Source: an uncultured Desulfobacteraceae bacterium (GTDB lineage: Bacteria > Desulfobacterota > Desulfobacteria > Desulfobacterales > Desulfatirhabdiaceae). From it: DNA of 42,297 bases. The notes beneath the pieces were generated by a model, which saw nothing but the letters and a program-made list of their open reading frames with translations, did not search any database and had not been told where the DNA came from. Shown here in pieces: positions 1-42,297 of this stretch (position 1 is its first letter; the number at the start of each line of letters is the position of its first letter). The stretch spans positions 1-42,297 of the forward strand of contig CAIMCT010000116.1 of assembly GCA_903839535.1 (NCBI GenBank), given 5' to 3'. Both the position numbers and the translations under genes were made by a program.

Positions 1-6
1 GCAATA

Positions 7-65
7 GTAGGGGCGAATCTTGTATTCGCCCTATCGGAAAGGGCGAATACAAGATTCGCCCCTAC
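7..65. repeat. Perfect 26-bp inverted repeat (REP-like palindrome)
   Basis: Positions 7-32 and 40-65 are exact reverse complements around a 7-base loop. The arms begin GTAGGGGCGAATC. A shorter relative with the same GTAGGGGCGA end lies at 39020-39047. It sits beyond the 3' end of ahbC and lacks a T-run on either side, so it looks like a dispersed intergenic palindrome rather than a classical terminator. The rest of 66-167 holds no gene. Confidence 0.8.
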
Positions 66-167
66 GAAATAAACCCAATTGGCCGAAACGACGATCAATG
101 TGGTATATTCTTTATTGGAAATCACCTAAAAAATAAATGGATCAGGAGTCATTGCTTTTCCTGACCT

Positions 168-1349
168 CTAATTTCTAATTTCGGCATCTGTCAGGTAACA
201 GGCCGGATCAGGCGCCCAGACATCGCCAGTAACGGCTTCGGCCCGGACTCTGAAATTACCGCCGCAGACATCCAGCCAGCGACAGGTCGCACACCTTCCC
301 TTGACGTGGGGCTTTTTGTCTTTAAGCTGCATCATCAGGGGATTGGAAAGATCGGACCAGATTTCGGAAAACGGTCGTTTGCGGATATTGCCGAAACTAT
401 AATGTCGCCAGAACTGATCGGCATGAACTTGTCCATCCCAACTGACGCAGCCAATGCCTCTGCCGGAGCTGTTGCCTTCATTCATTTTTAAAAGCTCAAG
501 GACTTCAGCGGCTCTTTCGGGATTTTCCCTGAGCAGTCGCATATACACATAGGGGCCATCGGCATGGTTGTCCACGGTCAGAATTTCCTTAGACAGTCCC
601 ATATCATGAAGTCTTTTGGTTTCATCCATGATCATATCCACGATTGTCCTGGTCTCTTCGCGGGTGGAATCTTCCTCAACAAGTTTGGAGCCCCGACCGG
701 CATAAACCAGGTGATAAAAACAGGCTCTGGGAATGTTCATGGTTTCAAGGAGTTTGAATATGTCGGGAATTTCAGATGAATTGAATTTGTTTATCGTAAA
801 CCGCAGGCCAACCTTGATGCCAGCTTCCTGACAGTTGCGAATACCGTTCAGGGCGGACTGAAAAGCACCCTTTACGCCCCGGAACCTGTCGTTGATTTCT
901 TCCATGCCATCCAGGCTTATGCCGATATATGACAGACCGATGGCTTTCAGGTCTCTGGCGATTTGCGATGTGATCAGGGTGCCGTTGGTGGAGATTACGG
1001 CGCGCATACCTTTTTGAACCGCGTAGTCCGCCAGTTCCGGAAGGTCTTTGCGGGCCAGAGGTTCCCCTCCGGAAAACAGTATCACCGGAGATCCGAAAGC
1101 AGCCAGATCATCAATCAGGGCCTTGCCTTCGGCGGTAGTAAGCTCATCGGGTGTAGCATTATCTTTTGCATGAGCGTAACAGTGAACACAGCGCAGATTG
1201 CACTGACGGGTCATGTTCCAGACCACCACCGGTTTCTTGTCGCTTGAAAACTGAAGCAGGTGAGATGGCAGACTGGATGACATTCGGTTGTAGCGAAGAG
1301 CATCCGAAGGTTCAACCGTGCCGCAATAGAGCTTTGATATACCGATCAT
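168..1349 (-). CDS. ahbC: Radical SAM protein, probable 12,18-didecarboxysiroheme deacetylase (AhbC-like)
   Basis: A 393-residue radical SAM enzyme of the NirJ/AhbC/AhbD group. The SAM-cluster cysteines CxxxCxxC are at residues 50, 54 and 57, within TRQCNLRCVHCYA, and FSGGEPL follows near 93. The C-terminus has a second Cys cluster (GRCATCRWLDVCGG, then DPACYL), as in SPASM-type heme-pathway enzymes. AhbC removes acetate side chains from 12,18-didecarboxysiroheme on the siroheme-to-heme route of sulfate reducers and archaea. I prefer AhbC to AhbD because of the N-terminus MIGISKLYCGTVEP and the WNxTRxCN form; AhbD usually has WExTRxCN. That choice is from memory of the families. It lies 31 bases downstream of the ClpX-like gene on the same strand, so co-transcription is likely. 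No strong Shine-Dalgarno sequence is seen. Confidence 0.75.
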   Translation of the reverse strand: MIGISKLYCGTVEPSDALRYNRMSSSLPSHLLQFSSDKKPVVVWNMTRQCNLRCVHCYAHAKDNATPDELTTAEGKALIDDLAAFGSPVILFSGGEPLARKDLPELADYAVQKGMRAVISTNGTLITSQIARDLKAIGLSYIGISLDGMEEINDRFRGVKGAFQSALNGIRNCQEAGIKVGLRFTINKFNSSEIPDIFKLLETMNIPRACFYHLVYAGRGSKLVEEDSTREETRTIVDMIMDETKRLHDMGLSKEILTVDNHADGPYVYMRLLRENPERAAEVLELLKMNEGNSSGRGIGCVSWDGQVHADQFWRHYSFGNIRKRPFSEIWSDLSNPLMMQLKDKKPHVKGRCATCRWLDVCGGNFRVRAEAVTGDVWAPDPACYLTDAEIRN

Positions 1350-1380
1350 GAATTATCTTTCAGGTTAGTCGGGAGCCGCT

Positions 1381-3168
1381 TCAGCGTGTTTCTTTATCAG
1401 GAAGGTTCAATGCAACACTCCGAAGCTCATTCTTGATGAGATTGCTGATAAATGTTTCGGGTTCCAGCAGGGCTTTACGGGTAATGAAAAATCGGTTTTT
1501 ACCGGTCTTTTCCCGGACCAGTTTGAGGCCCAGCTCAAAATCAATGGAAAGCTGCCGTTCAAAATCCACAACATGAATAGCGGGATTAGCCAGTTGTTCG
1601 ATGATAAAGTCAATGGCATCATCTTCCATCACGATATTAATATCATATTTTTTATAGAAGGAGAGTTCGATTTTTTTGATTTCATCGTACAGCGATTTGA
1701 CTTTATGAATAATATGCCCCACATCCATCACATTTTTGGAATAGAAAGATGTTACGATATCCATTCTGGATGGGGTCAGGGTAAGGCCGTATTTTTCTGC
1801 AAGATTCTTTCGGTTGGCGTTAAGGTAAGCCTTAATGGAGGCGCGCTCACTTTTTGCCAGTCTGTCAAATTCTTCCATGACATCATGGTTTTTTTCAATA
1901 TCAATCAACGTTGAAAGGGCCTGCTCCGGCGTTTTCAGGACAGATACTGTCACCGGAAATTTTTTGACATCAGTGGATGGAAGGTGGCGCTCAAACAGCA
2001 GCAAAGCTTTTTCCACAGCGCTTACCAGTCCTCTTGCCCCGGTATTCTCCGCGAACGCATTTTGCGCCAGAACCCTCAGAACCGGATCATCAAATTTGAT
2101 GTCGATATTATATGCTGCGAAATCAAGCTTTTTACCCAGAATGACCGGGTTGTTGGGATTTTTGAGAATTTCGAACAGATCATCTTCGGTAAGCCGTTCA
2201 AATATGGCCCGGACAGGAAGGCGACCAACAAATTCGGATTCAAACCCGAATTCGATCAGATCCTCGGATTTGACTTCACTCAAAATATCCTGGCGGTCCT
2301 GATGTGTTTTGACGGCGGCTCCAAAGCCAATGTTCTGGCTGGTCATTCTGCGATGGATGATTTCAGTCAGATCGCCAAAAGCCCCGCTCATGATAAACAG
2401 GATGTTTTTGGTGTTGAGCGATCGCTTGTCGCGGCTGCCGGTTTTTCGGAATCGTTCGATTTCCTGTAGCATGGAAATAGGATCATGGGGTACCCTGAGA
2501 TCCACTTCGGTTTCTTCCATGGGTTTTAATAGCGCTCGCTGAACACCGGTTCGGGATACATCAGCGCCAATCATGTTTCGGCTACCGGCGATTTTATCGA
2601 TTTCATCAATGTAGATAATGCCATTTTGCGCCAGTTCAATGTTATCATCAGCTTCCCGGATCAGGTCCCGAACCAGATCTTCCACATCTCCACCAACATA
2701 GCCGGTTTCGCTGAATTTGGTGGCATCTCCCTTGACAAAGGGAACTCCGATTTTTTTGGCTATCAACTTGATCAGATATGTTTTTCCCACGCCGGTCGGG
2801 CCAATCATCAAAACATTGTTTTTGATGCTGCCCACCATGTCGTGCGCGGAATCTGACACGGAATTTGCGTGCTTTATGCGGTTGAAATGAGTGCAGATTT
2901 TGGTTGCCAAAACTGCCTTGGCATGATCCTGCTTGACGATATATTGATCCAGATGGGTAATGAGTTCTTCCGGTTTCATATCGAAATGAAACAGATTCTC
3001 AGATTTCGGAGTTTTATCGGAAGCATCCAGGATATTTTCCTGAGGAAACACTTCCTGGGATACCATCTTCACAGAACCCCCAAATCTTTTCGCCAGGAAT
3101 TCACCGATTTCTCTTTCAATTTCTTTGGGATTGGGCATGGTTTCGTCTTGAATATTCATTGCAATCAT
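1381..3168 (-). CDS. ClpX-like AAA+ ATPase without zinc-binding domain, with C-terminal extension
   Basis: A 595-residue AAA+ unfoldase related to ClpX. Walker A is GPTGVGKT (123-130), Walker B IIYIDEID (about 184-191), a GYVGGDVE pore loop lies near 157, and TGARGL provides sensor 2. The stretch SQNIGFGA corresponds to the ClpX loop that docks on ClpP. The family's N-terminal Cys4 zinc domain is absent; residues 1-60 are a different, charged segment. About 190 residues after the small AAA subdomain (from roughly 400) are helical, charged and unlike standard ClpX. Inference: an accessory unfoldase that may feed ClpP special substrates. Near-cognate starts are three codons apart (M1, M4) and neither has a clear Shine-Dalgarno sequence. 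ahbC follows 31 bases downstream. Confidence 0.8.
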   Translation of the reverse strand: MIAMNIQDETMPNPKEIEREIGEFLAKRFGGSVKMVSQEVFPQENILDASDKTPKSENLFHFDMKPEELITHLDQYIVKQDHAKAVLATKICTHFNRIKHANSVSDSAHDMVGSIKNNVLMIGPTGVGKTYLIKLIAKKIGVPFVKGDATKFSETGYVGGDVEDLVRDLIREADDNIELAQNGIIYIDEIDKIAGSRNMIGADVSRTGVQRALLKPMEETEVDLRVPHDPISMLQEIERFRKTGSRDKRSLNTKNILFIMSGAFGDLTEIIHRRMTSQNIGFGAAVKTHQDRQDILSEVKSEDLIEFGFESEFVGRLPVRAIFERLTEDDLFEILKNPNNPVILGKKLDFAAYNIDIKFDDPVLRVLAQNAFAENTGARGLVSAVEKALLLFERHLPSTDVKKFPVTVSVLKTPEQALSTLIDIEKNHDVMEEFDRLAKSERASIKAYLNANRKNLAEKYGLTLTPSRMDIVTSFYSKNVMDVGHIIHKVKSLYDEIKKIELSFYKKYDINIVMEDDAIDFIIEQLANPAIHVVDFERQLSIDFELGLKLVREKTGKNRFFITRKALLEPETFISNLIKNELRSVALNLPDKETR

Positions 3169-3286
3169 CTATGCTGTAATAGGGTGTTTAAAAAACTGCT
3201 CATGGTCAACATTGCCGGAATATAGTCACATCTGATTCAAAAAGCAAGGACTCAAAAAACGTAACCGTTCAGACCCTCCTGGGAGC

Positions 3287-3340
3287 GCCGCACCCCAGTG
3301 CGGCACCCGTCCCCCAGCGGGGGAGGTTGGGAGGTGGGAA
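3287..3340. repeat. G/C-rich palindromic intergenic repeat
   Basis: The divergent gap 3169-3442 holds two small hairpins: GCCGCAC/GTGCGGC at 3287-3304 and CCCCC-AGC-GGGGG at 3311-3323, followed by a GGTTGGGAGGTGGG tract. The CCCCAGCGGGGGAGGTTGGG core resembles the centre of the 102-bp elements at 22834 and 24821. Because it lies between divergent genes it is unlikely to be a terminator. Confidence 0.6.
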
Positions 3341-3442
3341 ATGCTGTCATACCAAAGAATAGCCATTTCGCCTTTGATAAATTGACAAATCCCCGATGCC
3401 TCGGTTATAAGCTTTAAAAACATCTAATAAAGGAGGCTATCC

Positions 3443-5611
3443 GTGCAAGTCCTTGAAAAAGCCCTGTCTCTGGGCAAACATGCTCTTAATGAATATGAAT
3501 CAAAAATCCTGATATCAGCTTTTGGAGTACCGGTGGTTCCGGAAAAAATCGCACAAAATGTTAATGATGCAGTCTTGGTCGCCGAAGCAATGGGGTTTCC
3601 TGTTGTGTTAAAGGCCCTGGGATCAACTCTGCTGCATAAAACCGAACGGGGGCTGGTTGCAATTAACCTGACTTCTTCGCAGGCCGTGATCGCTGCCGCA
3701 ACGGCCATGGCAGTCGAAGCCGGATTGGAACTTGAAGGCTTTCTCATTCAGCCGTTTATCCAGGGAAAACGCGAGCTGGTTGCCGGCCTGTTTCGGGATA
3801 AGCAGTTCGGGCCTGTCGTCATGCTGGGGCTGGGAGGCGTTTTTACCGAAGCGCTTGCTGATGTCACGTTTCGGGTAGCGCCTCTTACCCAGTCCGATGC
3901 CCTGGAGATGATCGATGAAATCAAGTCCAGGCGGATTCTGGAGGCTTTCAGGGGAGAAGCCGCCGCCGACAGGGATGCCCTGGTTCAAACCTTGATGGGC
4001 ATTTCCAGACTTGCCCTGGCCCACCCCCAGATTTCCGAAATCGATATCAATCCTTTGTTGATATCCGCAGACGGCGGTGTACTCGCCGTGGATGCCCTAA
4101 TTGTTCTGAAGCCTGAGATCGAATTTCAGAAATTTCTTCCGGCTATTGATCCTTATGCCATTGGCTCACTTTTTTACCCCCATTCCATTGCCTTTGTCGG
4201 GGTTTCCGCCGCACTCGGTAAATGGGGGCATACGCTCTTCACCATTACCGCCAGCAGGGGTTATAAAGGAGAGATTTATCTGGTCAATCCCAAAGGTGGA
4301 ACAATTGCAGATCGCCCTGTTTTTCGTTCGGTCGCCGATGTTCCGGGAAAAATTGATCTGGCCGTGGTTACTGTACCTGCCGCCGGCATCATGGATCTGC
4401 TGCCCCAGTTTAAGGCCAAGGGCATTGTTAACATGCTGCTGATCTCATCGGGTTTTGCTGAAGTCGGTCCTTCCGGAAAGGCCCTGGAAGAAGAACTCAT
4501 TCAAAAAGCTGCGCAAAATGGTATCTTGGTTATTGGTCCCAATACCATGGGAATCTGCAACCCGCATATTCACCTGTATTGTACCGGAAGCCATGTACTG
4601 CCGGAACCCGGATCAACAGCCGTGGTCGCCCAGTCCGGAAATATGGGCACCCAACTGCTGGCCTTTGCCGAGCAGCAGGGCATAGGGATTCGCGCCTTTT
4701 GCGGCTCCGGCAATGAAGCCATTGTAACCATTGAGGATTATGTGGATGCCTTTGAAAAGGATTCCTTAACACAGACCGTTATGCTGTATGTGGAAAGCGT
4801 TAAAAATGGCAGACGTTTTCTGGAAAGCTGCCGTCGCGTCAGCAAACAAAAGCCCATTGTCCTCTTGAAAGGCGGGCAAAGTCTGGCCGGAAACAAGGCT
4901 GCGGCCAGTCATACCGGAGCCTTGAGTTCGGATTCCCGTATTTTTGACGCTGTTTGCAGGCAGGCTGGAATTGTCAAGGTGGAACGCTCGATGGATCTTC
5001 TGGATCTGTCGGCTGCATTTTCGTCCCTGCCCCTTCCCAAAGGAAACCGGGCCGCCATCATGACTCTCGGAGGCGGGTGGGGGGTTATAACGGCCGATCT
5101 GTGTTCGGAATACCATATTGAGGTTCCTGAACTTTCACAGGAGCTGACCGACCATCTCAATACCATTTTGCCGCCCTACTGGAGCCATTCAAATCCTGTT
5201 GATATCGTTGGAGAAAATGACATGACCATTCCCATCCGAATCATGGAGGCCCTGATGAAATGGGACGGCTGCGATGCAGTAATCAACCTTGGCATCATGG
5301 GCCGAAGGATTCTGGCCAATAAACTGGCCGAATCCATATCCAAAGCCGACCCAACCTATTCATCGGAGTTTCTGGCAATGATGGGCGAGAAACTGCTGGA
5401 GTTTGAAGACGAATATGTCCGGCATATAGTTGGTTTGATGGAAACCTGTGAAAAACCTGTGTTCGGGGTCAGCCTTCTGAAGGAATGCCAGGACAAAACC
5501 GTTTGCAGCGTCAACGACAGCCGGTATAAGGGTGTGTTTTACGAAAGCCCGGAGCGGGCGGTAAAGGCTTTTTCCAGAATGGTGGAGTATCGCAGATTTC
5601 TTGAAAGATGA
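3443..5611 (+). CDS. NDP-forming acyl-CoA synthetase (acetate-CoA ligase family), ATP-grasp domain first
   Basis: A 722-residue single-chain enzyme of the ADP-forming acetyl-CoA synthetase superfamily, which interconverts acyl-CoA, ADP and phosphate with acid, CoA and ATP. Residues 1-220 are the ATP-grasp (beta-type) domain with His65 in STLLHKTERGL, the beta phospho-histidine position. A CoA-binding Rossmann domain starts near 235 (YPHSIAFVGVSAALGKWG), and the ligase domain carries the alpha phospho-histidine, His490, in AASHTGALSS. The start is a GTG six bases after AAAGGAGG; no upstream ATG competes. The order is the reverse of the homologue at 39228-41324. The acyl substrate cannot be told from sequence. 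It stands alone, convergent with the kinase cluster. Confidence 0.85.
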   Translation: MQVLEKALSLGKHALNEYESKILISAFGVPVVPEKIAQNVNDAVLVAEAMGFPVVLKALGSTLLHKTERGLVAINLTSSQAVIAAATAMAVEAGLELEGFLIQPFIQGKRELVAGLFRDKQFGPVVMLGLGGVFTEALADVTFRVAPLTQSDALEMIDEIKSRRILEAFRGEAAADRDALVQTLMGISRLALAHPQISEIDINPLLISADGGVLAVDALIVLKPEIEFQKFLPAIDPYAIGSLFYPHSIAFVGVSAALGKWGHTLFTITASRGYKGEIYLVNPKGGTIADRPVFRSVADVPGKIDLAVVTVPAAGIMDLLPQFKAKGIVNMLLISSGFAEVGPSGKALEEELIQKAAQNGILVIGPNTMGICNPHIHLYCTGSHVLPEPGSTAVVAQSGNMGTQLLAFAEQQGIGIRAFCGSGNEAIVTIEDYVDAFEKDSLTQTVMLYVESVKNGRRFLESCRRVSKQKPIVLLKGGQSLAGNKAAASHTGALSSDSRIFDAVCRQAGIVKVERSMDLLDLSAAFSSLPLPKGNRAAIMTLGGGWGVITADLCSEYHIEVPELSQELTDHLNTILPPYWSHSNPVDIVGENDMTIPIRIMEALMKWDGCDAVINLGIMGRRILANKLAESISKADPTYSSEFLAMMGEKLLEFEDEYVRHIVGLMETCEKPVFGVSLLKECQDKTVCSVNDSRYKGVFYESPERAVKAFSRMVEYRRFLER

Positions 5612-5780
5612 CAGAGACGGTTTTATGAGTTAACAATGAAACGCCCCCCGCTTTCACGAATTATGACGTTTATTCTATAGCCATTTTCCATTTTAAGCGC
5701 TGTATTGGCAAGTCTCATTTTCGTGCAGGGGGGGAATATCTCATCAGCGTACTGTGATCCTTTCAAGGGAAACATCCAAC
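5612..5780. other. Convergent intergenic gap without gene
   Basis: This gap separates the 3' ends of the acyl-CoA synthetase and the kinase cluster. I see no gene, no strong hairpin with a T-run, and no repeat shared with the rest of the window. Confidence 0.5.
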
Positions 5781-7817
5781 TCATTCCACACTGTTTGCAA
5801 CCTCATCCAGCACTTTTCTCACCATCGCGGCAAGATCACCTGTAGCCACCGGCTTTACGATAAAACCTTTGATACCCATAGCCTTGGTGCGCTGCTCGTC
5901 ATTTTCATCGCTAAAACCTGTACAGAGAATGATAGGAATCCCTGGTTTGATCGATATTAATTCCCGAGCAAGTTGTTCCCCAGTCAGAATAGGCATGCCC
6001 ATGTCGCTGATAACCAAATCAAAATTATGAGGATTGGCTTTGAAATCAGCCAAAGCATCCGGGCTGTTCATTCGGACAGTTATCTGATAACCCAGCCTTT
6101 CGAGAATCATCTGTACCGTGCGAGCAATTGGTTCTTCATCATCGACCAGCAGAATGCTTTCACAGCCCTTTGGATACTTTCTGATAGCAGTAGCGGCCCT
6201 GTTGTCCCAGGTGTCTTTGAGAAGAGGCAAATACACATGAAAGGCGGTTCCCTTGCCGACCTCGCTATTAATACGAATATCTCCTCCATGTTCCTTCACG
6301 ATGCCATGCACCACAGAGAGCCCCAGTCCCGTACCCTTTCCCTGTTCTTTGGTGGTAAAGTAGGGATCGAATATTTTATCGATCAGCGCTTGATCTATTC
6401 CTGTTCCGGTATCGGATACGGTGATGCACGCATATCCGCCTGCCAAAAGATCGTCAGGCATCGCATGGAATGGCAATTCATCTTTTTCACCAAAAGCTGG
6501 ATGGAACTTTCTGATGTTCGATACGGTGGCCGTCTCTTTCAGCTCAACATTAATTGTTCCGCCAGATTGCTCAACGGCATGATAGGCGTTGGTGATCAGG
6601 TTCATGGCGATCTGATGCACCTGCGTGGGATCTGCGGAAACCAGACCGCAATCAGTGTTGATATGGCTTGAGATTTCAATGTTCATGGGTATCGCCGCTC
6701 GGGCCAGTTTCAATACTTCTTTCAAAATGGGCTGAATCCGGATGGGCAGTTTCCTGGGTTTGGATTGACGACTGAAAGTCAGTATCTGTTTGACCAGCTC
6801 GCTGCCCCTTTGCGCGGATTTATGGATTTGTTCAATGCTTTCGCGCTCGGGGCTGTCTGGTAGAATGTCATCAAGCAGCATCTCTGAAAGGCCGCTGATC
6901 GGAAACAAAATATTGTTCAGATCATGGGCAATGCCGCCAGCAAGAGATCCAATGGACTCCATTTTTTGTGCCTGTTGAAGCCTGGCTTCGAGTTTGATCC
7001 TCTCCTCCTCCACCCGCTTTCGCTTGGTGATGTCACGCGAAATACCCTGGACCCCAAGAATATTTCCCTGCTCATCCAGGTAAAACTGGGCATTGGTGGA
7101 TACCCAGACCACAGACCCGTTTTTTGCTCGCAGGGGTGCTTCATACCCTTTGACTGCTCCCTTTTCCTGTAAAACTGATAGGAATTGATTACGATCTTCG
7201 TGATTTACATAAAACCCGGCAAGTTTCTTCCCGATGACTTGATCAGGAGCATACCCAAATATTTGTTCAACCGATGGAGAGACGATGCGTATTACCCCTT
7301 CATTGTCCGTTCTGTAAAAGACATCAATGATATTTTCAAATATTTCCCTGTATTTTCTCTCGCTTTCTCGTAAGGCGGCTGTCCTTTCCTGAACCATTCT
7401 ATCTAATGAATCCTTCTGCTCCCGCAGGGCATCCTCCGCTTTTTTGATCCGGAGGGCGACCTTGACCTGTGAAACCAGTTCATGCTGGTCAATCGGCTTG
7501 GCCAGAAAGGCATTTGCGCCAATCTCCAGTCCTTTGACCCGGCTGTTGGGGTCGGTCTTGATAGCCGTAATCATGATCACCGGAATGCGCCTTGTGCTTT
7601 CATCCGACATCAGCCTGCTGCATGTTTCAAAGCCATCCATACCCGGCATTTTTACATCCAGCAAAATGGCATCGGGTAATTCGGCCTTAGCCACCTCTAT
7701 CCCTTCCATCCCGGATTGGGCGGTAATCACACTGCAACCGGGCAACAGATTCTTCAGCAGGGCCGAAAGTGTAATCAGATTATCCATTTTGTCATCAATC
7801 GCCAGTATTTTCTGCAT
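5781..7817 (-). CDS. Cytosolic hybrid histidine kinase: receiver-PAS-kinase-receiver
   Basis: About 678 residues, with no membrane segment. Domain order: N-terminal receiver (about 4-125; phospho-acceptor Asp in AILLDVKMPGMDG), coiled coil, PAS with PAC (about 160-280), HisKA with His298 in GGIAHDLNNIL, HATPase with DTGTGID and GKGTGLGLS, then a C-terminal receiver (from about 550; VISDMGMP). The His-Asp-Leu-Asn-Asn H-box marks the NtrB-like class common in deltaproteobacterial hybrid kinases. The longest frame begins at 7832 and overlaps the upstream gene's stop, but the ATG at 7817 has GGGAGG four bases ahead and is preferred. It is the last gene of the cluster and is probably translationally coupled to the kinase before it. 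Flanking receivers suggest it takes phosphate from, or passes it to, neighbouring kinases (inference). Confidence 0.85.
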   Translation of the reverse strand: MQKILAIDDKMDNLITLSALLKNLLPGCSVITAQSGMEGIEVAKAELPDAILLDVKMPGMDGFETCSRLMSDESTRRIPVIMITAIKTDPNSRVKGLEIGANAFLAKPIDQHELVSQVKVALRIKKAEDALREQKDSLDRMVQERTAALRESERKYREIFENIIDVFYRTDNEGVIRIVSPSVEQIFGYAPDQVIGKKLAGFYVNHEDRNQFLSVLQEKGAVKGYEAPLRAKNGSVVWVSTNAQFYLDEQGNILGVQGISRDITKRKRVEEERIKLEARLQQAQKMESIGSLAGGIAHDLNNILFPISGLSEMLLDDILPDSPERESIEQIHKSAQRGSELVKQILTFSRQSKPRKLPIRIQPILKEVLKLARAAIPMNIEISSHINTDCGLVSADPTQVHQIAMNLITNAYHAVEQSGGTINVELKETATVSNIRKFHPAFGEKDELPFHAMPDDLLAGGYACITVSDTGTGIDQALIDKIFDPYFTTKEQGKGTGLGLSVVHGIVKEHGGDIRINSEVGKGTAFHVYLPLLKDTWDNRAATAIRKYPKGCESILLVDDEEPIARTVQMILERLGYQITVRMNSPDALADFKANPHNFDLVISDMGMPILTGEQLARELISIKPGIPIILCTGFSDENDEQRTKAMGIKGFIVKPVATGDLAAMVRKVLDEVANSVE

Positions 7818-7828
7818 AAAACCTCCCA

Positions 7829-10800
7829 TCATCCTTTTAAATATTCCGCGATCTTTTTCAGGCAGTCCTGCGGGTCAATCGGTTTGGAGATGTAATCATC
7901 GCATCCTGCAGAAAGAATCTTTTCCCGGTCGCCTTTCATAACCCGGGCGGTCATGGCGATCACCGGAATCCGACTCAGTTCCTTGTTATCTTTTAGATGC
8001 TGCACCACCGTGAAACCATCCATCTTCGGCAAGGCCATGTCAAGCAGAATCAGATCGGGTCCGATTTCCGCGGCCATCCTAAGCCCATCTTCACCGTCCA
8101 CCGCTTCCGTGATCCGGTATCGGTTCTGCAAAATAGCCTTGATGGTTGTCATGTTGTCTGGATTGTCCTCCACGACCAGGATGCTGGGGGGGCCTGCCGC
8201 TTTCGTCGTTGTCAGCGGCGCGCCTACTGAAGCATAAGACTGACGACAGACAATAGATGACGGTTTTTTTCTGTAATCCGTCATCCGCCATCTGTCATCA
8301 TTTTCAATAGATGCGGCGGCTTCCTTTTTGCTGTGGCTCTCATGAAGCCGTAAGGGTGTTTCTGAATGGGTCCCAATCACGGAGCTGATTTTCAATAACA
8401 AGCTTTCCTTGTCCACATCCCCCTTCTGAACAAGCTGCTGGATATTGTTAGCGCTGAGCCGCTTGAAATCCTCCGGAGTCAGGTCTTTGGCAGTGAGAAT
8501 CAAAACCGGTATTTTTTCTGTCGCCTGTCGGCTGCGAATCTTTTCCAGCACTTCAAAACCGTCGATCCCTGGCATCATCAAATCCAGAATAATGCCTTGG
8601 GGGATTGTATGGGCGACATAGTCAAAGGCTTCCTGCCCGCCTCTGGCCACATCGGCAATATATCCAGCAGATTCAAGAACCGCTTTGACCTGGATGATCG
8701 CCACTTCGTTGTCCTCAACCAGTAGAATCCTGGGTAGAATCTGGGGTAGAGCCGCCTGTTTTTCATATCCAGGGTGTTGAGCAAGAGTCTCGAGATCCAG
8801 CAGTATTCTCTTGATTTCTGCAAGCAGTGTCACCGAAGTAGCTGCGCTTTTCTCCAAGACGGAAAAGACGTTTCCGCTCAATTTGCGCCGGTCTTCTTCG
8901 GTCAAGTCCTTGGCCGTGACCACGATGACCGGCAGGTCTTTGGTCTCAGGGTTGCTGCGAATTCTCTCCAGCACGGCGAATCCGTCCATCTCGGGCATCA
9001 TCAAGTCCAAAACCAGCACATCGGGAACATGTTTTTCGATCAAACTTAGACAAACAGCGCCATCCTCCACTTCGATCAGATTCAGCCCCTCATCTTCAAT
9101 AATCCGTCCAATTCGCCTACGGTCCAGCTCACTGTCATCGACGATCATGACCGAGCTGGTTCCAGGCTTTCCGATCTTCTTGATCTCTGAGATGAGCTGT
9201 TCTTTTGACACTGGCTTGGTGACATAACCGATGGCGCCAAGGGCGAATCCGGTTTCCTTGCCCTCCGAGATGGATACGATAATGACCGGAATGTCTTTGG
9301 TCTCGGGGTTCTTCTTCAGGCCCTGCAGCACCTCCCAGCCGTCCATGTCCGGCATGATTATATCAAGGGTTACGGCGAATGGGCGTTCGCGCTCGGCGAG
9401 AATTAGCGCCTCGGCTCCGGATGTGGCAGTGAGCGTATTGTACCCCTCTTGGAGCAGGTAACGGGAAATCATCGCCGCCATATCCGGTTCATCGTCCACG
9501 ACGAGAATGGTCTTGCGTTCTGACTTTACTCCTAAAATTTGACGGATAACGATTGGTTCACAGACGGGCGCTTTCCCCTGCCATGCAACAGGTAGGGTCA
9601 ACGTAAATATGGAGCCAACTCCTTTTGAGCTTTGCACGGCGATGTCCCCGCCCAGCATCCTGGCGGCCTTGCTGGCGATGGTAAGGCCCAGCCCTGTCCC
9701 TTCATGCTTTCTCGCAGATGTTCCATCCACCTGCCGAAATTCGTCAAAGATACAGGGGAGATCGTTTTCCGCAACGCCAATACCGGTATCTGCAATCCGG
9801 ACAGAGAACTTTCCCTGATCCAACCGGACCGAAACAGTAACACTGCCCGCATCGGTAAATTTGACGGCATTGGCGATCAGGTTTTGCAGTATCTGAGATA
9901 CCCGTATCTCATCGCTTTCAAGCGACGGGATGTCTTCGGGGATATCCTGATGGAGTGCAATCTGCTTTTCCTCGGCCAGAGGTGCAATGCTTTCAACAAT
10001 ATCATCTATGGCCATGCGGAGGGAAAACGGCTTGGGGTTGACATCCATTCGGCCGGCCTCAATCTTGGACAGATCCAGAATGTCGTTGATCAGCGTGAGA
10101 AGATTCCTCCCGTTACGCTCGATAATCTCCAGATAGTTGACCTCTTCAGCGCTTAGCTTCGAACTGGCCTGCATCATCAGCACGCGAGAAAGTGCCATGA
10201 CGGAATTGAGCGGGGTCCGGAGTTCGTGACTCATGTTCGAAAGAAACTGGCTCTTCAGACGGTTGGCCTCTTCCACTGCCAACTGCTGTTGCTCCAGCTC
10301 CACATTCTGTTGTTGCAACTCCTCGGTCTGTCTCCGGAGTTCGATAGACTGAGCCGCCATTTCCTCCGATTGAGCCTGAATCTCCTCATTTTTAGCTTGC
10401 AGTTTCCGGTTAGCCTCTTCCGTCGCCAACCGACGACGATCTATCTCCACGTTCTGCAGCCGCAATTCTTCCGCCTGGACTTGCAGCTCTTTTGACTGTT
10501 CTGCAAGTTGCTCGTTTTGTTTGTCCAGTTTATAGGAATATTCACGGATACCTTCGAAAGCCAACATGCCGATGATGCCAACATTCAGACTCTTCCAGGA
10601 ATTGTTGATAATTTTCAGCGCTTCCGCTGAAAAGGCATTGAGCGATGCCAGGGAAATTACGGCAATTACTTTTTGGTTTTGCGTGATCGGGATGGTGATA
10701 ATTTCTTTTGGTTTGAAGTTCCCGGCTACGGTTGCAAAATCGAATATCGTGTCCTCGGGGATGGCGCTGATCCGGGTGATGGTCTTTCGTGTCAGTGCTG

Positions 10801-11854
10801 CACCGAATTCCCCTTCATGTATTGTTGCGGAAAATGGTCTCATTTTGTTCTGCGTCAATCCGATAGCGTAGTATGGCTCAAACAGCATTTTTTCTTCCTG
10901 CAGAAAATAGACAGCTCCGATATTGGACTCCGTTCTGGCTATCAGCTCCGGTAATAAGGCGCGGCAAAAAGCCATTAATTCTTCGTTCCCCAGCATGGTG
11001 TCGGCAATCTGGGCGGTGTTCTCCTTGCTCTGCCACTCCGTCTGAATGGTTTCAGCAAGGGCGTTGAATGCGGCGGAAAGCGTTCCAAATTCATTGACGG
11101 AAATATACCGGCTGCGAGCATTGAGATCGCCCTGCCGGTATTTCTCCGCGGCCGAAGTCAGCTCCAGTAGCGGGTCAATGATTCCTTTCGTCAGGAGGTA
11201 AATGATACCCATTGTCAGGAGAATAATGGTGCCTAAAAGGATCGCCAGTGAGACAAATATCGTTTCTTTTTTGGCTCGGGCATCCGCGTAAAATGCTTCG
11301 GATCTTTTTAAGGCGAAATCGCTGATATCCCGTATCTCATTCATGAGTTTTTCAGCCTGAGCGCCGCCCACTCCGGAGGAATACGTGCGCTCTGTCGCTT
11401 CTGCAATATTTCCGTCCCGCAGGATACGGATGGTCTCGGAGCGGATGGTTTTCCACTGCACCAAGGCATTCTGTACCTCATCAATATCCTGGCGAGGTCC
11501 CAGATAGCTTTTATACAGCAATTCGAACTGTCGGGCAGCGTTTACTTCGTATATGTCAATTTCCCGAAGAATGAATTCCATTTTCTGCTCACTATTCACC
11601 AGAATCAGGTCTTTCATCCCTCTATGTATATACAGGACACCAGCCTGAAGTTCGCCGATGGCTATGCGGACAGTAAACGGATGCTCGTACAAATCCTTGG
11701 TATTCTGCCATAAACTGTCCGATTGATACCAGGAAACCGCCCCGAGGAGCAACACCAACACAAGAATGGCGCTCAGGGCGATACGCAACTGTATGCCGAT
11801 TTTCAGATTCCTGATTCCCGTAAACCCCTGATCGAACTTACTCATCGTACTCAT
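7829..11854 (-). CDS. Membrane hybrid histidine kinase with HAMP, GAF and four receiver domains
   Basis: About 1341 residues. TM1 near 25-40, a periplasmic helical region, TM2 near 195-220, HAMP, a GAF-like domain (about 280-435), and a long Gln/Glu-rich coiled coil (about 440-530) with repeated EE(L/N)xxQ motifs. HisKA follows with His543 in SHELRTPLN, then HATPase (TGIGVAEND, GTGLGLTIA). Four receivers start near 780, 901, 1040 and 1223, each keeping its acceptor Asp (TLDIIMPDMDG, VLDLMMPEMDG, ILDLMMPGIDG, LLDMALPKMDG). The longest frame starts at 11872; ATG 11854 is chosen because AGGAG lies six bases upstream. The architecture resembles phosphorelay hubs with tandem receivers. It overlaps the next gene's longest frame by four bases and lies just downstream of a MITE relic. 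Confidence 0.85.
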   Translation of the reverse strand: MSTMSKFDQGFTGIRNLKIGIQLRIALSAILVLVLLLGAVSWYQSDSLWQNTKDLYEHPFTVRIAIGELQAGVLYIHRGMKDLILVNSEQKMEFILREIDIYEVNAARQFELLYKSYLGPRQDIDEVQNALVQWKTIRSETIRILRDGNIAEATERTYSSGVGGAQAEKLMNEIRDISDFALKRSEAFYADARAKKETIFVSLAILLGTIILLTMGIIYLLTKGIIDPLLELTSAAEKYRQGDLNARSRYISVNEFGTLSAAFNALAETIQTEWQSKENTAQIADTMLGNEELMAFCRALLPELIARTESNIGAVYFLQEEKMLFEPYYAIGLTQNKMRPFSATIHEGEFGAALTRKTITRISAIPEDTIFDFATVAGNFKPKEIITIPITQNQKVIAVISLASLNAFSAEALKIINNSWKSLNVGIIGMLAFEGIREYSYKLDKQNEQLAEQSKELQVQAEELRLQNVEIDRRRLATEEANRKLQAKNEEIQAQSEEMAAQSIELRRQTEELQQQNVELEQQQLAVEEANRLKSQFLSNMSHELRTPLNSVMALSRVLMMQASSKLSAEEVNYLEIIERNGRNLLTLINDILDLSKIEAGRMDVNPKPFSLRMAIDDIVESIAPLAEEKQIALHQDIPEDIPSLESDEIRVSQILQNLIANAVKFTDAGSVTVSVRLDQGKFSVRIADTGIGVAENDLPCIFDEFRQVDGTSARKHEGTGLGLTIASKAARMLGGDIAVQSSKGVGSIFTLTLPVAWQGKAPVCEPIVIRQILGVKSERKTILVVDDEPDMAAMISRYLLQEGYNTLTATSGAEALILAERERPFAVTLDIIMPDMDGWEVLQGLKKNPETKDIPVIIVSISEGKETGFALGAIGYVTKPVSKEQLISEIKKIGKPGTSSVMIVDDSELDRRRIGRIIEDEGLNLIEVEDGAVCLSLIEKHVPDVLVLDLMMPEMDGFAVLERIRSNPETKDLPVIVVTAKDLTEEDRRKLSGNVFSVLEKSAATSVTLLAEIKRILLDLETLAQHPGYEKQAALPQILPRILLVEDNEVAIIQVKAVLESAGYIADVARGGQEAFDYVAHTIPQGIILDLMMPGIDGFEVLEKIRSRQATEKIPVLILTAKDLTPEDFKRLSANNIQQLVQKGDVDKESLLLKISSVIGTHSETPLRLHESHSKKEAAASIENDDRWRMTDYRKKPSSIVCRQSYASVGAPLTTTKAAGPPSILVVEDNPDNMTTIKAILQNRYRITEAVDGEDGLRMAAEIGPDLILLDMALPKMDGFTVVQHLKDNKELSRIPVIAMTARVMKGDREKILSAGCDDYISKPIDPQDCLKKIAEYLKG

Positions 11855-11894
11855 ACATTTCTCCTTCGGCATCCTTCATATTATCCCGGAAGTG

Positions 11895-12055
11895 TACTGT
11901 CAACGGTCATAGTCTGCAATTTTGCCCCCCCCACCCCAACTCTCCCCGCTGAGGGATGGAGCTAATGGAAAGCGAAGGTAGAGCCGGCATCCTGCCGGCT
12001 GCAGCAGCTGGCAGGATGCCGGCTCTACTGCGAAAGATTATGTCCGTTCGCAGTA
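11895..12055. mobile_element. Diverged MITE copy carrying a nested palindrome
   Basis: The ends TACTGTCAACGG and GTTCGCAGTA match the terminal repeats of the 102-bp elements at 22834 and 24821, and internal pieces (AGTCTGCAATTTTG, CACCCCAACTCTCCCCGCTG, GATTATGTCCG) follow in the same order. A 19-bp-arm palindrome (11978-11996 and 12010-12028, arm GTAGAGCCGGCATCCTGCC) sits inside, giving 161 bp. TA follows the right end; the left flank is TG, so that duplication has decayed or never existed. It fills the gap between two kinase genes. Confidence 0.75.
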
Positions 12056-12064
12056 TAGTTGAAT

Positions 12065-15022
12065 TCAGCCCTTGAAATTGGCCGGTTGCGCTGTGTTTTT
12101 GGCATCATCCAGCACCTCTCTGACCTTAACTGCCAGGTGCTCCATTGAGAAAGGTTTCTGGATGAAGTGAATGCCTGGGTCAAGTATCCCATGATGGGCG
12201 ATGACGTTGGCCGTGTAACCGGAGATAAACAGACATTTCAGCCCCGGTTTGATGTCTCCGATCAAATTCGCCAAGTCCCGACCATTCATCTCCGGCATAA
12301 CAACATCGGTAATCAGCATATGTATCTCGGCAGCATGGTTTCTGGCTATGCGAAGCGCCTCGCCCGGCGTACTGGAGATCATCACAACATAGCCCAGTTG
12401 CTCCAGCATCTCCCGGCTCACGTCCAGAATCACCGGTTCGTCCTCCACCAGCAACATCGTCTCTCCATGACCTTTGGGTGTTTCCGCTGTTCTTTTGGCT
12501 GCTGGCTCCATGAATTCCCCCACGAACCGGGGCAGATATATCTTGAAGGTCGTCCCTTTGTCAGGTTCGCTGTAAACGTTTATGAAACCATTGTTTTGCT
12601 TGACAATACCATACAATGTGGCCAGTCCAAGTCCCGTGCCCTTTCCCATATCCTTGGTGGTGAAGAACGGTTCGAAGATGTGATCAAGAACTTCTTTGCT
12701 CATGCCGCAGCCATCATCGCTCACGGCGAGCATCACATATTCACCGCAAACAAAACCAAGGTGAAAAGCACAATAGGCCTCATCTATAGCGATGTTTTCC
12801 GTTTCAATGTCAACCTTACCCACCCCGGTGATGGCATCCCGAGCATTAACGCAAAGATTGGCCAGAATCTGGTCAATCTGGGTGGGGTCAATCTTTACTT
12901 GCCACAGACCCGTTTTCGGCTTCCAGACGACTTCAATATCTTCGCCGATCAAACGAAGCAACATCTTAAGCATGCCAGCCACGGCTTCGTTAACGTTTAT
13001 GATCTTGGGCGCTACGGTCTGCTTGCGGGCGAAGGCCAGCAGTTGCTTGGTGAGATCGGCGGAGCGGTAAGCGGAATCAACGATCGCCTTGAGGTTTGAA
13101 CGGATCGGCTCCAATGGGGACGACTTCATCATCGCCAGCTCTGCATGACCTATGATCGCTGAAAGCATATTGTTGAAATCGTGAGCTACTCCACCTGCCA
13201 GCCGCCCCACCGACTCCATTTTCTGGGCCTGCAGCAGTTGCACCTGGAGCGCATCCTTTTCCTCTTCCGCCCGCTTGCGCTCTGTGATATCACGGATTCT
13301 CTCAATTGCACCTACAATCTTGCCGGATTGATCGTGCAGGGGTGAGGCTTTGACAAACACCCATGCGCCTTTATTGTCGTAAAGGGCGTTGCAGAACACT
13401 TCAGCTTTGAGCGAGTCACCTTCACGAACGATGTTGGGATACCGGGCCATAATATCCTCATTGTTCATAAAGATTAAGTCCATCAACTGCGGTCTGGCCT
13501 CGCCATAAAACGGAATAGTGTATGCATAGTCGCCTTTGCCAATCATCTCTGCGGCCGGAACCCCTGTCATTTTCTCAATCTCTTTGTTCCATATAATGAC
13601 ACGCTTTTCCTTATCAATGGCCAGGGTGGCGTCCGGCAGAAAGTCAATGACATCCGCCAGTTGCCTCCGGTTCTCAAGCAGCGCCTCCTCAGCCCGTTTG
13701 CGCTCGGAGATATCCGTAAAGCTCAGTACCGCACCCAAGACTTTGCCGTCCTTGGTGATCGACATGCAGGAATACTCCACTGGAAAACTGCCGCCATCCT
13801 TGCGCCAGAGCACTTCACTCCCCGCTACATGGCTGCCCGTAGTATATGTGTAGGAAGCGGCCATAGGGCAGTCTTCAATCGGGTAGTTGGAGCCATCCTC
13901 ATGGGAGTGGTGGATCAGACCGTGCAAGTTTTGGTATAACATCTCCTCTTCGGCAAATCCAACCATGCGCAGGGCGGCGGGGTTGACGAAGGTTATCTGT
14001 CCGGTGGTATCGACCCCGAAGATACCATCTCCGACTGCATTTAGTAATAATCGTTTGCTCTCTTCACTTTGTCGCAAGACATCTCTGGATCGGTCCGTAA
14101 CATAGATAATGCCTGAAAAGACCATGATGAAAAAGCTTACAGAAAGCGTTGCCAGAATACCGATCAATCTGTATAGCCTGATACGATCTGTCGGAGTCAG
14201 AAGCACAATCGACCATCCGTCGCTGTCAATCACCTTCCTGGATACGAAAAAAACTTTTTCTTCCAAAGCGACTTCCGCGCCATCGTCAATTTCCTTTTTG
14301 ATGACGGCTTCGGAGATTTTGTCGCCGAATTGACGAGAAACAATCAATGCTTCCCGTACAGCTTTGTCTAAGGGCCAAAGACTATTTGCAACCATTGCTG
14401 GTGTGCTGGAAAGAAAAACAATGCCGTCACGGCTGATGAGAAAGCAAAAAGGGTATTTGCCGAAAAAGTTCTCAATCTCGTCAATATCCTTTTTCATCGT
14501 GACCACCCCAATCACCTCACCTGAATGATTCTGCACCGGGTAGCTTGCGTAAAAGCCCCTCTTTCCGGAAGTAATGCCCATCGCAAAATAACGACCGGAT
14601 CGCCCCTTGGCCGCTTGCTGAAAATATGGACGAAAACTATATGATTTCCCGACAAAGCTGTCCGGATATTTACGGTTGGAGGATGCCACAGTCATGCCAT
14701 CGGCATTCATCAGGTAGGAGGTGGATGTGAAGTTAAAACTGTATCTGTCTAACACACTATTGGCATTTTCGATATCTTGTTCCCCTTTAGACAGCAGCGC
14801 AGGTGCGATCCATGGAGAATCGGCTAATGCCTTAACGGCATTCTCAATCACATTTATTGTAGTAGAAACATAAACGGACATGGTGAATACGGAAGCCTGG
14901 CCTTCTCTGATGATTTCCTGCCTGGCTTTATCGCCAAGATAATCCGTTGCAAACCAGCCGGCAACAACAACGATCAGGATAAGAATCATTGATAATAAAT
15001 AAAATTTACTCCTCGCACCCAT
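12065..15022 (-). CDS. Membrane sensor histidine kinase: dCache-PAS-PAS-kinase-receiver
   Basis: A 985-residue sensor kinase. TM1 is near 7-27. The periplasmic part (about 35-285) has the double-Cache look, including SSNRKYPDSFVGKSYSFRPY and a GRSGRYFAMG strand. TM2 is near 290-310. Two PAS domains follow (about 320-440 and 445-575; both end in an ITERKRAEE-type linker), then HisKA with His614 in GGVAHDFNNML, HATPase (DDGCGM, GKGTGLGLA) and a C-terminal receiver with Asp906 in LITDVVMPEMNG. dCache domains usually bind small metabolites such as amino acids or organic acids; the ligand cannot be read here. ATG at 15022 is preceded by AGGAGA at about five bases. Its start overlaps the end of cheR by 17 bases, indicating coupling. 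Confidence 0.87.
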   Translation of the reverse strand: MGARSKFYLLSMILILIVVVAGWFATDYLGDKARQEIIREGQASVFTMSVYVSTTINVIENAVKALADSPWIAPALLSKGEQDIENANSVLDRYSFNFTSTSYLMNADGMTVASSNRKYPDSFVGKSYSFRPYFQQAAKGRSGRYFAMGITSGKRGFYASYPVQNHSGEVIGVVTMKKDIDEIENFFGKYPFCFLISRDGIVFLSSTPAMVANSLWPLDKAVREALIVSRQFGDKISEAVIKKEIDDGAEVALEEKVFFVSRKVIDSDGWSIVLLTPTDRIRLYRLIGILATLSVSFFIMVFSGIIYVTDRSRDVLRQSEESKRLLLNAVGDGIFGVDTTGQITFVNPAALRMVGFAEEEMLYQNLHGLIHHSHEDGSNYPIEDCPMAASYTYTTGSHVAGSEVLWRKDGGSFPVEYSCMSITKDGKVLGAVLSFTDISERKRAEEALLENRRQLADVIDFLPDATLAIDKEKRVIIWNKEIEKMTGVPAAEMIGKGDYAYTIPFYGEARPQLMDLIFMNNEDIMARYPNIVREGDSLKAEVFCNALYDNKGAWVFVKASPLHDQSGKIVGAIERIRDITERKRAEEEKDALQVQLLQAQKMESVGRLAGGVAHDFNNMLSAIIGHAELAMMKSSPLEPIRSNLKAIVDSAYRSADLTKQLLAFARKQTVAPKIINVNEAVAGMLKMLLRLIGEDIEVVWKPKTGLWQVKIDPTQIDQILANLCVNARDAITGVGKVDIETENIAIDEAYCAFHLGFVCGEYVMLAVSDDGCGMSKEVLDHIFEPFFTTKDMGKGTGLGLATLYGIVKQNNGFINVYSEPDKGTTFKIYLPRFVGEFMEPAAKRTAETPKGHGETMLLVEDEPVILDVSREMLEQLGYVVMISSTPGEALRIARNHAAEIHMLITDVVMPEMNGRDLANLIGDIKPGLKCLFISGYTANVIAHHGILDPGIHFIQKPFSMEHLAVKVREVLDDAKNTAQPANFKG

Positions 15023-15899
15023 GAATCTCTCCTTTAATCACCTGTCTTTTCCGGTAAATCGGGCTGAAATCAACCACCCTGCTGAAATGTCGCCGATACG
15101 CCATGGCCGGCTCCTCCGCCTCTCCAAGGATGAGAATACCATTTTGGGATAGCGAATGATACAGCTTTGTAAAAATGGTCTCCTGATATTTGATGTTGAA
15201 GTAGATCAAAAGGTTGCGGCATAACACCAGATCGAAATTGCCGAAAACGCTCTCCGGCGGAACGCTGTGTTTTTTATCCAGCATGTCGTAAAGTGAAAAA
15301 GTGACCCGCTTTTTGATATCCGGAATCAACCGGAAGTATGCCCCCTCCGCCGTGAAATATTTCATCAGAAGCCGGTGTTTGATGTTCTCAATGCTGCTCG
15401 GTGGATAGAGCGCCTTTCCGGCATCCGTAAGCGCGCCGCAATCGATGTCGGTTGCAAATAGGTGTAGATTCATCTCAATTTTGTCCTTCTCCAACAACTC
15501 ATGGATCAGGATCACCAGAGAGTAGGGCTCCTCTCCTCTGGCGCAGCCGGCGGACCAAATGCGCAGAGAATGATCCCCCAGCCTGGCCTTTTCCAGAACA
15601 ATGGTTGGCAGAATCCGGTCAGCGATCAGTTCAAATGTCAGTGTGTCCCGGAAGAACCGGCTGACATTTATGGTGATGACATCAAGGAGGTTGTCCAGTT
15701 CAGCGGGGTTTTTTTGCAGGCAAGAAAGATATTCGTTGAAGTCTTCGCAGGCGATAGCGGTCAACTGCTGACTGATGCGACGTTCCAACATGGCCGGGTG
15801 ATAACCGGAGAAATCAAAGCCCCGCTTTTTCATCAAATAATCGAGGATGGGTTTCAGCCCCCCACCCGTTCCCTGTTTCGTCTCATTGATCAAAGGCAA
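15006..15899 (-). CDS. cheR: CheR-type protein-glutamate O-methyltransferase
   Basis: A 297-residue SAM-dependent methyltransferase with the CheR helical N-domain (INVSRFFRD, 77-85) and the SAM loop IWSAGCARGEEPYS (114-127); LCRNLLIYF lies in the catalytic half. CheR methylates glutamates of chemoreceptors, but this window holds no methyl-accepting protein, CheA, CheW or CheB. CheR-like proteins next to hybrid kinases are also known in non-chemotaxis signalling. The start appears to be TTG at 15899: the frame upstream is closed by a stop within about 35 bases, and GGGGG lies just ahead. A TTG two codons later is an alternative. It overlaps the dCache kinase and probably heads that transcription unit. 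Confidence 0.85.
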   Translation of the reverse strand: MPLINETKQGTGGGLKPILDYLMKKRGFDFSGYHPAMLERRISQQLTAIACEDFNEYLSCLQKNPAELDNLLDVITINVSRFFRDTLTFELIADRILPTIVLEKARLGDHSLRIWSAGCARGEEPYSLVILIHELLEKDKIEMNLHLFATDIDCGALTDAGKALYPPSSIENIKHRLLMKYFTAEGAYFRLIPDIKKRVTFSLYDMLDKKHSVPPESVFGNFDLVLCRNLLIYFNIKYQETIFTKLYHSLSQNGILILGEAEEPAMAYRRHFSRVVDFSPIYRKRQVIKGEIHGCEE

Positions 15900-16063
15900 A
15901 CCCCCGATGCTTTGAAATATATGGGACTTTCATTTCCTTATGCGGTAACGGACATCGAGGCCTTGTAAGAAGCTCATTTTTCAGCCCCCTTGATCAGAGT
16001 AAACGCCCAGCAGATGGAGTAGCGCCATGAAGGAGCAGTACCATTGCGCATACGAAGAGAGGC

Positions 16064-16267
16064 TTATTTGAATGCCGCCCCCTCTTTGACTCCGAAGAAT
16101 TTCAGTATGATTGCCAGTGGGCAGAATCCGGTAAAGGCGGATTGCAGCAGGTTGGCCCCCACAAAGGCCGTAAACCACAGCCAGTAATGGCTGTGAAGCG
16201 CGGACAGCAGCAGACTGATTAAAATAAAGCTTCCGGCAAACGCCAGCACCATTCGGTCAATTGTCAT
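16064..16267 (-). CDS. Small DUF2892 (YgaP-type) membrane protein
   Basis: About 67 residues with two hydrophobic helices (roughly 7-25 and 30-48) and the family signature of an N-terminal Asn/Asp-Arg, then [16 protein letters not shown]. Members are inner-membrane proteins, sometimes fused to rhodanese domains as in YgaP, of poorly known function; the TGxCP cysteine is conserved in the family. The ATG at 16267 is preferred over a GTG two codons upstream because AAAGGAG lies seven bases ahead of it. It lies 165 bases upstream of cheR on the same strand and is divergent from ridA. Confidence 0.8.
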
Positions 16268-16456
16268 GTTCACTCTCCTTTAATTGAAATGTCGAAATCC
16301 AAAACCATTCTTTCATGATGATCCGGTGTCTGAAAGAAAGTTACGATATAAGTCATTAACATGAGACAGCAGGTTATTTTTTTATTGATTGATTATCCAA
16401 AAAGTGAAAAAGGAATGAAATACATGTTCAATACACCATCCAAAGGAGGTTCAACC

Positions 16457-16849
16457 TTGACGATCACATCTGTCCAAACCAGTAACGCCCCGGCTGCCAT
16501 TGGGCCGTATTCCCAGGCCATAGTTTCAGATCCCTTTGTCTTTGTAAGCGGCCAGCTCGGATTAATCCCTGCTACAGGAGACCTGGCAGGCCCGGACATT
16601 ACCACTCAGGCTACCCAAGCCATAGAAAACCTACGCCAGATTCTTTTGGCATCCAACTCGGACCTGAACCACGTCGTATCCGTTGATGTCTATCTGACAG
16701 ATATGGGAAATTTTTCCATTTTTAACGGTATTTATCAACAGTTTTTTTCAGACCACCGGCCGGCCCGCGCCGTTGTCGAGGTCAGCGCCCTTCCCAAAGG
16801 CGGCTGCGTCGAGATAAAGTGCATGGCCGTACACAGCCAGTCAATTTGA
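16457..16849 (+). CDS. ridA: RidA family reactive enamine/imine deaminase
   Basis: With a TTG start this encodes 130 residues, the normal RidA length. AAAGGAGG ends seven bases before the TTG, while the longer in-frame ATG at 16361 would add an unconserved 32-residue tail. Conserved blocks are NAPAAIGPYSQA near the start, FVFVSGQLG, and the C-terminal RPARAVVEVSALPKG with the active-site Arg, followed by VEIKCMA. RidA hydrolyses 2-aminoacrylate and related enamines in the cytosol, protecting PLP enzymes. It is a stand-alone gene. Confidence 0.92.
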   Translation: MTITSVQTSNAPAAIGPYSQAIVSDPFVFVSGQLGLIPATGDLAGPDITTQATQAIENLRQILLASNSDLNHVVSVDVYLTDMGNFSIFNGIYQQFFSDHRPARAVVEVSALPKGGCVEIKCMAVHSQSI

Positions 16850-16955
16850 GTCTCATTTTTTCAAATCATACCATCTCCAGCAGGCACATTATAGTGATAC
16901 ATGCGTAAGTCCGCAGGATATGAACAGTATTATTCATCCACGAAATATATGAAGA

Positions 16956-17163
16956 GTTAAACAGGAAAATTCTGATTATAACGGATTTGGGGGATTTTAA
17001 CACGCTGTTTGGAAATATATTATTCAAGTACTATTATTTTTATTATAAATACAACAGGTTACTTTTATCATGCAAGCATTGCACAATAAATCGGCGATAC
17101 TTATAAACTATTGAAAATACAATCAACCCGCAAATCCGTTATAATCAGAAATTCTTAACTGCC
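16956..17163. repeat. Terminal-inverted-repeat element, about 210 bp, no coding capacity
   Basis: A perfect 20-bp inverted match, TTCTGATTATAACGGATTTG, lies at 16970-16989 with its complement at 17131-17150. The similarity extends imperfectly outward to AGTTAA at 16955-16960 and TTAACT at 17155-17160. The interior is AT-rich with no plausible gene. It may be a second type of miniature element unrelated to the TACTGC-ended family, or a very large RNA stem. No target duplication could be assigned. The remaining gap, 16850-17455, otherwise holds only the leader of the next gene. Confidence 0.55.
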
Positions 17164-17455
17164 TAATAGCCTGCGAAGTACTTGGATTATTCCTTCTTGA
17201 CGCAGTTGGAACTGTTTGACTTTCATAACATACCGATTTAAAATCAAGCAAAGAAGTTGTGGCTTTATCGCGAAGGTATCGGGAACATAACGTCAAGATA
17301 GTGGGCATGAATACTTCAATTGCAAAAAATATTTTGATTCACTTGGGAACAATATAAATAAATTTTTCATCTTCAGTAATCAAAGGCAAAAAGAGAGATT
17401 CCATCAAGGTAGGATACACCATATATCCACCGTTATTTGTAGGAAGGAGAGCAAC

Positions 17456-17845
17456 ATGAAAAAAAGCATCGTTTTATCGGCACTGTTTTGTATGATCAGC
17501 GTATCTGTAGCCCTTGCAGATTCAACAGTGGGCGGGTCCGTGACAAACGAAATCCAAGGTGATAACATCACCAATTCGGCAACAGGAACAGAAAGTAAAG
17601 CAAATCTTGGGGCCGTGATCATGGAGGAATCAAAAGTCGGCGGGTCTGTCACGAACAGGGTCGTTGGAAAAACGATCACCAATACGGCTACTGGCACCCA
17701 AAGTGAGGCCAATCTGGGAGTTGTTAAAATACAGAACTCCGGGGTCGGCGGCTCAGTTGTAAACAATATTGAAGGAAAAGACATTACCAATTTGGCAATC
17801 GGAACAGGAAGTAAAGCAAACATTGGTAGCATTATAACGAAGTGA
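17456..17845 (+). CDS. Exported 36-residue-repeat protein, possible fibre subunit (paralogue 1)
   Basis: A 129-residue protein with a clear signal peptide (MKKSIVLSALFCMISVSVALA, cleavage after ALA). The mature chain is three 36-residue repeats and nothing else. Each reads about VGGSVTNxxxGxxITNxATGT then xSxANLGxV, and can be split into two 18-residue halves. Low complexity, regular spacing of Gly, Asn, Ser and Thr, and no cysteine in the mature part suggest a beta-solenoid or amyloid-like subunit; this is inference, and the repeat is not the classical CsgA/CsgB one. GGAAGGAG precedes the ATG by about six bases. The near-identical gene at 18127 and the CsgG-like exporter at 19117 are downstream. 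Not assigned to a named family. Confidence 0.8.
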   Translation: MKKSIVLSALFCMISVSVALADSTVGGSVTNEIQGDNITNSATGTESKANLGAVIMEESKVGGSVTNRVVGKTITNTATGTQSEANLGVVKIQNSGVGGSVVNNIEGKDITNLAIGTGSKANIGSIITK

Positions 17846-18126
17846 AATGAATTCTGAAAATCGGACAATGGCCCGACTCAGTGGAATAGATGATCTATCT
17901 GCCCCAAAGACAAGCAATCTTTTCTGGCCGAAACGATGATCAATGCACAATGTTTCAATTGTAAAACAGATTTTCTGTGTCTCATGGGAACAAATCAAAT
18001 ATATTTTTCATCTGTAACAATCAACGGTGAAAAGGAGGGATTCCAATAAGAACAGTTCATTATTGACAAACCACCATTTGCGCACCATTGACCACACTCA
18101 CCATTAACTACAAGAAGGAGAACATC
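17846..18126. promoter_or_regulatory. Duplicated leader region of the repeat-protein genes
   Basis: The stretch from about 17951 to 18052 (TTCAATTG, then ATGGGAACAA, ATTTTTCATCT, AATCAACGG, GATTCCA) matches about 17312-17406 upstream of the first paralogue block by block. Whole gene-plus-leader units were therefore duplicated. Both leaders are AT-rich and probably hold the promoter or 5' UTR, but I cannot assign -35/-10 boxes with confidence. A 20-base string at 17926-17945 also recurs, with one mismatch, at 81-100. Confidence 0.5.
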
Positions 18127-18516
18127 ATGAAAAAAAGCATCATTTTATCAGCACTGTTTTGTTTGATCAGCGTATCGGTAGCCCTTGCAGAATCAACAGT
18201 GGGAGGATCCGTAACAAACGAAGTCAAAGGTGATAACATCACCAATACGGCAACCGGAACAGAAAGTAAGGCAAATCTTGGGTCTGTGGACATGGATGGA
18301 TCAAAAGTCGGCGGATCTGTCACTAACAAGGTAACTGGTAAAACAATCACCAATGAGGCTACGGGCACCCAAAGTGAGGCCAATCTGGGAGCCGTTAAAA
18401 TGGAGAACTCCAAGGTCGGTGGCTCAGTTACAAACACAATCGAAGGAAAAAATCTTAGCAATACGGCTACGGGCACCAAAAGTGAAGCAAACATGGGTTC
18501 CGTTAAAATGAAGTGA
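18127..18516 (+). CDS. Exported 36-residue-repeat protein, possible fibre subunit (paralogue 2)
   Basis: 129 residues, the same length as the gene at 17456, with the same signal peptide and three 36-residue repeats. Repeat consensus: S(T/K)VGGSVTNxVxGxxITN followed by xATGTxSxANLGxVxM. Substitutions relative to paralogue 1 are mostly conservative, and the Gly, Asn and Thr framework is kept, which suggests selection on the fold. ATG 18127 follows AAGGAG by six bases; the in-frame start 39 bases upstream is disfavoured because the signal peptide begins here. A hairpin follows the stop (18537-18568). Functional inference as for its paralogue; it is also conceivable that one of the pair nucleates and the other elongates. 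Confidence 0.8.
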   Translation: MKKSIILSALFCLISVSVALAESTVGGSVTNEVKGDNITNTATGTESKANLGSVDMDGSKVGGSVTNKVTGKTITNEATGTQSEANLGAVKMENSKVGGSVTNTIEGKNLSNTATGTKSEANMGSVKMK

Positions 18517-18536
18517 AATAAACTCTGAAAACGTGA

Positions 18537-18568
18537 CAATAGCCCGGATCAGTGGATTCGGGCTATTG
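18537..18568 (+). terminator. Hairpin after second repeat-protein gene, possible attenuator
   Basis: The 10-base arms CAATAGCCCG (18537-18546) and CGGGCTATTG (18559-18568) pair perfectly around a 12-base loop. No T-run follows, so it is not a textbook terminator. It would suit an mRNA-stabilising or partial-termination element that keeps subunit mRNA more abundant than that of the downstream exporter genes (inference). A degraded version (CAATGGCCCGACTCAGTGGA) follows the first paralogue. Confidence 0.5.
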
Positions 18569-18678
18569 AACCCTGACTGGGCACTCAAAGTTTTCCCGGC
18601 AAGCAAATGGATACGTTGGAAGTGGCAGAAGGCGAAAAACAGTAGGGAAGACAGCAAACCCTTTATAGGAGGCATAAA

Positions 18679-19014
18679 ATGATGCATACCCAAAAAACAT
18701 ACATTTCAATACTGACGATCACCATGATATTGTTAGCTTGTGTGTGCTATGGAAAGGGCCCGGATGATGGCATGTCGATAGCTGGTGAATCCCTTTACGA
18801 ACGTGATAATGTCGATCTGGATGAAAATATCCCTTACATCATAATGAAAGCAAAAGCCCAATCCAAGCAGAAAAACAATTCCAACACAGGTTCAGGGGAT
18901 CAAGACGGCAGCATCGGCAGTGTGATTCTCGCTCCGGGCGCTACGATTAAAGGGGATGTCTATAACATTGATCTATCAAAGGGAAATAAAACGGCCATAG
19001 CGGTTGATAAGTGA
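18679..19014 (+). CDS. Small exported protein of the repeat-protein locus
   Basis: 111 residues with an N-terminal export signal; MILLAC could be a lipobox (LLA-Cys21), or cleavage could follow CYG. The middle is charged and Lys/Gln/Asn-rich. The C-terminal 35 residues (DGSIGSVILAPGATIKGD onward) carry a GSIGSV motif echoing the NLGSV and NIGSI ends of the 36-residue repeats next door. TAGGAGG lies six bases before the ATG. Position between the subunit genes and the CsgG-like gene suggests an accessory, chaperone or minor subunit role. I recognise no family. Confidence 0.72.
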   Translation: MMHTQKTYISILTITMILLACVCYGKGPDDGMSIAGESLYERDNVDLDENIPYIIMKAKAQSKQKNNSNTGSGDQDGSIGSVILAPGATIKGDVYNIDLSKGNKTAIAVDK

Positions 19015-19116
19015 CATACATGCCTTTTTGAAAGGGCGCATTAATAATTTCAATTATTATCGATAACTGTTGAAGGTTTATGTCGCAGTCTGCTATTAAC
19101 CATAGGAGGAATTACA

Positions 19117-20862
19117 ATGTTCATCAGCCATTCTCTTTTAACTACCTTAAAAAAGCTGAGTGTGTCGTGCGGTCTGATATCCATGCTTTTGTGGGTTTCG
19201 TGTGCATCCCTGGATCCCCGTAATGTTCAGCTTGATCTTCAGGAAGATTATCCGACAGCCAAGATCACAACACTTGATGATGCGCTGACGACGTTGGGCC
19301 GAATGACTGAAATTTATAATTCCGGACCGCTTCGAATTCAGTGTCAGCAGATTTCCGATCTTACAGGAACATCTACGTCTTCAGTAGGGAGCGAGCTGCC
19401 ACAGAGCGTCACTGAAATGCTAAAAAGCTCGCTGAATTCGATCGGGGGCAGGGTGACTTATATCCCTTATGATCCGTCATTCCTGGAAAATTCAAGAATA
19501 ACGGGATATTCAAAATTTGAAAAAAAACTCATTCCGGATATCATGGTCAGTGGCGGTATAACCGAATATGACAGAGCACTTGAAACTCGAGGCAAGAGTC
19601 TGAAAGCATCTATTGAAGGCACGCCATTATCCGATGCTGCAGGGACTGTTGGAATTAATTTAGACAATGATGAGAAAACCAGCGCAGCTAGCATCACGGT
19701 GGATTTTAACCTGATTGATTTTCAGACCCTGTCCGGTTTGTCTAGAATGCAAACAGTCAACACCATCAAGGTTTACAAGGGACAGAATGAAAAATCGCTT
19801 GGAATCACGATTTTTGGACCGACGTTTGGTGTCAAAGGCACCATCGCGAAACATCAGGGAAGACATGCTGCTGTCCGTCTATTGACTCATCTGAGTACGC
19901 TTCAGATTGTTGGCAAATATCTGAGATTGCCCTATTGGCGATTGCTGCCAGAGGGAAAACCCGATCAAACGGTTCTGGATTCGGTTCAAACCGATTTCGC
20001 TCTCATGAATGCACAACAGCGAATTGCGGCGATACAACGCATGCTTTATCTTCATGGCCATGAAGTGATGATAACGGGTCAAATTGATGAACAAACTCAG
20101 GCGGCATTACGAAAAGTGGGCGCCCAGGCATCTGCTGATTTTGATACCTACCTTAGCCTGTATATCTCTGTTCCATTAGATTCAAATCGCTACTTGGCAA
20201 TCAGGGAGGAACCACAGAAATCTTCAAATCAGGCCGCATTATCGGAAGCCTCCATGCCTGAAAAACCTGTAGCAGCTATAGCCCAGGGCACCCAATATAT
20301 TCCATCCGCCACCACTCAAAAAAAGACGATCCCTTTGGCGGCAGTAGGGCCTCCAGCAATAAAAAAGGTGGAAACAGCAGGAAACTATGACAAAGTAGTA
20401 TCCATGCTGACCGCATTAGGCCTGAATTCAACACCAGCCGATCTGTCGCTGTGGACAGACCAAAACCAGTTTCTAATTGGCGACCGAATCCACTATTACT
20501 TCAAAGCCGACAAGGACTGTCATGTTGTTATCATTGGTGTGACTACAGATAGAAAAGTGGTTCAATTATTCCCCAATCGCTATCAGACCACACCATTGGT
20601 TTCTGCAGGCCAAACTTATGTTATTGTTGATGATAGCGCTGATATGGCATTGGAAGTCGCCGGACCTGCTGGCCAGGAAGAGGTGATCGCCTTTATTTCA
20701 GATAAGCCATTCGAGCTGTTTCCAACAGATTTCAGCCATCAGCCTTTTATTGAACTTTCAAACAGTAGTGATGGATTAAACAAAATAAGTAGTCGCGTTC
20801 AGATGGCGCAACAATTGAATATTTCCCAAAAACGGATTCGATATCAAATAAAAGGCAGGTAG
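19117..20862 (+). CDS. CsgG-like outer-membrane lipoprotein with peptidoglycan-binding-like and DUF4384-like domains
   Basis: A 581-residue protein. The N-terminus has a signal peptide ending in LLWVSC, a slightly atypical lipobox with Trp at -3. Residues about 55-275 look like CsgG/HfaB: a conserved-strand region with IPDIMVSGGITEYDRA, then VDFNLIDFQTLSG and GRHAAVRLLTHLSTLQIVGKY. CsgG forms the outer-membrane pore that exports curli subunits. Residues about 290-345 resemble a peptidoglycan-binding repeat (QQRIAAIQRMLYLHGH...TGQIDEQTQAALRKVG). After a Pro/Ala/Thr-rich linker, residues about 430-560 resemble DUF4384 (GDRIHYYFKADKDCHVVIIG, VVQLFPNRYQT). AGGAGG precedes the ATG. The domain fusion and the subunit-like neighbours argue for a secretion or anchoring role. 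Assignments are by eye. Confidence 0.75.
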   Translation: MFISHSLLTTLKKLSVSCGLISMLLWVSCASLDPRNVQLDLQEDYPTAKITTLDDALTTLGRMTEIYNSGPLRIQCQQISDLTGTSTSSVGSELPQSVTEMLKSSLNSIGGRVTYIPYDPSFLENSRITGYSKFEKKLIPDIMVSGGITEYDRALETRGKSLKASIEGTPLSDAAGTVGINLDNDEKTSAASITVDFNLIDFQTLSGLSRMQTVNTIKVYKGQNEKSLGITIFGPTFGVKGTIAKHQGRHAAVRLLTHLSTLQIVGKYLRLPYWRLLPEGKPDQTVLDSVQTDFALMNAQQRIAAIQRMLYLHGHEVMITGQIDEQTQAALRKVGAQASADFDTYLSLYISVPLDSNRYLAIREEPQKSSNQAALSEASMPEKPVAAIAQGTQYIPSATTQKKTIPLAAVGPPAIKKVETAGNYDKVVSMLTALGLNSTPADLSLWTDQNQFLIGDRIHYYFKADKDCHVVIIGVTTDRKVVQLFPNRYQTTPLVSAGQTYVIVDDSADMALEVAGPAGQEEVIAFISDKPFELFPTDFSHQPFIELSNSSDGLNKISSRVQMAQQLNISQKRIRYQIKGR

Positions 20863-20876
20863 ATTCGTTTTTCACA

Positions 20877-20910
20877 TTTACTGTGAAAATACTTTTTGAA
20901 CCGCGAATGA
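20877..20910. repeat. Short dispersed repeat, also at 38977-39006
   Basis: The string TTTACTGTGAAAATACTTTT, followed by GAACCGCGAA, recurs almost unchanged at 38977-39006 (TTTACCGTGAAAATACTTTT, then AAACCACGAA). Both copies lie in gaps beside genes on different strands. A small dispersed intergenic repeat of unknown role. Confidence 0.6.
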
Positions 20911-21039
20911 ACATGAATTAATGCGAATTAAAAAATTCTTGATCCCACGCTCCGGCGAGTGGAAAACTGCCAGTTCATTTTCATTTGCGGGTGACGAAGC
21001 ATTGTGTGCAATGACCTTTTTATTAGACAGGAGGACATT

Positions 21040-21957
21040 ATGAAATATGTGATGAATTTCGGAGTGTTGTTAATGCTGATTTTGCCATTATCAGCCTTTG
21101 GTCAGAGCTGCGACGATGCTGATACAGAACTCGGAGCCGCTATGTCTGCTCCAACACCATCGGTGCAAATCGATAAAATTGTGCAGTTGCTTCAACGTTG
21201 CCCAGATTACTCAAAAGGTATGAATAACCTAGCCGTTATTTTAGAGGAGCAGGGCAAGCTAAAAGATGCAACCGAGCTTTATCGCAGAGCCATTTATACA
21301 GATCAGCAGTTTCCCTATCCATATATCGGACTGGGAGACATTTATTTTCAGCAGAAGCAGTACAATCTATCAGCAGCCATGTACAATGAAGCCTTGTTGT
21401 TGTATAAATCCCCCGCTGTCCAGGATAAATATTCAGATTTGAAATTGGATATTCCCCGAATCAAGGAACGGTTTGCGAAATGTCAGGCCAATTTTACGGT
21501 AGCAAGCCGAAGCCTGAAAGTGGTCAGCTCGGATGTGATTGAGTCTCAACTGAAAGATGCACCTACGGAACTGACTCGTGGTATTCAGTATAAGCCCAAA
21601 ACACGTCCCAAAATTGCGTTGTCGATTAATTTCGAATTTAACAAAGCAGAAATTTCCAAAGCCTCTTTTGCACAAATGGAAGAGATCGGAAAAGCATTAC
21701 GTTCAGATACACTCAAAACCTGCGCCATATCTATCGAGGGCCATGCTGATGCCACGGGCGGTGATGCACACAATCAAAGCCTGTCTGAAAAACGGTCAGC
21801 AAGCATCAAACATTTTCTTTCTACCCGCTATGGAATTGATCCCAAACGACTACAAACCGTCGGCTATGGCAAAAGCCGGCCGGTTGATTCCAATGACACA
21901 GAAGCCGGTCGGGCGGCGAATCGACGGGTAGAACTGGTGAACACGGGTACATTGTAA
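21040..21957 (+). CDS. TPR and OmpA-like peptidoglycan-associated protein
   Basis: 305 residues from ATG 21040, which has AGGAGG five bases upstream and begins the signal peptide (MKYVMNFGVLLMLILPLSAFG). The longer GTG frame at 21004 would bury the signal. About 45-130 hold two tetratricopeptide-like repeats (GMNNLAVILEEQGKLKDATE, YIGLGDIYFQQKQYNLSAAM). About 190-303 are an OmpA C-terminal domain, with NFEFNKAEI, EGHADATGGDAHNQSLSEKR and VGYGKSRP, and the TD/R residues that grip diaminopimelate. It is the last gene of the repeat-protein locus and may anchor the exporter to the cell wall. The gap to the gene before it is 177 bases, so it may have its own promoter. Confidence 0.85.
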   Translation: MKYVMNFGVLLMLILPLSAFGQSCDDADTELGAAMSAPTPSVQIDKIVQLLQRCPDYSKGMNNLAVILEEQGKLKDATELYRRAIYTDQQFPYPYIGLGDIYFQQKQYNLSAAMYNEALLLYKSPAVQDKYSDLKLDIPRIKERFAKCQANFTVASRSLKVVSSDVIESQLKDAPTELTRGIQYKPKTRPKIALSINFEFNKAEISKASFAQMEEIGKALRSDTLKTCAISIEGHADATGGDAHNQSLSEKRSASIKHFLSTRYGIDPKRLQTVGYGKSRPVDSNDTEAGRAANRRVELVNTGTL

Positions 21958-21962
21958 ACCTG

Positions 21963-21988
21963 ATTTGGGAACGCTTCAGTTCCCAAAT
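21963..21988 (+). terminator. Hairpin at the end of the repeat-protein locus
   Basis: The arms ATTTGGGAAC (21963-21972) and GTTCCCAAAT (21979-21988) are perfect complements with a six-base loop, starting six bases after the stop of the TPR-OmpA gene. Only TTA follows, so Rho-independent function is uncertain, but its place fits the end of the transcript. Confidence 0.6.
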
Positions 21989-22053
21989 TACCGTCCTGAA
22001 AGTAGCTGAAACTTTTTGTCGAGATATTGCTGGTTCTAACGGATTGTTTGTTA

Positions 22054-22199
22054 TACTGTACGCGAGCATAAACTGCACTTTTCAATTCACCGCAAAGGCG
22101 CAAAGAACACAAAGAAGGCAATAATTTCATTGAATATTTTCTTTGCGATCTTTGCGCCTTTGCGGTGAATAAAAACTAAGTCATTTACCGCTCAAAGTA
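22054..22199. mobile_element. Diverged MITE copy with a different palindromic core
   Basis: The left end TACTGTACGCGAGCATAAAC, followed by TGCACTTTT, matches the 102-bp elements; the right end ACCGCTCAAAGTA is a weaker match. TA flanks both sides (22052-22053, 22200-22201). Instead of the G-rich core it carries a 32-bp-arm palindrome (22085-22116 and 22139-22170) based on CACCGCAAAGGCGCAAAGA. The gap 22200-22430 is AT-rich with no gene; an imperfect palindrome TAATGTT...AACATTA near 22378-22420 may be an operator for the integrase relic. Confidence 0.6.
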
Positions 22200-22430
22200 T
22201 ACGAGATAATCTACGAATTTTTAAGCACCGGAATGACTGAAATGTCTTTGGAAGCTTTTCCGAAACCGCTTCCGAGATCATTTTTCAATTTTAACATTCG
22301 CAATTATCAATTAAACACAATTATATTATAAACTTACATCTATTTTTGTCACTTATGTTTTGCTTGTTTATATTTTTTAATGTTAAGTTTTAATATGTAA
22401 ATATTAATACATAACATTAAAAGGGGGTAG

Positions 22431-23125
22431 CATGTCAAATCAAAATCATCCCGTAAGAGACAGTCAGATCAAAGTTGATCCCATAAAATCTATCACGGAC
22501 ATCAAGTCCATCAAAAAGCTCCTGAAGGATAACATATGGATTATGCTTTATTTATCATCTGAGTAAATACAAATTTGCGAGCATCTGACCCAGTGAATAT
22601 TATGGCCCAACAGGTTCAAGATTTAAAGCCTGGGGATGACCTGGTCTTGAGTGAACAAAAAACAGGAAAAGAAAGAAGGATGACCATGAATGCTGTTTGT
22701 GTCGCCGCCATAGAAAATCTTCTGGCATCCCAAGTATTTTTAGGAGATGATCCAGTTTTTAAGTCCAGAAAAGGCGGAAAGCTCCGCGCCCAATCAGTTC
22801 ATCGTTTAGTGACGGGATGGTGCAGGCAGATTATACTGCCAACTGTCACAATCTGCACTTTTGGACCCCCACCCCAACCCTCCCCCGCTGGGAGAGGGAG
22901 CATAAGGAAAGTGCAGATTATGCCCGTTTGCAGTATAATTTGACAGGGAATTACGGATCACATAGTCTCCGGAAAACCTGGGGGTATATTGGTTACATTC
23001 ATAGACTGGTACACACAAAGAAGAATGCAGAGATGAGCATAATAAGTCAGGCATTACGCCCACCACATCATACCCGCTTGAACCATGCCATTACCATTCA
23101 TTTTTATCAGAGCTTCCGGAAATAA
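22431..23125 (+). pseudogene. Tyrosine recombinase (phage-type integrase) relic, MITE-disrupted
   Basis: Starting at ATG 22431 after AAGGGGG, the first frame encodes MSNQNHPVRDSQIK through KKLLKDN. A one-base shift near 22535 leads into DYALFII, then a TGA where Gly is expected, then VNTNLRASD and DLVLSEQKTGKERRMT. The body is cut at 22834 by a 102-bp MITE; after it comes NYGSHSLRKTWGY, carrying the catalytic H-x-L-R box. Excising element plus one TA gives CRQINLTGNYGSHSLRKT in one frame. No convincing catalytic Tyr is left at the end. A core-only integrase of the short-chain XerC/D kind, inactive now through at least three lesions. Confidence 0.85.
22834..22935. mobile_element. 102-bp MITE inserted in the integrase relic
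   Basis: Bounded by TACTGC...GCAGTA, with imperfect terminal repeats of about 29 bases (AATCTGCACTTT is the shared inner block) and TA duplications at 22832-22833 and 22936-22937. It is the exact reverse complement, base for base by eye, of the element at 24821-24922. The centre is a G/C-rich imperfect stem (CTCCCCCGCTGGGAGAGGG). It has no coding capacity. TA target duplication is the habit of IS630/Tc1/mariner-type transposases, so such an enzyme elsewhere in the genome probably moves it (inference). Confidence 0.9.
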
Positions 23126-23573
23126 AACCCGCTGCTGGTTATGATGGCTTCCGCTGGAAAGATGCGCCTTAGCCATTCCAGGTATCTTCGGAAACTCCGC
23201 CAGTCTTTCGATCCCGGTCAGACGTAGCGCATCTTATTTTTCTGATTGATTGACAGCCTGTTAAAACTTTGGGATGATTCACAAGTAACCAATCATCAGA
23301 AACATGTCAATGTATTTCAGAAGTGATACACAGAATATATTTGCAACTATCTGAAAATTAATTAATAGTAGATATATTGAGGGGGGTTTGTCTTGGCTGC
23401 CTGTATGGTTTCGTCACGGTTACTGGTCCGGGATTGATCGTAATAAAATACCCTGCCCACATCATCAGTTTCATTTTACTTGAGCTTGCGAGGCGTGACT
23501 TGACCAGTGCCGATACTTCCTGGCCCTATTAATCGTTCGACATCGTAGATGCCCCATTAACGAGGAGATACCC
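23126..23573. other. Gap with no recognisable gene
   Basis: About 450 bases between the integrase relic and the YdhR-like gene. No convincing open frame, hairpin or repeat shared with the rest of the window is seen. It may be decayed mobile DNA. Confidence 0.4.
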
Positions 23574-23888
23574 ATGATTACAGTAATTGTTAAATTCAAA
23601 CTCTCAGAAGCGATCACAATTCAGCAGGCTCGGGAGATTTTCTTGAGTACAGCGCCAAAATATCGAGGTATGCCAGGATTAATTCGAAAATACTATTTTC
23701 TTGATACGGACGGCATTACAGCCGGAGGAATCTATCTATGGGAATCGCGCGAAGATGCTGGTGTGCTGTATACCAAAGAATGGAAAGCGTTTGTATACGG
23801 TAAATATGGCTCCGACCCTGAATTGACTTATCTTGATACTCCAGTTGTTGTGGACAATGTCTCGAATGAAATCATATCGAACCAATGA
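23574..23888 (+). CDS. YdhR-like dimeric alpha/beta-barrel (putative monooxygenase) protein
   Basis: 104 residues with the small ABM/YdhR fold pattern: MITVIVKFKLSE as the first strand, a helix with AREIFLSTAPKYRGMPGLIRKYYF, then GGIYLWESREDAGVLYT and W-KAFVYGKYG. Relatives are annotated as putative monooxygenases, but most lack shown activity. ATG follows GAGGAGA by about six bases. It is intact although surrounded by broken genes, and has no operon partner. Confidence 0.78.
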   Translation: MITVIVKFKLSEAITIQQAREIFLSTAPKYRGMPGLIRKYYFLDTDGITAGGIYLWESREDAGVLYTKEWKAFVYGKYGSDPELTYLDTPVVVDNVSNEIISNQ

Positions 23889-24136
23889 AGTTTGAACCAA
23901 CCTGGCTCCATGAATTATCAACAAAAACAGAATCAATGACGTTTACCGCCATACAAACTCTGCTGACGCGGACGTTAACTTGGACGCGAAAGAAATAATA
24001 GGATTCCTGGTGAAAATGAATATCGTAATCCATTTTCAAAGCGGAATTCAGAAAAACTCATGATGATAAATATGAACTTTCATCCATGCCAGAATCAAGC
24101 AGTTATTAAAAAAACCAGGTAAAATCAGATGATTTC

Positions 24137-24426
24137 ATGAAAATATCAATCCTGTTATATATCTCTGTCATAATCGCAATCACTTCGATACCGCCGTTAT
24201 CCGCAGAGAGCATTCCAAAGATCGGGAAAACCTGTCCTCAAGGCTATCACATTGACGGGGTCAGCGGATATTGTATCCCATTCGATGCCAAGCATGCTCC
24301 ACTGATGCTCCCCCAAATTGGCAATACTAATGCCCTACCGGATATCACATTGATGGTGCGAGTGGATATTGTACCCCATTCAGTAACAGCAAACAAAAAG
24401 GTCTGATTCCAATAGCATCCCTTTGA
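24137..24426 (+). pseudogene. Small exported Cys-repeat protein, frameshifted
   Basis: A signal peptide (MKISILLYISVIIAITSIPPLSA region) is followed by a short repeat: IGKTCPQGYHIDGVSGYCIPF, then after a spacer QIGNT and, in another frame, CPTGYHIDGASGYCTPF ending SNSKQKGLIPIASL. Comparing the two repeats, the bases AA at 24329-24330 are an insertion that throws the second repeat out of frame; without them a protein of about 95 residues ends at 24426. The uninterrupted frame as it stands stops at 24406. A sequencing error is possible. Function unknown. Confidence 0.65.
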
Positions 24427-24586
24427 ACAATGTGGCGTTGTGGTTGAAGGAAAGATTGAGATGTTCATTGGTGATGTGCGCCGGATTTTAGAGGCTATGG
24501 ACACATATTTAATTCCAGCCGGCGTGATACACGGATGGAAAACCTTTGATGTTCCGACAAGAATTTTGGATGTTTCAGCGAAATAA
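24416..24586 (+). pseudogene. Cupin-domain fragment, 5' end missing
   Basis: The frame reads HPFEQCGVVVEGKIEMFIGD, later DTYLIPAGVIHGWKTFD, and ends at TAA 24586. The HxxEQxGxVxEGxxE strand and PAGVxHG motif are the two cupin metal-binding boxes. A stop lies directly upstream in frame at 24413, and the usual N-terminal part is gone, so this is a deletion product overlapping the end of the small exported gene. It is joined to the preceding relic at about 24413. Confidence 0.7.
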
Positions 24587-24631
24587 AGAACATTAACAAT
24601 GGGAAATTATGTTAATTCGCATTTGATCATG

Positions 24632-24650
24632 GGTGAAACCGTGTTTCACC
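24632..24650. repeat. Small perfect hairpin before the disrupted unknown gene
   Basis: GGTGAAAC at 24632-24639 pairs with GTTTCACC at 24643-24650 around a three-base loop. It ends 10 bases before ATG 24661, so it could mask the start region of that gene. Confidence 0.4.
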
Positions 24651-24660
24651 GGCTTGTAGT

Positions 24661-25133
24661 ATGAAAACCACAAAATCCGGTAGAACCAGCATTATTGAAA
24701 CCGGCAATCACATTGCACAAGCCGCTCACAGTCGGAAAGAGCGCGGTGATGCGCTGGCCGATCTGATGCGCAAAAGCGCCGATCAGCAAACTCAGTGGGC
24801 GGCCTTTGCCGACCAAACTATACTGCAAACGGGCATAATCTGCACTTTCCTTATGCTCCCTCTCCCAGCGGGGGAGGGTTGGGGTGGGGGTCCAAAAGTG
24901 CAGATTGTGACAGTTGGCAGTATATTCTATGGTCTCCTGAAAAGCTGAAGTCGCTCGCAAATATCTGGCCTGAACTGGCCACACATAAACTCTCGCTTGG
25001 TGATACCACCATCAAGGATGTGGCTGAATACTACGCCCAGATGGAATGCGAGGTTGAGATACTTACCGGTGATATGGGGCTGAAAGCGTATGAACCGTTA
25101 GTCCCCGCAGAAAAACCTCGACGGAGGCAGTAG
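24661..25133 (+). pseudogene. Unknown 122-residue protein gene interrupted by a MITE
   Basis: The frame MKTTKSGRTSIIETGNHI to AFADQT is open to 24820. It is broken by the 102-bp element at 24821-24922. Removing 24821-24924 (element plus one TA) leaves 369 bases, 123 codons with a single stop, and continues as ILWSPEKLKSLANIWPELATH and AEYYAQMECEVEILTGDMG to the TAG at 25131-25133. The restored protein is soluble, charged and helical, with a basic C-terminus (EKPRRRQ). I do not recognise the family. Location among integrase debris suggests cargo of a mobile element. Confidence 0.75.
24821..24922. mobile_element. 102-bp MITE, inverted identical copy
   Basis: This is the reverse complement, by eye at all 102 positions, of the element at 22834-22935. 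TA flanks it at 24819-24820 and 24923-24924. Identity of non-coding DNA implies very recent insertion or gene conversion. The pair is inverted and about 1.9 kb apart, so recombination between them could flip 22936-24820. Confidence 0.9.
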
Positions 25134-25139
25134 AAGGGA

Positions 25140-25826
25140 ATGGTGATGGTGATGGTGTGGTATGTCATTGACATGGGAACCGCTGCATATATGGAAGTTT
25201 TAAACCTTCAGCGCACGTTGGTGGAGACCATCCGTCGCGGGAGCTGTTCCGGAGTGGTGCTAATGGTTGAGCATCCCCCTGTGTTTACCCTGGGACAAAG
25301 AGGGGGGCTGGAGAACCTGCGGGTGTCTCCAGCGTTTCTTGATAGCTCCGGCATACCCGTCATTCAGGTGGAGCGAGGGGGCAATATTACCTACCACGGA
25401 CCAGGGCAACTGGTGGTCTATCCAGTGATTGATCTAAAGATGGCAGGAATATCGGTTGCCGGTTATGTCGAAGCACTGGAAGAAGTCATGATCCGGACAG
25501 TAGCGGACTGGAATATTGCAGCCAATCGAAATTCATTGGGGCGCGGGGTGTGGGCGGGAAATGCAAAGCTTGGCAGTATCGGCATCCGTGTTCGACGAAC
25601 CGTCGCCTTTCATGGAATGGCTCTGAATGTTTCGATTTCCATGACCCCATTTGAATGGATCAACCCCTGTGGAATAGAAGGCATTCGCATGACATCAATG
25701 GTTCAAGAGACTGCAAGCAAGGAGATATCCATGGCCGCTGTCCGCCAGGCAGTGGTCAAGCATATTGAAGCAGTGTTTGGAACAACGATGACAATTGTTA
25801 GGGACGCTGCTAACATTTTAGGTTAA
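25140..25826 (+). CDS. lipB: Octanoyl-[acyl carrier protein]:protein N-octanoyltransferase LipB
   Basis: 228 residues. LipB moves octanoate from acyl-ACP to lipoyl domains of enzymes such as the glycine cleavage H protein. Family motifs: HPPVFTLGQRG (45-55), RGGNITYHGPGQLVVYP (79-95), the catalytic Lys143 in GNAKLGSIGIR, His158 in VAFHGMALNV and catalytic Cys177 in NPCGI. The start is a triple ATGGTG repeat, giving ATGs at 25140, 25146 and 25152; AGAAGGG favours the second, seven bases away, so the exact start is open. No lipA is adjacent. Intact, beside degenerate DNA. Confidence 0.93.
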   Translation: MVMVMVWYVIDMGTAAYMEVLNLQRTLVETIRRGSCSGVVLMVEHPPVFTLGQRGGLENLRVSPAFLDSSGIPVIQVERGGNITYHGPGQLVVYPVIDLKMAGISVAGYVEALEEVMIRTVADWNIAANRNSLGRGVWAGNAKLGSIGIRVRRTVAFHGMALNVSISMTPFEWINPCGIEGIRMTSMVQETASKEISMAAVRQAVVKHIEAVFGTTMTIVRDAANILG

Positions 25827-25834
25827 CATTGTCT

Positions 25835-26060
25835 TTTCATTTCTCTCTCATCAGTAATACGGTCATAGGGACAAACCGCAGCCGAAACGTAGTTCCACAG
25901 GTGCAATCCAGTTCGCCCTGGAGCTGGTGCTGGTGCTGGCTGATCATTTTGACCAGCATCAGGCCCAAGGTCTTTGTGTTCGTCCAGTCCAGGCCGGCGG
26001 GCAGGCCCACGCCGGTTGTCCGCTACGACCAACGTATAAGCTGCACCGTCCCATTGAGGA
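25835..26060 (-). pseudogene. Inverted relic of a histidine kinase 3' end (HATPase)
   Basis: Read on the minus strand, this gives DGAAYTLVVADN and then fragments matching the last 60 or so codons of the kinase at 26072-29254 (its ATYTLTVADNGVGLPAG through FRLRFK). Long DNA blocks such as CTGGACTGGACGAA, CAGCTCCAGGGC and GAACTGGATTGCACC are shared. Frame is lost just after ADN. It faces the kinase gene head to head, so the kinase is flanked by inverted copies of its own 3' end. No start codon is retained; it is not a gene. Confidence 0.8.
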
Positions 26061-26071
26061 GGTTTAATTTT

Positions 26072-29000
26072 ATGAAGCAAAAACTGAAATATTTCCTTTG
26101 TGTCTTTTTGTTGGGTATTGCCGCTAACATTGCAGCAGATGAGCCGGCAATGGAACAAAAATCTCTGAACGGGCCACCTGCCAGAAGCAGTGACACGTTG
26201 GTGATTGCGTTAAGAAAAGATTTGCCCCCGATGTCTTTTCTCAACGTTGAAGGTCAACCAGTGGGGTTATTCGTGGATATGTGGAAACTTTGGTCTGAAA
26301 AAACCGGACACAAAATCAACTTTCGTATTACGGACTGGCAAGATACGGTTGATTCCCTAAAAAGGGGTGATGCGGATATACACGGCGCAATCTATTACTC
26401 TGAAGATCGAAGTGAATGGATGGCCTTTTCACAGCCCGTTTATGAATTCAGTCTTTGTTTTTTCTTCTCAAAAAAACATGGAGAAGTTCTGAAAATCAGC
26501 CAACTTGATGAACAAAAAATCGGGGTTATAGGTGGCAGCTATCAGGAAGAGAAATTGCAAAAACACTACCCTGGCATTGAAATTGTTCCGTTTACAGCCA
26601 TTAAAGATATGATCCATTCGGCGCGCGAAGGAGAAATTCGGGCATTTATAAGCACACCGGCGACAATAACAGTGGTGCTCGCCCAGTTGGGGTTCACTGG
26701 CGAATTTGAGTCTAATGATGAAAAACTTTTCGCAAGAAAGCTTCATGCCAGCGTACTTAAAGATAACCATGAACTGCTATTCCTTGTGGACAAGGGCTTA
26801 GACCTCATATCCAATAGAGAACTTGCTGAAATTGAACGACACTGGGTGCTGGACCCGGATAAACGATACTACAGGGCCCCCTCCTATTCCTCTCTTGAGG
26901 GAGGAATAGTGGATGTGACCCGGTTGACTGCTGCGGAAGAAGCCTGGCTAAAAGCACATAAGACCGTAAAAATCACTATTCCTGCTGTGTTTCCGCCGCT
27001 AATGTTTCCTGATGAAACCAAGGGTATTCAAGGAATGGTACCGGATTATCTAAATCTTTTCAGCAAGCGAACCGGCATTGATTTTGAGGCGGTTCATGCT
27101 CAGTTGTCCGAATTGCCGGAATTGATACAAACCCGCCGGACCGATATGTTCCCCGCGTACATGAGCCTTGAGCCCAATCGGTTCATGGGGCTGACCGATT
27201 CCTGCTTTACACTGTCCTGGGTGATCGTCAACCGGATGGACGCACCGTTTTTAAGAGATGTAAAAGACCTCGCGGGGATGAAGGTCTCCATGGTCGAGAA
27301 CATACCCATTTATGAACAACTGAAGAAAGATTATCCGAACATTAATATTTATCCTGTCGAGAATCCTAACGATGCAATGAAGTCAGTCTCAATTGGAAAC
27401 ACGGATGCTGTTGTCGGATCATTCATTGTTGCCGGATACGCGATGCAGAAATATCAATTCCCCAATCTTAAAATCGCCGGGCATGCAGAATACAAGGATT
27501 TTTTGTTCAAATTCGCAGTTCGTAACGATTGGCCAGAACTGGTCAGTATTTTAAACAAGGTCATTGCTTCCATAACCCCTCCGGAACACGATCAAATCTT
27601 TCACAAATGGATGCCCGTCCGTTATGAACAGGCTGCTGACTGGCGAACTGTTATAAAATGGACTCTTTGGGTCGGAGGGGTACTTGGAATGATCTCTGGC
27701 CTGGTGCTATTCTGGAACAGAAAACTGGCAAAAGAGATACTTCAACGTAGCAAAGTGGAAATCGCCCTGCGGGAGAGTGAGTCACGTTTTCGAGTGTTGT
27801 TCGAACAGGCGACGGTAGGGGTAGCCCAGATTGATTTCAACACCGGTCGCTTTGTCCATATCAATCAAAAATACTGTGATATTATTGGCTATACACGCGA
27901 AGAGATGGAACATATCGCTTTCCAGACCATTACACACCCGGAAGACTTGCCTATTGATCTCGCCAACAGAGAGCGACTCATAGCCGGTGAAATTGCAGAG
28001 GTAACCACGAAAAAACGCTATTTCAGCAAGGATGGTGTCATAGTGTGGGTGAATCTCACTATTTCTCCAATGTGGGCGCCCGGTGCGCAACCTGACTATT
28101 ATATCGCTATTGCACAAAACATCAGCGAACTCAAACATATCGAGGATGCACAATCATTCCTGCTGCAAGCTATTTACACTGGCGGAGAGTTCTTCGAATC
28201 GCTGGCGCGATACCTCGCTGAAAGCCTGGGGATGGACTATGTGTGTATAGATCGGCTGAAAGGGGACCACCTGGCCGCTCGAACGGTTGCAGTCTTTTTT
28301 GACGGGAAGTTTGAGGATAACGTGGAATATACCCTGAAAGAAACCCCTTGTGGTGATGTGGTGGGGAAGGCGATTTGTTCCTTTCCCAGCGATGTACGCC
28401 ATAAGTTTCCACGGGATGTAGTACTCCAGGAGATGATAGCCGAGAGCTATGTTGGCACCACCCTCTGGAGTTCCCTGGGGCAGCCGATTGGCCTGATCGC
28501 TGTCATCGGTCGCCAACCCATGATGGACTCCCGCCTGCGCATGGTGGAATTGGTAATGAAACTGGTGGCTGTGCGTGCAGCCGGTGAACTGGAACGCCTG
28601 GATGTGGAGGAATCGCTGCGGACATCGCTGGCGGAGAAAGAGGTGCTGCTGAAGGAAGTCCATCACCGGGTCAAAAACAACCTGGCCGCCATCATGGGGC
28701 TGCTGGATCTGCAAGGACAGTCGATAGTTGACGAGCCAGCCAGAGCCGCCATGGCGGAACTGAGCAACAGGATCAGGTCCATGTCGCTGATACATGAGCA
28801 GCTCTATCAGTCCGAGAACTTTTCCAGGATTGATTTTCAGGATTACCTTGATGCGTTGGTAAATCATCTGCATTTGTCCTACCATCGCGCTGGAAACATC
28901 CACGTTAGCGTAGCCGCGAAGGGTGTCAAGATGGGTCTTGACAATGCAGTCCCATGCGGGCTGCTTATAACCGAGCTGGTGACCAATGCTTTCAAGTACG

Positions 29001-29254
29001 CATTCCCGGCAGGCCGGCTCTGTCCTGGGGCTGGAGGGTGTGAAATCGTCGTCTCTGCGGAAAAGGACGGCGCCACATACACGCTGACAGTAGCGGACAA
29101 CGGCGTGGGACTGCCCGCAGGTCTGGACTGGACGAAAACTAAGACTCTGGGCCTGCTGCTGGTCAAGATGCTGGGGGAACACCAGCTCCAGGGCAGGATC
29201 GAACTGGATTGCACCAGCGGAACTAAGTTCCGGCTTCGGTTTAAAAATAAATGA
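26072..29254 (+). CDS. Sensor histidine kinase with two solute-binding domains, PAS, GAF and HisKA_2/HATPase
   Basis: 1060 residues from ATG 26072, which has AGGAGG nine bases upstream and starts the signal peptide (MKQKLKYFLCVFLLGIAANIAA). The open frame runs back to 25829 only through the inverted relic, so the longer start is rejected. Two periplasmic SBP_bac_3-like modules (about 40-262 and 290-520) are followed by TM 529-548, PAS (about 568-690; RFRVLFEQATVGVAQID), a GAF-like domain (about 698-840), HisKA_2 with His864-His865 in KEVHHRVKNNLAAIMG, and HATPase to the end. It is EvgS/BvgS-like in sensing but of the HWE/HisKA_2 kinase type. The response regulator at 29341 is the likely partner. 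The ligand is probably an amino acid or similar small solute (inference). Confidence 0.87.
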   Translation: MKQKLKYFLCVFLLGIAANIAADEPAMEQKSLNGPPARSSDTLVIALRKDLPPMSFLNVEGQPVGLFVDMWKLWSEKTGHKINFRITDWQDTVDSLKRGDADIHGAIYYSEDRSEWMAFSQPVYEFSLCFFFSKKHGEVLKISQLDEQKIGVIGGSYQEEKLQKHYPGIEIVPFTAIKDMIHSAREGEIRAFISTPATITVVLAQLGFTGEFESNDEKLFARKLHASVLKDNHELLFLVDKGLDLISNRELAEIERHWVLDPDKRYYRAPSYSSLEGGIVDVTRLTAAEEAWLKAHKTVKITIPAVFPPLMFPDETKGIQGMVPDYLNLFSKRTGIDFEAVHAQLSELPELIQTRRTDMFPAYMSLEPNRFMGLTDSCFTLSWVIVNRMDAPFLRDVKDLAGMKVSMVENIPIYEQLKKDYPNINIYPVENPNDAMKSVSIGNTDAVVGSFIVAGYAMQKYQFPNLKIAGHAEYKDFLFKFAVRNDWPELVSILNKVIASITPPEHDQIFHKWMPVRYEQAADWRTVIKWTLWVGGVLGMISGLVLFWNRKLAKEILQRSKVEIALRESESRFRVLFEQATVGVAQIDFNTGRFVHINQKYCDIIGYTREEMEHIAFQTITHPEDLPIDLANRERLIAGEIAEVTTKKRYFSKDGVIVWVNLTISPMWAPGAQPDYYIAIAQNISELKHIEDAQSFLLQAIYTGGEFFESLARYLAESLGMDYVCIDRLKGDHLAARTVAVFFDGKFEDNVEYTLKETPCGDVVGKAICSFPSDVRHKFPRDVVLQEMIAESYVGTTLWSSLGQPIGLIAVIGRQPMMDSRLRMVELVMKLVAVRAAGELERLDVEESLRTSLAEKEVLLKEVHHRVKNNLAAIMGLLDLQGQSIVDEPARAAMAELSNRIRSMSLIHEQLYQSENFSRIDFQDYLDALVNHLHLSYHRAGNIHVSVAAKGVKMGLDNAVPCGLLITELVTNAFKYAFPAGRLCPGAGGCEIVVSAEKDGATYTLTVADNGVGLPAGLDWTKTKTLGLLLVKMLGEHQLQGRIELDCTSGTKFRLRFKNK

Positions 29255-29340
29255 TGAATGATAAAATAGATAATTATGAGCGATGAGAGACAAACAAAAA
29301 AGTGAGGAATTCATCCTTCATAATTCCAATAGGTGCGTTC

Positions 29341-29790
29341 ATGGAACAAAAAACCGTTTTAATTGTTGAAGACGATGGCATTCTTGCCGTACAACTGCGC
29401 GATATGCTGGTCGGCCTGGGCTACAACGTACCGAAGCCGGTAGCCACGGGGGCGGCGGCGATTGCCGCCGTGGCCGCTGAACGTCCCAATCTAATATTAC
29501 CAGATCTAATATTAATGGACATCCAACTGGCCGGGAAAATGGATGGCATCACAGCAGCCGAGCATATCCGTTCTGCTGCTGATGTGCCCATCATTTTCCT
29601 GACCGGCTACTCCCAGTATCCCCTACTCCAACGGGCCAAGCTTGTCGCACCTTACGGCTACCTGATCAAGCCTGTGTCATCGCGGGAATTGGCGGCTACT
29701 ATCGAGATGGCGTTTTACCGGCACAGCCTTGATCTGCAACTCATGGAACACAAGGTGGCTCTGCAAAAGGCCAACAATGAATTGGAGTGA
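29341..29790 (+). CDS. Response regulator receiver, truncated from a receiver-GAF protein
   Basis: 149 residues from ATG 29341 (a GTG at 29302 is possible; only a weak Shine-Dalgarno sequence is present). Receiver motifs: VEDDG (acidic pocket), LILMDIQL (acceptor Asp), FLTGYS, and LIKPVSS with Lys. Two in-frame 15-base tandem copies (29485-29499 and 29500-29514) make PNLILPDLILMD where the family has PDLILMD, lengthening the strand before the acceptor Asp. A TGA at 29788-29790 ends the frame, yet the same frame continues with RMQDRTVDLISANENL, a typical coiled-coil linker, so the original product was longer. It pairs with the kinase just upstream. Confidence 0.8.
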   Translation: MEQKTVLIVEDDGILAVQLRDMLVGLGYNVPKPVATGAAAIAAVAAERPNLILPDLILMDIQLAGKMDGITAAEHIRSAADVPIIFLTGYSQYPLLQRAKLVAPYGYLIKPVSSRELAATIEMAFYRHSLDLQLMEHKVALQKANNELE

Positions 29791-29793
29791 CGG

Positions 29794-30366
29794 ATGCAGG
29801 ATCGCACTGTCGATTTGATCTCGGCAAACGAGAACTTGCGCATAGAAATGGAAGATCGCATACGGGCTGAAGCTGCTTTGCAGAAAAGCAACAAGATGCT
29901 GCAAACCTTGAGTGTTGTGCAGTCCCATCATATTTCAGGCATTGATGTGACAGAATTGTTTAACATGGTACTGGACGATTTCATAGTGCTGACTGACAGC
30001 AAATTCGGGTTTATTGGTGAAATCATGCATACCCCAGCAGGGGACAATTATCTAACAACTTTTGCCATTACAAACATCGCCTGGAACAACGAAACGCGAA
30101 AGTTCTACGAAAAAGAATTGTTGAAAGGACTTGAGTTTCACAATCTAAAGACTCTCTTCGGCGCTGTCCTGAAGACCGGAAAGGCCGTTATCACCAATGA
30201 TCCAGCCGCTGATCCACGGCGAGGCGGCCTTCCCGAAGGACACCCTCCTCTCAGTGCATTTCTCGGCCTGCCGATTCACCACGGCAAGGAACTGGTGGGG
30301 ATGGTGGGTCTGGCAAATCGTCCAGGTGGGTTTGACGACAAGCTTACATTTTCTTTCATCCAATGA
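29794..30366 (+). pseudogene. Detached coiled-coil/GAF module of the response regulator
   Basis: In the same frame as 29341-29790 and separated by one stop codon. It encodes a coiled coil (ENLRIEMEDRIRAEAALQKS), then a GAF domain from about residue 45 (FNMVLDDFIVLTDSKFGFIG, GLPIHHGKELVGMVGLANRP). The GAF is cut at LTFSFIQ, short of its last helix, exactly where sequence of the minus-strand toxin-like gene begins, so the original 3' half (probably a kinase domain) has been deleted. An internal ATG at 29794 could start it, but no Shine-Dalgarno sequence is visible. Confidence 0.75.
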
Positions 30367-30731
30367 ATAAAACCAAAAAATGTCATGTTTTCTGTCAATT
30401 CAATAGTCGTCTTGTCATTAAGATGGAGATGCGGTATATATCTTCCCGCATACTCGCTGCCTATTTTACCATATTTGAGTCGAATTGCACGCGGATCAGA
30501 AGCATTGTCAAAGCCAGCTTCAACTCGATTTTTTTTCAAAATATAATATCTATATTTTCTTATTTCTTCGCTGAGAAGCTCGGTTATAAAAACCTTATAC
30601 ACACCGTAGTTCCCATGTATCTGTAGAATCGTTCTTTCAGGCGTAGCATCCGTAGTATATTCGACATCATCAAAAGTAGAATGAGCTAAAATTATGACAT
30701 TAGCAAAATATTCCGAAGTTTTTTCGACCAA
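30340..30731 (-). CDS. DUF6516/TumE-like putative toxin, 3' end replaced
   Basis: The frame from TTG 30731 runs to 30276 (151 residues), but the true family part seems to end near HWMKEN at about 30340-30360; the rest is antisense to the GAF relic. Recognisable features are YFANVIILAHSTFDDVEY, KYRYYILKKNRVEAGFDN(A) and IPHLHLNDKT, which match the Y-x-YHY...RYDNA...HHxH layout of DUF6516 (TumE-like) proteins. The family Arg-Tyr-Asp is Gly-Phe-Asp here. No ATG fits, so TTG is used. It overlaps the antitoxin-like gene by about 40 bases, typical of a coupled toxin-antitoxin pair. Family assignment is by motif memory, moderate. The stop actually used is at 30276. Confidence 0.55.
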
Positions 30732-31078
30732 TCATCAATTCCTTTATAACAAAATTCCCATTCAGCCAATTCATTTTCCCACATTTTATTAACATTTTCT
30801 TCTATATTAATCACAAATTCATCACTTTCTGAAATATTTTGAGAAAATGATTGGTAATCACATTCATATTTTGCCTCAAATAAAAGTTCTTTTTTTCTCA
30901 ATTCGGCTATTTTTGATGTAATCAAATCAATCAGATATTTTTGTAAAGCTGTATCAACTGCGGACTGTAAATCTTTCCCGAATGAATATAGTACTTCAAT
31001 ATAGTTGTTTTTTATTACTGCGCTTGATGTGTCCATAATACCCAGTGTTTTCCTAATACTATTTTTAGAATGCGCCAA
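30692..31078 (-). CDS. Antitoxin-like partner of the DUF6516-type gene
   Basis: 128 residues, no signal peptide, strongly helical and acidic towards the end. The middle has ALQKYLIDLITSKIAELRKK, then FEAKYECDYQSFSQ and an acidic stretch ending NELAEWEFCYKGIDD. Small proteins with a FExKYGxxFxxF...D-x-x-EWE pattern commonly precede DUF6516 genes; that association is from memory. It is transcribed first and overlaps the toxin-like gene. A Shine-Dalgarno sequence is not evident. It lies 19 bases past the stop of the sigma54 regulator gene on the same strand, so it may be read through from that operon. Confidence 0.55.
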   Translation of the reverse strand: MAHSKNSIRKTLGIMDTSSAVIKNNYIEVLYSFGKDLQSAVDTALQKYLIDLITSKIAELRKKELLFEAKYECDYQSFSQNISESDEFVINIEENVNKMWENELAEWEFCYKGIDDWSKKLRNILLMS

Positions 31079-31097
31079 ATGTCAGAAGCCAGCGGAA

Positions 31098-32504
31098 TTA
31101 TTTTTTTATCGAAAGTTTGTCCAGCCGATACCGCAGGGACCGCAGGTTGATCTTGAGAAGCTCCGCCGCCCTGGCTTTATCACCTCTGGTGAGTTCCATG
31201 GCTTTTTCGACATAGCCTTTTTCGATTTCTTCAAGGATATTATCCAGAGAGACTCCGTTTTCAACATCTTCAAGATCGAATCGCTTGTTTTTGACACCCT
31301 CAATCCAGCGGCGCTTGTGTATCTGTTTGTGAAGGGAAATGGCCAGGCTTTCGGGCAGGATAATATTGGTATTGGAGAGCGCAACACTGCGTTCAATGAG
31401 ATTTTCAAGTTCACGAATATTTCCTGGAAAATCATATTTATTCAACAAATCAATGGCATAAGAAGACAGTTTTGTGATCCCCTTGCCCATTTCACGCGAA
31501 TATTTCTCCAGAAAATGATGGGCCAGCAGCCGGATGTCTTCTTTTCGCTCTCTGAGAGACGGCATGCGGATGCCAATAACATTCAGGCGGTAAAATAAAT
31601 CCTCCCTGAATCGTCCTGCAATCACTTCTTCTTCAAGAATTTTGTTGGTGGCGGTGATGATGCGAACATCTACATTGATGTCTTCGCCGGCGCCAACCGG
31701 CTTGAATGCTTTTTCCTGAACAACCCGCAGCAATTTAACCTGAAGGGATATGCTGAGTTCGCCGATTTCATCCAGAAAAATCGTTCCCTTGTTGGCTACT
31801 TCAAACAGGCCTTTTTTATCCTGGTTGGCACCGGTAAATGCGCCTTTTTTATAGCCCAGAAGTTCGCTTTCCACCAGGGTTTCCGGAATACCGCCGCAGT
31901 TGACCGCAACAAAGGGCTTATCGCTGCGGTTGCTTTCGGCGTGAATTGCCCTGGCAGCCAGTTCCTTTCCTGTACCACTTTCTCCGGTCAGCAAAATATT
32001 GGTGGTGGTTTTAGCTACCTGACGGATCATTTCATAGACAATCAGCATTTTAGGAGAATTGCCAATGATTTTTCCAAAATGAAGCGTCTTTTTCAGGGCG
32101 GAATCAAGGCTGAGCTTTTCATCTTCAACCGTCTTTAAGGTCAGAGCATTGGCAATGGTCTGCTTGAGTTCCTGGTTGTTAAAGGGCTTGGGAACAAAAT
32201 CAAATGCCCCGGCGTTCATGGATTCAACCGCTGTTTCTGTTGTGGTGTAGGCGGAAATCATGATCACCACGGTTTGGGGGTTGATTTTTTTTGCGGCTTT
32301 CAGGACTTCAAGGCCGGAAATGTCTCCGAGACGGATATCGCATATCAGAAGATCAAACGGGGTGCTTTCGATCATTGTGATGGCTTTGCGGCCGTTTTCA
32401 GCACAGGAAACCCGGTACCCCTCTTTGGTGAGCATGTACTCCAGCAGCTCTCGCATGCTGAGTTCATCATCTGCAATCAGGATGTGGGGAATGGCGTAAG
32501 GCAT
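31098..32504 (-). CDS. NtrC-family sigma54-dependent response regulator
   Basis: 468 residues. Receiver 1-120 with Asp56 in LLICDIRLGD and Lys in FVPKPF; AAA+ sigma54 interaction domain with Walker A GESGTGKE (near 174), GAFTGA (221-226) contacting sigma54, and Walker B GTIFLDEIGEL; Fis-type helix-turn-helix at the C-terminus (GDKARAAELLKINLRSLRYRLDKL). It activates sigma54 promoters upon phosphorylation. It has no adjacent kinase; PilR and ZraR-like proteins share this layout, so targets cannot be named. It starts 11 bases after the pyrC stop and is the last gene of the housekeeping run. Confidence 0.9.
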   Translation of the reverse strand: MPYAIPHILIADDELSMRELLEYMLTKEGYRVSCAENGRKAITMIESTPFDLLICDIRLGDISGLEVLKAAKKINPQTVVIMISAYTTTETAVESMNAGAFDFVPKPFNNQELKQTIANALTLKTVEDEKLSLDSALKKTLHFGKIIGNSPKMLIVYEMIRQVAKTTTNILLTGESGTGKELAARAIHAESNRSDKPFVAVNCGGIPETLVESELLGYKKGAFTGANQDKKGLFEVANKGTIFLDEIGELSISLQVKLLRVVQEKAFKPVGAGEDINVDVRIITATNKILEEEVIAGRFREDLFYRLNVIGIRMPSLRERKEDIRLLAHHFLEKYSREMGKGITKLSSYAIDLLNKYDFPGNIRELENLIERSVALSNTNIILPESLAISLHKQIHKRRWIEGVKNKRFDLEDVENGVSLDNILEEIEKGYVEKAMELTRGDKARAAELLKINLRSLRYRLDKLSIKK

Positions 32505-32515
32505 AATGTTGCGAC

Positions 32516-33832
32516 TCAGGTATTTAGCCTTTCATCAAATACAACGGTTCCGTTCACGATGGTTAGAACGGCTTTTCCTTTCAGCGCCCACCCGTCAAAG
32601 GGAGTATTGCGGCTGATGGATTTAAACCGACCGGCATCTACTGTCCATATTCTGTCCGGATCAATGACGGTAATATCAGCGGCTGCACCGATTTTCAGCC
32701 CGGACGACAAGCCCAGGATTCTGGCGGGTTGGGTGGACATTTTTTCAATGAGACCGGCCAGAGACAACACCCCGGATTCTACCAACTGCAGCCCCAACGC
32801 CAAAGATGTTTCAAGCCCAACAATGCCGTTGGCTGCCTGATCGAACTCAACATCCTTTTCAACCGGGGAATGCGGAGCGTGATCTGTGGCTATTACATCC
32901 AGAGTGCCATCACGAAGCCCTTCGCAAACAGCATCAACATCTTTTTGTGTGCGTAGCGGCGGGTTCATTTTGGCATGGGTGCTGTAATCCCGAACTGCAT
33001 CGTCGGTAAGGGTAAAATAGTGAGGGGCTGTTTCTGCTGTGACCGGAATGCCGTTTCGTTTGGCTTCCCGAATGGCTCGAACCGATTCCAGGGTACTGAC
33101 ATGCGCTATATGCAGCCTGGCACCGGTGAGTTCACAAAGTGCTATGTCCCTAAGAACCATAACGGTTTCAGCGGCATTGGGAATTCCAGGAAGGCCCATT
33201 CGGGTAGCAATGGTCCCCTCGTTCATGGCCCCGCCATGCGCCAGTTGCATATCTTCACAATGGGATATGACCGTAAGGCCCAGACCGTAGGCATATTCCA
33301 TTGCCCGCCGCATCATAAGACTGTTCATCACGGGTTTGCCGTCGTCTGTTACGGCTACCGCCCCTGCGTCTTTCAGCTCGCCGAATTCACTCAAGGACTT
33401 GCCTTCAAGGGATTTGCTGATGGCGCCGGCAGGATAGACCCGAACGCCGCAGGCTTCTGCAGCTTGAGATAAAATGAATCGGGTGATCTGGCCGTTGTCG
33501 TTCACCGGGCAGGTATTGGGCATAGTGCAGACAGCCGTAAAACCGCCAGCCGCTGCAGCCCGGCACCCGGTGGCGATGGTTTCCTTGTATTCCTGACCAG
33601 GTTCCCGGAAATGAACATGCATGTCAATGAGACCGGGGGTCAGGATGTGGCCATCTGCTTCATAAATCCAGACATCATTTCCGGATGGGATATTCAGAAC
33701 CCCTTCAGGCTGAATATCGGCAATTCGGCCATCCTGAATCAGGACATCCAGCAGACCACCCATCGGGCCACCCTTAGTGACATTTGGACATCCTGGATCA
33801 ATCACCCGTGCGCCCCTAATCAGAGTCCGCAT
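32516..33832 (-). CDS. pyrC: Dihydroorotase
   Basis: 438 residues from ATG 33832, which has GGGAGG eight bases upstream; the frame extends 38 codons further but only inside pyrB. It cyclises carbamoyl-aspartate to dihydroorotate in pyrimidine synthesis. Class I signatures: [11 protein letters not shown] with the metal HxH (72-74), [21 protein letters not shown], and ATDHAPH carrying the catalytic Asp. Its start overlaps the 3' end of pyrB by 17 bases. pyrBC coupling of this kind is common, and the enzyme may form a complex with PyrB. Confidence 0.93.
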
Positions 33833-34757
33833 TTCGCGTTCCTCCCGTAACCAGATATAAAAGCGCCATACGCACGGCGACACCGTTGGTGACCTGATCA
33901 AGAATAATCGAATGCGGGCCGTCCGCCACATCCGGAGAGATTTCAAGTCCCCGGTTAATGGGTCCGGGATGCATGATCAAAACATCCGATTTGGCGGATT
34001 TTAGCTTTTCCCGATTCAGACCATAGCGTCTTGAATATTCCCGTTCGGATGGAAAAAAGAAGCCGGACTGGCGTTCTTTTTGAATTCGCAGCATCATGAT
34101 CACATCAGCGCCGTCAATAGCCTCTTTCATATCAAAGGTAACTGATACCCCGTAGGATTCAATTCCTTTGGGAATCAGAGTTGGCGGCGCACATAAGATG
34201 ACGCTGGCACCCATCTTGACAAACCCCTCGCAATCGGATCGAGCGACCCGGCTGTGCGCAATATCGCCAATGATGGCAATGCGAAGTCCGGCAAGACACC
34301 CCTTATGCTGACGAACCGTCAGCATGTCCAGAAGGGCCTGTGTGGGATGTGCATGCATGCCATCGCCGGCATTGATAATGGACGCGCTGACAGCCTTTGC
34401 CAGAATATGCGGAGCGCCGGCGGAAGGATGCCTCAACACGATGACATCCGGCTTCATGGCTTCAAGATTGCGGGCAGTATCCAGAAGGGTTTCCCCTTTG
34501 ACCATGCTGCTGGTGCTTCCGGAAAGGGAAATGCTGTCCGCGCTCAGCCGCTTGGCGGCAATATCAAATGAGGTGCGGGTTCGGGTGCTGGGTTCATAAA
34601 AAAACAGCACCACCGTTTTTCCCCGGAGTGTGGGAACTTTTTTTACCGGCCTTTCAGAAATTTCCTTCATCCTTTCGGCGGTGTCCAGGATCAGGGAAAT
34701 TTCATCAACGGACATAGATGTGATTTCCAGAATGTTTTTTTTTGAAAATTTAACCAT
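33816..34757 (-). CDS. pyrB: Aspartate carbamoyltransferase catalytic subunit
   Basis: 313 residues. It joins carbamoyl phosphate and aspartate, the first committed pyrimidine step. STRTRTSF (57-64) binds carbamoyl phosphate, SSMVKGET supplies the Lys loop, and [11 protein letters not shown] and MHPGPINRG are classical. No regulatory pyrI is present. It lies nine bases after lepB in the operon and overlaps pyrC. No PyrR or attenuator structure is seen in the short upstream gap. Confidence 0.95.
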
Positions 34758-34766
34758 AACTAACCG

Positions 34767-35441
34767 TTATTTTAAAATATTGCCCAGTCTTTCCCATCGA
34801 ATACATTTTAAAATTTTTCCCAGTTTTTCCCATTCAAAGACAAAATTATCCTTGTCCCAGGACCAGTAGATGATAAATGCCTTGCCTTTTACGGCTTTCA
34901 GGTTGACAAATCCCCAATAACGGCTGTCGTAGCTGTGATCGCGGTTGTCTCCCATCACAAACAGCGAATGCTCCGGAACGGTTTTGGGCCCAAAATTGTC
35001 TCTTGGCTGCATGTTTCCGGGAAAAACGTGCGGATCACTGTTGACAATAAAGGATCCCTGCTGAAGCGCACCATTGACCCATACCTGTTTGTTGCGAACT
35101 TCGACCACGTCGCCGGCGACACCAACCACCCGCTTGATGAAATCCTTATCCTTGTCTTCAGGGAATTCAAACACCACAATATCGCCGGTCGAAGGATTCC
35201 TTACGGGAATCAGGGTGGATTGAAGATACGGCAGTTTTACGCCATAGATGAATTTGTTAACCAGAATGTGGTCGCCGATTTGAAGGGTTTCCTTCATCGA
35301 GCCGGAAGGAATTTTGAACGCCTGAACAATAAACGTTCGAATAAACAGGGCAAGAATGATGGCGACCCCGATCGCCTCGACATTTTCGCGCAGGCGGCTT
35401 TTGGTCCGGATATCTTTGGAAGCAATGCTCGTAGATTTCAA
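34767..35441 (-). CDS. lepB: Signal peptidase I
   Basis: 224 residues; a membrane serine peptidase that removes signal peptides. One TM (about 24-40), catalytic Ser48 in IPSGSMKETL, catalytic Lys103 in DFIKRVVGVAGD, then VMGDNRDHSYDSRYWGFV. The C-terminal tail contains a near-duplicate, WEKLGKILK and WERLGNILK, encoded by a tandem repeat of roughly 30 bases. The start is TTG, with AAAGG about 12 bases upstream; no better in-frame ATG precedes the conserved region. It follows pgpA by 84 bases. Confidence 0.92.
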   Translation of the reverse strand: MKSTSIASKDIRTKSRLRENVEAIGVAIILALFIRTFIVQAFKIPSGSMKETLQIGDHILVNKFIYGVKLPYLQSTLIPVRNPSTGDIVVFEFPEDKDKDFIKRVVGVAGDVVEVRNKQVWVNGALQQGSFIVNSDPHVFPGNMQPRDNFGPKTVPEHSLFVMGDNRDHSYDSRYWGFVNLKAVKGKAFIIYWSWDKDNFVFEWEKLGKILKCIRWERLGNILK

Positions 35442-35525
35442 TTTGTAATGACTACCTTTTATATAAAGTGTGAAGAGTGAGGAGGTTGTTGTGAAAAAGA
35501 CTCCGTATCCTGAGAAAGAAGGCTT

Positions 35526-35999
35526 TTATGACGATGGCATCCAGGGTGTCAGGAAAAGAAGCCTTAACAAAATATGGGCCGCAACACCTGCAGCCACATC
35601 ATCCAACACGATACCGGCCCCGCCGGGAATCGTTCGTTCAAGATAACGGATGGGAAATGGCTTTAAAATGTCCATCACCCTGAAAATAGCAAATCCAGCA
35701 AGAGCCGATTGCCAGGTAAAATGAATGCCCAGCAGGGTAATCATCATTCCTGCAAATTCGTCAATCACGATGCAGCCTGGGTCTTTTCGCCCCACGATAT
35801 TTTCTGCCAGTTCAGCAGCCCAGATCGATAGAACGATAAATGCAATCAGAAACATGGACGAAACCGGAAGCGGTAGCAAAGAAAGCAACCAGCAGGGAAC
35901 AAGTGCAGCCAGAGAACCGGCGGTTCCAGGTATAATCGGAGAACAACCGGACTTGCAGCCGGTTGCCAGATACATGACAATGGTATTTTTATCTATCAT
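35526..35999 (-). CDS. pgpA: Phosphatidylglycerophosphatase A
   Basis: 157 residues, a membrane enzyme that dephosphorylates phosphatidylglycerophosphate to phosphatidylglycerol. Motifs: PGTAGSLAAL near the N-terminus, CIVIDEFAGM, FRVMDILKPFPI and the metal-binding GGAGIVLDDVAAG; several hydrophobic helices lie between. It is preceded by hisF at 57 bases. The family usually has a slightly longer N-terminus (about 160-170 residues). Confidence 0.92.
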   Translation of the reverse strand: MIDKNTIVMYLATGCKSGCSPIIPGTAGSLAALVPCWLLSLLPLPVSSMFLIAFIVLSIWAAELAENIVGRKDPGCIVIDEFAGMMITLLGIHFTWQSALAGFAIFRVMDILKPFPIRYLERTIPGGAGIVLDDVAAGVAAHILLRLLFLTPWMPSS

Positions 36000-36056
36000 G
36001 GCATGTTTTTATAATCTGGTGTCATTTTTGTCAAGATATAGTCTCAGTGCATTGCC

Positions 36057-36836
36057 CTACCAGGTACTACGGACCTTGACACCGCCTGCATGAAGAAAAG
36101 ATTTTATTTCGGGGATTGAATAGGCTCCATAGTGAACCATCGAAGCAATCAGGGCTGCATCAGCGCATCCTCTGGTAAGAACATCCAGAAGGTGTTCCGG
36201 CTTTCCGGCCCCGCCCGATGCAATGACGGGGATGGAAACCTGGGAAGAAATAAGTTCTGTCAGCACAATTTCGTACCCATTCTGAGTGCCGTCAGCGTCA
36301 ATGGAGTTCAAACAGATTTCGCCTGCACCCAAAGATTCGGCTCTTTGCGCCCACTCCAGGGCATCAATTCCCATCTGTTTTCTGCCGCCATTAATGACCA
36401 TTTCATATCCGGAAGGAATGCTATGGCTTTTTCCCGTAAATTTGACATCCATGCCCAGAACCACGCACTGATTCCCAAATGCCTTTGCTCCCTGAGAGAT
36501 CAGGTCGGGGTTCAGAATGGCTGCAGAATTGATGCTGATTTTCTCGGCGCCAGCCAAAAGCACCCTTCGCATATCATCGACAGTTCGAATGCCACCGCCA
36601 ACCGAAAATGGGATAAAAATGGTCTCTGCAACCCGTCTTACCACATCAATCATGATATCGCGCTTGTCACTTGATGCGGTGATATCATAAAACACGATCT
36701 CCTCAGCCCCATTTTCGTAATAAAAGCGCGCCATTTCAACGGGGTCACCGATGTCAACATTATCTTTGAATTTGATACCCTTGGTTGTTCTGCCTTCACG
36801 AACATCCAGACAGGGGATGATGCGTTTGCTAAGCAT
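36057..36836 (-). CDS. hisF: Imidazole glycerol phosphate synthase, cyclase subunit
   Basis: 259 residues of a (beta-alpha)8 barrel that, with HisH, makes imidazole glycerol phosphate and AICAR in histidine synthesis. Asp11 in [11 protein letters not shown] and the second catalytic Asp in VVLGMDVKF are present; [15 protein letters not shown] and [10 protein letters not shown] are phosphate-binding loops. Only hisHF of the histidine genes occur here. It is 48 bases downstream of hisH. Confidence 0.96.
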
Positions 36837-36884
36837 GCGAATTGTCCTTATTCCCTGATCCCTGATCCATTTTTCATGACCGTA

Positions 36885-37511
36885 CTACGGCATCCACCAG
36901 CAAAAATTATTCAGCAGCGCCAGACCGGGCTTGCCGCTTTTCTCCAGATGAAACTGGGTTGCAAGGATATTGCGATATCCTACGACAGAAGCAAACTTAA
37001 TTCCGTAATGGGTTGTTCCCACTATATGATCCATATAGGTGGGTTCCGGATAAAATCCGTGTACAAAATAAAACTCATCCGTTTCCTTCAACCCTGCCAG
37101 AACAGGGTGGTACTTGACAGGCCGAACTCTGTTCCATCCCATCTGGGGAATTTTAAGACGTTTCCCGTCTGAATCGCGAATATCCGGGGAAAACGCTTTG
37201 ACAACTCCCGGAATAATGTCCAGGCACCGGGTTTGATTTTCTTCACTGTATCCCATGATGATCTGGGTTCCCAGACAGATTCCGAGTATCGGCTTGCCCT
37301 GGTTGAATGCCTCATGAAGCACCGCATCAATGCCAAGGCGTTTCAGGCTGATCATTGCAGAGCCGGCTGCACCGACTCCCGGAAAAATAATGCGGTCGGC
37401 AGACCTGATTTCATCGACATTCCGGGTGATCACGTTTGCATGGCCCAAGTGGGACACAGCGCGAGCCACGCTTGCAAGATTTCCGGCATCGTAGTCAATA
37501 ATTGCAATCAT
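36885..37511 (-). CDS. hisH: Imidazole glycerol phosphate synthase, glutaminase subunit
   Basis: 208 residues from ATG 37511, which has AAAGG five bases upstream; a GTG two codons earlier overlaps that Shine-Dalgarno sequence. It is a class I glutamine amidotransferase supplying ammonia to HisF. Nucleophile Cys79 is in GICLGTQ, the His/Glu pair in TQFHLEKSGKPG, and FPGVGAAG supports the oxyanion hole. It is translated just before hisF, as the complex requires. Confidence 0.95.
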   Translation of the reverse strand: MIAIIDYDAGNLASVARAVSHLGHANVITRNVDEIRSADRIIFPGVGAAGSAMISLKRLGIDAVLHEAFNQGKPILGICLGTQIIMGYSEENQTRCLDIIPGVVKAFSPDIRDSDGKRLKIPQMGWNRVRPVKYHPVLAGLKETDEFYFVHGFYPEPTYMDHIVGTTHYGIKFASVVGYRNILATQFHLEKSGKPGLALLNNFCWWMP

Positions 37512-37561
37512 ACTCACCTTTGGTGAAACATGCTAAATGTTGAAGCATACTTTTACCCTTT

Positions 37562-38395
37562 TTACCCTTTGGCCTGTTTGGCTTTTTCCCACAAATTGTT
37601 AAGATCAGCATATGAAACCGCATCAATTTGCTGACCGTTTTGGGTTAAGGTTTGTTCCATGTGTTTAAAACGCTTTTCAAACTTTCGGGTGGAATCCGCA
37701 AGAGAGGTTTCCGGATGAAGTTTTGCGAATCGAGCGACATTAACCAGTGTAAACAGCACATCGCCAAATTCCATGGACAGTTTTTCCCGGTCTGCGGAAT
37801 CCGGCTGAAGGCCGATCTGCGGAATTTTGTCCACTTCAGATTTGAATTCCGCCCATTCTTCCTCAACCTTTTCCATGACCCCCGAAATTGTCTTCCAGTC
37901 AAATCCGGCCCTGGCAGCATGTTCAGAAATCCGGTATGCACGAATCAGGGCTGGAAGACCACTGGGAACAGAATCCAGAAGACCGGCATTTTCGATATGG
38001 CTTTTTTCTGTCATCTTAATTGTGTGCCAGCGCTGACGCACCTCTTCGCTGGTTGAGGCTGTTTCATGACCGAATACATGGGGGTGTCGGCGGATCATTT
38101 TTGCGGTATTCCGGCGGGCAACATCCTGAATATCAAAATGGCCGGCTTTCTGATACAGATGTGCAATAAACAGTATCTGAAACAGAACATCTCCGAGTTC
38201 TTCGCACACATCTTCGGGGCTTTTGGACTCTATGGCATCCACCAGTTCGTACACCTCTTCGATCAGGTAAACCGCCAAGGTTCGGGGAGTTTGCTTCCTG
38301 TCCCAGGGACATCCGTTTTCTCCCCTCAATTGTTCAATCAGGCGGATCAGTGTAGAGATTTCTTTTATATCCGGTTCTACAGGGAGGGATTCCAA
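37562..38395 (-). CDS. mazG: Nucleoside triphosphate pyrophosphohydrolase MazG
   Basis: 277 residues with two tandem MazG domains, as in E. coli MazG. The first has CPWDRKQT, EEVYELVDAI and EELGDVLFQ; the second has EEEWAEFKSE and EFGDVLFTLVN. It hydrolyses NTPs and dNTPs to monophosphates, cleaning the nucleotide pool and modulating ppGpp responses. The start is TTG, with weak CTGAAG ahead; it overlaps cvpA by 19 bases, so translation is probably coupled. Confidence 0.94.
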   Translation of the reverse strand: MESLPVEPDIKEISTLIRLIEQLRGENGCPWDRKQTPRTLAVYLIEEVYELVDAIESKSPEDVCEELGDVLFQILFIAHLYQKAGHFDIQDVARRNTAKMIRRHPHVFGHETASTSEEVRQRWHTIKMTEKSHIENAGLLDSVPSGLPALIRAYRISEHAARAGFDWKTISGVMEKVEEEWAEFKSEVDKIPQIGLQPDSADREKLSMEFGDVLFTLVNVARFAKLHPETSLADSTRKFEKRFKHMEQTLTQNGQQIDAVSYADLNNLWEKAKQAKG

Positions 38396-38904
38396 GTTTT
38401 CTTCAGCTCCATAATTTTGGTTAAAAATTCCAGCTTCATTTCCTTGGAAACCAGTTGAGCCATGATTTCAGAGACTCTGGATACATGAGGCGCCAGAAGC
38501 GAATCTTTGATCATTGAAGCGCCTTTTGGAAGAAAGGTCGTGAGGATCATCAGAAGAACAGAGGCGATCATGACCCCTTTTGCAATGCCGAAAAACACGC
38601 CGCAGATACGGTCAACCCATCCCAGAAAGGCGATGTTCATCAGGTATTTGATGATGACCCCAAGGATGCTTACAAAGGCAAATACGCAGCAGAACAGAAT
38701 CATGAATCCAATAATCTTGGTGTATGCTGGATTACTGATCCACACGCTCAGGGGCCTTGCGATATCCAGATAGTAGGTGTATCCGGCATAGAAACCACCC
38801 AGAACTCCGATGATGGAGGATATTTCCTTGATAAGCCCTCTGAAAAAGCCTCTGATCAGGCAATAACCCAGTATGATGATAATGATCGTGTCAAATGGAT
38901 TCAT
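38377..38904 (-). CDS. cvpA: CvpA family membrane protein
   Basis: About 175 residues starting at ATG 38904 (AAGGA four bases upstream; the longest frame begins at 38931). Four hydrophobic helices, with LIRGFFRGLIKEISSIIGVLGG near the start and VDRICGVFFGIAKGVMIASV in the third, match the CvpA/colicin V production family of inner-membrane proteins. The family is linked to envelope stress resistance, but its biochemical role is unsettled. It is the first gene of the minus-strand run ending at 31098. Confidence 0.87.
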   Translation of the reverse strand: MNPFDTIIIIILGYCLIRGFFRGLIKEISSIIGVLGGFYAGYTYYLDIARPLSVWISNPAYTKIIGFMILFCCVFAFVSILGVIIKYLMNIAFLGWVDRICGVFFGIAKGVMIASVLLMILTTFLPKGASMIKDSLLAPHVSRVSEIMAQLVSKEMKLEFLTKIMELKKTWNPSL

Positions 38905-39019
38905 CATATCCTTCCACAGCGCAAAAACCAATGGTCAATATGTTGGATTTGAAAATCATAAAAAAAATCGTTGTCCTTTACCGTGAAAATACTTTTAAAC
39001 CACGAAACACACGAAACAA

Positions 39020-39047
39020 GTAGGGGCGACCGGCCAGTCGCCCCTAC
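39020..39047. repeat. REP-like palindrome, relative of that at 7-65
   Basis: The 11-base arms GTAGGGGCGAC (39020-39030) and GTCGCCCCTAC (39037-39047) are perfect complements. The outer ten bases equal those of the palindrome at 7-65, while the centres differ. It lies in the gap 38932-39227, which also holds the dispersed repeat at 38977 and no gene. Confidence 0.7.
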
Positions 39048-39227
39048 CGCCTTCGCATGAAAAACGCTCTTGTGTCCGCTACCAGTTTTATATATTTCGG
39101 TCATTCATGGGGGCGGAACATGAGCATTCATCTCTGATATTGAGTCTCATCCTTGACTTGCACAAGTATATAATACAGCACCGATGAGTCAAGGTGTTTT
39201 TGTGCGAAAATGTCTTTGCAATAAAAA

Positions 39228-41324
39228 TCATGTCGCCAAAATAATGGATGCATCAACCGCAATGGGATTGCCATTGCAAACTATCAGAGGATTGATGTCA
39301 ATTTCCTGAATTTGCGGACACGCAAGTCCAAGTTCACCCATGCGAATTAATATGTCGGACAGTACCTCTCGATTCACGGGAATGGAATTGCGAAATCCGT
39401 TCAAGACATTTTGCGCCCGAATCTGATCCATCAGGTGGAAAGCATCTTTGCGGCTTATCGGCGCAACGGCGAAAGCCGTATCCTTAAGAGCTTCGGCAAG
39501 AATGCCGCCAAGGCCCAGCATGACACATGGGCCAAACTGCGGATCCCTAAGGAAACCGACAATCAACTCGATCCCGCTGTCGATCTGCTGTTGAACCAGG
39601 ATACTGCCGCCATTTGGCATGGCGGCGCGAATATCAGAAAAAGCATTTTCGACCATTTCGTTCGAATGAATGCCGATTCTTACCAGCCCTTGTTCGGTCT
39701 TGTGAACGACTCCAGGTGATATGCCTTTCATGACAATGGGGAAACCAAAGTCTGATGCTGCTGCTTTGGCTTCGGATATGGAAGCAACGATTTTTTCCGG
39801 AACTGTCGGAATGCCAAAGTCAGCCAGTATCTGTTTGGAAACATGTTCATCCAAGCTGCTTGATGGCGTTGCCAGAACCTGCTTCCACCTGCCTGAAGCC
39901 GCAGCCGCAGCGTATTGAAAGGATTCGACGGAAGCATTCCACGGTGTCTCTCTTTTGTTTCTTTTGAACAGGGCGTGGAGACATTCAACCGACCGCTGGA
40001 TTTCCCGAAAGACCGGAATTCCCAGTTTTTGAATGGCGCTCTGCATTTCACGCGTCTTTTCGCGTTCGCCGATCAGCCATGCGATCATGGGCTTTCCGGA
40101 TGCTTTTACCCCGGCTGCCAATGGCGATAAGTCAAAATCAAGGGAAAAACCACCTGCAAACAAATGCAGAAAAATCGCATCGACACCAGGGTCGGCGCAA
40201 ACAGCCTCAACGGCAGTTCGATATGTTTTTTCGCCCCCGTTTTTTTCAACGGCAGGCCACAGGTCAACAGGATTGGAAATTGGCATCCATTCCGGAAACA
40301 CGGATTTCAATGTTTCCAGGGTCTGGGAAGAAAGGTCCGCCACTTCCAGTCCCATATTTTCAATAAAATCAGCAGAAACAATGCCGGCGCCGCCGCTGTA
40401 TGTAAGAACCGCAACCCTGCCTGCCGATTTGAGGGGAAGGGAGGGAAAGGCTGCCAGGGTTCTGCAAATATCCATCATCTGTTTAAAATCGGTCGCCTCG
40501 ACAATTCCGGCCTGAGACATCGCACCGCTGACGATCGCACCGTTTCCGGAAAGGCTTGCGGTATGGCTTAAGGCAGCTTGGGCCCCTTTCCGGCTTTTTC
40601 CGCCTTTTAATACGACAATAGGTTTTGGAGACCGGCTGCATATTTCAATAAATCGGCGACCGTTCGGAATGGACTCTATATAAAGTCCAACGGCTTTCGT
40701 ATGGGGATCCCTTATCAAATATTCGAGTAATTCGCATTCTTCCACATCCACCTTGTTGCCGATGGAGCAGACCTTGCTGATTCCCATTGTTCCGTGGGTC
40801 ATGGTATCAATGAGAAAACCGGCGGATAGCATACCGCTTTGAACAATCAGGGATACATCTCCGGGAATGAGTCCTAAATCCAATATTGTCGGGGAAACAA
40901 AGGAAAATACATGGCGTTTGACAGCATCCACGAGTCCCATGCAGTTTGGTCCCCAAAGCCGAATACCGGTTTCATGAGAAATCTGGCGCAGCATGTTCTG
41001 AAGTTTTTTTCCATCGTCGCCGGTTTCGGAAAATCCACCAGATTCAATCATGACCCCAGGTATTTTGCGAACGGCGCATTCCTGAATGACTTTTGGAACC
41101 AGAGGTGCCGGAACAAAGACAATGGCCAGATCGACCGGGTCCGGAACATCCAGAACACTTTGATAACAGGTCAGACCTTCAATTGAGGAATATCGAGGAT
41201 TTACGGGATATATTTTTCCAGCAAAGCCATTCATAAGATTTGTCAGGATGGAAAAGCCCCCTCTGGCGGATTTTGTCGTTGCGCCAATCAGAGCGATTCC
41301 CTTTGGGTTAAAAAAAAATTCCAT
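39228..41324 (-). CDS. NDP-forming acyl-CoA synthetase, CoA-binding domain first
   Basis: 698 residues. The CoA-binding Rossmann domain comes first (NPKGIALIGATTKSARGG, 7-24), then the ligase domains with the alpha phospho-histidine in AALSHTASLSG (about 249), and the ATP-grasp domain last with the beta His in PGVVHKTEQGLV. This is the common alpha-beta order, opposite to the gene at 3443-5611. It makes ATP from acyl-CoA or activates acids; the substrate is unknown, and these enzymes often serve degradation of aromatic or branched acids. GGAGG lies about 10 bases before the ATG. It lies upstream of cvpA on the same strand but 296 bases away. Confidence 0.87.
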   Translation of the reverse strand: MEFFFNPKGIALIGATTKSARGGFSILTNLMNGFAGKIYPVNPRYSSIEGLTCYQSVLDVPDPVDLAIVFVPAPLVPKVIQECAVRKIPGVMIESGGFSETGDDGKKLQNMLRQISHETGIRLWGPNCMGLVDAVKRHVFSFVSPTILDLGLIPGDVSLIVQSGMLSAGFLIDTMTHGTMGISKVCSIGNKVDVEECELLEYLIRDPHTKAVGLYIESIPNGRRFIEICSRSPKPIVVLKGGKSRKGAQAALSHTASLSGNGAIVSGAMSQAGIVEATDFKQMMDICRTLAAFPSLPLKSAGRVAVLTYSGGAGIVSADFIENMGLEVADLSSQTLETLKSVFPEWMPISNPVDLWPAVEKNGGEKTYRTAVEAVCADPGVDAIFLHLFAGGFSLDFDLSPLAAGVKASGKPMIAWLIGEREKTREMQSAIQKLGIPVFREIQRSVECLHALFKRNKRETPWNASVESFQYAAAAASGRWKQVLATPSSSLDEHVSKQILADFGIPTVPEKIVASISEAKAAASDFGFPIVMKGISPGVVHKTEQGLVRIGIHSNEMVENAFSDIRAAMPNGGSILVQQQIDSGIELIVGFLRDPQFGPCVMLGLGGILAEALKDTAFAVAPISRKDAFHLMDQIRAQNVLNGFRNSIPVNREVLSDILIRMGELGLACPQIQEIDINPLIVCNGNPIAVDASIILAT

Positions 41325-41376
41325 TGATGTATTGCCTCCGGAATGTTAGCAATGTAAAAGGTTTTATGTTCATCGT

Positions 41377-41391
41377 AAAGTTTAAAACTTT
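41377..41391. promoter_or_regulatory. Palindrome in the divergent promoter gap
   Basis: AAAGTTT-A-AAACTTT is a perfect palindrome between the divergent acyl-CoA synthetase and phosphoesterase genes. The flanking DNA (41325-41496) is AT-rich with possible but unconvincing promoter boxes. It may be an operator for one or both genes. Confidence 0.35.
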
Positions 41392-41496
41392 TTCTTGATA
41401 AAAAGATATCTTGTTTTTAATGTCATTCGAGTGTCATCTTGTCAAGTATAAACGAAATGTGTTCGGTTATTGTCAACGCTCAACAGGGGGGAGGAT

Positions 41497-42165
41497 ATGC
41501 GTCTTTATGCTGTAGCAGATATTCATGGCGGATTCGATCGAATGGCCACAATCAGAAGCAACCTGGAAACTTATCGTCCGAATGTGCTGATTGCAGCGGG
41601 GGATATCACAAATTTCACCCGGACGCTTCCCTTTATTTCTGAATTGGGCGATCTTCCACTTCCGGTTCTGGCGATTCGCGGGAATACCGACTTAAAACGG
41701 GTTGAATCACAGTTTGGCCTGAAGAAGAACATTTTTTTCCTCAACAATCGTGATGTGACGTTACAAGGAATTCATTTTGCGGGAGTCAGCGGAACCATAC
41801 CTGTACCGTTTCGGTCCAGAATTGCTTTCTGCGAAACTTTTATCTGGAAGAGGCTGATGCCCCTGATGACCCCTCGAACGATTTTAGTTGCGCATCCGCC
41901 TCCCTGGGGATATCAGGATCGCGTTGCGGGAAAATATCATGCGGGGTGCAAGTCACTTGAAAGATTCATAACAGCCTGTCAGCCAGCCCTGATGATTTGT
42001 GGACATATTCATGAGGATGTGGGAATGGCCAGCCTGGGGAAAACCCTGATTGTCAACTGCGCCATGGGTTCATCCTGTGAAGGGGCCATCATCGACATTC
42101 AAGATGGCCGGATCACTGCAGAAATTTTAAAGATCAATGGAAGAAGCAAGGTAAAATCTTGTTGA
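41497..42165 (+). CDS. Calcineurin-like metallophosphoesterase
   Basis: 222 residues from ATG 41497; GGGGGGAGG ends two bases before, rather close, and TTG at 41470 is an alternative adding nine residues. The metal-binding motifs of the family are in order: ADIHGG (D-x-H), AAGDITNF (GD), RGNTDL (GN-x-D), VAHPPPWGYQD and CGHIHEDVGM (GHxH). No signal peptide, so cytosolic. Related archaeal and bacterial proteins (YfcE/MJ0936-like) are phosphodiesterases on unknown substrates. Confidence 0.85.
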   Translation: MRLYAVADIHGGFDRMATIRSNLETYRPNVLIAAGDITNFTRTLPFISELGDLPLPVLAIRGNTDLKRVESQFGLKKNIFFLNNRDVTLQGIHFAGVSGTIPVPFRSRIAFCETFIWKRLMPLMTPRTILVAHPPPWGYQDRVAGKYHAGCKSLERFITACQPALMICGHIHEDVGMASLGKTLIVNCAMGSSCEGAIIDIQDGRITAEILKINGRSKVKSC

Positions 42166-42202
42166 TTTCCATGAGTTTGAACGTTAATGAAATATAGCCT
42201 TC

Positions 42203-42289
42203 AAGATAAAGATTTTGGGTGCGTTATCGGTCGGGAATGTACGAAAGAGTACTATTCCCTCCCTGCTGCCTTCCCAAAATCATTATCTT
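42203..42289. repeat. Nested inverted repeat at the window end
   Basis: The 17-base arms AAGATAAAGATTTTGGG (42203-42219) and CCCAAAATCATTATCTT (42273-42289) pair with one mismatch, and an inner stem GGGAATGTAC/GTAC-T-ATTCCC (42233-42259) is nested within. TTATCTT-A-AAGATAA at 42283-42297 is a further palindrome running to the edge. It could be a miniature element or a structured 3' end of the phosphoesterase transcript. Confidence 0.5.
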
Positions 42290-42297
42290 AAAGATAA

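Follow-up and report, generated by a model that had tools for sequence, protein, structure and literature searches.

Gene organization of the locus

Within the window, by which we mean the whole 42,297-nucleotide stretch of DNA that was analysed, positions 17456-21957 hold five genes, encoding two repeat proteins (subunits 1 and 2), a small exported protein (ORF3), a CsgG-like lipoprotein (the exporter) and a TPR-OmpA protein. The first-pass annotation had described such a gene set on a single strand, and the ORF list and translations confirm it, with all five ORFs at the positions it had assigned and all on the + strand, to which every coordinate below refers. Rfam at the gathering threshold returned no RNA family in the window. 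An excerpt of a review (PMC9481103) connects a CsgG gene with a tandem glycine/c-di-GMP riboswitch; a riboswitch association was rejected here, the 33 of 80 exporter loci scanned with Rfam yielding two tRNAs and one tmRNA only.

Subunit 1 (17456-17845) and subunit 2 (18127-18516) are each 129 aa long and consist of an apparent signal peptide followed by three 36-residue units, the final unit being one residue short. The units lie at 17522-17629, 17630-17737 and 17738-17842 in subunit 1 and at 18193-18300, 18301-18408 and 18409-18513 in subunit 2, for which an alternative TTG start at 18088 would give 13 residues more. The two proteins are 77% identical. Between-unit identity is 0.54-0.61 in subunit 1 (mean 0.58; shuffle maximum 0.20) and averages 0.67 in subunit 2 (shuffle maximum 0.22; 2000 shuffles of the mature protein in each case), far above the shuffles, in agreement with the initial description of two proteins built of three 36-residue repeats. 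A DNA-level tandem-repeat finder detected nothing in the window, and the 36-residue repeat is therefore a protein-level feature. Subunit 1 matches our repeat profile A2 with E=7.9e-41; this profile, of 10 rows, contains subunit 1 itself, counted twice, and was built partly from four genomes of the first panel described below (G000, G020, G055 and G078). The subunits are rich in Ala, Asn and Gly and reach 37-38 units at other loci, and 55 of the 62 subunits with at least two units match a simple signal-peptide pattern.

The family libraries searched do not name the subunits, which are predicted β-solenoids. The NCBIfam ExtJ model, applied like the rest of that library to window proteins only, matches subunit 2 weakly (E=0.0027); an ExtJ identity was dropped, as the family search was negative in the window genome and in the Geomonas genome and gave only sub-cut-off matches in Caulobacter. 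Pfam matches in ten repeat proteins of other loci are scattered, and summed weak stretches reach the curated cut-off for ATP_synth_reg (L068), Pentapeptide (L093) and Staphostatin_B (L061); no single stretch passes alone, and we treat these matches as an effect of the repeats. The Pentapeptide match is compatible with a β-helical shape, without membership being shown. The subunit profile gave two matches at E<=10 against PDB sequences, neither significant and FapC not among them, and one divergent subunit gave none; the PDB chain 9xfv_A, labelled 'bacteria pilus (like)', was set aside as not significant (E=2).

The third small exported protein that had been proposed is ORF3 (18679-19014; 111 aa). 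By alignment it has a conserved C-terminal SIGSVILAPGATIKGDVYNID-type segment, and neither Pfam nor NCBIfam has a family that matches it at E<=1. It is possibly a nucleator, cap or adaptor. The TPR-OmpA protein at the other end of the locus (21040-21957; 305 aa, or 12 residues more from an alternative GTG at 21004) has the expected TPRs and an OmpA domain at 21631-21924 (Pfam E=9e-21) and is a probable peptidoglycan anchor.

The exporter and its predicted eyelet

The exporter (19117-20862) is a 581-aa CsgG-like lipoprotein with peptidoglycan-binding-like and DUF4384 domains. Its probable lipidated cysteine, Cys29 (19201-19203), is invariant in 11 aligned sequences and at least 90% conserved in 38; the lipobox itself was assessed by eye. 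The AlphaFold2 model places a CsgG-like fold in residues 43-285 (19243-19971), with long β hairpins predicted at 142-201 and 206-246. Foldseek gave 25 matches at E<=0.001; their E values run from 3.9e-11 to 5.2e-6, and every one is to a chain of CsgG or of the curli complex. VIA gave Z scores of 13.8-16.0 for eight CsgG or curli-complex entries versus 10.9 for the next fold, with 7brm_A aligned at Z 16.0 over 43-283 (rmsd 6.7, 214 aligned) and 6l7a_A at Z 15.9 over 46-285 (rmsd 6.1, 213 aligned). Absence of a CsgG fold from this gene had been named at the outset as a refutation; the fold is present in the model. The quality of this model, a monomer only, is moderate (mean pLDDT 75.2, pTM 0.58), with a pLDDT of only 64-75 in the hairpin parts 151-190 and 221-250, and superpositions on CsgG have rmsd values of 5.0-6.7. 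The two long hairpins are predicted to sit where CsgG inserts in the membrane, with moderate model confidence there.

Sequence profiles point to the same family at lower strength. Aligned by hhalign, the exporter family matches E. coli CsgG with a probability of 71.8 (E=3.5e-5). The Pfam CsgG model (PF03783) scores the window exporter at 18.4 bits, under the cut-off of 20.8 (E=0.0014). At E<=0.01 it picks up 9 of the 38 family members, with a best E of 2.9e-4; in a whole-genome search it had no match at E<=0.001 in the window assembly and was positive in 4 of 14 control genomes. Together the structural and profile results support the 581-aa protein as a lipoprotein-like CsgG relative with the CsgG fold; an oligomeric channel and export are inferred.

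The remaining domains agree with the architecture first suggested for this protein. DUF4384 occupies residues 452-531 (20470-20709; Pfam E=5.8e-20), and the peptidoglycan-binding-like domain, residues 301-333 (20017-20115), is matched weakly by PG_binding_1 (Pfam E=0.14), which finds 8 of 38 exporter-family members at E<=0.01; the family profile reaches solved cell-wall hydrolase or peptidoglycan-binding proteins with a best E of 0.0024 and a next of 0.03.

Alignment with E. coli CsgG puts the predicted eyelet (constriction) loop at residues 84-94 (19366-19398). It is shorter than that of E. coli CsgG and has no aromatic residue, and a length of 10-11 residues is found in 74 of 81 aligned exporter-family members versus 15 in E. 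coli CsgG; this alignment supersedes an earlier motif-based search that had located the loop in 60 of the 81. Eyelet loop type and subunit class vary together across the 52 exporters with a classable subunit, so that substrate recognition by the pore could be tested across natural variants. The other 29 of the 81 were excluded, the two classes are motif counts chosen post hoc on sequences already viewed, and the Fisher p-values take no account of shared ancestry.

Distribution and gene association

When the exporter alone was scanned for, 80 loci were retained, and these belong to Desulfobacterota, Nitrospirota, Gammaproteobacteria, Lentisphaerota and other groups. Carriers include Desulfobulbus elongatus DSM 2908, Desulfobulbus alkaliphilus DSM 24258 and Geomonas sp. 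Red32. Upstream neighbours were counted at the 66 loci with at least 1.5 kb of upstream sequence, the 14 of 80 with less being excluded. A repeat ORF lies on the same strand within 2.5 kb upstream at 47 of the 66, a relative of ORF3 lies near the exporter at 53, and both are present at 47; all 73 of 73 repeat ORFs are on the exporter strand, and none of the reversed ORFs used as a control was matched by the repeat and ORF3 models. The repeat protein, ORF3 and the exporter are thus a conserved same-strand gene set in several phyla. No repeat match was obtained at 13 of the 66 loci, 12 of which were inspected: divergent repetitive exported proteins lie upstream at five (L082, L107, L115, L116 and L117) and downstream at one (L118), and no repetitive exported protein was seen upstream at six (L051, L052, L058, L071, L076 and L097). 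An OmpA gene occurs within 1.5 kb downstream at 4 of the 9 DUF4384-bearing exporter loci and at 0 of the 71 others, 9 of which have less than 1.5 kb downstream.

Repeats occurring in many genomes without such an exporter had also been put forward as a refutation, and such genomes are rare: 34 of 35 repeat-positive genomes over three panels have the exporter (8/8, 6/6 and 23/24 in panels of 94, 296 and 159 genomes), the exception being G462, in which repeats are present and the exporter was not detected. The exporter without a detected repeat was found in 3 of 11, 1 of 7 and 6 of 29 genomes, respectively. In the first panel 31 of 94 genomes matched, and 20 that matched only in the C-terminal DUF4384 part were not counted, leaving 11 exporters; in the second, 12 of 296 matched and five weak matches were not counted, leaving seven (four of the five have E values of 2.6e-6 to 2.1e-4 in the peptidoglycan-binding region; the fifth, in G305, covers positions 13-135 at E 2.6e-4). 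Profile A2 makes the first panel partly circular, only 4 of its 8 positives being independent; the third panel contributed no genome to the profile.

Predicted structure of the subunits

The AlphaFold2 model of subunit 2 is all β (pLDDT 87.9, pTM 0.80), in line with the β-solenoid that had been expected, and the tandem 36-residue units are predicted to form such a fold. The best structural matches of the model are weak, and they include solved β-solenoids such as bactofilin, FapC and CsgA. Chain 9u4u_A of FapC is the top Foldseek match (E=0.017, TM 0.16), bactofilin is the best VIA-align match (Z 5.8, rmsd 1.8 over 61 residues), and CsgA is reached with a Foldseek E of 0.11 and a VIA Z of 4.1 at rmsd 8.9. 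A VIA Z below 8 may mean only a common arrangement, and folds missing from the VIA list were not counted as evidence. The confident solenoid model gives limited support, since repeat proteins readily yield such models, and because the matches to the amyloid structures FapC and CsgA are weak, an amyloid nature of the subunits is not shown.

Proposed function and alternatives

At a probability of roughly 0.7, we interpret the locus as a type VIII-like system of the CsgG family that secretes and assembles subunits of a family of its own; export and fibre assembly are inferred. The subunits would enter the periplasm through Sec and cross, unfolded, an oligomeric outer-membrane pore formed by the 581-aa protein; at the surface each repeat would provide one more layer of a stacked solenoid, so that end-to-end contacts between subunits could build a fibre or mat. 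ORF3 may nucleate, cap or guide the subunits, replacing CsgB, CsgE and CsgF. The peptidoglycan-binding-like domain, together with the OmpA protein encoded next to the exporter, would hold the pore at the cell wall and thereby keep the fibre on the cell. The probable product of the gene set, which recurs in many environmental bacteria, is a surface fibre or coat, an inference for which there is no experiment. We advance only tentatively, at slightly less than even odds, the fuller proposal of a distinct CsgG-dependent surface-fibre lineage in several phyla, neither curli nor Fap, with a peptidoglycan-tied pore, ORF3 in accessory roles and an eyelet matched to subunit class (NxxN-type subunits where the loop is aromatic, NxAxG-type where it is not).

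The same genes could instead make a non-fibrous surface anchor comparable to HfaA/HfaB/HfaD of Caulobacter, the pore displaying short solenoid adhesins that hold polysaccharide or other matrix. The N-terminal part of the exporter (residues 47-112) weakly matches the NCBIfam HfaB model (E=5.5e-4), a DUF2807-type gene cluster (putative adhesin head, from the scan of one member) accompanies the exporter at 27 of the 80 loci, and each window subunit has just three repeats. The HfaB score of 19.2 bits is, however, far under the cut-off of 300, and the 37-38-unit subunits elsewhere come closer to a fibre or large coat; we regard an anchor of this kind as unlikely. Less credible again is a periplasmic or cell-envelope scaffold, in which the lipoprotein binds peptidoglycan and, with no export involved, organizes solenoid proteins in the space between the wall and the outer membrane. 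The peptidoglycan-binding-like domain and the TPR-OmpA partner would suit the periplasmic side, and the best VIA match of the subunit is the filament-forming bactofilin. Against this, the CsgG match over 43-283 covers the hairpin region that in CsgG forms the transmembrane barrel, and a mere scaffold would have no need to retain it, with the reservation that confidence in the hairpins is only moderate.

In 13 exporter genomes (that of the window and 12 others), with E. coli positive as a control throughout, we found no curlin repeat (PF07012, E<=0.001), no CsgE (PF10627) and no CsgF (PF10614), which extends the first-pass annotation's report of neither CsgE nor CsgF nearby and, with the minimal curli motif X6QXGX2NX10 in only 2 of 62 subunits, its view that the subunits lack the usual CsgA repeat. 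Ordinary curli with a diverged CsgA, to which a CsgG-family exporter and exported, repetitive, Ala/Asn/Gly-rich subunits might otherwise point, is on these results highly improbable, the more so as hhalign detects no profile similarity between the subunits and CsgA (E=0.35) and the repeat period is 36 residues, unlike the roughly 22 of the curlin repeat.

Significance and relation to known systems

CsgG channels are studied as a secretion route for amyloid subunits and also serve as nanopores. An exporter lineage related to them, with another constriction loop, a wall-binding part and β-solenoid subunits outside the named families, would broaden the set of substrates known for CsgG and would be a source of natural pores whose eyelets differ. 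For sulfate reducers, nitrospiras and methanotrophs it would supply a candidate fibre for matrix or attachment, one that annotation may overlook.

A literature search found no published description of this exporter/subunit system, and several known systems resemble it in part. It recalls the Caulobacter holdfast anchor in pairing a CsgG-like exporter with surface proteins that depend on it; a partial view of the published account (PMC6707917) describes HfaB as CsgG-like and required for placing HfaA and HfaD. The likeness to Fap lies in the weak Foldseek match to FapC. Fap is exported via FapF and not through a CsgG-type pore. In an excerpt of the report on Pseudomonas FapC (PMC12822426), that protein has three imperfect repeats stacked in a solenoid. 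The subunit model is also like the bactofilins, in which a β-helix stacks into filaments. Bactofilins are cytoplasmic cytoskeletal proteins, whereas the subunits here carry an apparent signal peptide and are encoded beside the gene of an outer-membrane exporter. With curli the system has in common the CsgG fold, the outer-membrane lipoprotein signature and small exported repeat subunits encoded in a gene cluster; its exporter adds to these a peptidoglycan-binding-like domain and, in the window, DUF4384, and our best reading is that this domain, the shortened eyelet loop and the system's own β-solenoid subunits set it apart from curli.

Gene content of the locus

The five-gene locus at 17456-21957, placed on the + strand by ORF calls, begins with two subunit genes (17456-17845 and 18127-18516) whose products are 77% identical, each built of a signal peptide and three units of 36 residues such as STVGGSVTNEVKGDNITNTATGTESKANLGSVDMDG. 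The units match one another at a mean identity of 0.58 in the first protein and 0.67 in the second, against shuffle maxima of 0.20 and 0.22 (2000 shuffles per mature protein), which bears out the repeats described in the first-pass annotation; neither subunit met any Pfam or NCBIfam model at its cut-off. The third gene (ORF3, 18679-19014) specifies an exported protein of 111 aa, the fourth (19117-20862) a lipoprotein-like exporter of 581 aa with a DUF4384 domain (E = 5.8e-20), and the fifth, also on the + strand, the expected TPR-OmpA protein (21040-21957).

Ahead of the two subunit genes, the leaders (17296-17455 and 17967-18126) have in common the stretches tgggaacaa, atttttcatct and, near the start, ggaga, so the subunit gene duplication seems to have included upstream regulatory DNA. 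Open frames on the opposite (-) strand cover both repeat genes (17404-17868, 154 aa; 18108-18539, 143 aa) and some of those at other loci as well, and are probably a by-product of the repeat codon pattern.

On the left the locus is flanked by a RidA-like gene at 16361 and on the right by an integrase-like remnant at 22575 (Phage_integrase E = 3.6e-4, under the cut-off). Just downstream lies an inverted repeat pair of 146 nt (22828-22973 and 24783-24928, 88% complementary) with a shorter hairpin inside each arm; remnant and pair together (22575-24948) look like a small dispersed repeat element. G+C is 0.41-0.44 across the locus and right flank (16001-24000), whereas most of the remaining 2-kb blocks of the window lie at 0.46-0.52 and one at 0.42. 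The CsgG part of the exporter was found in none of six other genomes of the genus; the locus is thus patchy at genus level and, given this and its low G+C, could have been acquired from elsewhere.

Predicted structures of exporter and subunit

An AlphaFold2 model of the exporter, built from 38 family members (37 from the exporter scan), has mean pLDDT 75.2 and pTM 0.58, with block pLDDT of 80-97 in the helices and strands of residues 51-120, 141-150, 191-220 and 251-350, 64-75 in the hairpin stretches 151-190 and 221-250, and below 50 in the linker 384-424. Foldseek against solved structures returned 25 matches at E ≤ 0.001, all of them CsgG or curli-complex chains (best 3.9e-11), and in VIA-align eight entries of this kind scored Z 13.8-16.0 at rmsd 5.0-6.7, with the top match spanning residues 43-283 and FlgT, the next fold, at Z 10.9. 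By profile comparison (hhalign) the family aligns with E. coli CsgG over 169 columns (probability 71.8, E = 3.5e-5). The predicted fold of the exporter is the CsgG fold, as had been proposed for this lipoprotein. Two long predicted hairpins (142-201 and 206-246) sit at the positions of the membrane-inserting hairpins of CsgG, and the cysteine of the lipobox does not vary among 11 aligned sequences.

Pfam misses most of this family: its CsgG model scores sub-threshold on the window exporter (18.4 bits versus a cut-off of 20.8), PF03783 matches 9 of 38 members at E ≤ 0.01, and a PF03783 search of the window genome gave no match at E ≤ 0.001. Support for the peptidoglycan-binding-like domain is weak in the window exporter (PG_binding_1, E = 0.14), with 8 of 38 members matched; the middle part of the family profile leads to cell-wall hydrolases and peptidoglycan-binding proteins (best E = 0.0024, the rest 0.03 or weaker).

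Subunit 2, modeled from 30 related segments, is predicted to be a beta-solenoid, as anticipated: the model is all beta (pLDDT 87.9, pTM 0.80), and 96 of its 129 residues reach a pLDDT of at least 90. Since repeat sequences often give confident solenoid models, this model alone proves little. The solved structures closest to it match weakly and are for the most part solenoids, including FapC (E = 0.017, TM 0.16), CsgA (E = 0.11) and bactofilin (Z 5.8, rmsd 1.8 over 61 residues).

Association of repeat and exporter genes

A strong association between repeat and exporter is evident from whole genomes, where repeats rarely occur alone. The exporter is present in 8 of 8 repeat genomes among 94 relatives (11 exporter genomes in total; one-sided Fisher 1.5e-9), in 6 of 6 among 296 genomes of the phylum (7 exporter genomes; one-sided Fisher 7.9e-12), and in 23 of 24 among 159 genomes from the class of panel genome G332 (29 exporter genomes; Fisher 3.5e-21), or 34 of 35 pooled; the p-values are uncorrected for kinship, and half of the repeat positives in the first panel contributed to building the repeat model. 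The exception is G462, a draft of 93% completeness.

G462 has 14 repeat places and no exporter match; six other genomes of its genus (G457, G460, G463-G466) have 20 to 38 repeat-match places each, some in open frames exceeding 1,300 aa, and two exporter matches were found in each of G464, G465 and G466. The window genome, in which a single exporter was found, carries two more three-repeat subunit genes (11299-11709 and 11976-12380) on another contig; their signal peptides are of the type seen in the window. At that second site (8962-12380) they are preceded by a caspase-domain (Peptidase_C14) gene and a PEGA/Lcl_C gene, and no exporter was found on the contig. A further locus (L160, 8900-9847) encodes a FecR-domain protein with two 36-residue repeats at its C-terminus; the repeat thus also exists fused to another domain.

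The exporter alignment alone was scanned against 84,980 species, one genome per species; 90 places were confirmed and 80 loci kept, from record titles in Desulfobacterota, Nitrospirota, Gammaproteobacteria (Methylococcaceae, Chromatiaceae), Nitrosomonas, a Campylobacterota MAG and Lentisphaerota. Sixty-six loci have 1.5 kb or more of upstream sequence. Of these, 47 carry a same-strand repeat ORF no more than 2.5 kb upstream and 53 carry one anywhere in the locus; an ORF3 relative is close to the exporter in 53, and both occur in 47. All 73 repeat ORFs are on the exporter strand, and the repeat and ORF3 models gave no matches to reversed ORFs. Units are spaced by 36 residues in 361 of 509 cases and by 35 in 88, with up to about 37-38 units per protein. 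By eye, the 13 repeat-negative loci include five with divergent repetitive exported proteins upstream (L082, L107, L115, L116, L117) and one with such proteins downstream (L118); none was seen upstream in L051, L052, L058, L071, L076 or L097. All five Lentisphaerota loci among the 80 (L115-L119) have two exporter-like genes in tandem, and in L115-L118 the repetitive exported proteins near the exporter are differently patterned.

Clustering of neighbors over the 80 loci (only single members of each cluster were scanned in Pfam) revealed recurrent neighbors, located for the most part after the exporter: an LPP20-type gene (40 loci) and proteins of about 100 aa (28), DUF2807 type (27) and about 200 aa (22); the window layout differs from these. 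Nine of the 80 loci have DUF4384 fused to the exporter, and in 4 of these nine an OmpA gene lies within 1.5 kb downstream, versus 0 of 71 others (9 with insufficient downstream DNA); these four are Methylococcaceae and Nitrosomonas MAGs. In a tree of 38 exporters the DUF4384 members fall into more than one group (3 changes needed), with the window exporter alone on a long branch, so a single inheritance of the common layout is not established.

The predicted eyelet is another point of difference. Following the conserved TG, E. coli CsgG has a loop of 15 residues that includes Tyr and Phe, the constriction residues; in the alignment this loop is 10 residues long in 73 of the 81 family members and 11, none aromatic, in the window exporter. 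Aromatic residues occur in 15 of 81, 13 of them Desulfobulbus or Desulfobulbaceae by record title. Where subunits could be classed (52 of the 81 exporters), the aromatic loop goes with NxxN-type subunits in 13 of 13 and the non-aromatic loop with the NxAxG type in 37 of 39 (p = 1.7e-10). The aromatic-loop exporters are probably one lineage, a claim with no tree behind it, and the pairing may therefore reflect common ancestry, not co-adaptation.

Proposed mechanism

Subunits would reach the periplasm by Sec, thread the CsgG-like pore and then fold at the surface, each 36-residue unit extending a solenoid that is capable of end-to-end stacking; holding the pore at the wall would fall to the peptidoglycan-binding-like part and the OmpA partner. 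ORF3 is the most constant small partner, and its C-terminal segment GSVILAPGATIKGDVYNID resembles, by eye only, the junction of two repeat units, so ORF3 could cap or nucleate. Export, polymerization and anchoring are all inferences. The first-pass annotation was right on the sequence, and its reading held up wherever it was tested: this is a CsgG-family exporter that has solenoid subunits of its own, and a fibre is still to be shown.

Comparison with curli and other CsgG systems

The curlin repeat, CsgE and CsgF were not found in any of the 13 exporter genomes searched, including that of the window, while the E. coli control rings for each, in agreement with the original claims that the subunits lack the usual CsgA repeat and that no CsgE or CsgF is seen nearby. 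Identity of the subunit repeat with the curlin repeat is ruled out by an hhalign E of 0.35 between the CsgA and subunit profiles, by the minimal curli motif, found in 2 of 62 subunits versus 4 times in CsgA, and by Q-X10-Q, found 28 times in 581 units versus 7 times in CsgA.

As far as the accessible text goes, a 2012 survey records one curli system among Deltaproteobacteria, in Desulfovibrionales (PMC3521004), and a 2025 review extends curli or Fap operons to Desulfobacterota and Nitrospirota, its criterion being curlin-type repeats no more than 5000 bp away from another gene of the curli set (PMC12822426). Judged by the curlin features tested, and without comparison to the review's own lists and models, the present loci would fail that criterion. 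The glycine/c-di-GMP riboswitch noted as adjoining a CsgG gene in the available part of PMC9481103 was not found by Rfam scan in the window or in the exporter loci scanned (33 of 80). The portion of PMC10192328 at hand holds nothing relevant to 36-residue repeats, and no description of the exporter/36-residue-subunit system appeared among the literature matches listed (titles and abstract openings; most subscription papers and all preprints not covered). Caulobacter HfaB is a CsgG relative with different surface substrates, according to the available text of PMC6707917.
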